Shown piece by piece: positions 1-64,000 of a stretch of DNA of 64,000 bases (position 1 is its first letter; each line of letters begins with the position of its first letter). Source of the DNA: Isoetes taiwanensis. Its lineage: Eukaryota; Streptophyta; Lycopodiopsida; Isoetales; Isoetaceae. A program made the position numbers and the translations under genes. The stretch spans positions 5,990,025 through 6,054,024 of the forward strand of contig JAJEKV010000002.1 in assembly GCA_021234155.1 (NCBI GenBank), given 5' to 3'. A model generated the notes under the pieces. It saw only the letters and a program-made list of their open reading frames with translations, did no database searches and had not been told where the DNA came from.

Positions 1-600
1 CCCTTCTTCTTCTCTTGCGCCATATACGTTCCTCCTCTTCCCTCTTCCTCTTTTTACGTTTCCCTCTTCTTCTCCGTTCATACTTCATACTGAACCTCAT
101 GAGATCTGCTTCCTCTGCCGGCTCAAGTCTCGGCTCGTTATTATCTTGGTGCTCCTTTCTCCTCCTCTCCCGATGTGCAGCCCGTCTTCATCTTGGAGGA
201 TCTCTTGTTCTTTGCATCCAGTGGTCCCTGCATACCCTTTCTTGCTCTCTAATCTCCTCTCTATTTCCCTCGCACGCCTCCCTTGTCTCCTCGTCCATGG
301 AGGTTGGTGATGTGGCCTCATCCTGATCCACCTGCTGATTGAAGACATCAATCAGATCAGATGTATCTTGATCTCCTAAGGTGTCTTCCTCGCTCGAAGG
401 CGAACGACCCCCTTTCGCGAGCCTCTCTCGAAGCATCCGCCGAATGATGTCGCATCACTGGCGCCGTGGTTTCGCTGGGCGACGCTTCCCGCGCGGTCCT
501 GTTTGGTTCGGGCCATGTTTTACGGTTCGTCGATCGGACATCAGCGCCCAAAGATCGCCTAAGTGCGGGAGAGTGGATTTCTAGGGCTGGGACGTGGAAA
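1..600 (-). pseudogene. Gag-like N-terminal coding remnant of LTR retrotransposon
   Basis: Read on the minus strand downstream of the primer-binding site at 1179-1190, this stretch codes for a charged, Arg/Glu-rich protein. An ATG at 551 opens one frame to about 360. A second frame (436 to 188) continues with an acidic patch around Asp-Val-Phe-Asn-Gln-Gln and many Glu/Arg residues, so at least one frameshift is needed to join them. The place (first coding sequence after LTR, primer site and leader) and the composition suggest the start of gag. I see no zinc knuckle, because the window ends here. The element continues beyond base 1, so its superfamily cannot be decided. This could also be a non-gag leader ORF. 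Confidence 0.4.
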
Positions 601-731
601 TGAGGGGGGGGGTCTACTTCTATTTATAGCTTGGGAAATTTTAGGTCAAAATTCAAGTTGCTCTATTTAACATGCTAAAGCACCTATTTAATTAAAATTT
701 ACACTTATTTAAGACTTTTCCTACTTATTGG

Positions 732-796
732 TCTCACAGGTCGCGCCTCGCTCAAAAACTAAAGTTTAGTTTTTAGACCAGGCGCGAGCTGTGAGA
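732..796. repeat. Hairpin unit 1 in retrotransposon leader
   Basis: Inverted repeat with arms 732-748 and 780-796 (outer arm TCTCACAG...CGCGCCT against its complement, with 2 mismatches). A second inner stem pairs 754-763 with 765-774. The whole 65 bp can therefore fold into one long hairpin. It lies between the primer site and the gag-like ORF of the minus-strand element. A second copy starts 190 bp further on. Confidence 0.75.
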
Positions 797-920
797 TCTC
801 GTATTTTTCTAGGTAATTTAGGTAATTAAAACATGCTATTCTAATTAATTCCTATCTTAGAACTAGCCTTACCACATTACTTTTCTCAAATTCATCACGT
901 TTTGGTGATCTTGGCTCCAT

Positions 921-987
921 GTCTCACAGCTTGCGCCTCGCTCAAAAACTAAAATTTGGTTCTTCGACCAGGCGCGAGCTGTGAGAC
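921..987. repeat. Hairpin unit 2 in retrotransposon leader
   Basis: Second copy of the 732-796 unit. Arms 921-938 and 970-987 are 18 bp long with one mismatch that would be a G-U pair in RNA. The central A/T-rich part (starting CTCAAAAACTAAA) is shared with unit 1 but has diverged, so the inner stem is weaker while the outer GC-rich stem is better kept. That pattern suggests the outer stem is the part under constraint. Confidence 0.75.
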
Positions 988-1178
988 CACCTCACTTGGC
1001 AAATTTTTGGCTCATACTTTTTAGTCTTATTAAGTTCCAATTCACTTAATTGTTACTAGCTTAGCATAAACTACAAAAATGATAAAAAAATTTCCCACTT
1101 TTCGAGGCTTAAGGATCCTAACAAGTTAGTACTACTGGGAGCATGGCCAGTGCTTTGCTCTTGGTCTCCAAGAACATT

Positions 1179-1190
1179 GCTCTGATACCA
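1179..1190 (-). promoter_or_regulatory. Primer-binding site for initiator Met-tRNA
   Basis: On the minus strand this reads TGGTATCAGAGC, the standard plant retrotransposon primer-binding site complementary to the 3' end of initiator Met-tRNA. It sits one base inside the LTR end at 1192. It fixes the orientation of the element: transcription runs from high to low coordinates. Confidence 0.88.
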
Positions 1191-1191
1191 C

Positions 1192-2773
1192 TGTGACGTC
1201 CCCTACTCATATACGGTGCACTCACCGTATACAAACAGGAGTTCATCCCCCATACCAGCTCCATGCTAATATAGGGCCCTCCACGTATCACTTAACCTTG
1301 AAGAGTTCCATTGGGAAGAATGAAGGGTCATTTACCCCGCCTCCCTCGGGGCCTACCTAGCTACCAAGCGTAAACATATATGTCAAGATACATACATCAA
1401 CATCATATGACCATCACGAAGATGGTCCACATATCTGCATAGATAAAGATCAAAGACATCACATAGGAAATTCTACCCGTGGCTCGGACTCAAAGGGATG
1501 ACCCGGGCTTGGGTCTCCAGAGTTCATTGCGCATGTAAAATTCATGGCAATGGATTTGGTCATCATAAGAACATGGCATTGGGTTGTCCACTCCATCCGC
1601 CCCTCATGTGCACACTTTGCATAATAGGTTGAAAAGTGTTGGGACCTCGACCAGCCTCACGGATGCGCAGCCAAGAGGGCTACTCCCGGGTTTCATCTCC
1701 CCCGCCCGATGGGGCGGTAGGGATCACTCCCTCCGGAGATCTACATGTTGACTCAAGGTGACTAGAGGGCCACCGCCCGTGTATTCGACCAACCCACCGG
1801 AAAGTGAACACCACTTCACGGTGTCGAGCCCATGCCTTACCCACACTTTTCGGTGGTAAGCCATTAGACCTAGTCACAATGATCCCCGTAGGCCTTACAC
1901 ACCGTGAGGGATCGCTCAAGAGTCGGACACACGATCTCCTTCTTAGCCGGCCTGCCCCTTCACCCACAACCGGTGTGGTTCTTGTACACAGGCCGAATCT
2001 ACAGTGTGCTAGAGAGGCTACTCTAGAAGCATCAATTACAAAGCCTTAGGGCCTCTACCCCCCTTCCCAATACAAGGAGTTCACAGAGATACATCATCCA
2101 TATACATCACGTAAGAACTAAAGAACTAGATCTAATCTATATCATAGAGTTAGGGTTCTTTAGTTAGTGTCCGGATCTAGAGATCTAGATAGTCAAGTAT
2201 GGGCAATTTAATAGGCTAAACCTACTGATTCTATGACTAGAAGACGGTTTAAGCTATTAAATGACCAAATACCCCGATCCTTGGGTGGCTCCTCCCGACT
2301 GAAGTTCAACCATCCCGGCGAGCTGATCAATCCGTGGAAACTAATGGTGCGATTCGGCTTGGGCAAGCCAAATGCTGGAGGCGCTTTTTGGCTCCTGGGG
2401 CAGCCAAAACTGAGCTCTAAAACCCTATGGACGAAAACTAGCAAGTTAGGGTTTTCCTACCCTAAGTAGACATGGGGTTTAGGGCTAGGGTTTCCAATTA
2501 CCCATTTTAGCATGTGGGATAATTGGAAAGGCCCCACTGGCCTTTAATGGCTAGGTGGCAAAATGTGCCTACATGGAAAGGTGTGTGTGTATTACATTAA
2601 TGTGCACATGTGCACATTAATAACATATGAACATACCTAGCAAGTTGCCCCTAGGGCTACTTACCTGGCTATCCATCGGCCGCATTACGCCGGTCGAGTG
2701 GCGGTACGCTGCGATTTAGCAAGCATGCAGATATACGCTTCCGGGACCGTGATATCGCGGCCGGAACGTCACA
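1192..2773 (-). mobile_element. 5' LTR of a minus-strand LTR retrotransposon
   Basis: The LTR edge next to the primer site begins TGTGACGTCCCC on the plus strand at 1192. At 2762-2773 the sequence reads GGAACGTCACA, an imperfect inverted copy of that terminus, so the LTR is taken as 1192-2773 (about 1.58 kb, TG...CA ends). A 9-bp-stem hairpin (1210-1218 with 1223-1231) sits near the inner end. A perfect 26-bp palindrome lies at 2596-2621. The other LTR is outside the window, so the target-site duplication (expected to match about 2774-2778) cannot be checked. Short ORFs inside (1680-1967, 2208-2469) look fortuitous. Confidence 0.75.
2596..2621. repeat. Perfect 26-bp palindrome inside LTR
   Basis: ATTAATGTGCACA followed directly by its reverse complement, preceded by a (GT)5 run at 2581-2590. 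It lies about 150 bp from the outer (5') end of the LTR, in what would be the U3 region. It may be a dimeric protein-binding site or a chance product of the GT-rich tract. Confidence 0.8.
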
Positions 2774-5105
2774 ACTACTACATGATAACAAATAACTTAC
2801 AACATAAGTTGAGATATATCCATTTACCTTATTTCCTGGATTGTCCATGCTCCTTAACAATTAGAGGGCAAAAACAACTTGAAACTGAACCAAATTTCTT
2901 TAAAACACACAAAACAGTTTTATGTATGGAAATGCTAATTCATCTATGAATCCTGCCAAAATGCTAGGCCAGATTCAGTCGTCATTGAGGATCACTGAGC
3001 TATACTTTCAAAAGCATTGTTGGACATAAAAGTACAAACCTTCAGTTTTCATTGTAGATCTATTGGAAATGTTAGTTTGCGGAGAATAATTAGATGCATT
3101 AAACTCCCATGCTCAATGTACTGCCCACAATAAAGTTCAACCATCTTGTTTAATCTCAGATTCACATAAGCCCCGAAGTTGTATGCACTATCTCTGCTTA
3201 ACAAATCTTGGTGTTTTTCAAATGAGCAAGAATGTATTGCCTTCTAATGAGACAACCTTCATACTTCTGGTGTCCTTTCAACAATCTATTGCAAAATTCT
3301 GTGTAAGACGACATTTTATAAAGATCTTAATTGCATGGCATCTAGGTCATAACATTCTGTGAAATTCTCTTATTTATGCTATGTTTATCAGTTTACATTT
3401 TCCTTTTTTAGATTGGGCACTAGCAACATATATGTAAGATATACTGAATTCAATACTCGGCAACTTTGGTTTTTCTACAACAATGGGATTAAGTTCTAAA
3501 TAGACTTAAACCACATACAACACATCTGATCGCAACAAATTAAATTCACCTTAAGCAAAAGACCCTAAACTTGTTCAATTTCTGAATCCCTAGATTGAAA
3601 CAGATCTTTCACCGCCTTTTGCAAATCTTCCAAACAATTTTTTAGCTTGAACAGACTCATTTTATATGCTGCTGCAAGAATAGGCAAGACATTAGGCACC
3701 TAAAAAGATCCAATAAAGGTGGATCCTTAAGTATTTTATTCTACCAAGAAATGGGTCTGTTTGTGAAAGCTCAATCTTTTGTGTGCCAAGCAGAAATGGG
3801 TCTTATAAACAGATGTAATGCTGATGGGTAAATTCGTATATTTATGGTCTGCAAAATAAGTCAGTTTTGAGATTATATGCTCTTTAACCTCCATAATGTT
3901 ACTTCAACAGACTTAGTTAAGAACTAAACTTTTTGCCACTGGCTTGAACAATAGCTGGCTTCAACGGAGGAAATGAATCGCCAAAATGATAGAGAAATAA
4001 ATCGTAGAGCAACGCGAACAAAGACAAAAAGCGGGTAAAGTCATTAAGCAAAGGCCAGAAATCTTACATGAAATTTTGTGTCTTGTTATCGGCCCCAATA
4101 AGCAAAGCATTTAGGGTGAATATTAGCTCAATTCTTTTTACAGCTATAACTCAAATAATACGGAAATGAAAATAAATGCAATGATTAATTTGTGACAAAG
4201 TTAAACCTCAAAAAAATTGCTGAAATTGTAGTTGGCCCCACCTTACTATCGATTTTCTTTGCAGATGTAGAACTGGCCTATAATTATAGAGACAGATCGC
4301 ACCTAGAGTGGAAAAGACGGTCGGATTATGCATGAGAAGAACCCTAGAAGGGCAAAAAGTCCACTGTGTCTGCAGAAATTAAGGAGTTCACCTTCACCAA
4401 AAGCTTTGCTCCAGATAGGTAGGTATGCAAATATCCTAGAAGATAGAAAGAATGGCCACATCTGGGCACCAAGGCAATGAAGAGAATAATGATATAGCCG
4501 CTTAACTACTCTCTGTAAGCTGGAAGACTCATTTAGCCATTATTCGATATTTTCAAAAAAAGAAAGAATCAAATGCAAGAATCTAAATCTGAACCTATAC
4601 TATGTTTTGTCTTTGCGCCAAGTTATCAAGCTTCCACTTTAGCTGATGGTCAATCGTCATAGCTAGTGCTCAAAGAGCAGAAAAACCTGCAAGTAAAAAT
4701 GTTATTCTGGCGAGTAAAAGAGAGGTATGTAGTATTGAATCAAATAGAATCCTAAGGATCTTATCTGCCATCGCCAGCAAAGCTAAGGGGAAAGCTTATG
4801 AACATGCGGTGTTCTAGGCACAATTCCCAACACACTCTAAGAAAGATAAAAGCAAATCATCATCCCGGAATAACAGACCATTGATGAAGTCAACCGCACA
4901 TTGAAGGTCTCCTATAGAAGGGGCAAATAGGTAATCCCTTGTAGGAATTATTACAAGATGTCTAATGCCTTGATTCTGTATTCCAACTTGTGTCAGCTAT
5001 ATGTAGAATGCTCAAATGTGATACGCCACAAGAGTACCTTATACAGTGATATCTGCACCAAAGTTTCATAGGACTCATTCAAAGTTACTACAGCTTTTAC
5101 GCCAA
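2774..5105. other. No gene seen (AT-rich intergenic)
   Basis: About 2.3 kb with no ORF I can connect to a family on either strand. Base composition is AT-rich and uniform. No clear terminal repeats, A-tails or RNA genes are visible. Confidence 0.6.
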
Positions 5106-6069
5106 GACTTTTAAGTAACCGGCTCAGGTGACGCAGTTCGCTGGAGGCGAGCCGCCGGTGGCTCACCTTGGAGGATTGGTATTGGGATGGTCGGCTAGCT
5201 TGTGGGAGTTCTTCGAGCTCTCTTTAGCTGAAGGACAAAGGGACTCGCTATTTGGGAACAAGTGGCGGGAGTATTCCGCTACACATACCTATAGTCCCTC
5301 GGGGTGATGTGGTGGTGCAGGTTTGGAAGGTTCATCCAGATGTTGTATCTTCTTGTTTTGTGCGGTCTTGTTACCGGGTGTTGGCTATTCATGACACTCG
5401 CCCCTTCGGGCAAGTGGTCTGCAGCTTCGGGTTCTCGGTGGCGCGGTTTGGACGTGGACATGGAGCTCACTTCCCCCACCCGGTTGGTGCTTCGTGGCGG
5501 TGGTGCACCCAGACGGGGTGAATGTCCTTGTGAGTCGGTTTAGGCCGGAGTGAGCCCTCTTGCCCTTGTTGTGGCCTTCATCGTGAGACTGCGGAGCATT
5601 GTCCGGTTTTATGCCCTCACTTGCAAAAGCCCTCGATTGGGTCGTGGCCTGCTTTGGTGAGATTGAATAGCCAACAATTGCCGCTTCATGTATATCCCGG
5701 TGCTTGGCAGACAATGAGCAAGCCTTGCATCCGTAAAGTGGGCTTGGTTGGTGTGGTTGATTTGGAAGCTGGCGGTTGTGGATCTTCGTGGGGATTGACT
5801 GCGACCTCTCCGATTCCTCGACTCGGGTACAAGCTATTTCAAAGCTTTTTGGTGTTCCCGGATTAGTAGAGCGGAAGTTTTCCATTTACGGGACTTCTTG
5901 GGTGTGGTAGATGGTGATGGCCGGTTGTACAAAGAAGAGAGTTGCGCTTGTTGTGGAGTGTCGAGGTATCACCTTTGTCTCTTTGGGGCGCTTCTCCTTC
6001 CTCCTCACTTGCTTTGTAACATTACCATTCTTTTAATATATTGCTGACACGGTTCTTCAAAAAAAAAAA
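5106..6069 (+). mobile_element. 3' fragment of a plant LINE
   Basis: Plus-strand coding traces in several frames match the C-terminal part of plant LINE ORF2. At about 5545-5640 one frame reads a Cys-x2-Cys / Glu-Thr-x-Glu-His / Cys pattern (CPCCGLHRETAEHC), which is the zf-RVT zinc-binding region found after the reverse transcriptase domain. The fragment ends in an 11-base A run at 6059-6069, the expected LINE 3' tail. Several frameshifts break it. It is 5'-truncated; the left edge near 5106 is approximate. A similar zf-RVT region is carried by the better preserved LINE at 58414-60692. Confidence 0.7.
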
Positions 6070-6732
6070 GACTTCTTAAGTAAGGCACATTCCTAGAAAT
6101 GGCACCGCCCTAAAAGCAAAAAAACCCAATACAAAGGCCATAACAATTAGATTAATCTAAAATAATTAGTTGCAAGTGTATAACGTAACCTCTAATATTC
6201 ATATATTTTCAGAGACAAAATCCTGATCTGTTTAAATATGCCCTTGCACTTTAGCATTCAAAATAATGAGAGTAACTAGACCATCAAACATGCAAAGAAG
6301 CACTTCTGCTATTAGGGTTTTCAAAGAATTTGCATAAATACAAAAACTTGCAATAATCATACCAAAAAAAGATCCTTGTGGACAAAAGACAAACCTGGTC
6401 TATTTCATCCCACCAATGAAACTCTGCTTCAAGCTTATTCCAATGATATTATACAATAAAAGTTGGATAAAAAAAATTCTAGCTCCAAAGACCAACAAAC
6501 ACTCGTTTTGCCTCATGCTTAGAAATTTTGAGACTAGAAACCCCAAAGTCATTTGCCTTCTTAAAACAGTCCTCTGTTTTTTCTTCCACCAAACAGACCA
6601 TTTTGTGATCTTGCACTTCTTCTCAATAGACAGGTCAAGAATGTTCTTCACAGCTAGAAGCCAATATAATGCATCAAGATCCAAGAATAATGGGTTAATT
6701 GTCAAAGCTTCGACTAACTACACTCCCCGGGT

Positions 6733-8514
6733 TCAAATCAAAGCCCCTTCAAAATCACAATGCTCAACATCCATGGGGCCTATTGTACTCAAATCCTCAG
6801 CCAGATCTTCAAGACCCGATCTCCCAAGAAGGTCAGTAAAACAATGATAGTGATCCAGCATTGGTGTGAGTCCATAACATGCAAATATAGAAAGAAAAAT
6901 AATAGCACCGGCAAGATCCTGCATCACTAGATGCACAAATGATAGCTACAAATGTGAACTCATTTGGATTCATGCCTTCAGTGCATGTGTTGGAATAAAT
7001 GGATAGCATCCATACAATGTCTATGCTTTCAAAGATATGCAAATATCAAAGAAGTCCGTGATAAAACACTTAGTTGATGCACTCTATCAAAACAAATGAC
7101 AAAGTACTCTAAACTTCCGTTCTTTGCTATACATCTTAATTACGGATGTCCGACTATATCATCATGCCCCACACCACCTTTGATAGCATTTGCATGGACT
7201 AGCTTGCCTTCACTTCGGCATCCTAGATTGGCACAAGCTTCAAGGGCACTTAGAAAGGTAGCCTTGTCTGGTCTTAGACATTCAAGCTCCATTTGCTTAA
7301 ATAGGTGGATAGCCTCATTAGCATAATTGTACTTTTCATATAAGGTAATCACTGTAGTCCAACAAACAACATCTGGCTCCAATACCTATATCTGAAAAAC
7401 TCCCTTTTCCATACATATTGATGAGGGCTGTCCCAACCAAAGCATCTGATGCCAAATGGCTTCTACAAATACGAGCATGGAGTAATTTACCTTTTGCAAG
7501 GCCTCCTGGGCCAGGCCAGCACAAGCTTCCAGCATGCCAGTCAACACAACTATATCTGGTTTCTTCCCTTCCATTTGGATTTGGCGGAAGAGTTGGAGTG
7601 CATTATCATCACATCCATGCTGAGCATATATACCTAACATTGCCCCCCAAGAAATCATGTCACGCCTTTGTATCTTGGACAAAACTCTCTTTAATAAAGT
7701 GAAGGCGAGATCATAATCAACAAATACAAAAAATTTCAAGCACTCAAGCCACTAGGTCCCATAATAGGTATTAAAGAGACAGATGCTCAAGGACACCTAG
7801 TTTGAGAACTAGAATAAAGTTAACAGCAAGTGCTGCCAAATCAAAAGAGCCTAAATTGCCCTTGGAGTACAAATTACCTCTGATTACATGCAAAAATCCT
7901 TGATGTACAATTACATGATGACAAAAATTCTTCAAGGCAGGGATGCTAAATGCACCAAACCACAATCTCTGTTCGGATCTGCTACTTAGCAAATCGCAAC
8001 AAATTAGTTGGTAATAAATTGCAAGCAATCTATGCGTTCAAACTTCCCATAAGCATTGATCGAGACAGTTTCAACTATTGCCTCAGCTTCTTGCAATAAT
8101 GTGCACATGAATTGCCTTAATCTCAGCTAAACAAGAACATGCACTAAGAATTGTGCTAAAGGTGTACTTATCTGGTTCCAACTGCATTTGTCGAAATAAC
8201 TTGAAGTTCACCTTGTTCATTCCCTTCTTGACAATATGCTAAAATCATGGATGTCCAGGAAACAACATTCTTCTGAGGCATGTTCTCAAAGGTTGTGACA
8301 GCATCTTTCAAAGACTTGCATTTTGCATACATATTGACAATTGCATTACATACAGCCAAATCATCCAACAAACTAGATTGAGAATAGATGCCTCGTCCTT
8401 TTAGTTGGTCTTGGGACGGAGTAATGATTAATAAGGGGCGGTTAGGGGCATTAAGTATTTCATTGTCGAGGTAAAATTCTTGGATTTATGAAAGACGAAC
8501 CATTACTTCATAAA

Positions 8515-8546
<32 letters not shown>

Positions 8547-8770
8547 TGAAAGTTGGGGGGCTCAAGACGATCGAGATACCGTCCTAGTCTCAACCATAAA
8601 TGATCTTTAATTAGGGATGGGCGGATGTTACCGATGACTCGCCCGACACCTCATGAGAAATCAAAGTTTTTGGGTTCCAGGGGAGTATGGTCGAAATTTT
8701 GAAACTTAAAGGAATTGGCGGAAGGGCACCACTAGGAGTGAAGCCTGCGGCTTAATTTGACTCAACACGG

Positions 8771-8804
<34 letters not shown>

Positions 8805-9384
8805 GCAGATTGAGAGCTCTTTCTTGATTCTTTCTTGAATCACCCTTCCCTCCATTAAATATTCAATCGCCGTATAGGCACCTAAAATGGTTGTATATGT
8901 AAAACTATTTGGTTTAATGTCCTCAATTAGCATGCATCTAAAGGGTTGGAGGCCTTCCCTAACTTTTTCATCTTTGGATATGCCTTTTGCAATGATAATA
9001 GTCCACGAAAATATGTTTCTTTCTAGTAATATATCAAAAGCATGTCTTGCATCCTCTAAGGCTCCACACTTGCCATAGAACTCTAAGATTGCTTAAGAAC
9101 ACATTCCTACAATGTTTACTTCCCAAAAAATTCTTATGGACACGCCTATCTTGATTTAGAGCCTTGTTGTTACAGCATTGGCGAAGCAGAGCCATATATA
9201 GACTCAGATTATTTCCCTCTGTTTCCATCCGCTCTATTGCTTTCTCCAATTGATCTTTGCCCCAAACTTCTTTGTCCCATCCCAATGACTCTTGCACTAT
9301 AGCTAGCCTGTTAGAACTGTTCTTTCCATCCACCGAATTATGAGTGACTGAATAATAGATTAGCATTGGGAGAGCCATAGCCAA
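6733..9384 (-). pseudogene. PPR (pentatricopeptide repeat) protein pseudogene, PLS type
   Basis: Minus-strand blocks spell successive PPR motifs. From 9384 a short N-terminus leads to a block with RRVH and RNVFLSN. At about 9085-8840 come GKCGALEDARHAFD and PNSFTYTTILGAY. At about 8400-8060 come CNAIVNMYAKCKSL and NVVSWTSMI. At 7660-7500 comes DMISWGAMLGIYAQHG. At 7475-7410 comes DALVGTALINMYGKG. At 7382-7140 comes PDVVCWTTVI then LRPDKATFLSALEACANLG. At 7000-6740 comes NEFTFVAI then LDHYHCFTDLLGRSG, the usual lead-in to the E domain. Intact members are organelle-targeted RNA-binding proteins, often RNA-editing factors. This copy has many frameshifts, a poorly matching stretch at 7771-8028, an 18S rRNA insert at 8402-8831 and no visible E/DYW C-terminus, so it is not functional. 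Confidence 0.88.
8402..8831 (+). rRNA. Partial nuclear 18S rRNA (pseudogene fragment) inside PPR pseudogene
   Basis: The plus strand carries the conserved core of cytosolic small-subunit rRNA: TTCTTGGATTTATGAAAGAC (about 8480), GCATTTGCCAAGGATGTTTT, GATACCGTCCTAGTCTCAAC (about 8575), GAGAAATCAAAGTTTTTGGG, CTGCGGCTTAATTTGACTCA and GGTCCAGACATAGTAAGGAT. This corresponds to roughly 430 nt of the middle of the about 1.8-kb molecule. Many substitutions and small deletions show that it is decayed. The PPR reading continues on both sides, so the piece was inserted into the gene. At the right edge the 18S and PPR sequences share about 13 bp (8819-8831). There is no A-tail. Confidence 0.92.
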
Positions 9385-9691
9385 TCTAATGCTCTGAAGT
9401 TCAGGATTTCAATGCTCGAAAATCCAGTCTTTGAAATCATCTTAGCCCATGCGCGGATAGAACGGAAGTGCTCCCATCTATGATGGAACTAGAAGAAAGC
9501 GAGGAACTTAAAACTCGCTTGTTTTCTCAAAACAAAAAACACGTTCCGAATGAGATCGGCCATTTTGTGCAGCTAAGGACCTAAGCTTGAGCCACCATCG
9601 CATGGCAGATTTCTTAGGTTAGCAGGTTTCAGAAGTGGCTGCCAATAGAAATTACCACCGGTTCATGGTTAATAATGGGTTTGGAAGCGGA

Positions 9692-9913
9692 GTTTATGGC
9701 ATATTACCGGCATATCTTGGTATATACTTAAAATATGCCATAAACCCACATGGACGAGGTTTGTCCCCTGAAATTTTGATTTCACATGCACGATGGCAAC
9801 CCTCACCATCACATAAAAGGCAGCCCTTTTTACATGCACCATCATCACGCCATCGCCAAAGAAACACTGAGGGCAAAGCAGGGGCCCCTCTTGGTGTGAT
9901 GGTTGCATGTGAA
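9692..9913. repeat. Two adjacent foldback structures
   Basis: A perfect 14-bp inverted repeat (9692-9705 with 9732-9745) is followed by a nested one: outer arms 9781-9790 and 9904-9913 (10 bp) and inner arms 9806-9813 and 9895-9902 (8 bp). This resembles a small foldback or MITE-like insertion. No target-site duplication was identified. Confidence 0.5.
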
Positions 9914-10427
9914 CCCAGCCTTGGGGCAAAAAACAAAAAGCACATGTAATGATTAAAAACCATTGATAACTAAAAAAAAAAAATCCAAAAAACCACCCAA
10001 ATGCAAAATTTCATTTTTATTTTGGTTTGTTTTATAGCGATAGATCCACGCGTGGTTACAAAATACCTTTGAGAGATCCGCTCAACTATTTACCAAAACC
10101 CTTACGCGCAAGCATCAAAATGTGCAAAAATTTGAGATTAAAATATCTCCGGCAGAGAAAGAGAAGGGGAAATGTCATGAAATTCTTGGCGTCTAAAGTT
10201 AGAGCCGAGTCCTTAAATCACGCTCAGAACATATCTTAGAAAGGCTGGTTTCTTTTGCTGATCCATGAACACATCTTAATGCCAAGTTTTTGTTGCCAAA
10301 ACCATGGAGAGTTACGCCTTGTCTTCTGAAAGCGTAGACAACAAAAAGGGCATAAATGCTTGAGCTTCTGCTGGTGATCCAAGTGAGCTTCTTCTGCGAT
10401 TTTCCTCATCTGTAAGATGATCTTAAG

Positions 10428-10793
10428 ATGGTAGGGATATCCTCTTCCTTTTTGCTCTGTTTCAGCTTTAATAGGCTATTTAAGCCTAGCCCTTTAGATC
10501 TCTGTCACACCCTTTTGTTTTCCCAATGGTTCTGCCTTCAACTGGTCTCAGCCTCAACATTGGGTTCGGGGAATGGGGCAACAAGGGAGATTCTTAGAAT
10601 GGCGCAAAAATGGGCAACAAGGGAGGGGCGTGGAATGGGCCAATACACATTTGGTTTGGCTTTGTGTGTGCAGATTTGCAAGAGTTTTTTGCTATGTTTT
10701 CAAACTCTGGCCAACTCTAGCCCTACTGCAGAATCTACCAAGGATTTGAAGAGCCTTCTCATGAATCATATGGCTGCTCGAGTTGCTGCCTAG
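10428..10793 (+). CDS. Unrecognised 121-aa ORF, doubtful
   Basis: An open frame beginning with a hydrophobic, Phe/Leu-rich stretch and ending MAARVAA. It contains two diverged copies of a short block coding GNGATREI / QKWATREG. I recognise no family. It lies between the PPR and peroxidase pseudogenes in sequence that otherwise lacks genes, so it may be fortuitous. Confidence 0.15.
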   Translation: MVGISSSFLLCFSFNRLFKPSPLDLCHTLLFSQWFCLQLVSASTLGSGNGATREILRMAQKWATREGRGMGQYTFGLALCVQICKSFLLCFQTLANSSPTAESTKDLKSLLMNHMAARVAA

Positions 10794-11831
10794 CCTCTGG
10801 TACATATTGATAATTTCAGAAGCCCAAGCATGATGTTGTTGCAATTTCTATCAGCAAATTGCTACCTTTTCTATCGACAAATTGCTAGGGCGAGATAAGC
10901 TCGAACCTTTGAGCTTTTGAGCTTTAAATTGCCAATGGTCCATATGCCAAAAAACTTCTTTTTTTACTATTAGACCTTTTTTCCCAACCAAAACTTTTGC
11001 AAAGCATTTGCCAACGTAATTGAAGTTAGTACAACATGTGAATAATGAAAAAAAAATATGGTCATCTTGATTCAATGTGGTATGCTATTCCTTTTCTTTT
11101 TGTTCTTACTTTGTATGGCAAACTTCCTGTCGCGCTATTGGTAATGATTATCCTTTCTACAAACCACTTATCATTTTGCTATTTATGAAAATATATGATA
11201 TTACCAAACTAGAGATTGTTCGAGTCTTTGCATCATCTAAACAATGGGATTGTTTAAAATAAAAACATGGATTAATACATTCTTACTTAGACCTTCACTA
11301 GCATAAGGACATTTCTACATTGGCTTGTGAAAATCTCGAATAATATAATGGTCAATTTCCTTATATGGCACATGTTGTAAAACAAATGAGCAATTGCGTT
11401 GTCATTGGTTCGACTTAGGAAATCATTTTTTTCTCCTTTTGGTTTTGGGATTGAGAACTACATTTATGGATACCAGACACATGCAACGACTAAATGATGA
11501 ATGGTTGTCTTTGAGTTAGTAAAAGCGGCACATGATAAGTTATTATTATTGGCAAAACATGGACATATATGCCAAGAGGACAACCAAGGAAGCGTGCATG
11601 AATAACCTTTATGGGCATCTAAAGATTATAAAATATTCAAAGTCCAAGGGGGCAACATTATAAAATATTCAAAGTCCAAGAAGGCAACATTCACTGGTCC
11701 TACCTAGCCATGTGGTGTGCATTTTGCCAACTAACCTATGCAAGCTAAGCAGCAAAGGAAATGTTAAAAAAATGCAAGACGACTGTATAAATAAGGTTGG
11801 AGGCAAGCTATTCGAAGACCCAACATTGATA

Positions 11832-12400
11832 ATGGCTCTACACTACATGCTCATCGTCTACACCTTTATTATGATCCTTGTCCAAGCAGAGGCTCAGTTG
11901 AGAATCGGGTATTATGCTAATACTTGTCCCTTTGCAGAGTCAATTGTTAAGGCTGGTGTTATCAAAGCCGCCCTCGAAGATCCTAGAGCTCCTGCTTCAT
12001 TGCTCCGTCTCCATTTCCATGATTGCTTTGTTGGGGTATGGCATTGTGCCTTCGTATGGCTTCTCCTGATAATATTTTTCGGTTTTGTAGTTGAAACTAA
12101 AATTCTCTTTTTCAACTTCCTTTACAAAATAAAAGTTTATATTGTTTGTATGTTCTAGAGTGTCAACTTGGTCTTTATGATGCACAATCTAAGATGTTAC
12201 TTTGGGTCTTCATATAGGGTTGTGATGCATCAATCTCTTGGATGTTGATGGTGGAGAAAAAACTGCATTTAGTAATGTTAATTCTGCACGTGGGTTTGAG
12301 TATATAGATGACATCAAATCCAAATTTGGAGAACTTATTGCCTACGGAGCGGTGTCGTAATGTGCAGATATATTAGCAATTGCGGCCGAGATGCCTAGTT
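11832..12400 (+). pseudogene. Class III secretory peroxidase pseudogene (exons 1-2, truncated)
   Basis: Intact members are secreted haem peroxidases of the plant cell wall that oxidise phenolics with H2O2. Exon 1 (11832-12035, 68 codons) is intact: a hydrophobic signal peptide ending near AEAQL, then YYANTCPFAE (conserved first Cys), and LLRLHFHDCFV with the catalytic distal Arg and His. The intron (12036-12217, GT...AG) is at the family's usual place before GCDAS. Exon 2 starts at 12218 but shifts frame after GCDASIS, then continues in another frame as GEKTAFSNVNSARGFE, IDDIKSKF and a stop just before CADILAIAA. Similarity ends near 12400. The proximal-His exons are absent. The kept intron shows this is a broken genomic copy, not a retrocopy. 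Confidence 0.9.
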
Positions 12401-12419
12401 TGGGTGGGATTTAAGGACT

Positions 12420-15400
12420 GGGCATGGAAAGGTTTGGCCAGATTGTGAGTAGGCAAGTTGGGTTGCTGCGTTTCGCGCAACTTGGGCGATTGGGGTGGAG
12501 GGTTGAATGGCGAGTTTCTCTGGCATCAAAAGCCATCTTGCTCTACCAAGTCCATTTCCCTGGCGTTGCAACCTAAATTCTAAGTATTCAGCGGTGGAGT
12601 CTTAATCGAAACGATATAATCTTCCGGGTATACCACATAATGGTCTTAGAAGTTTCTCCTAGTAAAACCCAAACATCTATTCCATCATAAATAATGATCT
12701 TTACCTTTTCCGATTGCATTTGTAGAGTTCACCCTGGTTTGCAAAATATTCATCATTTGGCGATTTGTTCAATTTCCTTGGGATGGAAAGCGGTTAACAT
12801 TGATTCCAATATTTTTTGAAGCAATTCGCGGTCCCTTTACGGGAGGATCCAAGTGTTATCTCAATTGGATCACGTGCTTGGTATGACAGTTGATAAAATT
12901 ACATTACAAGAATTTGGTTTGGGAAAAGGTTGTTTTACGATGAGGTCCTCTTTGTTGATGTATCAACCAATTTGGATTTCAAAGTTATAGCGAAATGAAT
13001 TCTTATTCCAAAGTAAATTTAGAGATGCAATGGTGAAGATGGGAATATTGGTCTATATTAACAATGGAGAAATGGTATCGCCTTCAAATTGAGTCAACCA
13101 TCAATTGCAAGGAAAAAACACTCATGTTTGATTTTTTTATTTCTTGAACTGCTCGAGCTTATGAATGATGACTTTCTTCTTCTTAACTACGAAAGGGATA
13201 ATGAAAAGAATAAAATGCGTTATTTTTATAGTCCCACGAGACCAATCGACCTCGGTGGGTTACCAAAGTGGGTGCAAGTTGCATTAGAGAACTTATGAGA
13301 TTGATTATATGACTACGTGCATCCCAACTGCACGCCTGTACATTAGTTGCAAATTGTAGCATATATAATGCGAATTGAATTACATTGGAATGGAATTTTT
13401 ATGTCCATAGAAGAGACTTTAAAGGCCTAGGGGCGTAAACAAAAGAACATAATAGAACATTATTGTCCATCAATACTTGAGGATCCCAAGCGTACCGGGT
13501 AAAAGTATGGCTTACCATTATTTTAAGTTAATACTATGGGTGATTTCTTGAAACAATTATTATTAATTATATGTGAGTGAATTTCTTTTAATGAGTATAT
13601 TCATTTTATAGGTGATTATTTTCTTTGGTATGTTTGTTTTTCGCACGACACCAACAACAAATATAAAGGTATTAAAATATCAAATAATTATTGAGGGACT
13701 TATTGAAGCTATTGAACACCATTGAAATGTTAATTGTCATTACCAAACTTATTGAATGAACATAAGGGTACTTTCATTTGTATTGTAAAATTGGCATTAC
13801 ATGGAACCTCTACTCTCCATGTATCTTTTATGTAAGCCGTTTGTTTGATGATATACTAATTATTGTTGTCTTATTTTGGATAAACATTTGTTATAGGTCT
13901 CCTTGTGTGCATGAAGTTTGTGATAGGTTCCAGATGCCCTATCATGGGGAAGGTATCAACTCTGGTAGTACGGTGTATACAACCTTATTATTGCGTCAGT
14001 TCTCATCTGTGACCAGGCTCGTTGGCGCTGCATCCTCGGTAGGGCCTGTGTCGTACGTCTTGACGCAATTTAGCTAGTCTAAAATACCCACCGTAGACCT
14101 TTTTCCATGTATATGCTCTCACTCCAACTTTACCACAATCTGGATTCACGGCGCAAATTAGGCTGGAAAGCAGGCAATACTTTTGATTTATAAAGTGGGT
14201 TTGTGCCAAAAATTTTGTAGACTTAGAGATACTTTTAAGTAAGGCGATTGTCTTTCAAATCTTTGATTATTGGAGTATAAAGACATTGGCATCAACCAAT
14301 CTATTTGTTTGGGTCCATCCATCGCTTATGTTGCATTCAGCTGTATTTAAAGTAGAAGTAGATTTGTTGAAAATTACAAAACTATCCAAATTACAATGGA
14401 AAAATGCTGGAATTACATCTAAGTATTATATCGCCAGCATCCAAACTCACTTACTAGAATGTAGAATATTCTTAGACTCGGCAAACCACAGCGACTACGA
14501 ATTTTTTACCATAGAGGCAAAAATTTTAAGACTTTCATTTACAATAGGCAGTTAGTGCCGATGAAGCGATAAAGTCATATTCTATTCTATTTACAATAAT
14601 GTCATAATCAAAAAGCAGTATTTTCTAAGATATGATTGTGGAAGGTTAAATAATGGTATTGTATTGAAATACATATTTGGATGATGGTGGCACACAGGTT
14701 TTGTTTGAAGCAAGCGTGGGGTTAATGTGTTAGAGAGTTTTTTTGATTTAGTTGGGTCGAGGCGTTCTGTATGGCGGCATGGAATCTGGGAAGCGGATTC
14801 AGAGGAGTCCGCTGACCGTGAGGCCGAGGAGGCGGGAATACGCTCGGCGACCCGGTTCGAGCCCGCCTAATATGGCGGGTGTGACTTCAAATTTACACTT
14901 GCTCGCCTTACTGTGTGGCCGGAATCATCTGCGGCTTTTTTCCACTCCGGGCCGGAATCAGTCGATTTCCAATGTTGTTATCGTTTTGATTTTGTCTTGG
15001 GCTGCCGAAGGGTAAAGATTAATGGCGCCCATAGGCGCTATGAGATCAGGCAATACTTAAGCCATGGCGGCCAGGGTTACCATAGTATTGTTCCACATCG
15101 CTTACGGTACCTCCCACTCCGATTATCCACGTAACCTATTCTTTCCAGTTCAACAGCTTAAAGTTCAACTTTGTTCATGTCGAGCGAGCCGAATTCTTTG
15201 GTTTGTAGCTTGTCTTTTGGAGATTTGTTGTTAGTCGCAGCTTCTTGGTAATGCAAAGTTGAATGGCCGGATTACCAAAGTGGCGCACATTATCCTGCCA
15301 AGAGTCCCGATTTTCGTCAATTTTGTGATGAACCCGTGTCGAACTTGTCAAAAAGTTTAGAGAACCGCAAAAAGAGGTCCCTTCATTAGTAATATATAGA

Positions 15401-18400
15401 ACGGCTAGTCCAAAAGAAGAGGCTTGAGGTAGGCGACATATCGACTTGAAATCCATATCATTTGAAGGGCTACAGGGAAACAAATTATCTTACGATATAG
15501 CCTTTCCATTTTTCAAAGAGATCGAGAGGAGAATATTAGGAGGAGATGGCGTGGGGATTAAGAGCACACGGAGAATCTGAGATGAGGGAATATTCCTTAA
15601 GAAAGGGCTTTGTGGATTTTTGCCTCACACTAGGCTATAGCCCTTCTTAGCCCAGCCACTTTATTGGCTCCCCTAAATTATTCGTGACCAAGGAGGAGGG
15701 ATTCATTAGCAAATCCCTGAATTCTAGCGAAATCCTCACCAGCAGAAATTCATCCTATCCCAGGTTCATGACACGCTTGCACTTTATATATAGGCATCTT
15801 TGCGAGGGTTTTGGCGATTTGATTGGAGGATTCCTTAAGCGAATGCTGGATTTACTCAAGCCGAATCCTCCTGCGATTGGAGGATTAAGCCAAAGCGAAT
15901 CCTCTGGTTGATCTAGTCCAATTTGGGGGCCAGATAGCGTCGTTCTACTTCTGCTTCTGCGTCCTCATGGCGTTTTGTTGAAATCATACAATACTTTTAC
16001 AAAATAATTTAACAAAACCAAATACGTCTAAAGATGAGGGAATACTTCAAAGCGCCTCCTACAGGGAGATGGGTGCCCATGGCAGAGCTTCGTAATCCTT
16101 GAGCTGGATTGGGCGGGGTTCGATTCGAACTCATGTGATGATGGAATCTGTTCATACGTTTGAGTTGTATTGGGTAACATTAACGTGACCGGGCCGAATA
16201 GAGATGCCAAATAGTATTTTAACCAATGGTTATTGGTTTAGTACTAAATCGGGTCAACAGAGTGGGTTGGCCGGAGGAGACCACACGTAGTGACACGAGC
16301 ATGCGCAAATGACGCCCACGATCCACGGGCAGCGATAATACATGAATTAGCGATAGCCACAATGCGATTCTTGTTGCGTCTCCAAGGAATTGTATGCTTC
16401 TACAAATCAAATTATTAGCATGCATGGTGAAAATTATCAATACTAAAGATACAACCGGGGATACCAAGATGGGGTAGGATCGCGTACATTAAATACAACC
16501 CAAGCATGATAAATTTCTTCCGGATATTTTGCAGGCGGAGCAAATCGCTTGGAGGAGGTGCGGGGAACACAGGCACCAAATTAAAACACTACATGGTTTT
16601 CCCATGGTTGTGACTAGAAAACCATTCTACAAAATGATACATGTTTGTGGGTTGATATCATTAAAAACCATATTAGATTACAGAAATAACCAATACATGT
16701 TTGTGGGTTGATATCATTAAAAACCATATTAGAGCTACACTAATGGGTTATTTGTGAGTTTGTTAGGGTAATTGTTATTAGCTATGGTAATTGTTAATAG
16801 CCTCCTTGTAGGATTTTAAAGTGAAGCACCTTATGTTGGTAAGTATGTGGTATAATAACGGTGTTTTAATGGTATGGTTTATCCTATGGGTATAACACGA
16901 TGGTGGGGATGTGGTTTTAATATCTTTGCTCCCCATTAATGTGTGATTCTATAGTGTGGTTAGTTATTGGTGAACTAGCATGGCTAATTGTCGCCATTAA
17001 ATACACATGGTTAAAAATATAGGTTAGATTCAAATTACTAGTAGTATTAGTAATAGTTTATTCCAAATGTATAGTTTGTTATACATTATCTTCAGGTATC
17101 ATTTACCTCAGCCAATGATGATAGCAGGTAACACTTTTTATTTGTTTTAAGCTTTTGTTGCTTTGTTTGGCTTTAAAGTCTGTTGGGGGTGTGTTTGTTT
17201 GTTTTAAAACTTGTTTCAAAGGTATTTAACAAATATTAAAGGAGATATTGGATGGTATTTGTTGTTGCTTATTAGGTCAGTATTCAATGCATGCTTTAAT
17301 GGGAAGCGAGGATTTGAACTAACCATTTCAAAACTCACATAAACAATAGGTAATCTTACAAAAGACCAACCTTACACTTATAGTATAAATATCAAAACTC
17401 GTGGTTAAAAGCTCTATCTTATAAAAAAGTATTAACTTTACTTAACTAAGTACATAATAAAAAGCAAAGCAATATCACGGCTTAAACAAAATCTACCTCT
17501 ACTTATAGTCCGGGTGATTACATTTTAAATTAATGCAATAAAATTGAAAGATAACTTCTTACTTTACCAAAGGTCTACTAAAGATATATAAATTGTACCA
17601 AGATCACGACATATAAAAGCCTATAAACTCCACCTTGTAGCGAGAAGGGTGGAAAGCTATTTTACTCAAGCTATGTTGGAGATATACTTCTCAAACTATG
17701 TTGGATCTCCGCTTTCGTTTCGAACTTTTAAAAATGGAAAAACCTCAATGTGCGTTGTTTCCGGTTGGGTTCGAGGAAGCGAATGTTTTAATGGCGCTTT
17801 TTTGGCAAAGCCAGTGCGGACCAAGATTTTGCACCCGAAATTACGCCACTTGATGCTTATAGATAGCATAACAAATACATCTAAGTTAGAACACCACCAT
17901 AACCGGCGAAACTTCCATATTTTCGAGAGTGCTTAGTTTCCACGAGAAGATGCTAAATTCAACCTTCTTATACCTCTAAATTTCCCTTGGTATCTGCATT
18001 GTAGTATAAAGAATCCGGGTTATAATTGTAAAGAAAATAAAAGGGAAGAACTAAATACTTAACAACGATGTAAGGAGAACACGGGGTAGAATTAGGTTCA
18101 AATAGCAAACCCAACATGGGCATGGCAAAGGTAAGGGCTCATTTGCGGTGGAATATGTTGCGGGAGGTGACATCTACCTTATAGCTGAAAAAAACAAATC
18201 GCTCATTGATTTGACTCCATTATTTAAAGTCTTCAGCCCCATAGAAGCGAAGATTGCGAGAAAGAATACTGTGTAATGGATTGTTTAAGAGCTAGAATGA
18301 AAAGAAGAGGTGCGGTAGCGAAGCTACAGAATTACCTTCCGTAATAGGGTTGCCGGTCCAACTCGGCTCTCAAATGGGTTTGCAGTTAAAGAGCCACTTT

Positions 18401-19300
18401 GGATATACCATCGCAAGCTTATCACGTAGCCATATTAAGCAATCGCTCCATTGATGCGAGAAAATGGTGAGAAACAACGCTACCAGAGAGATTTTATAGG
18501 AGCGATATGAGCACCATACCATAGCATAGCGGCATTCCGATGGCCTCATGCTTTCCGGAGAAAAACTTTGTATCCGACCCGGTTAGTAGAGGCATGGCCG
18601 TAAAGCTGATGCTCCATACTTTCGAAGAAGAAAAAACTTTGTATCGACCAGTTAAGTAGAGCGCCATGCAAAGCCGAAACCAAAAATTAGGGTCTCCGGT
18701 ATTTGTTACAAAGAATTTCATTAAGCTGGCTCTATGATTCTTCTTCTTCGCCGTGAGCTTTGGATCAACAGATTTACCTACCGTTGATTACAGCTTTCTG
18801 TGGTAGAGGCATGCGAGCACCGAATAAGGTACCTGCGGAGGAAGCGATTAACCTGCTTTAATTAGAACACCTTGTCGCAAGCGGTGGTGTCGATTACCGA
18901 ATCATTTTGTGATGGCCAGGTTGGGTCCGGATGGCAAGAGCTGGGTCTTTTTTTGTTAACTCACGGAGAATCACAGAACTTTGTGATAAACCTAGGCGTG
19001 GGTGATAAGCCTAGGCTACGTGGGATTGATATCGAGAGGAGGCGTGGTTGGGTTGGGGTGAGGCGACTGCTATGGAGTTAAAGTCAATCCCTTGCTTCGC
19101 TGTTATGGTGAGATAATATTTCGCCCTCGAGAGACTTCCAGCGTTTGCTCGACCGTCTCAAGGGATTAACCCCCTCTCCAATAATAGATCAAGAGAAAAT
19201 AAAGGATGGATAAATCGTTTAAAAACTTTACCCAGGTACATGGTAATTTTTTCATTATCATTATCTCATACGGTGGGAAAAGTATAAGAAGGTTAATCGC
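12420..19300. other. Long stretch without recognisable genes
   Basis: No ORF longer than about 100 codons and none with a recognisable family signature on either strand. Small items only: a B-box-like GGTTCGAGCCC at 14854-14864, a direct repeat at 16637-16733, and a diverged duplication of about 50 bp at 18556-18605 and 18625-18674. The base composition shifts several times, suggesting old nested insertions. Confidence 0.55.
16637..16733 (+). repeat. Exact 41-bp direct repeat
   Basis: 41 bp at 16637-16677 (starting ATACATGTTTGTGGG) recurs identically at 16693-16733, with a 15-bp spacer. The lack of divergence suggests a recent slippage or repair event. Confidence 0.85.
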
Positions 19301-19318
19301 CTTTTCGAGCTATATCAC

Positions 19319-19690
19319 ATGGCGCATTTCTTCAAAGTAGCATTTAAACTCCATTATTTACCTGCTGGGTTTGAGCTAGGGCAGATGAACAAGTTCCAAA
19401 ATGTGGTTCAAGAAGATAAAGTAGAAGTGTACGCCAATGCATTCAGTGGATATCAGAACTATTACCCACTACTCGCGACAAAGGGCACAATTAGCTCTAA
19501 CAAGTTTATTCGTGGGCTCAAGCCGGAGTTGACTTTGCTAGTCGGAGGAGTAACTTATCGCAGCTTAGAAGAAACTATCCGAGTCTTCAAGTTTAAAGAG
19601 CAAGTCCAGAATCGGATTAATAAAAGTCGGGAGGAAACAAACCAACCTTCCGCGATCTCGTCAAGCAATGACAGCTTCAGCTATTATGTG
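19319..19690 (+). pseudogene. Ty3/gypsy-type gag remnant
   Basis: The open frame from 19319 carries the typical retrotransposon gag core: a spaced series with VEVYANAFSGYQNYYPLL followed by NKFIRGLKPELTLLV and an E-E-T-x-R-x-F-x-F-K-E helix, matching the V-x-x-Y-x-x-x-F ... K-F-x-x-G-L-x-P-E pattern of gypsy gag. After about 19690 the sequence loses similarity, and no zinc knuckle is seen in frame. The upstream part is missing or decayed. It has the same orientation as the methyltransferase-like gene at 20.7 kb and the gypsy pol remnant at 24.9 kb. Confidence 0.6.
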
Positions 19691-20727
19691 AAGTTGTTTG
19701 CCTTTTCGCACAAGATAATGCTTACAAGGAACGCAGTCGCGATCTCTTACAGAATTATTTGTGGCATTAATGCGACAGATCGCAGTCGCGATTTTGTCGA
19801 GAAGTTGGGGTTTTGGCTTCGAACACTGCAAGGTAGCAATATATAGCATTTAGTGAATCGGATTACTACTATGGCAAAGCAACCTCCTAGAATCTACGCA
19901 GTTGTAAAAACAGAATCAGAACAAGTCATAAGTAGCTCACATTGCAAACATACTCTTAAAGGCAAATAACAACCCAGATTGGAAGGAAGATGTTATTTCA
20001 AAGAGAATCACGTTTGTTGCCATAGTCGCCATGAAGAAAGAACAAAAACAAAGAGAAATGGAGCTTGCCTTCCTTGCTATGATCAAATAAACGAGCGTGT
20101 CAAGTTTTTTGAAGCACGACAAGCCCGATCGGCTGCACCCTGGAGATCCACAAGAGTGATCGGGTCCAAGAAGCGGCCAAACCTCCAAAACCTTCAGGTG
20201 CTATGTATGAAATGGAAGCACCTTTCTTCTTGCTGCAAGAATTGCAATGCAACCTAGTCCTCATTTTTTGAATTTGAATTCTGTTCTTGCTCGATCAGTA
20301 ATTGGGCGTGTAACGTGGCGGGTCAATTCTGCCAGGTGCCTTAGGGTACCAGAATTCGCCTCGTATTAATCTTGCTGGCTGCCAGACCCCGAGTTCAAAA
20401 AATGTCACTTTCCGAATACACTTTAATGAGTCTATTTCTGAAAGTGTCATTTTCATGGTACATTTTTCAAATTTCTTGTGTCCTTCATTTTGATGGCGGG
20501 ATTCAAAATTTTCCTCAAAAGGACACTATTTTACCTGGATCCCGCCAACCATGAATATCGCCGCATGCCATGAATACGCCTTCCACCATAAATACACCGT
20601 CCGCCATAAATACACCATAATTACGCCACCATTCATAAATACACCACAATAGTTATATCTATTTCCGTCTATAGATTTCCGCCTCCGCCTAAGCGATACC
20701 TCCGCCTCTGCCTAGGATACTCAACAG

Positions 20728-23299
20728 TTGCAGTTTGTGGAGTACATGCTCAGATGGCAGAATTATGATCCTTCTCTAATGATTGCGAGCAAGCTAAATA
20801 AGCCACCTAGTGCAAAGAATGTTCCTACGAGCGCTAAGGGTTACGGATGGAGCCTTCCATCATACGACTCCCTTTCTCTCGCTGGGATCAAAGGGAATCG
20901 TGATCTGCAAGTGCAGGAATGACTTGGCAAATGATAAGAAGCCACCTTCTTGTGCAATTAAGGCCAAGAAGGATAACAAGATGCCCCAGGTCATGGATAC
21001 TAATTGACTGAGAGCCGTAGCTAAGAAAAGGCAAGTGGTTCCCTTGGCCACTCTCGGTGAGCCATCTCATGCCAAGGAACAAACATAGGTTCAAAGTGGT
21101 AATCCTATGTGCTCTGTAGTAGAGAATCCCACAGAACCAAGACTGATTATGCCTCCATCTTAGACAACTGATAAGCCAAAAGATACCTCTGCTCCAAAGA
21201 TTAAAAAAATTAAGATTAACTTGAGGAAGTTAAATATAGACCCATCTAAAAAACAATCCACTTCCACTACACCTACATCTTCTGATATCCCCACAGCTTC
21301 ATCATTTGCTCTCACCTATCCTAGTGCAGTACGCCTGCCTCCTGAACTAAAATTTAATCCGGCAACCATGACATTGACGGTGAAGGAGCTAAAAGATGAA
21401 AAGCAATTCATATTCATGCAATAAGAGCCTTGGTCCAAGTTTATGCAGGTTGTTTCTAAGTGGACGGGCAGGAAACTTGTGGATGATCATGGTGAATTGC
21501 CTGATAGGCCCACCAAAGATTTCTTCAGCAAAATCTTTTTGCGCTACTTACGTGGTATGTCAAATGAGGAAGTTTCACAGCTTATGGATGAAATTTTAGA
21601 AGGAAAGACATACTTGAAAGTGCAGTCAGGATATGCTGGTCATTATGACCGTAAACAAAGGGCAATCGACATCAGGACACTCACTCTTATGCGCCGAGAA
21701 ACATTGTCCTATGCTAATAGCATTATGGACCATTGCTATGCCAGTTTTGAGGAGGTTGCAAGCAAGTTTCCACGAGCAGCGGCTCCTTGACATTGCAGGA
21801 TTTGATTTTGAGTATATCAAAGCTAACTAAAACAAGGACCATGTGCAGGGGAATCTTCCAGATGTCTTTCTTGAATAAATCAGGTCTATTCTTAAGCCAG
21901 AAGAAGCAAACAAGCTGAAAGAAAAGAAAAATACCATCTACAGGGTGACTAAACACGAAATACCTGTAAAAACATCAGAGCCGCAAAACGCGACAATGGT
22001 GTTCATTGACATGAGGAGGTATACTACAGTATGGGATGTAAAGAAATATCTGGACCTCTTCAACAGGATTGCTATCATGACTACTGCCAAGGTCTATCAC
22101 ATTCTCATGTTTTTGAGATCTGATCAACTATCTAATTGCTAATATAGCCAAGGTCAGGTGCAAGGTAGTTCGCATGTATCCATTGCTTATGAAGAGCAGG
22201 GCTGGGTAAGCAAGAAGATGGTCAAAGAGTTCCAATACCACATCACGCATGTGACCATTAATAGAAGTGAGGCTTGCATGATTCCCTTGCAGCCTAGTTT
22301 GGAACTCAGATTGACACAGGTGAACAATGCCCCGAAAAGCACTCCCATTCCGAAACACGAGATTACAGGCAATAAAGAGCAGGATGAGAAATTGAAGAAA
22401 AAAAACATGATGTATTTCACAGGCAAGCCTAAGTTTTCTTGGGCGAACATGGATGATGACTTTATTCTGAAAAGTCAAGCCAAGACATCTTACATTTATC
22501 ACATAGTTAACGAACTAGTTCCCATTGACGGGTCTGTTCTTGATTTTTTCTCAGCGGGTACAGCCTCTAGGGTGGCTTTGATCCAGGGAAAACGGAGTGT
22601 GTCATTCGAAGATGACGCTAAGGTATGTCATTTCCCGGTATCATTTTTTGAAACCTTGGAGAAGATGCCAGGCCAAGCCCCCACGCGGAGGAAGAAAATA
22701 ATGTAAAGGATGACCAAGTAAATACGGATCAGCCCGACGTAAATATTACTCAGCATACAGATTTGACTAATTTGGATGACATGTTGGATAAATTAGATGT
22801 CAAAGGCTATGAAGAGAGGCTGGCAGAAGCTAGGGCCCTCATAGAAGGAGCTGAAAAGAAATGCGAAGAGCTTGATCCAAAGTTCGAGAAGTTAGAATTA
22901 TTAAACCAGCAGCTTGATACAGCAATGCCCATGCTCACAGGAAAATCAGTCGAGAAGCGCACTTGCTCGACGTTTGAATATATAGGATCTGATCAAGCAC
23001 ATATTGAGGATGAGGCAAAGGACAGTAACCCGAAACGGTTAAAGAAGAATGGCAGTCCTGAATTTAGCAAGTTGCTACAGCAGGAATTATTAGGAGGTAC
23101 AGACAGCATGGAGACCGAAATGTCATCGGGTTCTGAACATGTCAGAAAATTAGCTGAGGCAATGGAAGTGGACATGCCTATTGTTACTGGCTATACAGAA
23201 ATGGAAATGTCACAAACTATAGCAGCAGGCCAGACATATATTACAAGAATATCAAAGCAGCTTGGTATTGTTCCAGGTTCTATCCAGGAGACACAGTGA
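20728..23299 (+). pseudogene. Decayed gene with DNA N6/N4-methyltransferase-like domain
   Basis: A single coding path runs through four segments: 20728-20922; about 20900-21790 with in-frame stops at 21005, 21086, 21161 and 21422; about 21780-22706 with stops at 21828, 21876 and 22140; and 22763-23299. The N-terminal part is Lys/Pro/Ser-rich linker. The middle (about 21443-21790) is a helical region of unknown type. At about 22000 comes VFIDMRRYTTVWD, placed like the DPPY catalytic motif IV followed by W-D. At about 22500-22610 comes DGSVLDFFSAGTASRVAL then GKR and FEDD, which fits SAM-binding motif I of class-beta methyltransferases, where IV precedes I. The last 178 codons contain a coiled coil rich in Glu/Lys/Leu. 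If the reading is right, DPPY is altered to D-M-R-x-Y. I do not recognise the family by name. The domain call is from motif pattern only. Confidence 0.5.
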
Positions 23300-24183
23300 A
23301 ATCACCGTGGCGATTGTTCTCACCTATTTTCATAATTTGATATCTAATTTACCAATGGCCTAATTAACACATGTACTTAATTGCCAATGTAAACGATGGG
23401 AATGTAATATATTTTCCAAATTTTCCTACTATCGTGTCTCTTCTGTTTTATCACAATCTTATCTCAATTTAATATGTCTTGTGCTTCCATAAATCGCTAT
23501 GGCGATCTGTTCGAGCAATTCAAATCATATTTTAGAGGTTGAATTGAATATGGAATCTCGCGTTAGACATTTTCAGGCGGTGACAGGCCGTCACTTGTCT
23601 GAGCGCCTCCTCTTGACGGCAGGCGTGGCCTTTGACTGCGTGGTCTGCTTGGTCTTCTGCGGGGCTTTTGACGACTGACCTGTGCCTGGCTGTGGATCCT
23701 TGGCCTTGACTTGGTCCGTCGTATGCATGAATAGTCATGTACCAGAACGTACAGGACTAACACTTATAAAGCCCGCTTTCAGTAGGTCCTTTAGATGAGC
23801 TTTAAGTTCTAGCAAATTGCGCTTCGCGAGTCTATATGATGGCTTTATCATTGGTTTGATGTGGGGGACAAGCTTTTATCTCACATGCAATGAGGAATCT
23901 TCTATGGAAATGTAATGTTCCTTTAATTAGCCCAACCTAACCAACTGGCCGAAATATCTGAATATTTATGGAAAATCCATCCCACCCTGGTGATATCAAG
24001 AAGCGCCACACCAATATCTCCCATGGGTCCGTTAAAATATCTCCCACTAGAATTATGCTCGTCCTCGAACATCACAAGACCATAGACCACTCCATCCTAT
24101 GGTTTACAAGACCAAGCCACGACAATATTGTCCAATGGTATCCAAGTCATACATACCCCCGTGAAGACTCAAACTCGAGCTCT

Positions 24184-24199
24184 GCTCTAACACCAAATG
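24184..24199 (-). promoter_or_regulatory. Degenerate primer-binding site and LTR edge (minus strand)
   Basis: The minus strand reads TGGTGTTAGAGC at 24195-24184, 10 of 12 matches to the initiator Met-tRNA site seen at 1179-1190. A possible LTR edge (plus strand TGTAAC) begins at 24198. This would be a second minus-strand LTR element; its LTR would extend rightward, but I could not find the other edge. Confidence 0.35.
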
Positions 24200-24939
24200 T
24201 AACATTTCTAATCGATATGTCATTTTATAACTGGGTAAAACCGCCTAGATGTTTATAAGTAGTTGCTTCTACCCATTTATGTCGGTGTCTCAGAAATGCC
24301 CCACAGGCACATTCAAGGACCAAATACTCAAGCATTCTCCTATGGGCCTGTTACAGGAAAGTGGTCATCATACTCTACAAGGAGTTCTTTATCTATTATG
24401 GAAGCTCTTCTTCCACTTGAGTTGCACTTGGTTCAAAGAATTACTATGGTTAACTCCACATGCTTATCAATAGCTTCATTCAATTGCTCAAAAGACATCA
24501 ACTTAAGCTCTCGAGTTAGGTGGCTACCTTCCATGGACTCTAGGCATATCCATGAGACAGACACATCCATTGTCACGAATACCAAAGATTGTTCTAATTC
24601 GAGACGCTAATATTCTCATGCTTAAAGACAAGCCAGAGTCACAACCAAACTTGACTCCAAACATTTAGCATTCGTTTATTACTATTCAATCTGAACACCC
24701 CGACAGATATCAAACACCACTTTTTGAGCATCAACTCTTAAACTTTTCAAGAGATACAAACACACCTTCTACATGGAGCTATAAAGATTTGCATGGCATA
24801 GAAAAGGAATTGGGTGGACTTGCCATGCCTACCAAACTGGATTCATGTCTATTTAGCAATGAGAGTATAAGTTCAATCTAAACTATCATGATCGTATCAA
24901 AGGAAAAATTGATAAGCTTTTAGCAGTTAGTCTTATTTA

Positions 24940-26400
24940 CACAAACATTCTAAATGGGTAAGCCCCATTGTTATCGCCATCAAGCACAATGGTAATATTC
25001 GAGTCTATGTTGATTACGAAAAATTCAACTAAGCCATGGGCGTAGATCAGTTTCCCCGACCCTTCACATATGAAGTTTTGGAAGATGTTGCAAGCCATGC
25101 GATGCATTCCCTTATAAGTGGTTTTTCTGGAGTAGATACGATCAGATTTCAATCAAATCTGAGGATCAAGTAAGAATAACTTCTAGCACTCCATGGAGCA
25201 TCTTTGCCTACAAAATGGTAGCTTTTGAACTTTCAAATTCATTGTCAACCTTTTAAAAATAAGATTATCTCTCCAAATTGGAGCTCGCTTTGAAAAATGT
25301 GATTAATACGCATTAATCTCAACCTAGAGAGATGCATCTTTTAAGTCACATTTTGAAGTCGTTCTTGGCCATGTGGCCAGCCATCATGACATCGCCACGA
25401 TCCCTGCAAAAATAAGTTGTATTCTCAAAGGCAAGAGACCCACCAATATTAAAGAAACTTGTTTTATCATCAGCAAAGTCAACTACTGCTCTACGTTCAC
25501 TCTAGGTTCCAATGTCATAGTAGAAACTATTCACAAGCTTATGGATGATGAAAAATCATGGGCTTGGAACCCTCAAAGCTAAAGCAGCATTCACGATCTC
25601 AAGATATTGCTCATGCAAGCGCCAATAGTTTCATAATAGAACAAGCCATTCCATGTTTATGTTGATGTTTTATGCTTTGCCATAATTGTTGTTCTTGTTG
25701 TTCTCTCATCAAGAGAATTAATCTGTTTTGCCAACCGTAAATTCAACTCTATTGAGAAAAATTATTCCACCACGACACATGCCCCATCTTCTGCATTCAA
25801 CATTTCCGACATTCTATTTTGGGCACATAAATCAAGTTCTTCGTAGATCACTAAGCTTTGTTGTATGTAAATGATCAACAAGTCCGCACGTCCACGGAGC
25901 ATATCGCTTATTGGGTACTTTTGCTTCACAAATTTACTCTAATTGAGGTCATTCATAAACCACGCAAGTCCCATACAATCCCTGATTATCTCTCATGCAT
26001 CATCGCAAATGAAAATTCTTCAGGAACATCAGATGCATTTTTAGATGTCCAACTCTTTCTATCACGACCACACCACATCACACTACGTTGGTCTCATAAT
26101 TACCAACTTTCTAGCATGGTACCTCAGGAAGACTATCTGAACTCACCCGATAAGATTTGTGCCCATCATCAACAATTTATACGAACATGGCAAGGATATT
26201 GCTGTAGGGCATGTATACAAACGTGGCAAGGATATGATCTTATGCAGATGTTTTCTTCCGCATGTTTTGATATATATCTTCCCAAAAAATATCTCATAAA
26301 ATGGATAGTAGCTACGTGAAACTAGCTCCTAGATATTATGGTCCATTTCAAATTGATGACGAAATAGGTGAGAATGCTTACCGCCTATACTTATATAAAC
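24940..26400 (+). pseudogene. Ty3/gypsy pol remnant (RT, RNase H, integrase end)
   Basis: Reverse transcriptase traces: NIRVYVDYEKFN then PRPFTYEVLEDV at about 24980-25090, and ISGFSG at about 25115. The segment that should carry the catalytic Y-x-D-D box is missing: sequence jumps near 25260-25330 to the region LNLERCIF. The RT connection follows at 25373-25582 with HKLMDDEKSWAWNPQS. RNase H C-terminus: LLYVNDQQVRTSTEHIAYW then HKPRKSHTIPDYLS at 25858-25990. Integrase C-terminal end: KLAPRYYGPFQIDDEIGENA at about 26310-26380. Stops and frameshifts are scattered throughout. Most of the integrase core is absent. No matching LTRs were identified. Confidence 0.8.
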
Positions 26401-27325
26401 AAGGTGCTGTGCACGGAGGGTTGCCCTCCATGGCTGGAGGGTAAAGTAGCTTAAATCATAGTTCAAAGTCATGTTTTGAGAATCAATTTAAATTGCTACT
26501 TCTAGACAATAGAATACTTGATACCATGACTTTATGGGAATTGGCCTGAAGAAATTTTTGATGCTCGGCATGGAAAAGTCTAAGAGCAGAAATTGGAAAT
26601 ACGTGTTTTATTAGCATTGAAATGAGAGAACTCGTTGAAGATCTCTGATCAGTTTTGTGTCACATAGACTTAATGCCTAATAACTGTCAATAGGTTGGAA
26701 GATTTGTGTATTGGTATCTGAACTCACCCGATAAGATTTGTGCCCATCATCAACAATTTATACGAACATGGCAAGGATATTGTTGTAGGGCATGTATACA
26801 AACGTGGCAAGGATATGATCTTATGCAGATGTTTTCTTCCACATGTTTTGATATATATCTTCCCAAAAAATATCTCATAAAATGGATAGTAGCTACGTGA
26901 AACTAGCTCCTAGATATTATGGTCCATTTCAAATTGATGACGAAATAGGTGAGAATGCTTACCGCCTATACTTATATAAACAAGGTGCTGTGCACGGAGG
27001 GTTGCCCTCCATGGCCGGAGGGTAAAGTGGCTTAAATCATAGTTCAAAGTCATGTTTTGAGAATCAATTTAAATTGCTACTTCTAGACAATAGAATACTT
27101 GATACTATGACTTTATGGGAATTGGCCTGAAGAAATCTTTGGTGCTCAGCATGGAAGAAGTATTGCAGAAGCATAAGGACAAGTCTAAGAGCAGAAATTG
27201 GAAATACATGTTTTGTTAGCATTGAAATGAGAGAACTCGTTGAAGATCTCTGATCAATTTTTTGTCACGGAGACTTAATGCCTAATAACTGTCAATAGGT
27301 TGGAAGATTTGCGTATTGGTATTTT
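26134..27325 (+). repeat. 581-bp tandem duplication of gypsy integrase end
   Basis: The block from 26134 to 26714 recurs from 26715 to about 27325. Identity is very high over long stretches. The second copy has an extra segment of about 30 bp near 27150-27180. Both copies include the integrase C-terminal remnant around KLAPRYYGPF and the downstream non-coding part. The duplication happened after insertion of the element and is much younger than it. Confidence 0.9.
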
Positions 27326-30300
27326 TGGATTCACTATCTACATCTGTCAATTTTTATAATCAATTTACAGATTACAAAACGATTTTGGATTGCTTTAATT
27401 TTAACATCATGTGAAACGATAACGTAGCCATTGTTTTCCTATAGGATAAAGCCAATATTCTAGATGAGCATTTGCGTCCCAAAAATCATCATCCTCGTCA
27501 ATACACCCTCCACCAATAAAAGCTATATTAAAAGTACGCCTCGACTTCAAAGTCCAACCTAATACAAACATACATACCTATGGTTTGACCAACCGTTCCA
27601 GCACTTTATAAAAGCATTGGTACTTCTTACTATTCTTCCAAAGGTGCAAGCAATTATTGCATATGGGGATCTTTGCTGGTATGAGGCTTGGGCTGGCAAA
27701 CTCGGGGCGTCACAGTACATTCAGCTTAATATGAAAATCAAATACTCTTCAAGATCATCACTTGGAGAAATAAAAAGGAACGTGGCCATTTCAATAAAGA
27801 GCAAGGAAATTTAAATATGTACCTTACTCTGCATTAATTCATCATGAGATATGTACTAGTGAGTTGGTGAATATATGCACATGTCTTAAGAAATAAAATC
27901 ATGCATTGCGATGTCAAGTTCTTAATACCTTGGACCTACAGGATCATCGTTTGTAAGCTTTTCCTTTCATTCTCTTAAAGTGTTTAACTTGGTATTTCAA
28001 TACCAGAGTCAGAAAAATTCAAAGAATGATATAAGATCAGAGATATAAATGGATGCCTCAACAGTCCTGTAATGACAAGAATAGTGACTGTCAATAGATA
28101 GAAAGAACGTTTGAGCACTCCAAAAAAAATGACGACTTGCCTTATGATTTGGCATCCTCGTACCTCAAAAATACAATGTCATATATATTGCTCTACATAT
28201 TGCTTGTGATTGTTTCCTCATGATGGTATGAGATATCGTACATGCTCTTGCTACAACTCACAATGATCCAATTTCCTTTTACGAGGGAAAACTTGGCTAG
28301 GTGAAATAAAACAAGAAAGTAACGACAGTAACCATGAACAAATCTCTTGGTGCTAGTAGAGTTGTAGTTGAATAATATGTGGGAATAATGGTAGCAAATA
28401 ATTATTACTAATCAAAAGATGGAAAGAACATTTGAGCTCCATGACTCTTCCTATTATACAAGGATATACATATTGCTTGTCAGCATTTTTCGAATATTAG
28501 ATAGCCGAGAATGGCCAAATGTATGTGGGACATTACACATATTGTTGCTGGACCAAGCCAAAGCATCTCACTTTAATTCAAAAGGTGGACCTTGGGCCTC
28601 GTAAACTTGTAATTCGAAATAAAAAGAAAATGGCAAAGATCATAAAATACATGATCATATTGACAGAGAAGAAACCTATTCCAGTTGCTTTTTACGTGTA
28701 ATATCAACTTTGGGGTAGGAAAACAGAAATAATGTAATCTGGTATTTTTGCAAATACCTGGACATACTCGAAAATAAGATAACTCAATGCAGCAAAATAA
28801 ACATTAGAATTATGGGTGTATGGGCGATGGGCGATGGGCGATGTCAACTTGGGCGAATGTCAACAGGGATAAAGCGACGTCAGGTAAGTACACACACTCA
28901 TACACTCATTCATTCATTCATGAATATTATAAACGGTAGATTATATAAATACAGTAACTGTGATCTCGGTAAGAGGAAGGTTTTGATCGTCGGAATATGA
29001 ATATCTCATAATGTCTCAAAACAGCATGGGAAAATAAAATAAGGTAATAGGTCGAACAAGGGGTACCATTGTGCTCCAAGATTAGAGATTGAAGCAAAAA
29101 GTAAATCGTAAACTCGCGGATGCACAAAAAAATATGGGTGAAATGAACTCAAAACTCCGGCTTCCGGTGATTTCAAATTACAGATCCGTTAAACTAGCAA
29201 AAAGGCACGCCAGAAGCTTTGTAAGGAAAGGAAAAGGTGAGAGTTGTTTTCTAGATTTTATTTAGAGATAGGCATTCGTCTATAGTCATGTTGTAACCAA
29301 TGTGAAGTATAGAAGCTTCATAGGTGCTGATATATTATATTGCAGCTTCTTTTTTGTCATATTGTGATTGTCATGAAACTACAACAATGTAGAAACTGGT
29401 CCTATAAAAAATACCTGCAAGATCATAGAGTAATGGGATGTGATGTGGGAGCTTTGGAACTGTGGCAATACAAGAAAGTTGCATCCATTTCTAGAATGCC
29501 TTAGATTAGCTGAACGAAGTGATTGCATGCAACCATGATGGTATTGTGTATTCAGTGCAGGACATCTATAGGATTCATGCACTTGAACCTACTATTCAAT
29601 GTGGATAGATCAATCAGGACTTGTACAACGTCAAGTACCCCCAATTCGTCCTCTTCCATCCCAGCTTTGGCCTGAACCTGCTAGCAAGTTTGCAAACAAG
29701 GGCAAAGAGGCTTACTAGAGATTAGAATATATTGCATTTTTGGCAATGCCAAGACTAGTGCACACAAAACATTACATTGTGTAGATGGTGGATTAATTAA
29801 TGTAAAGTGTTTTGAATGGTTTTACATGTTGAAGACTTTGTGACATCCTCAGAAGGCTTTGGCAAGGTCAAAGTTGTTAGGTATTTAAGCTTAGTATCAT
29901 TCAACTAGACTTAGGTTTTTGCAAGGCCAAATTTGCCTTTAGGCTTAGGTTTTTGCAAGGTCAAATTTGTTAGGCTTTCAAAGACTTGGTGTCATTCAGC
30001 ATGGAATAGGCAAAGTAGAGGAATATTACATATCTATATCAGTTTGTGAATGCAATGGTTAAGAAAGAAAGAATATTAGACATTTTCCACATGGGTGCCA
30101 CATGTGTAGCCTACAAGGAGGCCAATGCGGTAACCCATCTTCTGGCAGGTACGGTTTTGCATTACTATACAAACCTTGGCTTGGATAGCCACGTAGCATT
30201 TGACCAGGTCCATTTCACGTAAACCTGACAATATGCTACGAAAATCGGGTGAGGATTATTTTAGACGTTCAAAAATGCATAAATCTCATGGTATGATATT

Positions 30301-31400
30301 TCCATAATACCAGTGACATGAATCATGGCAAGACGTGTGTTTTGTTTATATGTTTGTATTGCATTGTGTGCATGTTTGCCCTCCAATTTGGCACATGTCT
30401 TTGCGACCTACGTCTCTTATGGTCAAGAGTGGCACCATTGTGTGTATTGGCATGGAATCCGGCGAGCCTATGGATTGAGGGGCTTAGGAGATGCTAATTA
30501 CCTAGTGATGGACCATCTCGTTTAAATATCATATCTAGAATGGCCATGGGAACCACGCTAAGCATGTCTATTTTAACCATTTTCATAGATAATATCCAAT
30601 TTCCAAGAAATTTAGGTGGCCAAAATTTCACTTGCACCCAAAATTTCACTTGGCCTTAACTACGCGGAACCCATCAATATGCTTAGATTCATGGAAACAA
30701 GATGATGCAAACAAAATGACAAAAAATAGAACTTAGTAATGGTTTAGTGGTTAAGAGGAATTGGTAGGTGATTAGAAAGTTTGATGAGACTACAAGGGAC
30801 CCATCAGTATGTTTAGATTCATGGAAACAAGATGATGCAAACAAAATGACAAAAAACAGGACTTAGTAATAGTTTAATGGTTGAGAGGAATTGTTAGGCG
30901 ATTAGAAAGTTTGATGAAAATGTTCCACTAAAATAGAAGTAAATTTTAATTGGTACACGTAAATAAATAAGTGGTTTCAAACATTACATGCACACAAATC
31001 CAAGAGTACATGGCTATTTTATACTTCCACACTCTTGAATATGGAATAGGCTTATAATCGCCTCAAAACAAGTACTTACATATACTGCATGGTTTCAAGA
31101 AGATAGCATGCGCATAGGTAAAACTGTAGTTTGTGTTCTGATAGGGGAATTCTTGAACTCTCAGAATGTTGAAATTGTGAATTTCCATATTCTGCTTAGC
31201 ATCTTTCCTCACATTTTGGTTTTCTTTTCTTTTGCATATAATACTTTTATATATCTCTAGGTGTGAAATCACCAAAATCTTAATCAAGCAATCGAGCTGA
31301 CTCTATGTCGTAAGGTGTCTTTCTAGATAACTACTGGAACCATTCAGTTTCCGTTAGAAGCAAGTGTGCCCTTTATGAACACAAAATAAACTTTGCTGCT
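27326..31400. other. No gene seen; short repeats
   Basis: AT-rich sequence with no recognisable gene. A GGGCGAT motif is repeated three times at about 28824-28844, followed by a short (CATT)n run near 28905-28920. A phrase around GGCTTAGGTTTTTGCAAGG is duplicated near 29910-29960. A 130-bp tandem duplication is listed separately. Confidence 0.5.
30669..30918 (+). repeat. 130-bp tandem duplication
   Basis: Unit 30669-30798 (starting ACCCATCAATATG) is followed directly by a second copy from 30799 to about 30918, with roughly 8 percent scattered substitutions by eye. The unit has no coding potential. Confidence 0.85.
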
Positions 31401-31419
31401 CCAACTTCACTTATGTGAT

Positions 31420-32010
31420 TTCCTTTGTAGGACATCCTTCGCCTTCCATTTTCAACTCTGTCCCATACAATGGACCAGGAGGAGCTAGAGTTGTTGGTAT
31501 TTTCTGTCTGAGCATAAGGCCTTTTGCACAGACATCTATTTATATGGCAGTTCCTCATGTTAATTGCATGAACTATAAACTAAGTGATCCATCATTGGAC
31601 TTAGATGCAAACATAGTAACTTACTAACCAGTCTGGTTTGTAGCAGTATTAGGCTCTGAATCAGGTTCAGCATAAAAAATTGGACTGATTGGCGCTCGAG
31701 GACTTCCATAATGATAATCTGCACTTGGCGACCAGCTTGCAGCATCCATTTGAAACTTTCTCTTCCATACTAGTCTTGTGGAAGACTTGAGCATCCACAA
31801 TTACATCAACATGACTTACAAAAACTGCATATAGCGCTTGTCAGTGGACTTGATCTGATTTTTTTGATGCCAAGAATTTTCTATCATGTACTATTTGTGC
31901 TTGGGAAATCTTGCTGCTAAATGGCTTAAAAAGTAGTTGGAAAAGGGCCAAAGAAGGATTTGTCTCAGGCATTTCTAGGGGCATTGCAACAACAGCGCGA
32001 TCTCCAATTA
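31420..32010 (-). other. Possible exons of an unrecognised gene
   Basis: On the minus strand, 31770-31634 is open and non-repetitive in composition (contains MDAASWSPSADYHYGSPRAP). It is preceded by AG and followed by the good donor GTTAGTAAGT. A second open block at about 31530-31420 (contains LAPPGPLYGTELKMEGEG) ends in TAA. A third lies upstream at about 32005-31915 (contains GVIIGDRAVVAMPLEM). The first two can be joined in phase, but the third cannot be joined cleanly. I recognise no family, so this is a weak call. Confidence 0.22.
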
Positions 32011-32380
32011 TGACACCTTATAAATCAAGTCAGATATAAAAATTTGCAGCAAGAGAGCATGCTCAATGGCTGAAGCTGAACAGATCAGTGACTTTGCACT
32101 TTGTGCATGATGCATCTCTGCCAAACAACATTAAGGAGAGAAGGGTAAAGAGGAAAGGGACTAGAGCCCAATATCTGTTACATGGATGTAAATGGCCATT
32201 ATCAGTCATATCTCAAAAGAAGAGGTAAACAACCAAAGGAAACATCCTACATGTATCTAATATGGTACGAATATTGTGAAATTTTGCAAACAAAAATAGA
32301 AGTCAACAAGGCCACCATTTGGCAGAAAACAACATATGACTTACTAGAAGATCCATGTAAAATTCCACAGCCGAGGTTTT

Positions 32381-33220
32381 TACTAAAGAATGCATTGCAC
32401 ATTTGCAGCTAGAACTGATGCCAACACATCTAAACATCAATTTGCACAAATGATAAGGCAAACTCTGAGCTGCCAAACTATAATACTGTGTCTAGCCACT
32501 AGTTTAGAGGATGCCTAGGCAGAGGTACCCTATTATACTGAGCATAAAGGAATGAGGTTCTTATTTGCCATAGTTGGCAGTCAGAGACACACAGAGTATG
32601 CACTCTTATTTCTAGATATTCTTTGAGCTGTAAAACAGCCAGTAAACCAATAGCAGAGCCTAATATCATTCATGATCGAAACGAATCGGACTTCCATAAG
32701 CAGCACATATATGCTCTTTATCAATTTGCAACATCGTAAGCTGATAATAAATGATTGAGGTAAACCTAAGAAGGAAATGGCAGGTTGAAGGAGGGATCAG
32801 TAACCAGAATAGAGATACATATACAATGTGTCAGTGCCCAGCATCATAGCAAAAGGGAACATTTGGTCCTTCAAATTCCAATAATTAATGTGAAAGACTC
32901 ATAGCCATATGCTTAAGCACAAATTACAAGGCAAACTCTGAGCTGCCAAACTATATCGCTCAGGCCCTCTTTATCAGATGAAACTTTTAATCATGCAAAG
33001 TTTCTTACTAAAGAATGCATTGCACATGCCTTTGCAACCCGCGGATTTTACTAAAGAATGCATTGCACATGCCTTTGTAGCTAGAACTGATGCCACCACA
33101 TCTAAACATCAATTTGCACAAATTATAAGGCAAACTCTGAGCTGCCAAAATATAATAATGCGTCTAGCTACTAGCTTAGAGGATGCCTAGGCAGAGGTAC
33201 CCTATTATACTGAGCATAAA
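32381..33220 (+). repeat. Duplicated segment of about 170 bp
   Basis: 32381-32548 and 33049-33220 are diverged copies sharing the start TACTAAAGAATGCATTGCAC, the middle AAGGCAAACTCTGAGCTGCC and the end CCCTATTATACTGAGCATAA. The start motif occurs a third time at 33006 and the middle motif at about 32930, so the second locus is itself partly duplicated. The open frame across the second copy suggests a coding origin, possibly retrotransposon, but I cannot name it. Confidence 0.75.
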
Positions 33221-34131
33221 TTGACTTGAGCTGCAAGAAAAGTTACTTCAGAGCTTCTGTTTTGCTTTAACATTCCATAAAGCTAATCTGATGTACAACA
33301 TTAACAATGTTCAGAGATGTAGACAATTACCAGCTTAAGGATTGAAAGAAATGAATGAAAGCTGAAGATTATCATAAAATTTTAACAGAGCAATAGCATT
33401 CACTTACAAATTCACTCCATTCCAATGCCGAGAATCCCTTTCTTCATAAAACATGAAGTCCAGTATAAAGATAAAAAAACAGAATGAATCGGTACAGAAA
33501 CCTGACCAGATTAGACTGCCGGAGAAAAAGAGATCAGGAGGATAATGGAGGATTATTTTTTTTGTCGAAAAGACCAGGGTGTAGCCAAAACTAAACTCTG
33601 GATGCAGCCAAAACTAAATCCTAAATGAGAGATGTTTAGTAAGTGAAGTGATGTGGAAGAAGCCCAAAAACAAGAGGGGAGGAGGAGAGCATCTTCAATG
33701 TCCAGTGAGATTGTAGACCTTAAGGAGATAGAAATATATCTATGTGGCATGAGGATTTACGTAAAATTCTATGGGCATCATGAATATATGGATGCAGCCA
33801 ATTTTCCAATCCCAATAATATTAGTTTCCTTTGAAGCCTCCTGTATGACATATATTTTAAATATACTAGGCAAAAGAAAAAGAAGTTCGATTGGAGATAA
33901 AGGGGCCAGAAGCTCCTTTTGTGGACAAAGCAACATCTTTCAGCAAAATGAGAAGCAAGTTACGATAGTAATAGCAGCCTTAAAAAGGAATAAAGTCACA
34001 TGAGCAATGAACTCCAAACCAAGAATACTGTAGAGGACCTTGTGTGTCTTCTTGTGGAAAAGCCATAAGAATCTGTAGGTTGTATGGCCAGTGCACCGCA
34101 TTAGTAGAAATTGATAGATAATAGTGGAGGA

Positions 34132-34680
34132 TCAAAAAGACATGAGAGAAATGAGTATGTTTGTAATGGCAGACAGGTTCTGTATAAAGAACGGCTCCAG
34201 AATGCGGCATAAGATCATTGGCCGTATTTGCTTGGTGTAGCAACGCTCTGCTAACGCCACGTTCATCACCAATGGGCAGTTATGTGTCCGATGCCCTGGC
34301 TGGAAGCACCTGAAGCACAACTGCTTTTCAATACATTCCTGCTTCTTCTCTTTGGGGATAGACTGTAAGAACTCTTTCACTGCTTTGGAGTAGTTTGAAC
34401 CACCTCCTTGCTCTTTGAAGCTGACCTGCTTCTTATCCTGCTTGCCAAAATTTGCGTTGTCTTGCTTCCCATAATCTGCGTTGTATTGAGGTCTGTTAGC
34501 TGCTGGGCTTGCTGCTCTTGGGCTATAGCTTTCTGTACCCTTCTGCTGCCTCGGTCCACTCGCTTGGGGTCCCGTTCCTTGCAAGCTCACTGCTTTAGAC
34601 TCTGCTTCTGACACTGTTCTGGGGTTTATTGCTCTCACCAACTTCCTGATCTCTTCATTCAAGCCTTCAATGTATCCCTC
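34132..34680 (-). pseudogene. Retrotransposon gag C-terminus with zinc knuckle
   Basis: The minus-strand frame begins within EGYIEGLNEEIRKLV (end of the gag helical core) and then runs through a Gln/Asn/Lys-rich linker. It reaches CFRCFQPGHRTHNC, a perfect C-x2-C-x4-H-x4-C nucleic-acid-binding knuckle, at about 34275-34320. The N-terminal gag part is cut off at 34680 by the A-tail of the retroposon at 34683. A protease or RT region downstream is not seen. The knuckle and linker fit Ty3/gypsy gag, but copia cannot be excluded. Confidence 0.78.
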
Positions 34681-34682
34681 TA

Positions 34683-35640
34683 TTTTTTTTCTTTTTTTTG
34701 AAGGTAAGAGATGTTTTTTCCATTAATTAATTAAAGCCATACAATAATCTTACTAATGGGAGTGAAAACTGCCTCATTAGTTACAGCCTTGTTATAGTGA
34801 TCCTTGAGCAAAAAGAAATTCAAAGTTGCAATGAATTTAGCAACCACTTCAAAATAGTTTAGCAGACCAATAATCCAGTCAAATTTTATACAAATTTCTG
34901 CTTTGCCCCCCCATGTGAGAGCTGGAATTTGAGCTGTCTGTGATGCCCAACAATGAAGTCCAAAAAAACCTGCATAAACATTATATCCATCCAAGTACAA
35001 GAGCATAAAGTTAAGCAAGAAGAAGACAAGTTATTGAGCATTAGCAAGTTGCAATGGTTCCAGATGTGAAGGCAGATGAAAGAAAGATAGGATGAAGTAT
35101 GAGAGGGTTCACTAGGCAATAGGAGACTCTTGGTGCATAATCTGATCGAAGATTGAGTTGTACACCCAATAGAAACCTTTGTCTGTTCTAAACTTGTAGC
35201 TATTGTGTTCAGAACCATTCTCCATAAACAAATACTGGATGTCCTCCTTTTCCATCAAGAGCAGCAGGGTACCATAAAGATCAGCTAACATTTTATGTGA
35301 GTAGTACAATTCTCTATACCTGCTCAACTGCCTGTCTGTCAAGGAATAATGATACATGAACAGAAAGTTGAAAAGGCAGTACATCTGCATGACCTCCCTG
35401 CAATAGATCCTGGCCCATGATTTTTTATTACTATTTCTCCTGACCTCATATAGCTTAATCTCGTCCTCTGATGCACCTGGCCCTGGTGGCTGCAAATCTG
35501 TGACCCCTGTGCTGTTATTGTACAAAGTGGCTTCATGATAGCTTAGCATAGTGTCAAATTTATTCCTGCCCTCCCCTCCATGGGTTACTGCCTCAGCGCC
35601 CAGCGCCCTCACTCTCTCTCTAGCGCCCTCACTTTCTCTC
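34683..35640 (-). mobile_element. A-tailed retroposon, minus strand, inserted in gag remnant
   Basis: The 3' end is marked by T runs on the plus strand (34683-34690 and 34692-34699), i.e. an A-rich tail on the minus strand, exactly where the gag reading stops. The sequence before the tail (minus-strand TTAATTAATTAATGG ... CTCTTACCTTC) is like the ends of plant LINE or SINE copies. It carries the orphan ORF at 35112-35612. The right edge is uncertain. Confidence 0.55.
35112..35612 (-). CDS. Orphan 166-aa ORF within retroposon
   Basis: Complete minus-strand frame from an ATG at 35612. It starts MRALGAEAVTHGGEGRNKFD, has a middle rich in Arg, Tyr and Met (REVMQMYCLFNFLFMYHYSL) and ends QIMHQESPIA. 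Hydrophobic clusters and even residue use look protein-like, and 166 codons is long for chance in this AT-rich setting. No family is recognised. It could be the C-terminal part of a retroposon-borne gene or a processed copy of a host gene. Confidence 0.35.
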   Translation of the reverse strand: MRALGAEAVTHGGEGRNKFDTMLSYHEATLYNNSTGVTDLQPPGPGASEDEIKLYEVRRNSNKKSWARIYCREVMQMYCLFNFLFMYHYSLTDRQLSRYRELYYSHKMLADLYGTLLLLMEKEDIQYLFMENGSEHNSYKFRTDKGFYWVYNSIFDQIMHQESPIA

Positions 35641-36931
35641 TAGCACCCGTACAATTTGAAAGCAAGGAATCAAATTAACATCTTTGAAAATCCTGGCAGA
35701 ATAATAAAACAGAAGTGCAAAATCAGAGGGTTTAGAATGATAGGAAAATAAACCACACCTCCTGTAGCCGAAAGTCAATCTTGCTGACCTATACAAAAAT
35801 AAATTTCAAAGCTTTAAACCTTGAAGAGCCAGAAATGCGGAAAAGGAAGGTTGAAATGGTAAGAGCTACTACCAAAATTTATGTCGACACCGAAAGCCAT
35901 CGTATCGAAAATGCAAACAATTTAGGATCATGTCTGATTGCTTCCTGTAAAATGCATAACCAAATCCGAATGCCAAAAACCTTTCTCAAAATTTAGCCAG
36001 CTGACATGAGGTATAAAGTTCCTGAAATAGCCCAAACATAAGAAAAGAATTTTGTGCTTTCTCAGTTCTTCCTTGGAGCTTTATGTGCACAGCAGGTGCA
36101 TGCAACACAGGGGCAGTTAGCCTTTTGTTAAAACCAGAATCAGAGCTTTTCCAGCCTCCACAACAGCATTGAAATCTCTGGCTATCCTTTTGGAGAACAC
36201 AAAATTATATGGCTCAACACAGGCCAGTTTCAAGTAATCTGCATATTTCCAATGACATCGTTCAGAAGCTTTTATGTGAGCTAGATACTCTGCTAGCTCT
36301 TACCATTCCAAACAATACATTCTTGAATATTTTCGTGCCAGATTGAGGAGACAGATTTTGGACTGATCCTAATGATAAAACGGGGGCAAATCATTCTGCC
36401 TTGCCCGATTCTTTTTGCAATACACGCGCAGTCTATGTTTCCATAACTAATCATCGAACTTGTCAAAAAAAAAAGAAAAGCTCCAAGATCATTGCCGCAA
36501 AGGACATTCAAGCCCCAAGCTTTTGCTTGATCACGGTGGCCTCCATCGCATCAACACAACTTCTGATATCCACGGCCCCATGGCGTGGAAATTTTCTTTG
36601 CCTTCACGAAATGTGACGGATATCTTCAGCATATCAGAGATCCCACTGCCTTCTACGGCGTGGCTTATACCAGAACGGATTGAATCTCCTTAGCTTATTT
36701 CCAGAGTGCGAAAAATAAAAAAGAGAGGCTCGATGAAAGAGGAAGTTATTCCGCGACCTTCTCCATCTCCATGATATTTTTAGCCATTTTTCTAATTTCC
36801 TTGGCCATTGATTTGTAAAGGAGAGGATCTAAAGATGCAGGACATGCCACCTCAGATTTTGGTGAGGTGGAGGTGCTACGTGGATAGCCTAGAATTGCAA
36901 GGAGGGTTGCACGCTTGGTTAGGCTGGCGTG

Positions 36932-36967
<36 letters not shown>

Positions 36968-37430
36968 GGATGGGGGAGGGGGGTATTTAATTTAATTTAA
37001 TCTAATTTAAGTAAAGTTATTACAATATAATATTAATTAATTAAAAATTGGTAGGTAACCGAATTTACATAAGTATTTGAATTACTAAAAGATTGGGAGA
37101 CGTGGTAAATCGCGGGCGGTCGTGAGAATATATAAATCATAATTCATAATGCAGGGAATTAACACCTACAATTGGTCCGACGTGTCACAGTAATCATCAC
37201 AAACACTAGACCTAGGAGGGGGGAGGTAATAACGTAATAAATTATGGTTATGAATTAAGGGAGGACATAGTACGGGTGTCAGTGTAACAGGTAGTAGACA
37301 AGTGGCGGATACACGCATACGAAAATAAGGAGGACAGGATAAGACAAGACCAGCAATTAAGACAGACGGGCATAATAAAGAAGCGGGAATTTAGATAGAT
37401 TTCGTAACCCTAAAAGATATAGCAAGGAGA
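35641..37430. other. No gene seen; 29-base A tract
   Basis: AT-rich intergenic sequence. An uninterrupted run of 29 A at 36934-36962 could be the tail of a plus-strand retroposon; just upstream, an 8-bp inverted repeat (CCACCTCA ... TGAGGTGG, about 36847-36870) is the only other structure. The short open frames here are fortuitous. Confidence 0.5.
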
Positions 37431-37536
37431 AGGTGAATAGTGAAGCTCCGCCTCCAAGTTTTCCAAGTTTTCTAAATTCTCCGAGCTCCGACTTCAGTGC
37501 AGCGCCCCCCAGCTCCGGCAGATTTCGGAATTTAGA

Positions 37537-38079
37537 ATGGATAAAGGGAAGAAGGTCATCAGCGATGAAGATGGGGATAGGAAGTCAGCTAAGAAGCGCC
37601 CAAGTTCGGGGGTCCCGGGCAATCTTACCGTGCCATGGAACCCAGACCTTGAAGATCTGAACCCGTGGTGCATTTGTGAGCCGGAATGCATATGCTTGTA
37701 TAAGGGCCTAGGGTCATGTATAAGTTGTGGGCGCGTCCACTGCCTGTTTTGCGATCGCATCCACCATGCGCAGTCGATGAGAGATGCAGGTTATAACCTT
37801 GGCCTTCTAGGAGTGCTTGGAGTTCTATCAGACAAGAACGATACAGTTCGGCGCCAGGATATGGATAGAGTGATGCAATGCTTCAACAGACTCCAAATGC
37901 ATGCAGCAATACAGAAGTCTTCCAGCTACCAGCATAATCTTATGATCGGTGACTATGGCAAGGTCTGCATTTTCTGCTGCGAGTATGCCAGGCTTTTATG
38001 CATAGGAATCTGGAAAAAGTCAAGAATATTGGAGAGCCATCGACAGAAAAGAAGCAGAAGAAGTGAACCCATGCAATAA
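37537..38079 (+). CDS. Cys-rich 180-aa protein, unrecognised (possible zinc-binding)
   Basis: Intact single-exon frame. Residues 1-25 are basic/acidic (KKRP cluster). Residues 45-77 hold eight Cys and three His in the pattern C-x-C-x3-C-x-C-x7-C-x2-C-x3-H-C-x2-C-x3-HH, enough for two zinc sites, similar in style to B-box or RING halves but matching neither exactly. A second Cys cluster (VCIFCCEY) lies near residue 145, and the C-terminus is basic (RQKRSRR). These suggest a small nuclear protein. A T-rich tract follows at 38160-38210. An in-frame upstream start is absent, and the ATG at 37537 gives the longest product. No homologue is recognised, and a transposon origin is possible. Confidence 0.5.
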   Translation: MDKGKKVISDEDGDRKSAKKRPSSGVPGNLTVPWNPDLEDLNPWCICEPECICLYKGLGSCISCGRVHCLFCDRIHHAQSMRDAGYNLGLLGVLGVLSDKNDTVRRQDMDRVMQCFNRLQMHAAIQKSSSYQHNLMIGDYGKVCIFCCEYARLLCIGIWKKSRILESHRQKRSRRSEPMQ

Positions 38080-38099
38080 AGCAGCAAGGAAAAGACGGA

Positions 38100-39084
38100 A
38101 AGAAGGGAAAAGTGGAAGGGGTCTGAGGTGGATAGGATAAGATAGGATATGACCTTAGGTTTGTTTTTTTTTTTTGTTTTCCTACTGTTTTGTTTTTATC
38201 TTTTGTTTTTCTTTTGAATCAATCCTCTTTAGCTTATGCTTCATATATGATCCCTCTCAATTGCTAAGATGGGTAACCCGTAGTAGCCCTCAGCTGAGTC
38301 TAAATTGTTTAATGAATTAGATGAAGTCTTCCAGAAGAGAAAACTATGCCTCTTGAGAAAATACCATGCTTTAAGCATGACTGAATGTACCAATGTTATA
38401 TGAATATGCCTGTGTTATCTTTGTCTTGAGAATTTTTGAATAGAAAATTTGAAGTAGCGGCTGTTACTTGTAAAACAACTTCATTATATAGTTTAATTCG
38501 CCTACTTCTGATGAAAAATACCTGATCTAAAGCATTATACTCTATAACGAAAACGAACAATTGGTTGAGGAATTGCGGATATCTTCATACATTAAGGTTA
38601 GGACCAGGCAACAAGACACTTTGGGTGACATATGATAACAGGAGGAAGAGCCTCAGGGGATACACTTTGACCGGTTTCACCAGTAGATATATACAGGATA
38701 AGTCGGTATGCTAGATAATAACAGGATACATTCGACAACAGAAGGGAAATGATAGCAGGCAAAAATCAAAGTGAGATGGACCATACCGCGGTAGAAACCG
38801 AGGGTGGCGAATATGTCGAAGTCGGGAAAAACATAGGAAAAGGGGTGACAGGTAAGCAAAAAGATAAGGAAACGATGCCATATTGGACGAACAAATGAGC
38901 AAACAGACAGAAAAGACAGAACATTGGAGAAGAGTGGACGATGTGCGGACGACAAAACGACAAAATATCAAGGGAACACGCTTCGTAAAGGTAAAACTGG
39001 ACCATTGAAAGTACAAGACAAAAAGGCTACAAGAACCTCAGAGTAAAAGGTGGACAGGGCAAGCTACGGGACAGAGAGGCTAAG
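38100..39084. other. No gene seen upstream of LINE
   Basis: About 1 kb between the Cys-rich ORF and the recognisable LINE. The part from about 38600 onward is rich in A and GGA and could be further 5' untranslated sequence of the LINE. No ORF is supported. Confidence 0.45.
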
Positions 39085-41225
39085 CCTCCGCCATACACCA
39101 GGATAGCGAGGGCTAGACCCACCAACTGGTAACCCGGACCACTAAAAACTCGTTGACATCAGGAGAACAAAATATGACTTTTAGCGGGGTATGAAGAATA
39201 CCTCATTTGTCGAAAATTGTCAAAAAGGAGAATGAGGCAAATTATGGACTGAGGGGTATAACCCCCCGCCATAGGCCAGGATAGCGTGGGCTCGGCTTAC
39301 TAGCCATCTCTAGTATGGACGTGAGGTTAGGAGGGGTGGAGAGGACGAACGAGGAAATGCAGCGCAGAATGGACGAGATCGAAGAGGAGAAATCAAAGAT
39401 TCTGCAAAGGTTGGTTGAATTAGAGAAATCAAATATTGAGTTGGATGCATGGGAGTCATTTGATAGGATAAAGCCACATATAATGGAATATGAGGAGCAG
39501 AGTAAAATTAAACATGATGTTAGGCTAATTGGGGTAGCGGAGAGACCTAACGAGGATATATATCGAGTTACTGCAGAAGTGATAGAGACAGTGTTCAAGG
39601 AACACAGGAGCGTCATTGTCAAGGCTCTACGATCAGGCCAATGGAGAGGGAGATCGAGACACATAAACCTGACACTGAGGGACTTGGCAACCAAAGAAAG
39701 AATATTGCGGATGGGATCCAGATTGAGGAATGGAATCAAAGTAAGGAGTCTCTAACAGTAATGCAGCGTCAAGGGCTGCACAGGGAGCTAGCCAAAGCCA
39801 GGGAGCTGAACCAAGCAGGGATACAGGCCGGGGTCAGGAATGGCAAAGTCTACCTTCACAAGAGGGTAAGAGAACAGGCTACTCAATCGCAAGAACAGAA
39901 TGTGGGGACACAGGGAGTAGCAAAATTAACAGAATTGGAGAAGGAAAACATAAATCCCCTGATGACAATACAACAGGGGCAGGAGAGCAGATTGCTAGGG
40001 GGGGCGCGGAGAGCGATAACGTTGGAAGGGAATCAGAACAGAGGGGCAGAAAGAAACGGAAGCGGGGGAAGCAAAGAACGAACAACGCAAGCAGGGTTTG
40101 GGGGTCCAACCCCGACAAGACCAGAGGAAGACCAAGAAGAGCAGGCAACGGGATAGAAGGCACGGAGACCCCGAAGGAACAACCTCGACGGAAGAGACAC
40201 TGACAATATGGTACTGGAACTGTACCGGGTACCCGTGGGATGACGGAGAGAGACTAGAAGGTGCCCACAGCTGCGACATAATATGCCTGGTAGAGACATG
40301 GGAGCATAACGTCAAGAGGTTGCCAGAAGAAGAAGGATATCAGATGTTCACGTGTTGGAAGAACAAGGATTTCAAGATAGGGAGGGGAAGTGCAGGCCTG
40401 ACCTGTTATGTAAAGAACAGTATAGCTAGCAACGCATGTATTTTACATTCAGATATCAATAAAAGATACATGGTGTTGAATGTCCAATTGCAAAACAAAC
40501 AAGACATGATTCTGATAATTGCATATTATCCGCCAAACAGTGACAAGCTAGAGTTGCTGGACCTAGGGGAAAGTATGATGAAATGGAAAGAACAGGGGCC
40601 AATAATACTAGCAGGGTATTTAAATGCCAGAACCAGACAAGAACAGGCACAAAGCACGAACATTGATGAAAAGGACGGTCAGATAATATACACAGCAAGA
40701 ACACAGGAATGGCAGAGAGATACAGAGGATAAAGCAGAGGTCAACGCTAAAGGCGAAATGCTGCTGGAAGTCTGCATAGCAATAGGGGTAATCATAGCCA
40801 ATGGAATGAAGAAATTGAGAGGATCAAGGAGCTTTACGAGTCAGAATGCACATGGTAAGAGCATAGTAGATTATGTAATTCTGAACAATCAAGCAGTAGA
40901 AAGAGTAGTAGGACTAATGTTACAGGACTGGCCGACTGGAAAAAGGGAAAGTCATAGACCGATCAAATTAACACTCAAGGGGGGTGGGACGACACAGATC
41001 AATAACACAGGGGAAAAGGAGGAAAAGAAAGCAAGGGTGAGGATCCAATTCCAAGAAAAATACACAGATACATTCATACAAACAGTCAGGGAGGAAATGG
41101 GAAAATGGGAATGGGGAAAACACAATGCTAGTAGCGCCCTTTTAGGGAGCTCGCCCATGCTACACAAGTCCAGGGGCCTCGCGGCACAAGGGACGTTAAT
41201 GTCTATTCTATTCTATTCTATTCTA
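39085..41225 (+). mobile_element. L1-type LINE, deleted for reverse transcriptase
   Basis: Order on the plus strand: two diverged 5' repeats (39088 and 39266, offset 178 bp), ORF1 (39315-40156), ORF2 overlapping it by 59 bp (40098-), an endonuclease domain, then about 90 bp and a (TCTAT)n tail at 41202-41225. The element is only about 2.1 kb because the whole reverse transcriptase and zinc-finger part of ORF2 is absent. Either the copy suffered an internal deletion or it belongs to a non-autonomous family. It lies 4.6 kb upstream of CAP-D3 in the same orientation. Confidence 0.8.
39315..40156 (+). pseudogene. LINE ORF1: coiled coil, RRM-like and C-terminal domain
   Basis: Residues 1-45 form a Glu/Lys/Leu coiled coil (EEMQRRMDEIEEEKSKIL). 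Next, VRLIGVAERPNED and ...KERILRMGSRLRNGIKV match the RRM-like core of vertebrate-type L1 ORF1 proteins (Transposase_22 family), which bind RNA as trimers. A frameshift at about 39740 moves the reading to the second frame (open from 39641), where LTVMQRQGLHRELAKAREL and RNGKVYLHKR fit the C-terminal domain. A Gln/Gly-rich tail follows. No gag-type zinc knuckle is present, unlike the ORF1 of most flowering-plant L1s. Confidence 0.72.
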
Positions 41226-41234
41226 ATGCCATGA
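40098..41234 (+). pseudogene. LINE ORF2 N-terminus: endonuclease domain only
   Basis: An open frame of 378 codons carries an apurinic-like (EEP) endonuclease: WYWNCTG near residue 38, IICLVETW (catalytic Glu) near 60, ILIIAYYPP, ILAGYLNART (usual G-D-x-N changed to G-Y-L-N), SIVDYVILN and SHRPIKL (usual S-D-H). The Asp-to-Tyr and missing Asp-His changes suggest that it is inactive. After about residue 345 the frame runs into unrelated sequence and the TCTAT repeat. No reverse transcriptase follows. Confidence 0.8.
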
Positions 41235-44200
41235 GAGTAAATACTTTAGAAAAGCTGCAACCTTGAGTTGTAATTGTGCCAAAGCTTCGCTTTCCATATT
41301 GACATATGCAAGCAGTTCAGGCAACTTGATAGAAAAAAACAAAGCCTGATATGAGAATGAATGCAAGTTGCCCATACGCTCCAGGAATGCTGCTAAAACC
41401 AGTCAGGAACATCTTTACCGATCACTTAAGAATATTACCAAACAATCTAAGAAAGTGTTATGCGCCATAGATATCTGATGGTGCAGCACCATTGCCACAA
41501 AATTATTGATATTGGTCATTCTCCACTTTATATAAAAGCAAAAATAGAACATGCATAACCACTTGAGATTAAGAATGAGAGGAAGTACTTGAACCTGAAA
41601 AGATACTCACTTATGAAGATAAGGAGCGCAACCTTCTTTTTATTGAAAGTATTGAGTTAAGTTAGCAAACTTTGCCCAAAAAAAAGAAGCAAGGTTAGGA
41701 GAAATCATAACCATTTTGCTATTTGAAATTATTAATGAAGGCTCGCAAAAATTTAAATTCATCTGGATATGATTTATAATACAGATATACTAATGAATGT
41801 TATATGTTAGGTGGTTTAGAATCTTTAGTAATGATTGTAAAGACAGTAAGACCTCCAATAGACTCGGGGCGATTTCTAAACAAATTGAGATGCAAGATCT
41901 CAGATAGATTTGGGGCCATTTTCAAATGAATTGAAATGAACATCTTAACAGGATTAAGATGACACAATTTTTTTTTTTAAGATTGTCGCGGCTGTTCAAT
42001 CTTTGGAAGGAAGGATTGTCTCGGTACCCTCTTGGAGGAGTTACTCAAGGTCAACAAGGAACATGGAATTTTACTAAATAATAGGCAAGAATAGTTTATA
42101 AATAATTTAGTTAAGCTTAGGATTTATATTTCTTATTAAAAACCACTGGATGGTACCTGGATTGCGTCCATTATACATTCAATTCCTGAGATTAAAGGCG
42201 AGAGACCATTAGCCTCAATGACATTTAGCAGCAAAACCTCATTCCAGTTTTTCTTTTGCGATCGAAGAAATTGAAGATTCAACTAACATCAACAATTAGT
42301 CAAAGTCGCATTTAATTAAAATGAGTCACATGTGATTGCCACCTTTTTTCGGAGCCCTATTATTTCAATCCAAAAGAACGTGCGAATCACTTTAGGCCCT
42401 ATTATTGTCTGAAAAGAAGACTTATTTCTTGTGTGAATAAAAAACTTAAGGAGTAAAAATGGCCTCCATTTATCAAATGATGAGTCGAGAAACTAGAAAA
42501 CACATCCGCCTATGGTGTCGTCAAGCTCGAGTATGGCCTCTTCGAGCTATGGCGTGTTCAAGCTCCACCTATGGCGTCTTCAAGCTCAACTATAGCGTCC
42601 TCAAGTTTGAAGTAAGAAGTGCTCTGTTTGATCTGCCGTAGCTATTCAGTTTTGAAATCTCAAACTTTGCACTAGAAACTAAGCCAATAACAAGTCAAAT
42701 TACAACAATTTTAAAAGCCACAGCTCAGTTCTCGGATTTTTTTTGTGAACATTATTCTTGATGCATCATAATGCAAAACTTGATTTATTCTGCATGAGTC
42801 CCATTTTACAACATGAGTCCGAACCGTCCAAATGTGATCCATTCTAATATAGTGCAGCTCATCATGAAATTCAAAAAACCAAACCTGGTGGAAATCGGTG
42901 GCATCACCTTCCTGCTTATTGCCATTTAGTATGATTTGAAAGTTATGGGAGCTTCCTCGATAATTAACAGTGTTTTGCAATTAGCATTGATTGTTTTTTT
43001 GTTTTGAAGGCGGTGTTTGCAAATTGCTAAATGTAATAACGAATTCAAGGAAGGAAGGACACATCAAAAACTCCGTTAGTGGAATTTTGGTCTAATTTGT
43101 AGACTAACAAAAAGAGCCGGATTGGACCTGTTACATCAAAAAATTAACTTGGTCTGCATTAGGCAATAAGACTGAATCACAGTAGATTTGCTTCTTAACC
43201 TATATGGAAAGATACAAGGAAGCCATATCCTTTTTTTTTCTTAGTCATAAAGGCCCTTCTGCATTATAAAACATAGCAAGGGTTTGTTGAAGGAATTAAA
43301 AGAGCCTTTTTTATTAGTTTTAGAGAAATCTGCCCTTATTCAATAATCGATAACATGCTTTTTATTGAGACTAAGTAAAACCTTTGATAATGAGTGCTAA
43401 GATAACCATTTCTTGTAGAGCTCCATTGTATGGTCGAGCAAGATTCATAAAGATTGAAATTTATTTCCTCATTCTTATGTTTTTTGTATATGAGATTTTC
43501 TTACCCAAGAAAAGGGCCTGATGTCATTAGGCAGAGGGTTCTTTGGCTGGGCCAGAAAATGGCCTTAATTGCACCGGGCCCTTTTCCTGGGTCGAAAATG
43601 GACTAGACAGGCTATTCACTCAACATGAAAGGTTGTCAAGACTATTTTTAGCTATCCGTATCTGACATGTGACGTCTGAGATGAATTCATTCCAGAACTA
43701 ACAGCAGAATAGACTACAGAATGAAGACCAAATTTTTTAGAATGTTGACCAAAAAACATCAGAATAACAGGCATCTATCGCTTCAAAAATAATTGACATG
43801 TGTCAACATTTGATTGGTGGATAAGGCTGAAAATTAGCCCGAAAATCCTTCTAAGACTCCAAAATTCTAAGACTTCATATATTCCTTGCTCTTGTTTATT
43901 CTTGAAGAATCAGCTGATGAATTAAAAGTCCAGCATTGAGGGATCATAGAAAAGTTGATGCAAATGTAGAAATTCGAATTAGGTTAAGATTAAATATTGG
44001 TGGCCTTAAATGAAACGAAATCAGATGTCTCAGGTACATAGTTTCTTGTCCGATCTAGTTCCATTATTTTTTGTTAGGTCTTGAGGGTATTGAAGAGAAT
44101 GCCATTATAACCCTTAGTTTTGACCTGAATCTCTAGCATGCTTCCCAATTCATAATCTTAGATTGTTTACAACAACATGCATCCCAGCTTAAAACCTTAA

Positions 44201-45750
44201 ATGGTTCAAAACAATTTGTCGTACTGCAGGTCATTCAGGATCTTAAATTGAGCAATGAAATCCTCCGATATAAAATCTTTTGACAGGTTGGAATACATGT
44301 GCCTTGGTGTATGAAGAGAAGCCTAATCTGACATCCAAATAACAAATGTATCCGCATGCATTTACTGTTATACTAGTGTTTTTGCTATGTTCCCTACGTG
44401 GCAACTCACCCCTTCCCCTCCCTCAACAAATCTAAGCCATGCTCAGTTAGATTAGCACTCGTTGATCATCAACAACTCTTCCCATAGTATATCCAAAAAT
44501 ATACTAGGCATATCCCTGGCCTCAAAGGGGAGAATGTGCTAGGTAAATGCTTGGGTAGAGGGGGTTGTCATGAACTTAGGATATTTGTATGGTTGTCATA
44601 GAGGTTTCTTGTGGGAGGCTGATAGCGTGGCAACATTAGGGGATTTAGCCCTGAGCAGTGTTGGCGCTAATGGTTTCCCACAGGAAACCCTAGTTCCCAT
44701 GTGGTTAGCTGACCTAAGCCACATAGGGGTTTAAAATTTTAGGGCTGTACCTGTAAGCAGTGCCACCAAAAATTTAAAAAATTTCAAGCTCAAAAATCTC
44801 CCAAAATGTTAGGAGGCATTTAAAAATCAAACCAATGGTTATTATGCTGGTGAATACTTCATGCCTGATACAGCCCAGGCTTCCGACAGAACAGAGCTTG
44901 GGGAATCGAACCCCAACAAGATACCAATGCCCTTGCCTTACCCGATTCTCGAAATACTTGAAACATTCCTCATCATGGATATTGCTAACAGCCTTGAAAG
45001 AACAATGAGTCATGGAAAATAAAAGACCTTGGCTTCTGCTGCAGTGAATCCATCTTTTCATTTTGCTAAATAGCATAAACAGGACTCTGTGTTGCAGAAA
45101 AATCAAGAGTCTGTGTATAGATAACAGGGAAAAAAGGTTCATGAAAGGAGATCAGAGCATTGGTTCTCACCTAGACCATCGGCTCTCTGATTGCCCCCAT
45201 CTAGCAGACCTACAGGAGCTTCGTTGCCAGTCAGGATTTCAACGCACATGCAGATTCATGACACTACAAGCTTTGATATTGTATTCTTAACGTAATAATC
45301 AAACCTTGCCAACCTTTTGCAGCCCTGCTTAAACTCTGCCAGAAAGAAAGGTTACATCTGTATCTGGAAACGACCAAGAGATTTGAGGCAAGGCGAGAAG
45401 AAACAAGGCATCTGGCGAAGGCGGCACCTGTAGACCCTGGAAATGGAAAGTATGGGGATGCATGACATCTGCTGCAGCCCACGCCATCTCTAAACCTTCT
45501 GGAAAACAAAAATACAGGTTATATTTCGAACTATTTCGAACTGGGCTATCCACTGTCAACAAAGTATGATTTTGTATACGAATACCAAAAAAAACCTTGA
45601 ACAATCTTCTTAGGTTATATTTCTACGTTTTGTTACTACACGAGCAACTCAACATTGCATTATGAATTTCAACCCGCTGGTCGAAAAATAAAATTTGACA
45701 TGAATTTCAACCCGCTGTAAAAAGAACTAGGCTTCTTCCACATCTATTTC
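41235..45750. other. Upstream region of CAP-D3, no other gene seen
   Basis: 4.5 kb with only short frames. A minisatellite lies at about 42513-42610: four diverged copies of a 21-26-bp unit around TATGGCGTCTTCAAGCTC. A box-B-like GGTTCGATTCC is present on the minus strand at 44902-44912 without a full tRNA around it. The last few hundred bases presumably include the CAP-D3 promoter and 5' UTR. Confidence 0.5.
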
Positions 45751-45762
45751 AAAACTCCCGCC
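45751..45762 (+). promoter_or_regulatory. Possible E2F site before CAP-D3
   Basis: AAAACTCCCGCC lies 35-46 bp before the start codon. It resembles the E2F consensus TTTSSCGC with one change. E2F control would suit a chromosome-condensation gene, but the match is weak and may fall within the 5' UTR. Confidence 0.25.
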
Positions 45763-45796
45763 TCTGGCAAACGCCATTCCTTTCTTCTATTCGGAC

Positions 45797-48700
45797 ATGG
45801 AAGACGAAGAACAGCAGGATATGGCCTCTCTTCTGGAATCGACTTCTCTGCTCTCATATTCTGGAGCAGATACGGCTCCCCAACACCTCCTTTCCAAGCT
45901 TCAGGAAGCATTTCTCTCGGAAAGACATGGCGGAGTTAAGATCCCTTGGGAAGAACTAGCCCAAAGAAGAATACAATTAGGGGACATCGTCAATGGCTTG
46001 TCCAGCATTATGGAACAGGGGATGGGCTCTGGCGTAACAGCAGGTAGAGTGTATCTCGCATTATTACTAGCTCAGGATTCGCCCATCTACAGCCTTTTTA
46101 GCCCCCTTGCATTTCAAACCCTTTTTCGTTGTATTAGATGTTCATGCAAGCCCATTGTAAAGCCTTCCAACGATGAGGCAGGGCCTTCTAATTATCAGGG
46201 AAAAAAACTAAAAAAAAAAGGGAAAAGAGCAAGGGACTTATACCAAGAACGTGAACATGATGCCAATATGGAAATTGAGGACGAATCTGTCTGTCGTGCT
46301 TCTTTCAAAGACATTGTTGCCCTGATCAAGGAGTTGGCCATGGTAATCAAGGTTTTGTCTTTTAAGGACCACCAGGAAAGCTTAAAAGGGTTAGTGGAAC
46401 TTTTGATTGAGTTACCACAATTGTTCTTGGAATTTCAAGGGCACGAGGACTTAGATGATACCGCATTTCGGGGTGCAAAATCCAGGAGAGGCTGTTCCAA
46501 TAATGCACCATCACTTTCTCAATCTGTTGTTCCCATCTTGTTCAGCATGTTCAGAACACTTTTAAAACCTAATCATGGTGATTCTCAGTCAACTGCAATT
46601 ATGATTTTGAAGCTTTTTACACCAAGCATCCTTCTCACTCATGGGACCGCAAGCCCTCAGCACAAGTACCAGATTCGAACAGCTTGCCTAAACTTTGTTA
46701 TCAATGATATGTTGAAAGGTGAAGATAACCATGCGATTCGGATGGCAGTATTGGCTTTGTCTAGGTACATGTGTTTGAAGGCGCCTGAGAAAAGTGATGG
46801 GCGCACACATGCAGTGGAGGCATTGTTAGAGTTTGTGAGACATTTTAATGCAAACGAGTTATCTTTGTTCAGTAAGTTTGTTGCTAAACTAGCGCGAGGG
46901 AAACCAAAACATAGATTACTTGCAGTAGATATTGCTCTTGTTTTTCTAGAAAACTTGCCCGATCCACTTGGGCTGCACAGAGATGTACACGAAGATGAGC
47001 AGAGTCGTTGCATGAAAGACAATGCGTACCCACGTCACGAAGAAGCTGAATGTGTTGATCCCATTGATACAGAGGATAAAATGGACGAAGCAGAGCCATC
47101 TAAGGCTATGAACATACCAGAAAATCTTTGGTGGGGTATATCATGTTTAGAGACTCTTCTGCAGCGTTGCTCAGACAAGATTCCTGCAATTAGAGCTCGA
47201 GCCCTAAGTAATCTTGCACAGGCCATTGATTTTTTATCAAAAGAAATCAGGCCCCGCATCTATCTGCAACAGTTGCTTGGTGCGGAATGCTCATCAATGC
47301 CTCCAAGGGAACAGCGTGGCGCCCCAGAAATGTTGTCCACACCATTTCAAGGCATTCCAGTTATGGGGGTTGAGACCCCTTCCACAGGTAGTGGTAACAC
47401 TCCAACTCTGCTCAGCCCAGGTGCCCACCAAGGTAATTTAGGTTCACTGCTACGCAAAAGATGCCAGGATGATAAAGCAGCTGTGCGTAAGGCAGCACTT
47501 ACATTGATAACAAAATCTGCAATATTAATGGGAAGATCACCAGATGAAGAGAGTTTGCAGGCAATGGGTGTGGCTTGTTCGGATGCCATGATCAGCATTA
47601 GAAAGGCTGCCCTTGTTGCATTATCAGAGGTAATTTAATATTTGATGTAAATAATGATAAGCTATTTAGCTGATGAAACTTATATCTGATCTCAGGTCAC
47701 TAAAAGATTTTCAAGAGATAATGCTGTTCTCACAGAATGGTTGCAGTCAGCTCTTCCCCTTATACTTGATAATGAGACAAGCATACGGGAAGAAGTTTTG
47801 GGGTTCTTTCAGGAAATTGTGCTAGATCCGATCGTTGCAATATCTTCTCGCCAAATCTCTAATACCGACATAAAGCTGTTTTTACTACAGAAATCTGAAG
47901 AGAATGTGATATCTCCAGCTGTGCTAAATTTTCTCAAAGGTATGTCAGATGTGAACGTGGCCTCAGTTGTGAAACGCATTTGTGCATGTCTAGGCAAAAA
48001 GAAGGCTTTGAGAGCCACCATAGCTTTAGCATTGCAAAGCTTAGTGACTGCTTCAGCAGACATTTTAAAGAAGAGATCATATGAATTGAGCGAAGTTGAA
48101 ATTGTTGTTCAGGGTGCATGGCTCCTTCTTTCTGAAATTTCTGAGTATGTCCCAAAGGCCATTGGTTGGTCATTTCTTAGGAGCCATTGGCAACTTCTTG
48201 ACAAAAGGAAGTCACGGAGGGCAAACAACAATGAACACACTCCTGTACCGTTTAGTTCTTGTTCAAAACATGAGTACAATGAGTCTGTTGCTTGGGCTTC
48301 TAGTCGTGTGTATTTGTTACAGACCATATCAAATGTAGCTGTTGAACTTCCACCAGATACAGCTGCTGACCTTGCAGACGAATTGCTGAAACACGTTGAA
48401 GCATTTGACATGCATCCAGCAGAGGTAAAAGAAAGCAGTCTGCCTTTATTATTATCTTTAAAGGTTAATTATGAAGCAGTTTGCATGGTCAAAGTGACAT
48501 TTACACCCTTGAGAGTTTATGTTGACAGTGTGCTGAAAGTTGCCCTTTCTTCTGCAGGTCGGTGCGCATGTAACTGCACTTAATACTTTATGTAGACGAA
48601 AAGCTGCCACTTTGGAAGAAGCTGAAGAACTTGTCCATGTGTGGGTGAAGCGTTTGGTTGACAAAGCTGAAGAAATTATTGAGTTATATCTTCATAACAT

Positions 48701-51700
48701 CCAAGAGGCACAGGATACTTCATTCCTCACTCCAAAGGCGAGCAGCAAGAAAAGATCAGGAAAAAGAGCAATGGAGGTTGAAGATGCGTCTTCCCAAATT
48801 GTGGCCGCCATTTTTACAGTTGGTGCAATAGTGCTGGTTTGCCCTTCTGCAAAATTGGGCCGGATAATCGATTTTTTACAGCAAATGGTGTCCCCAAGGA
48901 ATGGGTCAATAACAAAGCCACTAGAATCAGCAGTATATGCACAGACATGGGTTACCCTTGGTAAGCTGTGCCTTGCCAAGGACAAGTTAGCAAAGCGCTT
49001 CATTCCACTCTTCATTCAGGTAATGCTGCTAACACTTACGAATTTGTTTCTCTTCAATTTTATTTATTATGTGTTGAATTAGCTTCCTACATCACTGGCC
49101 CTTGAATTTGTCTGAAGAGCCTGCTTATATGTCCTGCAGGAATTAGAGAGTACAGAATCAGCTGCTGTACGAAACAATATCATGGTTGCCATGACTGATT
49201 ACTGTATCCGTTATACAGCCTTAATTGATGGGTATACATCTCTCCAGATCACCTCTCTTTTTGTTGTCCTATTTTTCTTGTTTCTCTTCTTTAATATCTT
49301 TACATGAAAGTATATGACCTGCATGGATGAGCTGTCTAGAGAAATGAAATGAAAGGTGTATTTACATCCACATTTGCATCCAGATCCTTGTATCTTTATG
49401 AGCCCCTTGTTCCTCTTTCAAATACTATCTTCTCTTTGATATGCAAAGTGTCTGCGTATCATCCTTATGCCATTGGAACAGCCTTAAAAGTGAGTCAACC
49501 TGTATTCCATACTTATATCACATAGGCTGAGCAGTGCAGAAGCGCATGTTTGTCTGCCATCTGCACTCACTTTGCATAATCATAGCTCCCTAGGTATACA
49601 TGGAAAGGGAGGGAAGGAGGGTTCCCCATTGGTTTGCATATGCTTGGATCACCTTGTGATTTCTTGTACATAGCTCCACTTCTTTGTATACCAATTTATC
49701 ACCCCTTGCATGTTCCTGGTCTCAGTTACTAATCTTTGTCTGTGTGTGAAATTGGTATTTGACTTCTAAGTCGTTGCACATGAGATTTGTGCCTTCAAGT
49801 ATGAAGAGCTCCTTTGAGTCCCTTCAGGTTATTTTTGAAGCAGCTTTACTTCAACTCTCGTATTTTATAGTCAAGCTTCTCAACTTTAGGCCGGTGCTTA
49901 TAGAGTTGAAGTTATTTCTGCATGCAACATTTATTTCAACCTTATATTTTGTTGCTTTAGATTATCTGTGTCACTAAACTTTCACTTTTTACATTGATAC
50001 TTATATTCTGTAAAATTTCTCATGCAAATGCAATTTTGTTTTAGCTTAAGGAACTGACGGAGTCAATCCTTCAGAAATATGATAAACTAATTTGAATAAT
50101 GGAGGAAACATCCTTTACATTAAATCATTTAGAACTCTGAAGTAACATATTGCACTGGAAGTGTCCCATGACCGAACTAGACTTTGAGGGCATATTAATG
50201 TTTGATATTTATATGCTAGGTCTTGTTCAAAGTTTAAACTATGTGTGTACCTTATGATCATGAATGCTGATTGATAATCTTCAGGTACATTCCAAAATTA
50301 ACGAAGTCTTTACGTGATAAGTGCGAAATTGTAAGGAGGCAAGCATTTATACTACTTGCGAGGTTATTACAGGTGATTCCAGCCTATTAGACGGGACTTA
50401 TTTTTTCAAATATTAATATACGTTAATGAAACACTCATATCATGTTCCATGAACCTACTAGACATGAAAGAAGCAATAACAAATAACCACACTGCAGAGG
50501 GACTATGTCAAATGGAGAGGAATACTGTTCCATCGGTTCCTTCTTGCACTAGTGGATGATTCAACAAAAATAAGCCAAATGGCAAGTTTTTTGTTCGGGA
50601 CCATACTTAAGAGTGAGAATTGTCCATGAACGTGGTTTCTGATTGTTATTAAGAATGTTTTCGTTTGTTAACTTGCATTGCAATTTTCCTTTGCAGCAAA
50701 AGCTCCATTATTAGCATACAATAGTTTTGTCGAAGCTATTTTTGTGCTGAATGATTATTGTGCACATGCTGGTGGCAGCAGTGCCTTACAGGTGTCAGAA
50801 AATGAACGCCAACTATTCTCTCTAAGGTAGAGATTTGTTGAACGAGGAGTCTGTCTTTATTTGTCTTCTTACATATAAAGGATCTTGATTATAACTGGAT
50901 GTCATTCAGAGGAAGCAATTCAGACGTGGCTGAAAAAAGAATGCATATCTATAAAGCTCTTCTAAACCAGATGGCACCAGAGCATCTCTTGGCCACATCT
51001 GCAAAGTTATGTGCAGAGATTATAGCCGGAGCAGTTGATGGATTACTTGATTTAAACGATCCTCAAGGTCAATGTGTCTTAGAGGTGGTTATTTTGTTGT
51101 GTAATGGCCTATTCTTCGTTATTATCGCATGTAGCTGACCATGTTTCTAATGTTCTGCAGGATGCGCTAAAAGTTTTGGCATGCAAGGAGTTACGGCTTA
51201 ATAATGCTAGTAACCGAGGGCTCGGAGCAAGTGGGGATGGATTAGAGGAAGAGGACCCTGGCAGTACTGGTGGGGCTTTTGCTGCAGTCAAGGGAAGAGT
51301 GGTGACCCAACTTGCCAAGAGGAATCTAATTCAAAATGCAATTCCAATTTTTATAGAGCTGAAACGGTATTATATCATTCACAAATTATTTCACTATATT
51401 GCTTTTGTAAGACTTTGGCTGAGAGATGTTATGTACAGGTTGTTAGAAAGCAAAAGCAGTCCATTGCTTGGCATGCTAATGGAGTGTATCCGTGTGATGC
51501 TTAAAGACTACAAAAACGAAATAGAAGAGATTTTAGTTGCTGATAGACAACTGCAAAAGGAAATCATGTATGACATGCAAAAGCACGAAGCTAGTAAAGC
51601 CAGATCAAAAGTCGAGGCAGTGATGGAAAAGTCCAGGGATGACACTAATAAAGCCAGCAGTTCTGGAGTGCAGACAAATGAGGCTGAAAGGCCTGCAAAT

Positions 51701-52264
51701 ACCTCACTTGTAAACGAGGAAATGAATGCATACATACCTCCAAATCGTCAACACACTTCATCCAAGGATGATGACTTATCCAAGCAACCGCTACCTGTTT
51801 CTGTGATGAAGACGAAGATGAAAATGAAGATGAAGATGAAGGGGAAGGCTTTAGCCACTTCTGCAACAACTCCTTCAAAGGAAAGGAGTTTAATATCACC
51901 AAGGGTCACTTGGCTAGATCAGACTCCTAAAACCAATACAGGAGCACTGCCAACAAATGGAAGGCCAAGCCTAGGAAAGAGCAGATTTGAATCAATGGTA
52001 CCTGTTGCTCTTCCTATAATTGGGAAATCAATTGCCAAGGCTGTTGGGGATGCGACAGCTGCTGCAACAGTTGCCACTGTATTGCAAGAAGTTGCAACTG
52101 GTAAATCAACTCCGTTAGGATCCATGTCTCTCCCAAGACTGCGCTCAGATGTTTCTAGTCTCACCCATCAACTTCAGCAAGAATGTGACTTGGGTCCTGG
52201 AGATGGCAATGAGGTAATTGCAACTGTGAGGAGAAGACAGTCCTTCAGCTCAGCTGATGAATGA
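45797..52264 (+). CDS. CAP-D3: Condensin-2 complex subunit D3 (CAP-D3)
   Basis: HEAT-repeat subunit of condensin II, which compacts chromatin in the nucleus for mitosis and interphase organisation. My splice model, checked for GT-AG and phase: 45797-47629, 47696-48424, 48558-49019, 49140-49231, 50285-50372, 50498-50612, 50697-50826, 50910-51084, 51161-51366, 51439-52264. This gives 1551 codons, near the usual 1300-1500 aa. The start ATG follows in-frame stops and opens MEDEEQQDM. Exon 1 holds the N-terminal region and first HEAT repeats. Exons 4-7 hold the conserved Cnd1 core (RNNIMVAMTDYCIRYTALID, VRRQAFILLARLLQRDYVKW, FLLALVDDS). The C-terminus is a charged tail with an alternating Lys-Met run (KMKMKMKMKGK) and many Ser/Thr-Pro sites, fitting cell-cycle phosphorylation. 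Intron 4 is long (1053 nt). No disruption is seen. Confidence 0.95.
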
Positions 52265-52496
52265 TTCCAAATGATGGGTCTGTGTCTTTTTGAAGTTGTA
52301 AATATATATTTGTAAATAAGAACATTGAATATGCCATTTCATGTGTATAATATTGCTGGAAATAAGAACTCAAGGGATAGGGTTATTATTGTTTATCCAG
52401 TGAATGATTTTAGCTCGGCACAGTTTTCAACCACTTGGGCAGGCATGAAGGCATTTTGTAGTCTCGTGACAGAGCAATTTTCCTGCTTTGGATTCA

Positions 52497-52502
52497 AATA
52501 AA
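52497..52502 (+). promoter_or_regulatory. Candidate polyadenylation signal for CAP-D3
   Basis: AATAAA 233 bp after the CAP-D3 stop codon. An AT-rich stretch with TATATATTTGTAAATAA at 52303-52319 is an alternative. Plant signals are loose, so this is only a candidate. Confidence 0.35.
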
Positions 52503-53416
52503 AGTCAGGGTACCTGATATGATAAAAGTGACAGCTCTTGAACGTGCGTCCTAAAACACTTTTGCTTGTAAGCTTCTTCAAACTAACGTATACACCAAAT
52601 AGATTTATCAAATTAGTTTATGAAGCTCGATACTTGATAGCCGCATAACAGTGATGTGACGTTACGAAAACTAGGCATTTGATGAGATCGAGGACTCTGT
52701 GCAGATAGGTTCTGCACAAACGAACAAGTTTTTTTATTCCCCTAGATAACATGCATTTGCAGGGCGATGCCCTAGCCTTTCCTGAAATTCACCTCCGAGA
52801 TTGCTCCCGTGCAGCAACGTGTGTATGACATTCATCTTCTCACATTAGTGATACATATTCGAACTACCTCGGTCGTTGGTCTATGATGTTAGGGCCAGAT
52901 AGATTCCACTGTGGAAATTAGGCTAGTGTCAGTTCTGCCTAAACCAATTTTACAATGGCACGTGGTAACTACCACTTGTGGTCTGATTCCATTGCAAGAG
53001 TTAGCAATTACCAAAACACCTCTCCTAAAACCAACATGGAAATGGGGTCTCAAAATCCGTGCAGGATTAAACCCTGTGTTAACACCTAGCACATCCCTAC
53101 AATCTGGACTGGAAAGAGGGATGCAAATTCCGTGCAGATGTAATATGACTGGCTATAACAGGTTTAACTTAATTAAATTACATTTAAGTTAAAGTTTCAG
53201 CAGAAAGTATAAACATTGAAAATTTCGTATCATTCAAATTTTGGTTCATCTAAAACCATGTTTCACATTCGAAATTTTAGTATCAAGTTTCACATTGAAA
53301 TGTTTCACATAGTTTCAGATTGAAATGTTGGTCACAATTTCACATTGAAATGCTTGATCACAGTTTCACAAACATGTAAAATCATCAGACTGAATATCCA
53401 TCATGAAATCACAGCT

Positions 53417-54090
53417 TCAGAGTGAATTTTGCAGGAAACAACATCCCAATCTGCATGCATAAAGATTTGATGTTTCTACTCCATCCCAACCTGCATGAGA
53501 AACCAACAAAAAGACAAAAAAACTCTAACAATACCTAAAGCTCGAGTCGTCTCCCGGCCAGAAGATGTTTGGAAATGTGCATTCCGACCTGCATGCACAA
53601 AAACTTAGAAAGAAATCATCAAATCACAAAAAAATAATGGAATACCTATACCAGGAGTCTCCTGCTGGCCAGGACTGCCGTCAAGAACTCCCATTCCACC
53701 TGCATTTAACAAAAACACAGATATAAGATAAAAAATAAAAAAAACTTTAAAAAATGCATGTGAATACCTGCAATAGAAGCTCCAAAACTGAGAAAAGACG
53801 ACTGGCCACCTTCAAAACTACCTGCTGAAACACCAAAACGAAAAATGAAGCAGCAAAATCCCAAAAATGAAGCGTTTAATCCACAAAATGGATGAATGCC
53901 TCCTTGCACCAAACCGAAGGGCCCTATGAATGCAAAATGACGAGCCGAGGGGCCTCGGAGGATGTCTCTCTGACGGCGCCATAGCCGGACCTCCACCTCG
54001 CAGAAAATAGGGGATAAAAAAAGGGGGACAATTTTGATCCCCCATTCCATGTTGTGGGGGCCCACACCGGAATGAGGTCCCAATGGCCAT
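53417..54090 (-). CDS. Predicted small gene with three 54-nt exons
   Basis: Minus-strand model: exon 1 54090-53910, exon 2 53821-53768, exon 3 53699-53646, exon 4 53588-53535, exon 5 53490-53417 (TGA). Introns are 88, 68, 57 and 44 nt, T-rich. All three internal exons are exactly 54 nt, phase 1, preceded by CAG and followed by GTATT. Every exon joins in frame, giving 139 codons including stop. Each internal exon begins with a Gly codon completed across the splice site and is rich in Gly, Ser and Thr. Exons 3 and 4 share a CTGGCC...GGAGAC-like stretch, suggesting exon duplication. The ATG could be at 54090 or 53982. No family is recognised. The last intron is very short, so the 3' end is the least certain. 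Confidence 0.45.
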
Positions 54091-54379
54091 GCCCCCATAT
54101 AAAAATGCTGCGCTTGCTTAATTGACAAGGGTGATCCCCTCGCCTTTAAAGCTTGAATCAAATGCCAGACAAATATTGCTGTTGATTCCCAAAAAACATG
54201 ATCTTAAACATCTATTTTGAATTGGCTTCATACTGCCACTGCTGCAATGGAATGAGAGGTATTGCCCTAAAAAGAAGGCCGAAAGTTAAGATACGAGAGA
54301 GACGCGACGTTGCCACATGTGGAATCTGGCCCTTATGACCCAGAACATATTATGACCATAACATATGAGGTGCTACATA

Positions 54380-54525
54380 TTTGCTACATATTTTAAACAA
54401 GGTGCGCCCTGGACTACCAAAGTCGTTGGATCCGCCGAGCATTAGTGATACATATTCAAAATGATTTGCTACATATTCTAACTGAAATGCGCCCCGGACT
54501 ACCTGAGCGGGTGGATCCGTCGAAC
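54380..54525 (+). repeat. Diverged 61-bp direct repeat, 85-bp period
   Basis: 54380-54440 and 54465-54525 share TTTGCTACATATT, TGCGCCC-GGACTACC and GTGGATCCG/GTTGGATCCG-like ends with about 75 percent identity by eye. A GTGATACATATTC phrase in the spacer also occurs near 52847-52860. Confidence 0.7.
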
Positions 54526-56390
54526 CTTCAAGCCGGAGCATGGGTGTGCACATCTCGCTGCGATTTCATAATTTATTTTTTAGGATGCGTATGCGTTCAA
54601 AATATGAAATACGAGTGCACCTATAATCTTTGAATGTAAAATAAAGGGAATTTAACCTCTAAAAAATAAATCAAATGTCTTGATAAAAACACATTGACGC
54701 ATACAACTAGTGATATAGCTATTGAATCTTATTTTCTTTCTTTGAAAACAACCCATTCAATGTTTTAGAGAAATAATCTATGGTTTCAGGCATGGTCAGT
54801 TATACATCCAAATCATATCCCCCTGGAACCCCCAAGTTATTATGCTACATATTCCAGACAATCAAAGCAAAGCAAACTTCTCAGCTCAATGTAAATTGTA
54901 AGTGTATAGAGAAATCCTCTAAATTAGCATATAACACTCTTATATGGAAATTCCTGTGTGCCTGCCACAATAAGAGCAAGATCTCATTTCTACAATGCGA
55001 ATATCCACAACACTATTTAGAGTCCATGAAAGCATCCATGTAATTTCCATTTCACATAGAGATTAACATCAAGGTACATGCCAATAGAAGAAGCATACCA
55101 TAGCACATATAATAAAAAAGCACAGGGTAGAAAATTCCTAAAGGGATATTGAAGTTATATGTGCACCATCACTTCTAAGGCCAGATTCTATGGAACATGA
55201 TTCCTCATCGTCTTATTTCCTTCTCTTGCCATGTGCTCCATGGGCTGCATAACAAAAGAAACAATTATTGCTTCGGATTCAAAGCAATATTGTGCCACAC
55301 CTAGGGGGTCATTAAGGAACTAGCATTAAAATTGACCTTAAAATAAAATAGTAAACTAGATCTTAGGATGGGGTATCATTTTTTTTGGATAGTGGTTGTT
55401 TGATCTTATAATAAAGAAGATATATTCTGGCCATTTAACCTTTAAATTTAAAATAAATTAGATATTTTCTAATTTTAGGAAGATAACAAATATTTAAAAA
55501 AAACTTTCCAAGTTCCGTCTCCCATTCTGGTTGAGATTAGTTCTCTTGTTGGAAGCAGAAGAAGCCAAGCTTTTGAAGCCAAGCTTTTGTTGTGGATAGC
55601 CGGAGCCAGATCCATGGAGCCATGAATGGGTGCGAGCATTTTTTGCATATTAATTAGTAAAAGTTCTTTTGCTTATCTTACGAGAGCTAGATAGATTAAT
55701 TACTTAGCTAGGAACTGACCCTTGTATGACTATCTAAATTTTATTAACCGTTATTCATTTATTTTGGGATTATGTCTGTTCCAAAATCATGCCACTTTGG
55801 TGCATAATTAGGGAATGAGTTGTTGTGAAGCCTCTTTTGTAATGTGCAAAATGTGATAGTAGACATATATATTACATTGTTGTTTTTACTTTATTAAAAA
55901 TCCATAGTGAAATTCCTCGACGCCTTATCTAGGATTCATAAAAACCCTTATCATATACATATTACACTAGACTGCCCCTAAAAAAACCCCATATTTCTAT
56001 ATGTGTATGTACGGTTTAAGTAAAAAAAACCCACCCGATTAACTCACATGTTATATACGGCCTACATTATGTGAAATCTCCGGGTGAATTCCATTGCATC
56101 GATGCAAATACAAACAAACTTATTGAACAGTGGAAAATGCATAAAGTAATATAATATTGCAGGTTTCTCTTATTCAATAATTGGAGAATAAACTCCTTTT
56201 TTGTACATACTTCAAAATGACGTAGATAAGGGGCTTAAGATTCACCTTTGATGGAAGCAAATGTTTGGAGCTGCCTTTCCGGGTTGCCTTCTTAAAGATA
56301 AACCTTTATATCTGAAGCCAATTGAGTTTATATACTAGAAGTATCAAGACAGGAATGAGAGTAACACACTTATAGTAGACGACTCCGAGT
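54526..56390. other. No gene seen
   Basis: AT-rich. Contains an exact 14-bp tandem duplication (GAAGCCAAGCTTTT at 55561-55574 and 55575-55588). No other structure is supported. Confidence 0.5.
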
Positions 56391-56395
56391 TCAAG

Positions 56396-56682
56396 ATGCT
56401 TTTCAATCCCAACGAAAATTGCATATGCCCACCTTCATGGCATGAAAAGGATGTGGAAGACACAGGTCTCTTGACACTTTTGCAACCATGGCTAAAGGGT
56501 CTGTTGACAACAACAGACCTGCAACAGTATGTGAAGCAGAACCCTTTACATAATCCAACCGACACACTAACAACAGCTGTCTGGAGGCAAATGGTTTCAG
56601 AGGGCTACAGGGACAGAGATGCCTTGTACAGGCTGTGGAATGACCAAATTTTGAATGTAATGTAATGTAATGTAATGTAATA
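56396..56682 (+). other. 89-aa ORF ending in an (AATGT)n tail
   Basis: An open frame with protein-like composition (contains ENCICPPSWHEKD, LLTLLQPWLKGLL and VWRQMVSEGYRDRDALYRLW) stops at 56665 inside a pentanucleotide run, AATGT repeated about five times from 56654. The arrangement resembles the end of a retroposon with a simple-repeat tail, as in the LINE at 41202-41225, but I cannot match the protein to LINE ORF2. Confidence 0.3.
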
Positions 56683-57126
56683 TAAATTTCAAACATGAAC
56701 AATAAACTTGTATATATTGGCTTCACATCTCCTATGACCAGGTTGTATATCTTGTAGCGATATCTAATACAAGAGTTTTTATCTCCATACATCGATCTAC
56801 ATGTTGCACTTTCTGCTTTGTTTCATAAATCAAAAGAAAAGCCATTGATATTCTTTATAACAAGTTCACAGAATAGGTTAACTTCTTGATGCAACAATTG
56901 ATGAACATTTTATACTTTCTGATTTACATTGTGGTTGAAAACAGGATATTGTGTGATACTAAAATTGAAGTATATAAATGTACTTTAGACTAAAAAATAA
57001 GTAACTTAGAAGAAACTTGCAGCAAGCGACAAGTTTTCTGAATTTAACAGAAGACGATGGCAAATATGAAAGTTCCTTTGTACTCATATGCACTTAACAA
57101 TCTCAAATAGGCTTGATATAAGCATG

Positions 57127-60100
57127 TCATGCACCTCTCGTGTGATCATGCATGTTGTATGTGCCCCCTTCAATTTTTGCTGGTATCAATACTATTTTGT
57201 CATCCAACAACTTGTACTTGCGGTTTGTGCCTTGCAGCAGTTTATAGTAATGACCAACTATAACCCTGTCATCAGCAAGCATTCTATTTCCATAGTCGTC
57301 AACCATGTCTTCCTGAAGAGTATGCATCTCCTTCATGCATAGGAGAATGAAGTATGGAACATTTTCATGATTCCCTAGAGCGGCAAGCAAAAGATGCAAA
57401 TATGTCTCCAATTTAGAGTACTTCGGATAGTTCTTGCTCATCAACTGCAAATAGAACAACTAGCTCTTCTTGTTCATAACCTGGGCCAAACTAGGCTCCA
57501 GTTTGTGCAGCTTCCACGCAACAATGCTGGAGATTTTCACGTTCTCCCCATCTGAAATTCAAGCAACCATTGCAAAAACATGACATGGATCTATACATGA
57601 CAAGTGTTGGGTCAGCTGGATTAATAACAGACACACAATGTATAGCTAGAGTACTAGGCAATGTCTCACAACTTGAACGAGGGTCCATGCTATGACCTCC
57701 CATATGACTCTGTCCATTTTGCACTTCTTTTGTTTGAGCAAACTGCAAGCAGAATTGGTACCCAAAATCGGAACACTATTCTCTTTCCTTTTCTTATATG
57801 GAAGGAACCTTTTCTCCAAAGCGGGCTGCCGGTCATGTTCTCATTTCCCATGACCTGAGCTAAAATAATTCCACTGCATTCTAATTCCATACCTGTTATA
57901 ATACTGGGCCACATTCAAATAGAAGGCTTGAGAATACTTAAACTGAGCAACACACCCATCAGACTACATGACATGGTATTTGATGTGCTCGAAACGTTTT
58001 TGCATCATCCAAGTATGGTGTTTCTTGAGTGCATCCTGAACAAAGAAAGCATCATGCTTCATAACATCGTAAACATACAAATGAACAGTTTTTTCAGCTC
58101 GACGTTGACTTTCATCATGGTTATATGCGCCAAAATGGTTATCTGGTCATCGTTCCAATGCTCGGATTGAACCTCCCTGAGTGGCTGCAAAGTATAGTTC
58201 TGTGCAAAGTCCATTACTGACAAAACAGAATCATCCCTCAAATTTTGCACTGATTTCTTGAATTGTTTGCTCTACCAACTTGCTGAAAAGTTGTGAATAG
58301 TGAACCTTGCAAGGTGCTGAAACATCTTGTCAAGCAATGTACCTGGACTCTTGCTTTCAGTAACAAGCTTCAGCCTCTTTGAAGTGCCAGCTTTGGAAGG
58401 TTCGTTCACGTACTTTTTTTTTTTTTTTAAAGAATATAAGAATATATTAAACCACTAGAATGCGATCAAGTACAATGATAAGTGTGGTGCTAAGAAATGA
58501 AGCGCCCATCATGATCCACAATCTGTAGGAATGTCGACCAAATTTCCCGCTTAACTGTGCCAGACAAGCTGGAGACTTGGTAAGCCTGCCACAACTTATG
58601 CCTCAACATCGGAACCAATCGAGAAGGGCTAAGCACTGCATTCTGGAAGACCTTCGCTCTCCTTCTTTTCCAAATCAGCCACAAAAGCCAAGCTCTGCAT
58701 AAATGAAACGCCGCCGGCTTGGCTTTGCCGCCTTCACCGCTAGGAAGGACTCCCAAGAGAATCTTCTGACTGCATAGTGAAGTCCCAAAGAGGGCTCTCA
58801 CCCAGGACCAAGCTGCCCCTACCTCTGTGCATAGCACAAAGCAGTGCTCAATGGTCTCACGTCGCCTCCCACATAAAGGGCATGTTTCCGCTACCTGAGG
58901 CTTGAACCTGTGGACTCGAACATTCACCCTGAGGCTACGGTGCAAGATCTGCCACAAAAGAGTACGGATTTTAGGAGGAGGCAATGTATTCCACACCCAC
59001 TTCCACATGGCGGGCCACTTACTCCCGGAAGCTTAAGCGACCACTTATCCGGCGGCAGCGTGTCTGGCGCTAGGAGCACATAAGCCGATGCTACAAACTA
59101 AGATGCATCAAGTCCACTATGCGACTTCCAAACGCGATTGACTTGAGAAGACAACTGCAATGGAATAGCATTGGCAATTCTCGCCCAAGTCCGTATGTCC
59201 CAATCAGCCAAGGCCAAATCTCTCCTAAAAAACTCCCACGGGCGCCAGATGACCCTCCCAATACCCGATCCACGGATGGATGTTACCCCTGCAAGCAATC
59301 CATCGGTGAGAAAACACGGGTGTAGGGAAGAGGCCAAGGGAGATGCAGAGTCCAAGGATACCCGTGAGAAAGGGCGATGAGGCTACCATACACTTGCTAG
59401 GATCCAATGAGAAGAGAACCTTGACCACCTTCCGTGCCTTGGGGAGACCCTTAAGAAAAGGCTAAGCATGAGGGAATGGCCGCAAATCCTCAAAACAGAG
59501 CCCACGATAACCGAAAGCTGGAATAGCCGGCTTCCTAAACACAATAGAGTGACGGTTTAATCGTGCCTAACAGAGCCAAACACGGGGATTGTTGCTCCCG
59601 CAACAACCGCCCGGATGAATTTCGACACGGAACCTTCGTGGTGCAACGACACATCAAGCATACCCAAACCCCCGCGCATGCGGGGACTTTTACACACTTC
59701 CACCACGCGACCTTCTTTGTAGCCCCTCATTCCCTCCCCAAACAAAATTGCGAATGGTGTCATCCAACTCCTTAACCACACTTTCGGCAGCAAGTATGCG
59801 TGAGGTGCGTAAACATGAGTGCTTCTGAGCGACTTGGCTACCGAATCCTACCGGTCATGGTGAGTTTACTTCCCCTCCACCAATTCAAATGTCGCTTAAG
59901 ATTACGTAATGTCTCCGTCCAAATTGCTCTAGCATTAATGTCCAAGCCAAATGGTATGCCTAACAGTTTGGCGGTACGTGTGTGGCGGTGTTAGAGCCTT
60001 AACCGACTCAACCACGCGGGAGGAGGTTCCTCCAGTACCCACATGGCCGAAAGCACCGACCCGGTTAAGCAAGCATCCCGAAGCTAAAGAAAAGGCATCC

Positions 60101-60925
60101 AAAATATTCTTGGTCGCCTCGGAGATTGGACTCATCTGCATGAAGAAAGAGGAATGTATCATCATAAAATTATTTGCAAACACCTTTGCGACCCATCATC
60201 CATGTGGAGACCTTGCACCAAATTGTCGCAAGAATTGCCACCAAAAAAAGTGCGAGAGAGCTTACGCCACTATAGTGAGCAGGAAGGGGGCCAGCGGACA
60301 TCCCCGCCTAATGCCTCGACCCACGAGAGAAGATTGAAGAGGTCTCACCCTGACACCACAATGTCGCCCTAGCAGACACGTGCAGCTTCATAACCGTTTC
60401 CCTGAAACTAGGCCCGCACCCAAAGGCCTGCATCATATCGACCAAGAACGCGCCACCGACAATCGTCATAAGCCTTAGCAAAATCCGACTTAAGAAAAAC
60501 AAGGGGTCTGCCTCATCCTCTGAGCCCAATGCACTCCCTCAAAAGCGGTGACCACATTATGAAGAATATTCACGAGGTATAAAACCGGCATCGCTCTGCA
60601 CTAATTGCGTGAACTAGTACTGGCTTAAGCCTCTCAGCCAAAGCCTTAGCAATGATTTTATACACTACAGACAACAGAGTAATAGGCCTCCAGTGTAAAC
60701 ACTTGCCATTCAATGTTCTCATTCTGCGACTCTTTCTCCTTAGGACAAATTTGAATATTTTCAGTGGCACAGCTCTGGCACTCTCCCTTAATACAATCCA
60801 AATTGTGCCACTTTTTACCTTCCTTGTCATAGACTATAGCTCTCCACATAGAGCTAACATTTTGAAATGTTTTCGAAGGAGCTTGGCACACGCCATTGTT
60901 CACAACAAGAGAATGGTCATTTTGC
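57127..60925 (-). pseudogene. DDE-like transposase gene remnant, split by a LINE
   Basis: Minus-strand blocks in order: 60925-60700 with KKWHNLDCIKGECQSC then CPKE and IEWQVFTLE; the LINE insert (58414-60692); then 58413 onward with LLDKMFQHLARFTIHNFSAS, VMDFAQNYTLQPLREVQSEHW (first Asp), a frameshift, DVMKHDAFFVQ, a stop directly before SDGCVAQFK (second Asp), QWNYFSSGHGK, then a C-terminal region at 57914-57127 including DDRVIVGHYYKLL. The D-F-A-x-N-Y, S-D-G-x-x-x-Q-F-K and S-x-H-G-K series is known to me from transposon-derived proteins in animals and lower plants, but I cannot name the superfamily. Multiple frameshifts and stops make it non-functional. Joining the codons on both sides of the LINE restores a continuous reading. 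Confidence 0.65.
58414..60692 (-). mobile_element. 5'-truncated LINE with RT and zf-RVT domains
   Basis: Minus-strand ORF2 remnant beginning inside the RT fingers (HWRPITLLSVVYKIIAKALAE at about 60690-60630). Next come FLVDMMQAFGCGPSFRETV (about 60450), a catalytic box decayed to FANNF (about 60175, normally F-A-D-D), PRMRGGLGMLDVSLHHEGSV (about 59670), and the zf-RVT region CPLCGRRRETIEHC (about 58860). It ends in a 14-base T run on the plus strand (58414-58427), i.e. the LINE A-tail. Its 5' edge shares CTCCAGTG-like bases with the target, and no target-site duplication is evident. It lies within the transposase remnant, so it is the younger insertion. Confidence 0.85.
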
Positions 60926-61350
60926 GACGTGGGCTTGCGACGTTCCTGCGATGTGACGTCGCAATTGACGTGACCATGCGACGTCAATGCGACATCACGT
61001 CGCAGGAACGTCGCATGCGACGTGTACTGCGACGTCTGACACTCGTGACCTGGCAGATTTGTCACGCCAGGTGGATGTCGGTGCCAAGTGGACGACAGTT
61101 GCCACATTTGCGACGTCACGTCGCATGCGACGTCGCGTCACTTGGTCTATCTGTCACGCCAGGTGGACTGGGGCCCCGGGTGGATGACAGGTGACACGCC
61201 AGGTGGATGTCTGCGACGTGATGTCGCATGCGACGTGACGTGACATTACAGAATGGATGACACGTCAGTACGTATTTGCCAAGTGTACTGCCAAGTTGTA
61301 GGTGACCTGGCAGGTGACCGTTGACAATACGTCGCGTGCGACGTATACAG
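60921..61350. repeat. Dense TGCGACGT / ACGT-core motif cluster
   Basis: By hand count about 20 ACGT cores in 430 bp, mostly as GCGACGT, GACGTC or TGACGT in both orientations, many directly palindromic. A second repeated phrase, TGTCACGCCAGGTGGA or close variants, occurs near 61060, 61151 and 61190. CpG content is far higher than in flanking sequence to the left. It directly abuts the 5' part of the transposase remnant. Confidence 0.85.
60936..61015. repeat. 35-bp-arm hairpin within the ACGT cluster
   Basis: Left arm 60936-60971 and right arm 60981-61015 are inverted copies with two mismatches (both C/T type) and one single-base bulge, around a loop of about 9 bases. The first 15 bp (TGCGACGTTCCTGCG) pair perfectly. 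Confidence 0.85.
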
Positions 61351-62277
61351 CGACGTCAAAAACGCATTTCTTAGTTGGGTGAACATGTGTGGTCTTCTGG
61401 CCACGGAACTTGCTCCCCAGGGCAATGTCGACGTCCTGAGTCCATTGGCAGAGACGAATCGCGGTTCCGAGGAGGGGAGATCGCCCGTCCGTCCCCAGGG
61501 CCTTGGGGAGAGGAAATTCGGGGCAAGCAGCTTCCGGGGGGATTTTAAGGTCCTTGCTCTGGCGTCAACACCCCCACTCCATGTCAAGACACGACGCAAG
61601 GTCCCGGCCGAATCTGATAAGGAGAGGGCCTCCGAAACGTAAACCCTGTGGGTTGCCAGTTTCTAGAAGGGTTTGCGTTTTGGGGGCCAAGACTTGGTCT
61701 GTTGCACTTGGGACTGGCCGAGAAGCCGCTGCGGTAGAGAATCGGAGCAAGGGGAACCGGCGGGCGGAGTTTGGGTCTGTCCTCCTCCCGATGTGGCAAG
61801 TAGAAGTCGGGGGGCTTTTGCGGTGACAAGACATTCATAAATTCGCAATTAATGCATTGTGCGAAAATAAATTCTGATTTTTTGCCGCCTAGATTCCTAA
61901 TTCATCTCCAAAGCACACAGCCCAATTTTGAAATTTTGAGGAGAAGGTCTAGGTCAAAGGGTTAGCATTAGAACGGTCGGGCAGCCCGGTTTGCGGAACA
62001 ACCAGTGGCACCCTTCCCCAAGTCAAACGCGGCCGGGATCTTGCGGGGATCCCTCACAAGAGGGGAGAGTCCAGACCCCAAGAGGCGGGATCAAAAAGTT
62101 CCCCGAGGCAGCCCTTCTGGCGGCGCTCCCGGGCCTGACGCTAATGACCACCCTTCCGGAGCGGTTCCCCTATCGGACCGTTGGATCCTCCGTTCAGGGC
62201 CCCTCTTGGGGAAGGCCCAAAAGATTCAGATCGGTCCAGAGAACTTGTCAAACCGCTGGGCGCCCCGAGGTCGGCCT

Positions 62278-62286
62278 TGTATAAAC
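62278..62286 (+). promoter_or_regulatory. TATA-like box in array unit (copy 1)
   Basis: TGTATAAAC lies in a GC-rich context at the same unit position as TATATAAAC at 63376-63384. Conservation between units suggests a promoter, as in LTRs or intergenic spacer promoters. No transcript start can be inferred. Confidence 0.35.
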
Positions 62287-63375
62287 CGCGATGTTTTGTC
62301 GTTCGCACCGGGAGGCTCGAATGGCAAATCGACCGCCAAATCATCCGGAATGGCGAAATTACCCTAGGGAGCAAGTTACAAGGTCGGTTTTGCAAAAAGA
62401 AAGAAACACTCACGCCCGCATCCACATCTTAGGCCAATTGACTACGAGTGTGATGGAAGTGAGCTACTTTGGCGCTTCTTGGAGGTCGGGTGGTCTTCGC
62501 CCGCGGAACTTGGTCCCCGGGGCAATATCGGCGTTTCGAGTCCATTGGCGAGCCAAATCGTGATTCCGAGGAGAGGGAGATCGCCGTCCGGGTCCCGGGG
62601 GCCTGGGGAGAGGAAATTCGGGGCAAGCGGCTTCAGGGGGGATTTTAGGGTCCCCGCCTCAGGCCAACACCCCCACTCCACGTCAAGTCCGCGGCGCAAG
62701 GTCCCGGTCAAATCGACAAGGAGAGGGCCTCAAACGTAAACCCCGTGGGTTGCCGTGTTCTAGAAGGGTTTGCGTTTTGGGGGCGAGACTTGGTCATTTG
62801 CACTTGGGACCTGGCCGAGATCTTTGCGGTAGAGAATACGGAGCAAGGGGAACCGACGGGGCGGAGTTTGGGCCTGTCCCTCCCCGATGTGGCAAGTAGA
62901 AGTGGGGGGTGCTTTTGCGGTGGCAAGACATTCATAAATTCGCAATTAATGCATTGTATGAAAATAAATTCTGATTTTTGCCCATTTGGAATCTCTCGAC
63001 ACACCTAATTTCGAAATTTTTGGAGAAGGTCTAGGCCAAAGGGTTAGCATTAGAGCGGTCGGGGCGGCCGATTCTGCGGGAGGCAACCGAAGTGGCACCC
63101 TTCCCCAAGTCAAACGAGGCCCGGGACCTTGCGGGGATCCCTCACAAGAGGGGAGAGTCCAGGACCCCAAGAGGCGGGATCCAAAAAGTTCCCGAGGCAG
63201 CCCTTCTGGCGGGCAAGCCCCGGGGGCTGCACGCTAATGACCACCCTCCCGGAGCCCGGTTCCCCTATCCGACCGTTGGATCCTCCGTTCAGGAGCCCCT
63301 CTTCGAGAAGGCCCAAAAGATTCCAGATCGGTCCGGGAGAACTTGTCAAACCGCGGGGCGTCCTGAGGTCGGCCT

Positions 63376-63384
63376 TATATAAAC
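63376..63384 (+). promoter_or_regulatory. TATA-like box in array unit (copy 2)
   Basis: TATATAAAC, the better match of the two. The sequence following it (CGCAGTGTTTTGTCGTTCG) is well kept compared with the 62278 copy. Confidence 0.4.
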
Positions 63385-64000
63385 CGCAGTGTTTTGTCGT
63401 TCGGGCACCGGGGAGGCTCCGGAATGGCAAATCGACCCTGCCAAATCATCCAGAATGGCGAAATTACCCTAGGGAGCAAGTTACAAGGTCGGTTTTGCAA
63501 AAGAAAGAAACATTCACGCCCTCCACGACAGTATCCCGCATCCACATCCTAGGCCAATTGACTACGAGTGTGATGGAAGTGAGCTACTTTGGCGCTTCTT
63601 GGAGGTCGGGTGGTCTTCTAGCCACGGAACTTGGTCCCCAGGGCAATATCGACGTTCTGAGTCCATTGGCAGAGCCAAATCGCGATTCCGGAGAGGGGAG
63701 GTCACCCGTCCGTCCCCAGGGCCTTGGGGAGAGGAAATTCCGGGGCAAGCGGCTTAGGGGGATTTTAGGGTCCCCGCCTCAAGGTCAATACCTCCACTCC
63801 ACGTCAAGTCACGGCGCCAAGGTCCCGGCGAATCGGGACAAGGAGAGGGCCTCCGAAACGTAAACCATGTGGGTTGCCAGGTTCTAGAAGGGTTTGCGTT
63901 TTGGGGGCCGAGACTTAGTCTATTGCACTTGGGACTGGCGAGAAGCCGCAGCCGAGAATACGGAGCAAGGGGAACCGGCGGAGCGAGTTTGGGCCTGTCC

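Follow-up and report, generated by a model that had tools for sequence, protein, structure and literature searches.

The question raised by this locus is whether a broken plant gene with the look of a class-beta (N6-adenine/N4-cytosine) DNA methyltransferase gene represents such an enzyme, and whether it belongs to the host or to a mobile element. We examined it within the window (the whole stretch of Isoetes DNA analysed, 64 kb) and among its relatives in the Isoetes genome.

The decayed coding path within the window

The original prediction claimed a broken coding path with a motif-I-like stretch, and both were located. Frames read in the window show a decayed path with stops and frame changes at 20714–23299, spanning three frames (20906–~21790, 21786–~22680, and 22679–23299); position 20714 is where DNA homology to the intact copies starts. 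The stretch GSVLDFFSAGTA...FEDD occupies 22530–22616 and D-M-R-R-Y-T-T-V-W-D occupies 22008–22037; the class-beta-like motif I (22530–22616) is thereby downstream of the aspartate-bearing strand (22002–22037). Compared with the protein of the intact copy L066, the fragment starts near codon 91 and reaches the end, but without the last part of exon 2, the whole of exon 3, and the opening codons of exon 4 (Table 1). The last open frame (22652–23299) resembles the family C-terminus by eye, and both end in ..ETQ; of the C-terminal coiled coil that had been claimed, a C-terminal helical region is the part supported. An alternative reading in frame 0 at 22126–22203 was rejected, as intact copies support the frame of the original prediction there. 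The nearest measured relative of the window copy is L062, at a dS of 0.17.

The transposase piece described below was absent from the window by tblastn, and the exact 10-base core of the transposon termini was absent from its 64 kb; an unusual RNA fold was not found in the 221 bases upstream of the fragment (z 0.40). Judging from the comparison with intact copies, the locus is a dead remnant from the interior of an accessory gene carried by an abundant DNA transposon.

Table 1. Features of the decayed fragment (window coordinates).
Feature	Position	Strand	Basis or remark
Decayed internal fragment of transposon accessory (methyltransferase-like) gene	20714..23299	+	Comparison with intact copies; missing are exon 1, some 80 codons at the start of exon 2 as well as its end, introns 2 and 3, exon 3, and a few codons at the start of exon 4; has stops and frameshifts
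Exon 2 remnant, ..QLQFVEYMLRWQNYDP to PPELKFNP	20714..21361	+	20714–21067 by DNA comparison; rest by eye
Exon 4 remnant: helical region and methyltransferase-like domain	21362..22680	+	
Motif-IV-position strand FIDMRRYTTVWD	22002..22037	+	
Motif-X-like helix KSQAKTSYIYHIVNEL preceding motif I	22470..22517	+	
Motif-I-like stretch GSVLDFFSAGTASRVALIQGKRSVSFEDD	22530..22616	+	
C-terminal helical region remnant, to stop after ..ETQ	22679..23299	+	Family likeness by eye

Elsewhere in the window, Rfam detected two pieces (135 and 61 bits) of a decayed small-subunit rRNA of eukaryotic type at 8194–8874; these rRNA remnants, outside of the fragment, were its only matches over the window, and ARAGORN found no tRNA. 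There is a G+C-rich repeat array with a spacing of about 1.1 kb (2–3 copies, 61389–63939), and there are direct repeats of 300 and 146 bp, 581–605 bp apart and 95–99% identical, at 26134–27322. Long open frames at 45731–52264 resemble what may be a condensin-II D3-type host gene, and frames at 19247–19846 and 25855–26319 resemble what we take to be Ty3/gypsy gag and pol remnants.

Intact copies and the element that carries them

The Isoetes genome (1,658,258,908 bases in 1110 sequences) was searched with a 187-aa piece of the translated fragment. This gave 2615 first-look candidates, of which the best 150 were scored; all 150 matched, at 57–100% identity, and open frames of 400–718 aa were present in many of these best 150 of the 2615. 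Since only the best candidates get scored, neither this figure nor the 17,269 first-look candidates for the transposase (best 53 scored) is a copy number. The claim that only one decayed copy is visible therefore stands within the window, but fails for the genome. The 187-aa piece had no match in phages, and viral contigs held no relative of the pieces 22143–22706 and 21425–21790; the piece 22652–23299 matched five loci in viral contigs, all with the same 20-residue match.

We compared 20 copies of 9.9 kb, four upstream stretches (L085–L088, which extend L066, L071, L069, and L082, in that order), and one transposase stretch. The copies have sharp common ends within differing surroundings. The L066 element (assembled with L085) measures 10,246 bp between its target duplications, and its ends, AAGCATGATTTCATTAATT and AATTAACGAAATCATGCTT, are inverted repeats some 19 bp long that differ at one position of 19; in the L082 subfamily the repeat at the right end is weaker and less regular, and the right end of L069 was lost to another repeat. 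Target duplications of 4 bp flank all three elements in which both ends could be read, i.e., AATT (L066), AAAG (L071), and AGTT (L082). A 22-mer of the left terminus, allowing at most 1 mismatch, occurs at 778 genome places, against 0 for the reversed control. With inverted repeats and a target duplication of fixed 4-bp length both present, the element is a TIR DNA transposon, and the guess that such genes might form a mobile family was right: the intact copies lie within a DNA transposon of about 10.2 kb.

Three further observations concern the ends and flanks. The first 275 bp of the element are 94–96% identical between L071 and the other-subfamily copies L069 and L082, whereas identity over the following kilobases is 73–74%, which would fit either a recent exchange among subfamilies or a strongly constrained terminus. 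Two similar plus-strand frames, 135 and 133 aa long, lie in tandem near the left end (element positions 117–521 and 706–1104; L066 with L085). Part of a second repeat family is found at window 23576–23762, 3' of the gene fragment. In L069 this repeat adjoins the transposon (right of 6144), and in L074 it borders a gene fragment, left of 3419 and right of 5588, as though it had captured pieces of the accessory gene or flanked them more than once.

Genes of the element

An 849-aa frame on the minus strand (element positions 1908–4454) matches Pfam PF25273, DUF7869, with E=2.3e-42, and is probably the transposase; its DNCAGQNKN and GHTHDDID stretches have what we take to be a likeness to DDE transposase motifs. 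Arranged head to head with this frame, the accessory gene occupies the plus strand. The gene model for L066 has four exons (1822–1849, 2192–3344, 3409–3757, and 3823–5784) with GT-AG introns, and splicing yields a protein of 1163 aa which includes the domain and has a single stop, at its end; exon 1 and the start codon, chosen by us, are the least certain parts of this model. The long N-terminal region that had been proposed is borne out. The splice sites recur in the other copies: a GT stands directly after exon 2 at 11 of the 12 ends located and after exon 3 at 15 of 16, L058 being the exception at both sites, and AG precedes exon 4 in 10/10.

One of the best 150 gene places lies within 20 kb of 18 of the 53 best-scored transposase places, where about 0.2 would be expected, and each of these 18 pairs (the query element among them) is arranged head to head; near the remaining 35 transposase places there is none of the best 150 of the 2615 gene places. 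The exact left terminus was found 7.6–9.1 kb upstream, in the right orientation, for 6 of the 20 gene places listed, these 20 being the places on contigs covered by the first 100 of the 778 termini. The invariant head-to-head pairing and the upstream left termini argue that the gene goes with the transposase.

Likeness of the domain to class-beta methyltransferases

A class-beta HMM prepared from 26 frames (YhdJ and 25 from viral loci) was run without filtering on 906 six-frame tiles of the window. The two tiles over the fragment took the top two ranks (14.0 and 10.7 bits), a likeness beyond chance. The plain single frame scored 13.9 bits and a read-through piece 14.4 bits (the latter value obtained with the wrong frame patch at 22126–22203 included), while 2000 shuffles reached at most 10.1. 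The match comprises motif I and the helix before it, with motif IV unmatched. When the transposon domain was compared with the class-beta profile by hhalign, the result was P=2.1e-6, a probability of 89%, and a score of 48 (200 column shuffles reached at most 26), and a larger alignment again gave 89%; this profile support spans motifs X and I, about 70 columns, and not motif IV. Scored singly, 31 of 44 rows reached at least 10 bits and 13 fell below, while none of 2000 shuffles reached 10 (maximum 9.7). Motif-I likeness persists in the intact homologues.

A narrow profile built from 45 phage methylases did not match significantly (P=0.44). Searches of Pfam, NCBIfam, PHROGs, and PDB sequences gave no usable match for the pieces or the intact frames; this applies also to the three Pfam families proposed at the outset as a check (PF01555, PF05869, and PF05063; translated pieces and intact frames), and a search of PDB sequences with the family profile was empty. 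Matches to Cas9_PI (E 0.0025) and He_PIG (E 0.0061), below the Pfam cut-offs, and to phrog_33066 (E 0.01), a PHROG entry without function, were taken as chance. A profile of the middle region matched a cytochrome c555 trimer (E 5.7e-5) and cytochrome c peroxidases (E of at least 0.08) in PDB, outside of the ParB-like part considered next.

The ParB likeness of SNDHVQTLIRSF...YIISGNHSIFAAQ, preceding the domain, was seen by eye only and was rejected: there was no Pfam or NCBIfam match, hhalign against phage ParB-methylases gave P=0.097, and HMM scores were about 0 bits or less. The presence of a ParB domain in the 45-methylase profile was checked for L091 (24.1 bits, cut-off 26.3) and L094 (32.8 bits).

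Structure prediction of intact copies had also been proposed. The strand and helix order in both of two AlphaFold2 models fits that of the class-beta enzymes, but confidence in the models is low (mean pLDDT 43.3 and 45.5, pTM 0.24 and 0.38). The first was too poor for a fold search; the second was searched with Foldseek against 350,542 PDB chains, and only the ranking of its hits was used. There were 408 matches at E ≤10, none at E 0.001, the best at 0.064, and the best matches had TM-scores below 0.26 and rmsd values of 10–20 Å. The first 19 matches were all to class-beta enzymes (TTHA0409, RsrI, M1.HpyAVI, M.BceJIV, and MboIIA; RsrI is identified as such by its entry title, and the others are presumed to belong to the class); the first other protein appeared at rank 20. 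Support for the fold thus consists of profile statistics and the ranking of low-confidence fold matches. Taking the profile, row-score, and fold-ranking results together, descent of the domain from class-beta DNA methyltransferases is likely; it is supported, if not proven.

Altered active-site motifs

Class-beta enzymes are recognized by a motif IV of the form [DNS]PP[YFW] and a motif I of the form FxGxG. At the motif-IV position of the transposon proteins the D is present in 33/33 rows, followed by I or M in 29/34 and R in 32/34, and neither this P nor DPPY is found in any row. Motif I reads DFFS[AG]GT in most rows, with A after FFS in 35/44 and G in 6/44, and never FxGxG; its D is present in 44/44 rows, and the strand that follows keeps its E in 42/44. 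The class-beta order claimed for the window, motif IV before motif I, is present, but DPPY and FxGxG are in none of the intact homologues examined. Likewise, the D-x-x-x-Y-x-x-x-W-D motif kept its D (33/33) and W (34/34) in intact copies, but its Y position is F or M in 30/34.

With D[IM]R and FFS[AG]G replacing DPPY and FxGxG, two motifs that define a working class-beta enzyme are missing, even though a likeness persists; as the replacement letters are themselves conserved, a maintained but changed function is favoured. The altered motifs I and IV make a DNA-binding derivative, or one with altered chemistry, more likely than an ordinary N6-adenine/N4-cytosine methylase.

Selection on the domain

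Two alignments were prepared, A1 with 22 rows (21 copies and the window) and A2 with 44 rows (43 copies and the window); L058, L059, L060, and L064 (4 of the 47 copies examined) were dropped from A2 as being shorter than 130 aa. Pairwise dN/dS was obtained from 195 of 946 pairs, the other 751 sharing at most 120 codons or having saturated dS. The medians were 0.46 for dS below 0.1 (31 pairs), 0.26 for 0.1–0.2 (52 pairs), 0.17 for 0.2–0.4 (40 pairs), 0.15 for 0.4–0.8 (29 pairs), 0.13 for 0.8–1.5 (18 pairs), and 0.09 above 1.5 (25 pairs); the ratios become uncertain at high dS, and the highest class approaches saturation. Stop-free segments were chosen, so these ratios are biased downward. Because dN/dS falls from 0.46 in the youngest pairs to 0.09–0.17 in the older ones, the protein was selected during element multiplication; the fall with age is the pattern expected of a gene selected in active elements and decaying after insertion.

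What the accessory protein may do

We consider it probable, at roughly three chances in four, that the gene encodes a methyltransferase-derived accessory protein of the DNA transposon, one that is probably DNA-binding, with an anti-silencing or transposition-assisting role, and for which catalysis is putative. The element of about 10.2 kb carries the probable DUF7869 transposase together with a spliced gene, divergent from it, for a protein of about 1160 aa; this protein would work for the element, contacting DNA through its methyltransferase-like domain, and most likely would counter host silencing or assist transposition.

The strongest alternative is that the protein works as a class-beta-type methyltransferase despite its unusual motifs; such an enzyme would write N6-methyladenine or N4-methylcytosine on element DNA, and this reading overlaps with the accessory-protein explanation except on catalysis. 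The D of the motif-IV strand (33/33), the D of motif I (44/44), and the E of the next strand (42/44) would suit such an enzyme, as would purifying selection on the domain, but every row departs from the signature letters in both motifs, and we regard this alternative as rather unlikely. The bolder proposal, that the element marks its own copies with 6mA, 4mC, or a related modification by means of a putative class-beta-derived enzyme with a new active-site arrangement, thereby escaping or steering silencing, is a speculative one that we think unlikely; if true, self-marking and escape from silencing would help to explain the abundance of the transposon. Such marks are known in early land plants, 4mC in Marchantia sperm being tied to a DNA methyltransferase gene.

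Convergence offers another account, in which the domain is some other alpha/beta domain with a convergent likeness in its motifs, and the protein is, e.g., a DNA-binding transposase partner. The low confidence of the models, the altered motifs, profile support over about 70 columns, and the lack of a Pfam match are all compatible with this; against it, the scores exceed all shuffles in three tests, and the 19 best fold matches among 350,542 chains are class-beta enzymes, which leaves convergence improbable. That the gene is instead a host family duplicated many times, with transposons inserted nearby and the gene not their cargo, might be suggested by its being a divergent, intron-containing family, but this is disfavoured and very improbable given that, in the elements read from end to end, the inverted repeats and target duplications enclose the gene, that copies share common ends in different surroundings, and that head-to-head pairing is 18/18.

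Returning to the accessory protein of the transposon: if its domain modifies or reads DNA, the element would offer a naturally occurring, abundant, and testable example of selfish DNA that uses a bacterial-type DNA-modification fold in the nucleus of a plant, and plants could domesticate such domains from it. The altered yet conserved motifs raise a question of enzymology, i.e., whether the domain is a dead enzyme, a DNA reader, or the site of a new chemistry.

Comparison with known systems

The domain shares with class-beta methyltransferases (PF01555; RsrI, M1.HpyAVI, TTHA0409, YhdJ) a motif-IV-type strand placed before motifs X and I, and the pattern VLD-F..GT..E. It differs from them in having D[IM]R rather than DPPY and FFS[AG]G rather than FxGxG, in having no Pfam match, and in being situated within an intron-containing transposon protein of about 1160 aa. 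Phage fusions of ParB with N6_N4 methyltransferases exist, according to the available part of PMC12704722. In the phage ParB-methylases examined (from phages Javan3 and NatCom_11697) the spacer before the domain is roughly 100 aa, whereas it is about 300 aa in the transposon protein, where a ParB-like stretch precedes the domain by eye, without statistical support.

Among the matches listed in a search of open literature, no title or abstract described a class-beta (6mA/4mC-type) gene in a DNA transposon, and the word DUF7869 was absent from the open literature searched. As an element, the transposon can be likened to Sola2, for which the available part of PMC3627910 gives TIRs of 12–13 or 21 bp, AT-rich 4-bp target duplications, an 888-aa transposase, and an extra Fanzor gene. 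The likeness is one of features (short TIRs, a 4-bp target duplication, a transposase frame of about 850 aa, and an extra gene), and, as far as that source describes Sola2, the extra gene of the Isoetes element differs in being methyltransferase-like, not Fanzor. The same source, in the part available, notes that Mariner-2_PGv and Mariner1-1_OLpv, from giant-virus genomes, carry a methyltransferase gene, one of which is named as a C5-cytosine type (PMC3627910); on that description these are also DNA transposons with a DNA-methyltransferase-type gene, of another superfamily and host.

Other elements carry accessory proteins on the same epigenetic or DNA-modification theme, though of other protein classes and in other hosts, so far as the available parts of the sources describe them: C5 cytosine methyltransferases in dinoflagellate and charophyte retrotransposons (PMC5890265), TET/JBP in fungal DNA transposons (PMC12730594), and VANC of VANDAL elements, a silencing-related accessory protein (PMC10398659). 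Set against these as so described, the Isoetes transposon has a class-beta-like domain with altered motifs. It is a new variant on the published theme of transposons that carry epigenetic-type genes (5mC methyltransferases, TET/JBP dioxygenases, and anti-silencing proteins), and transposons may here have recruited yet another DNA-modification-type protein.
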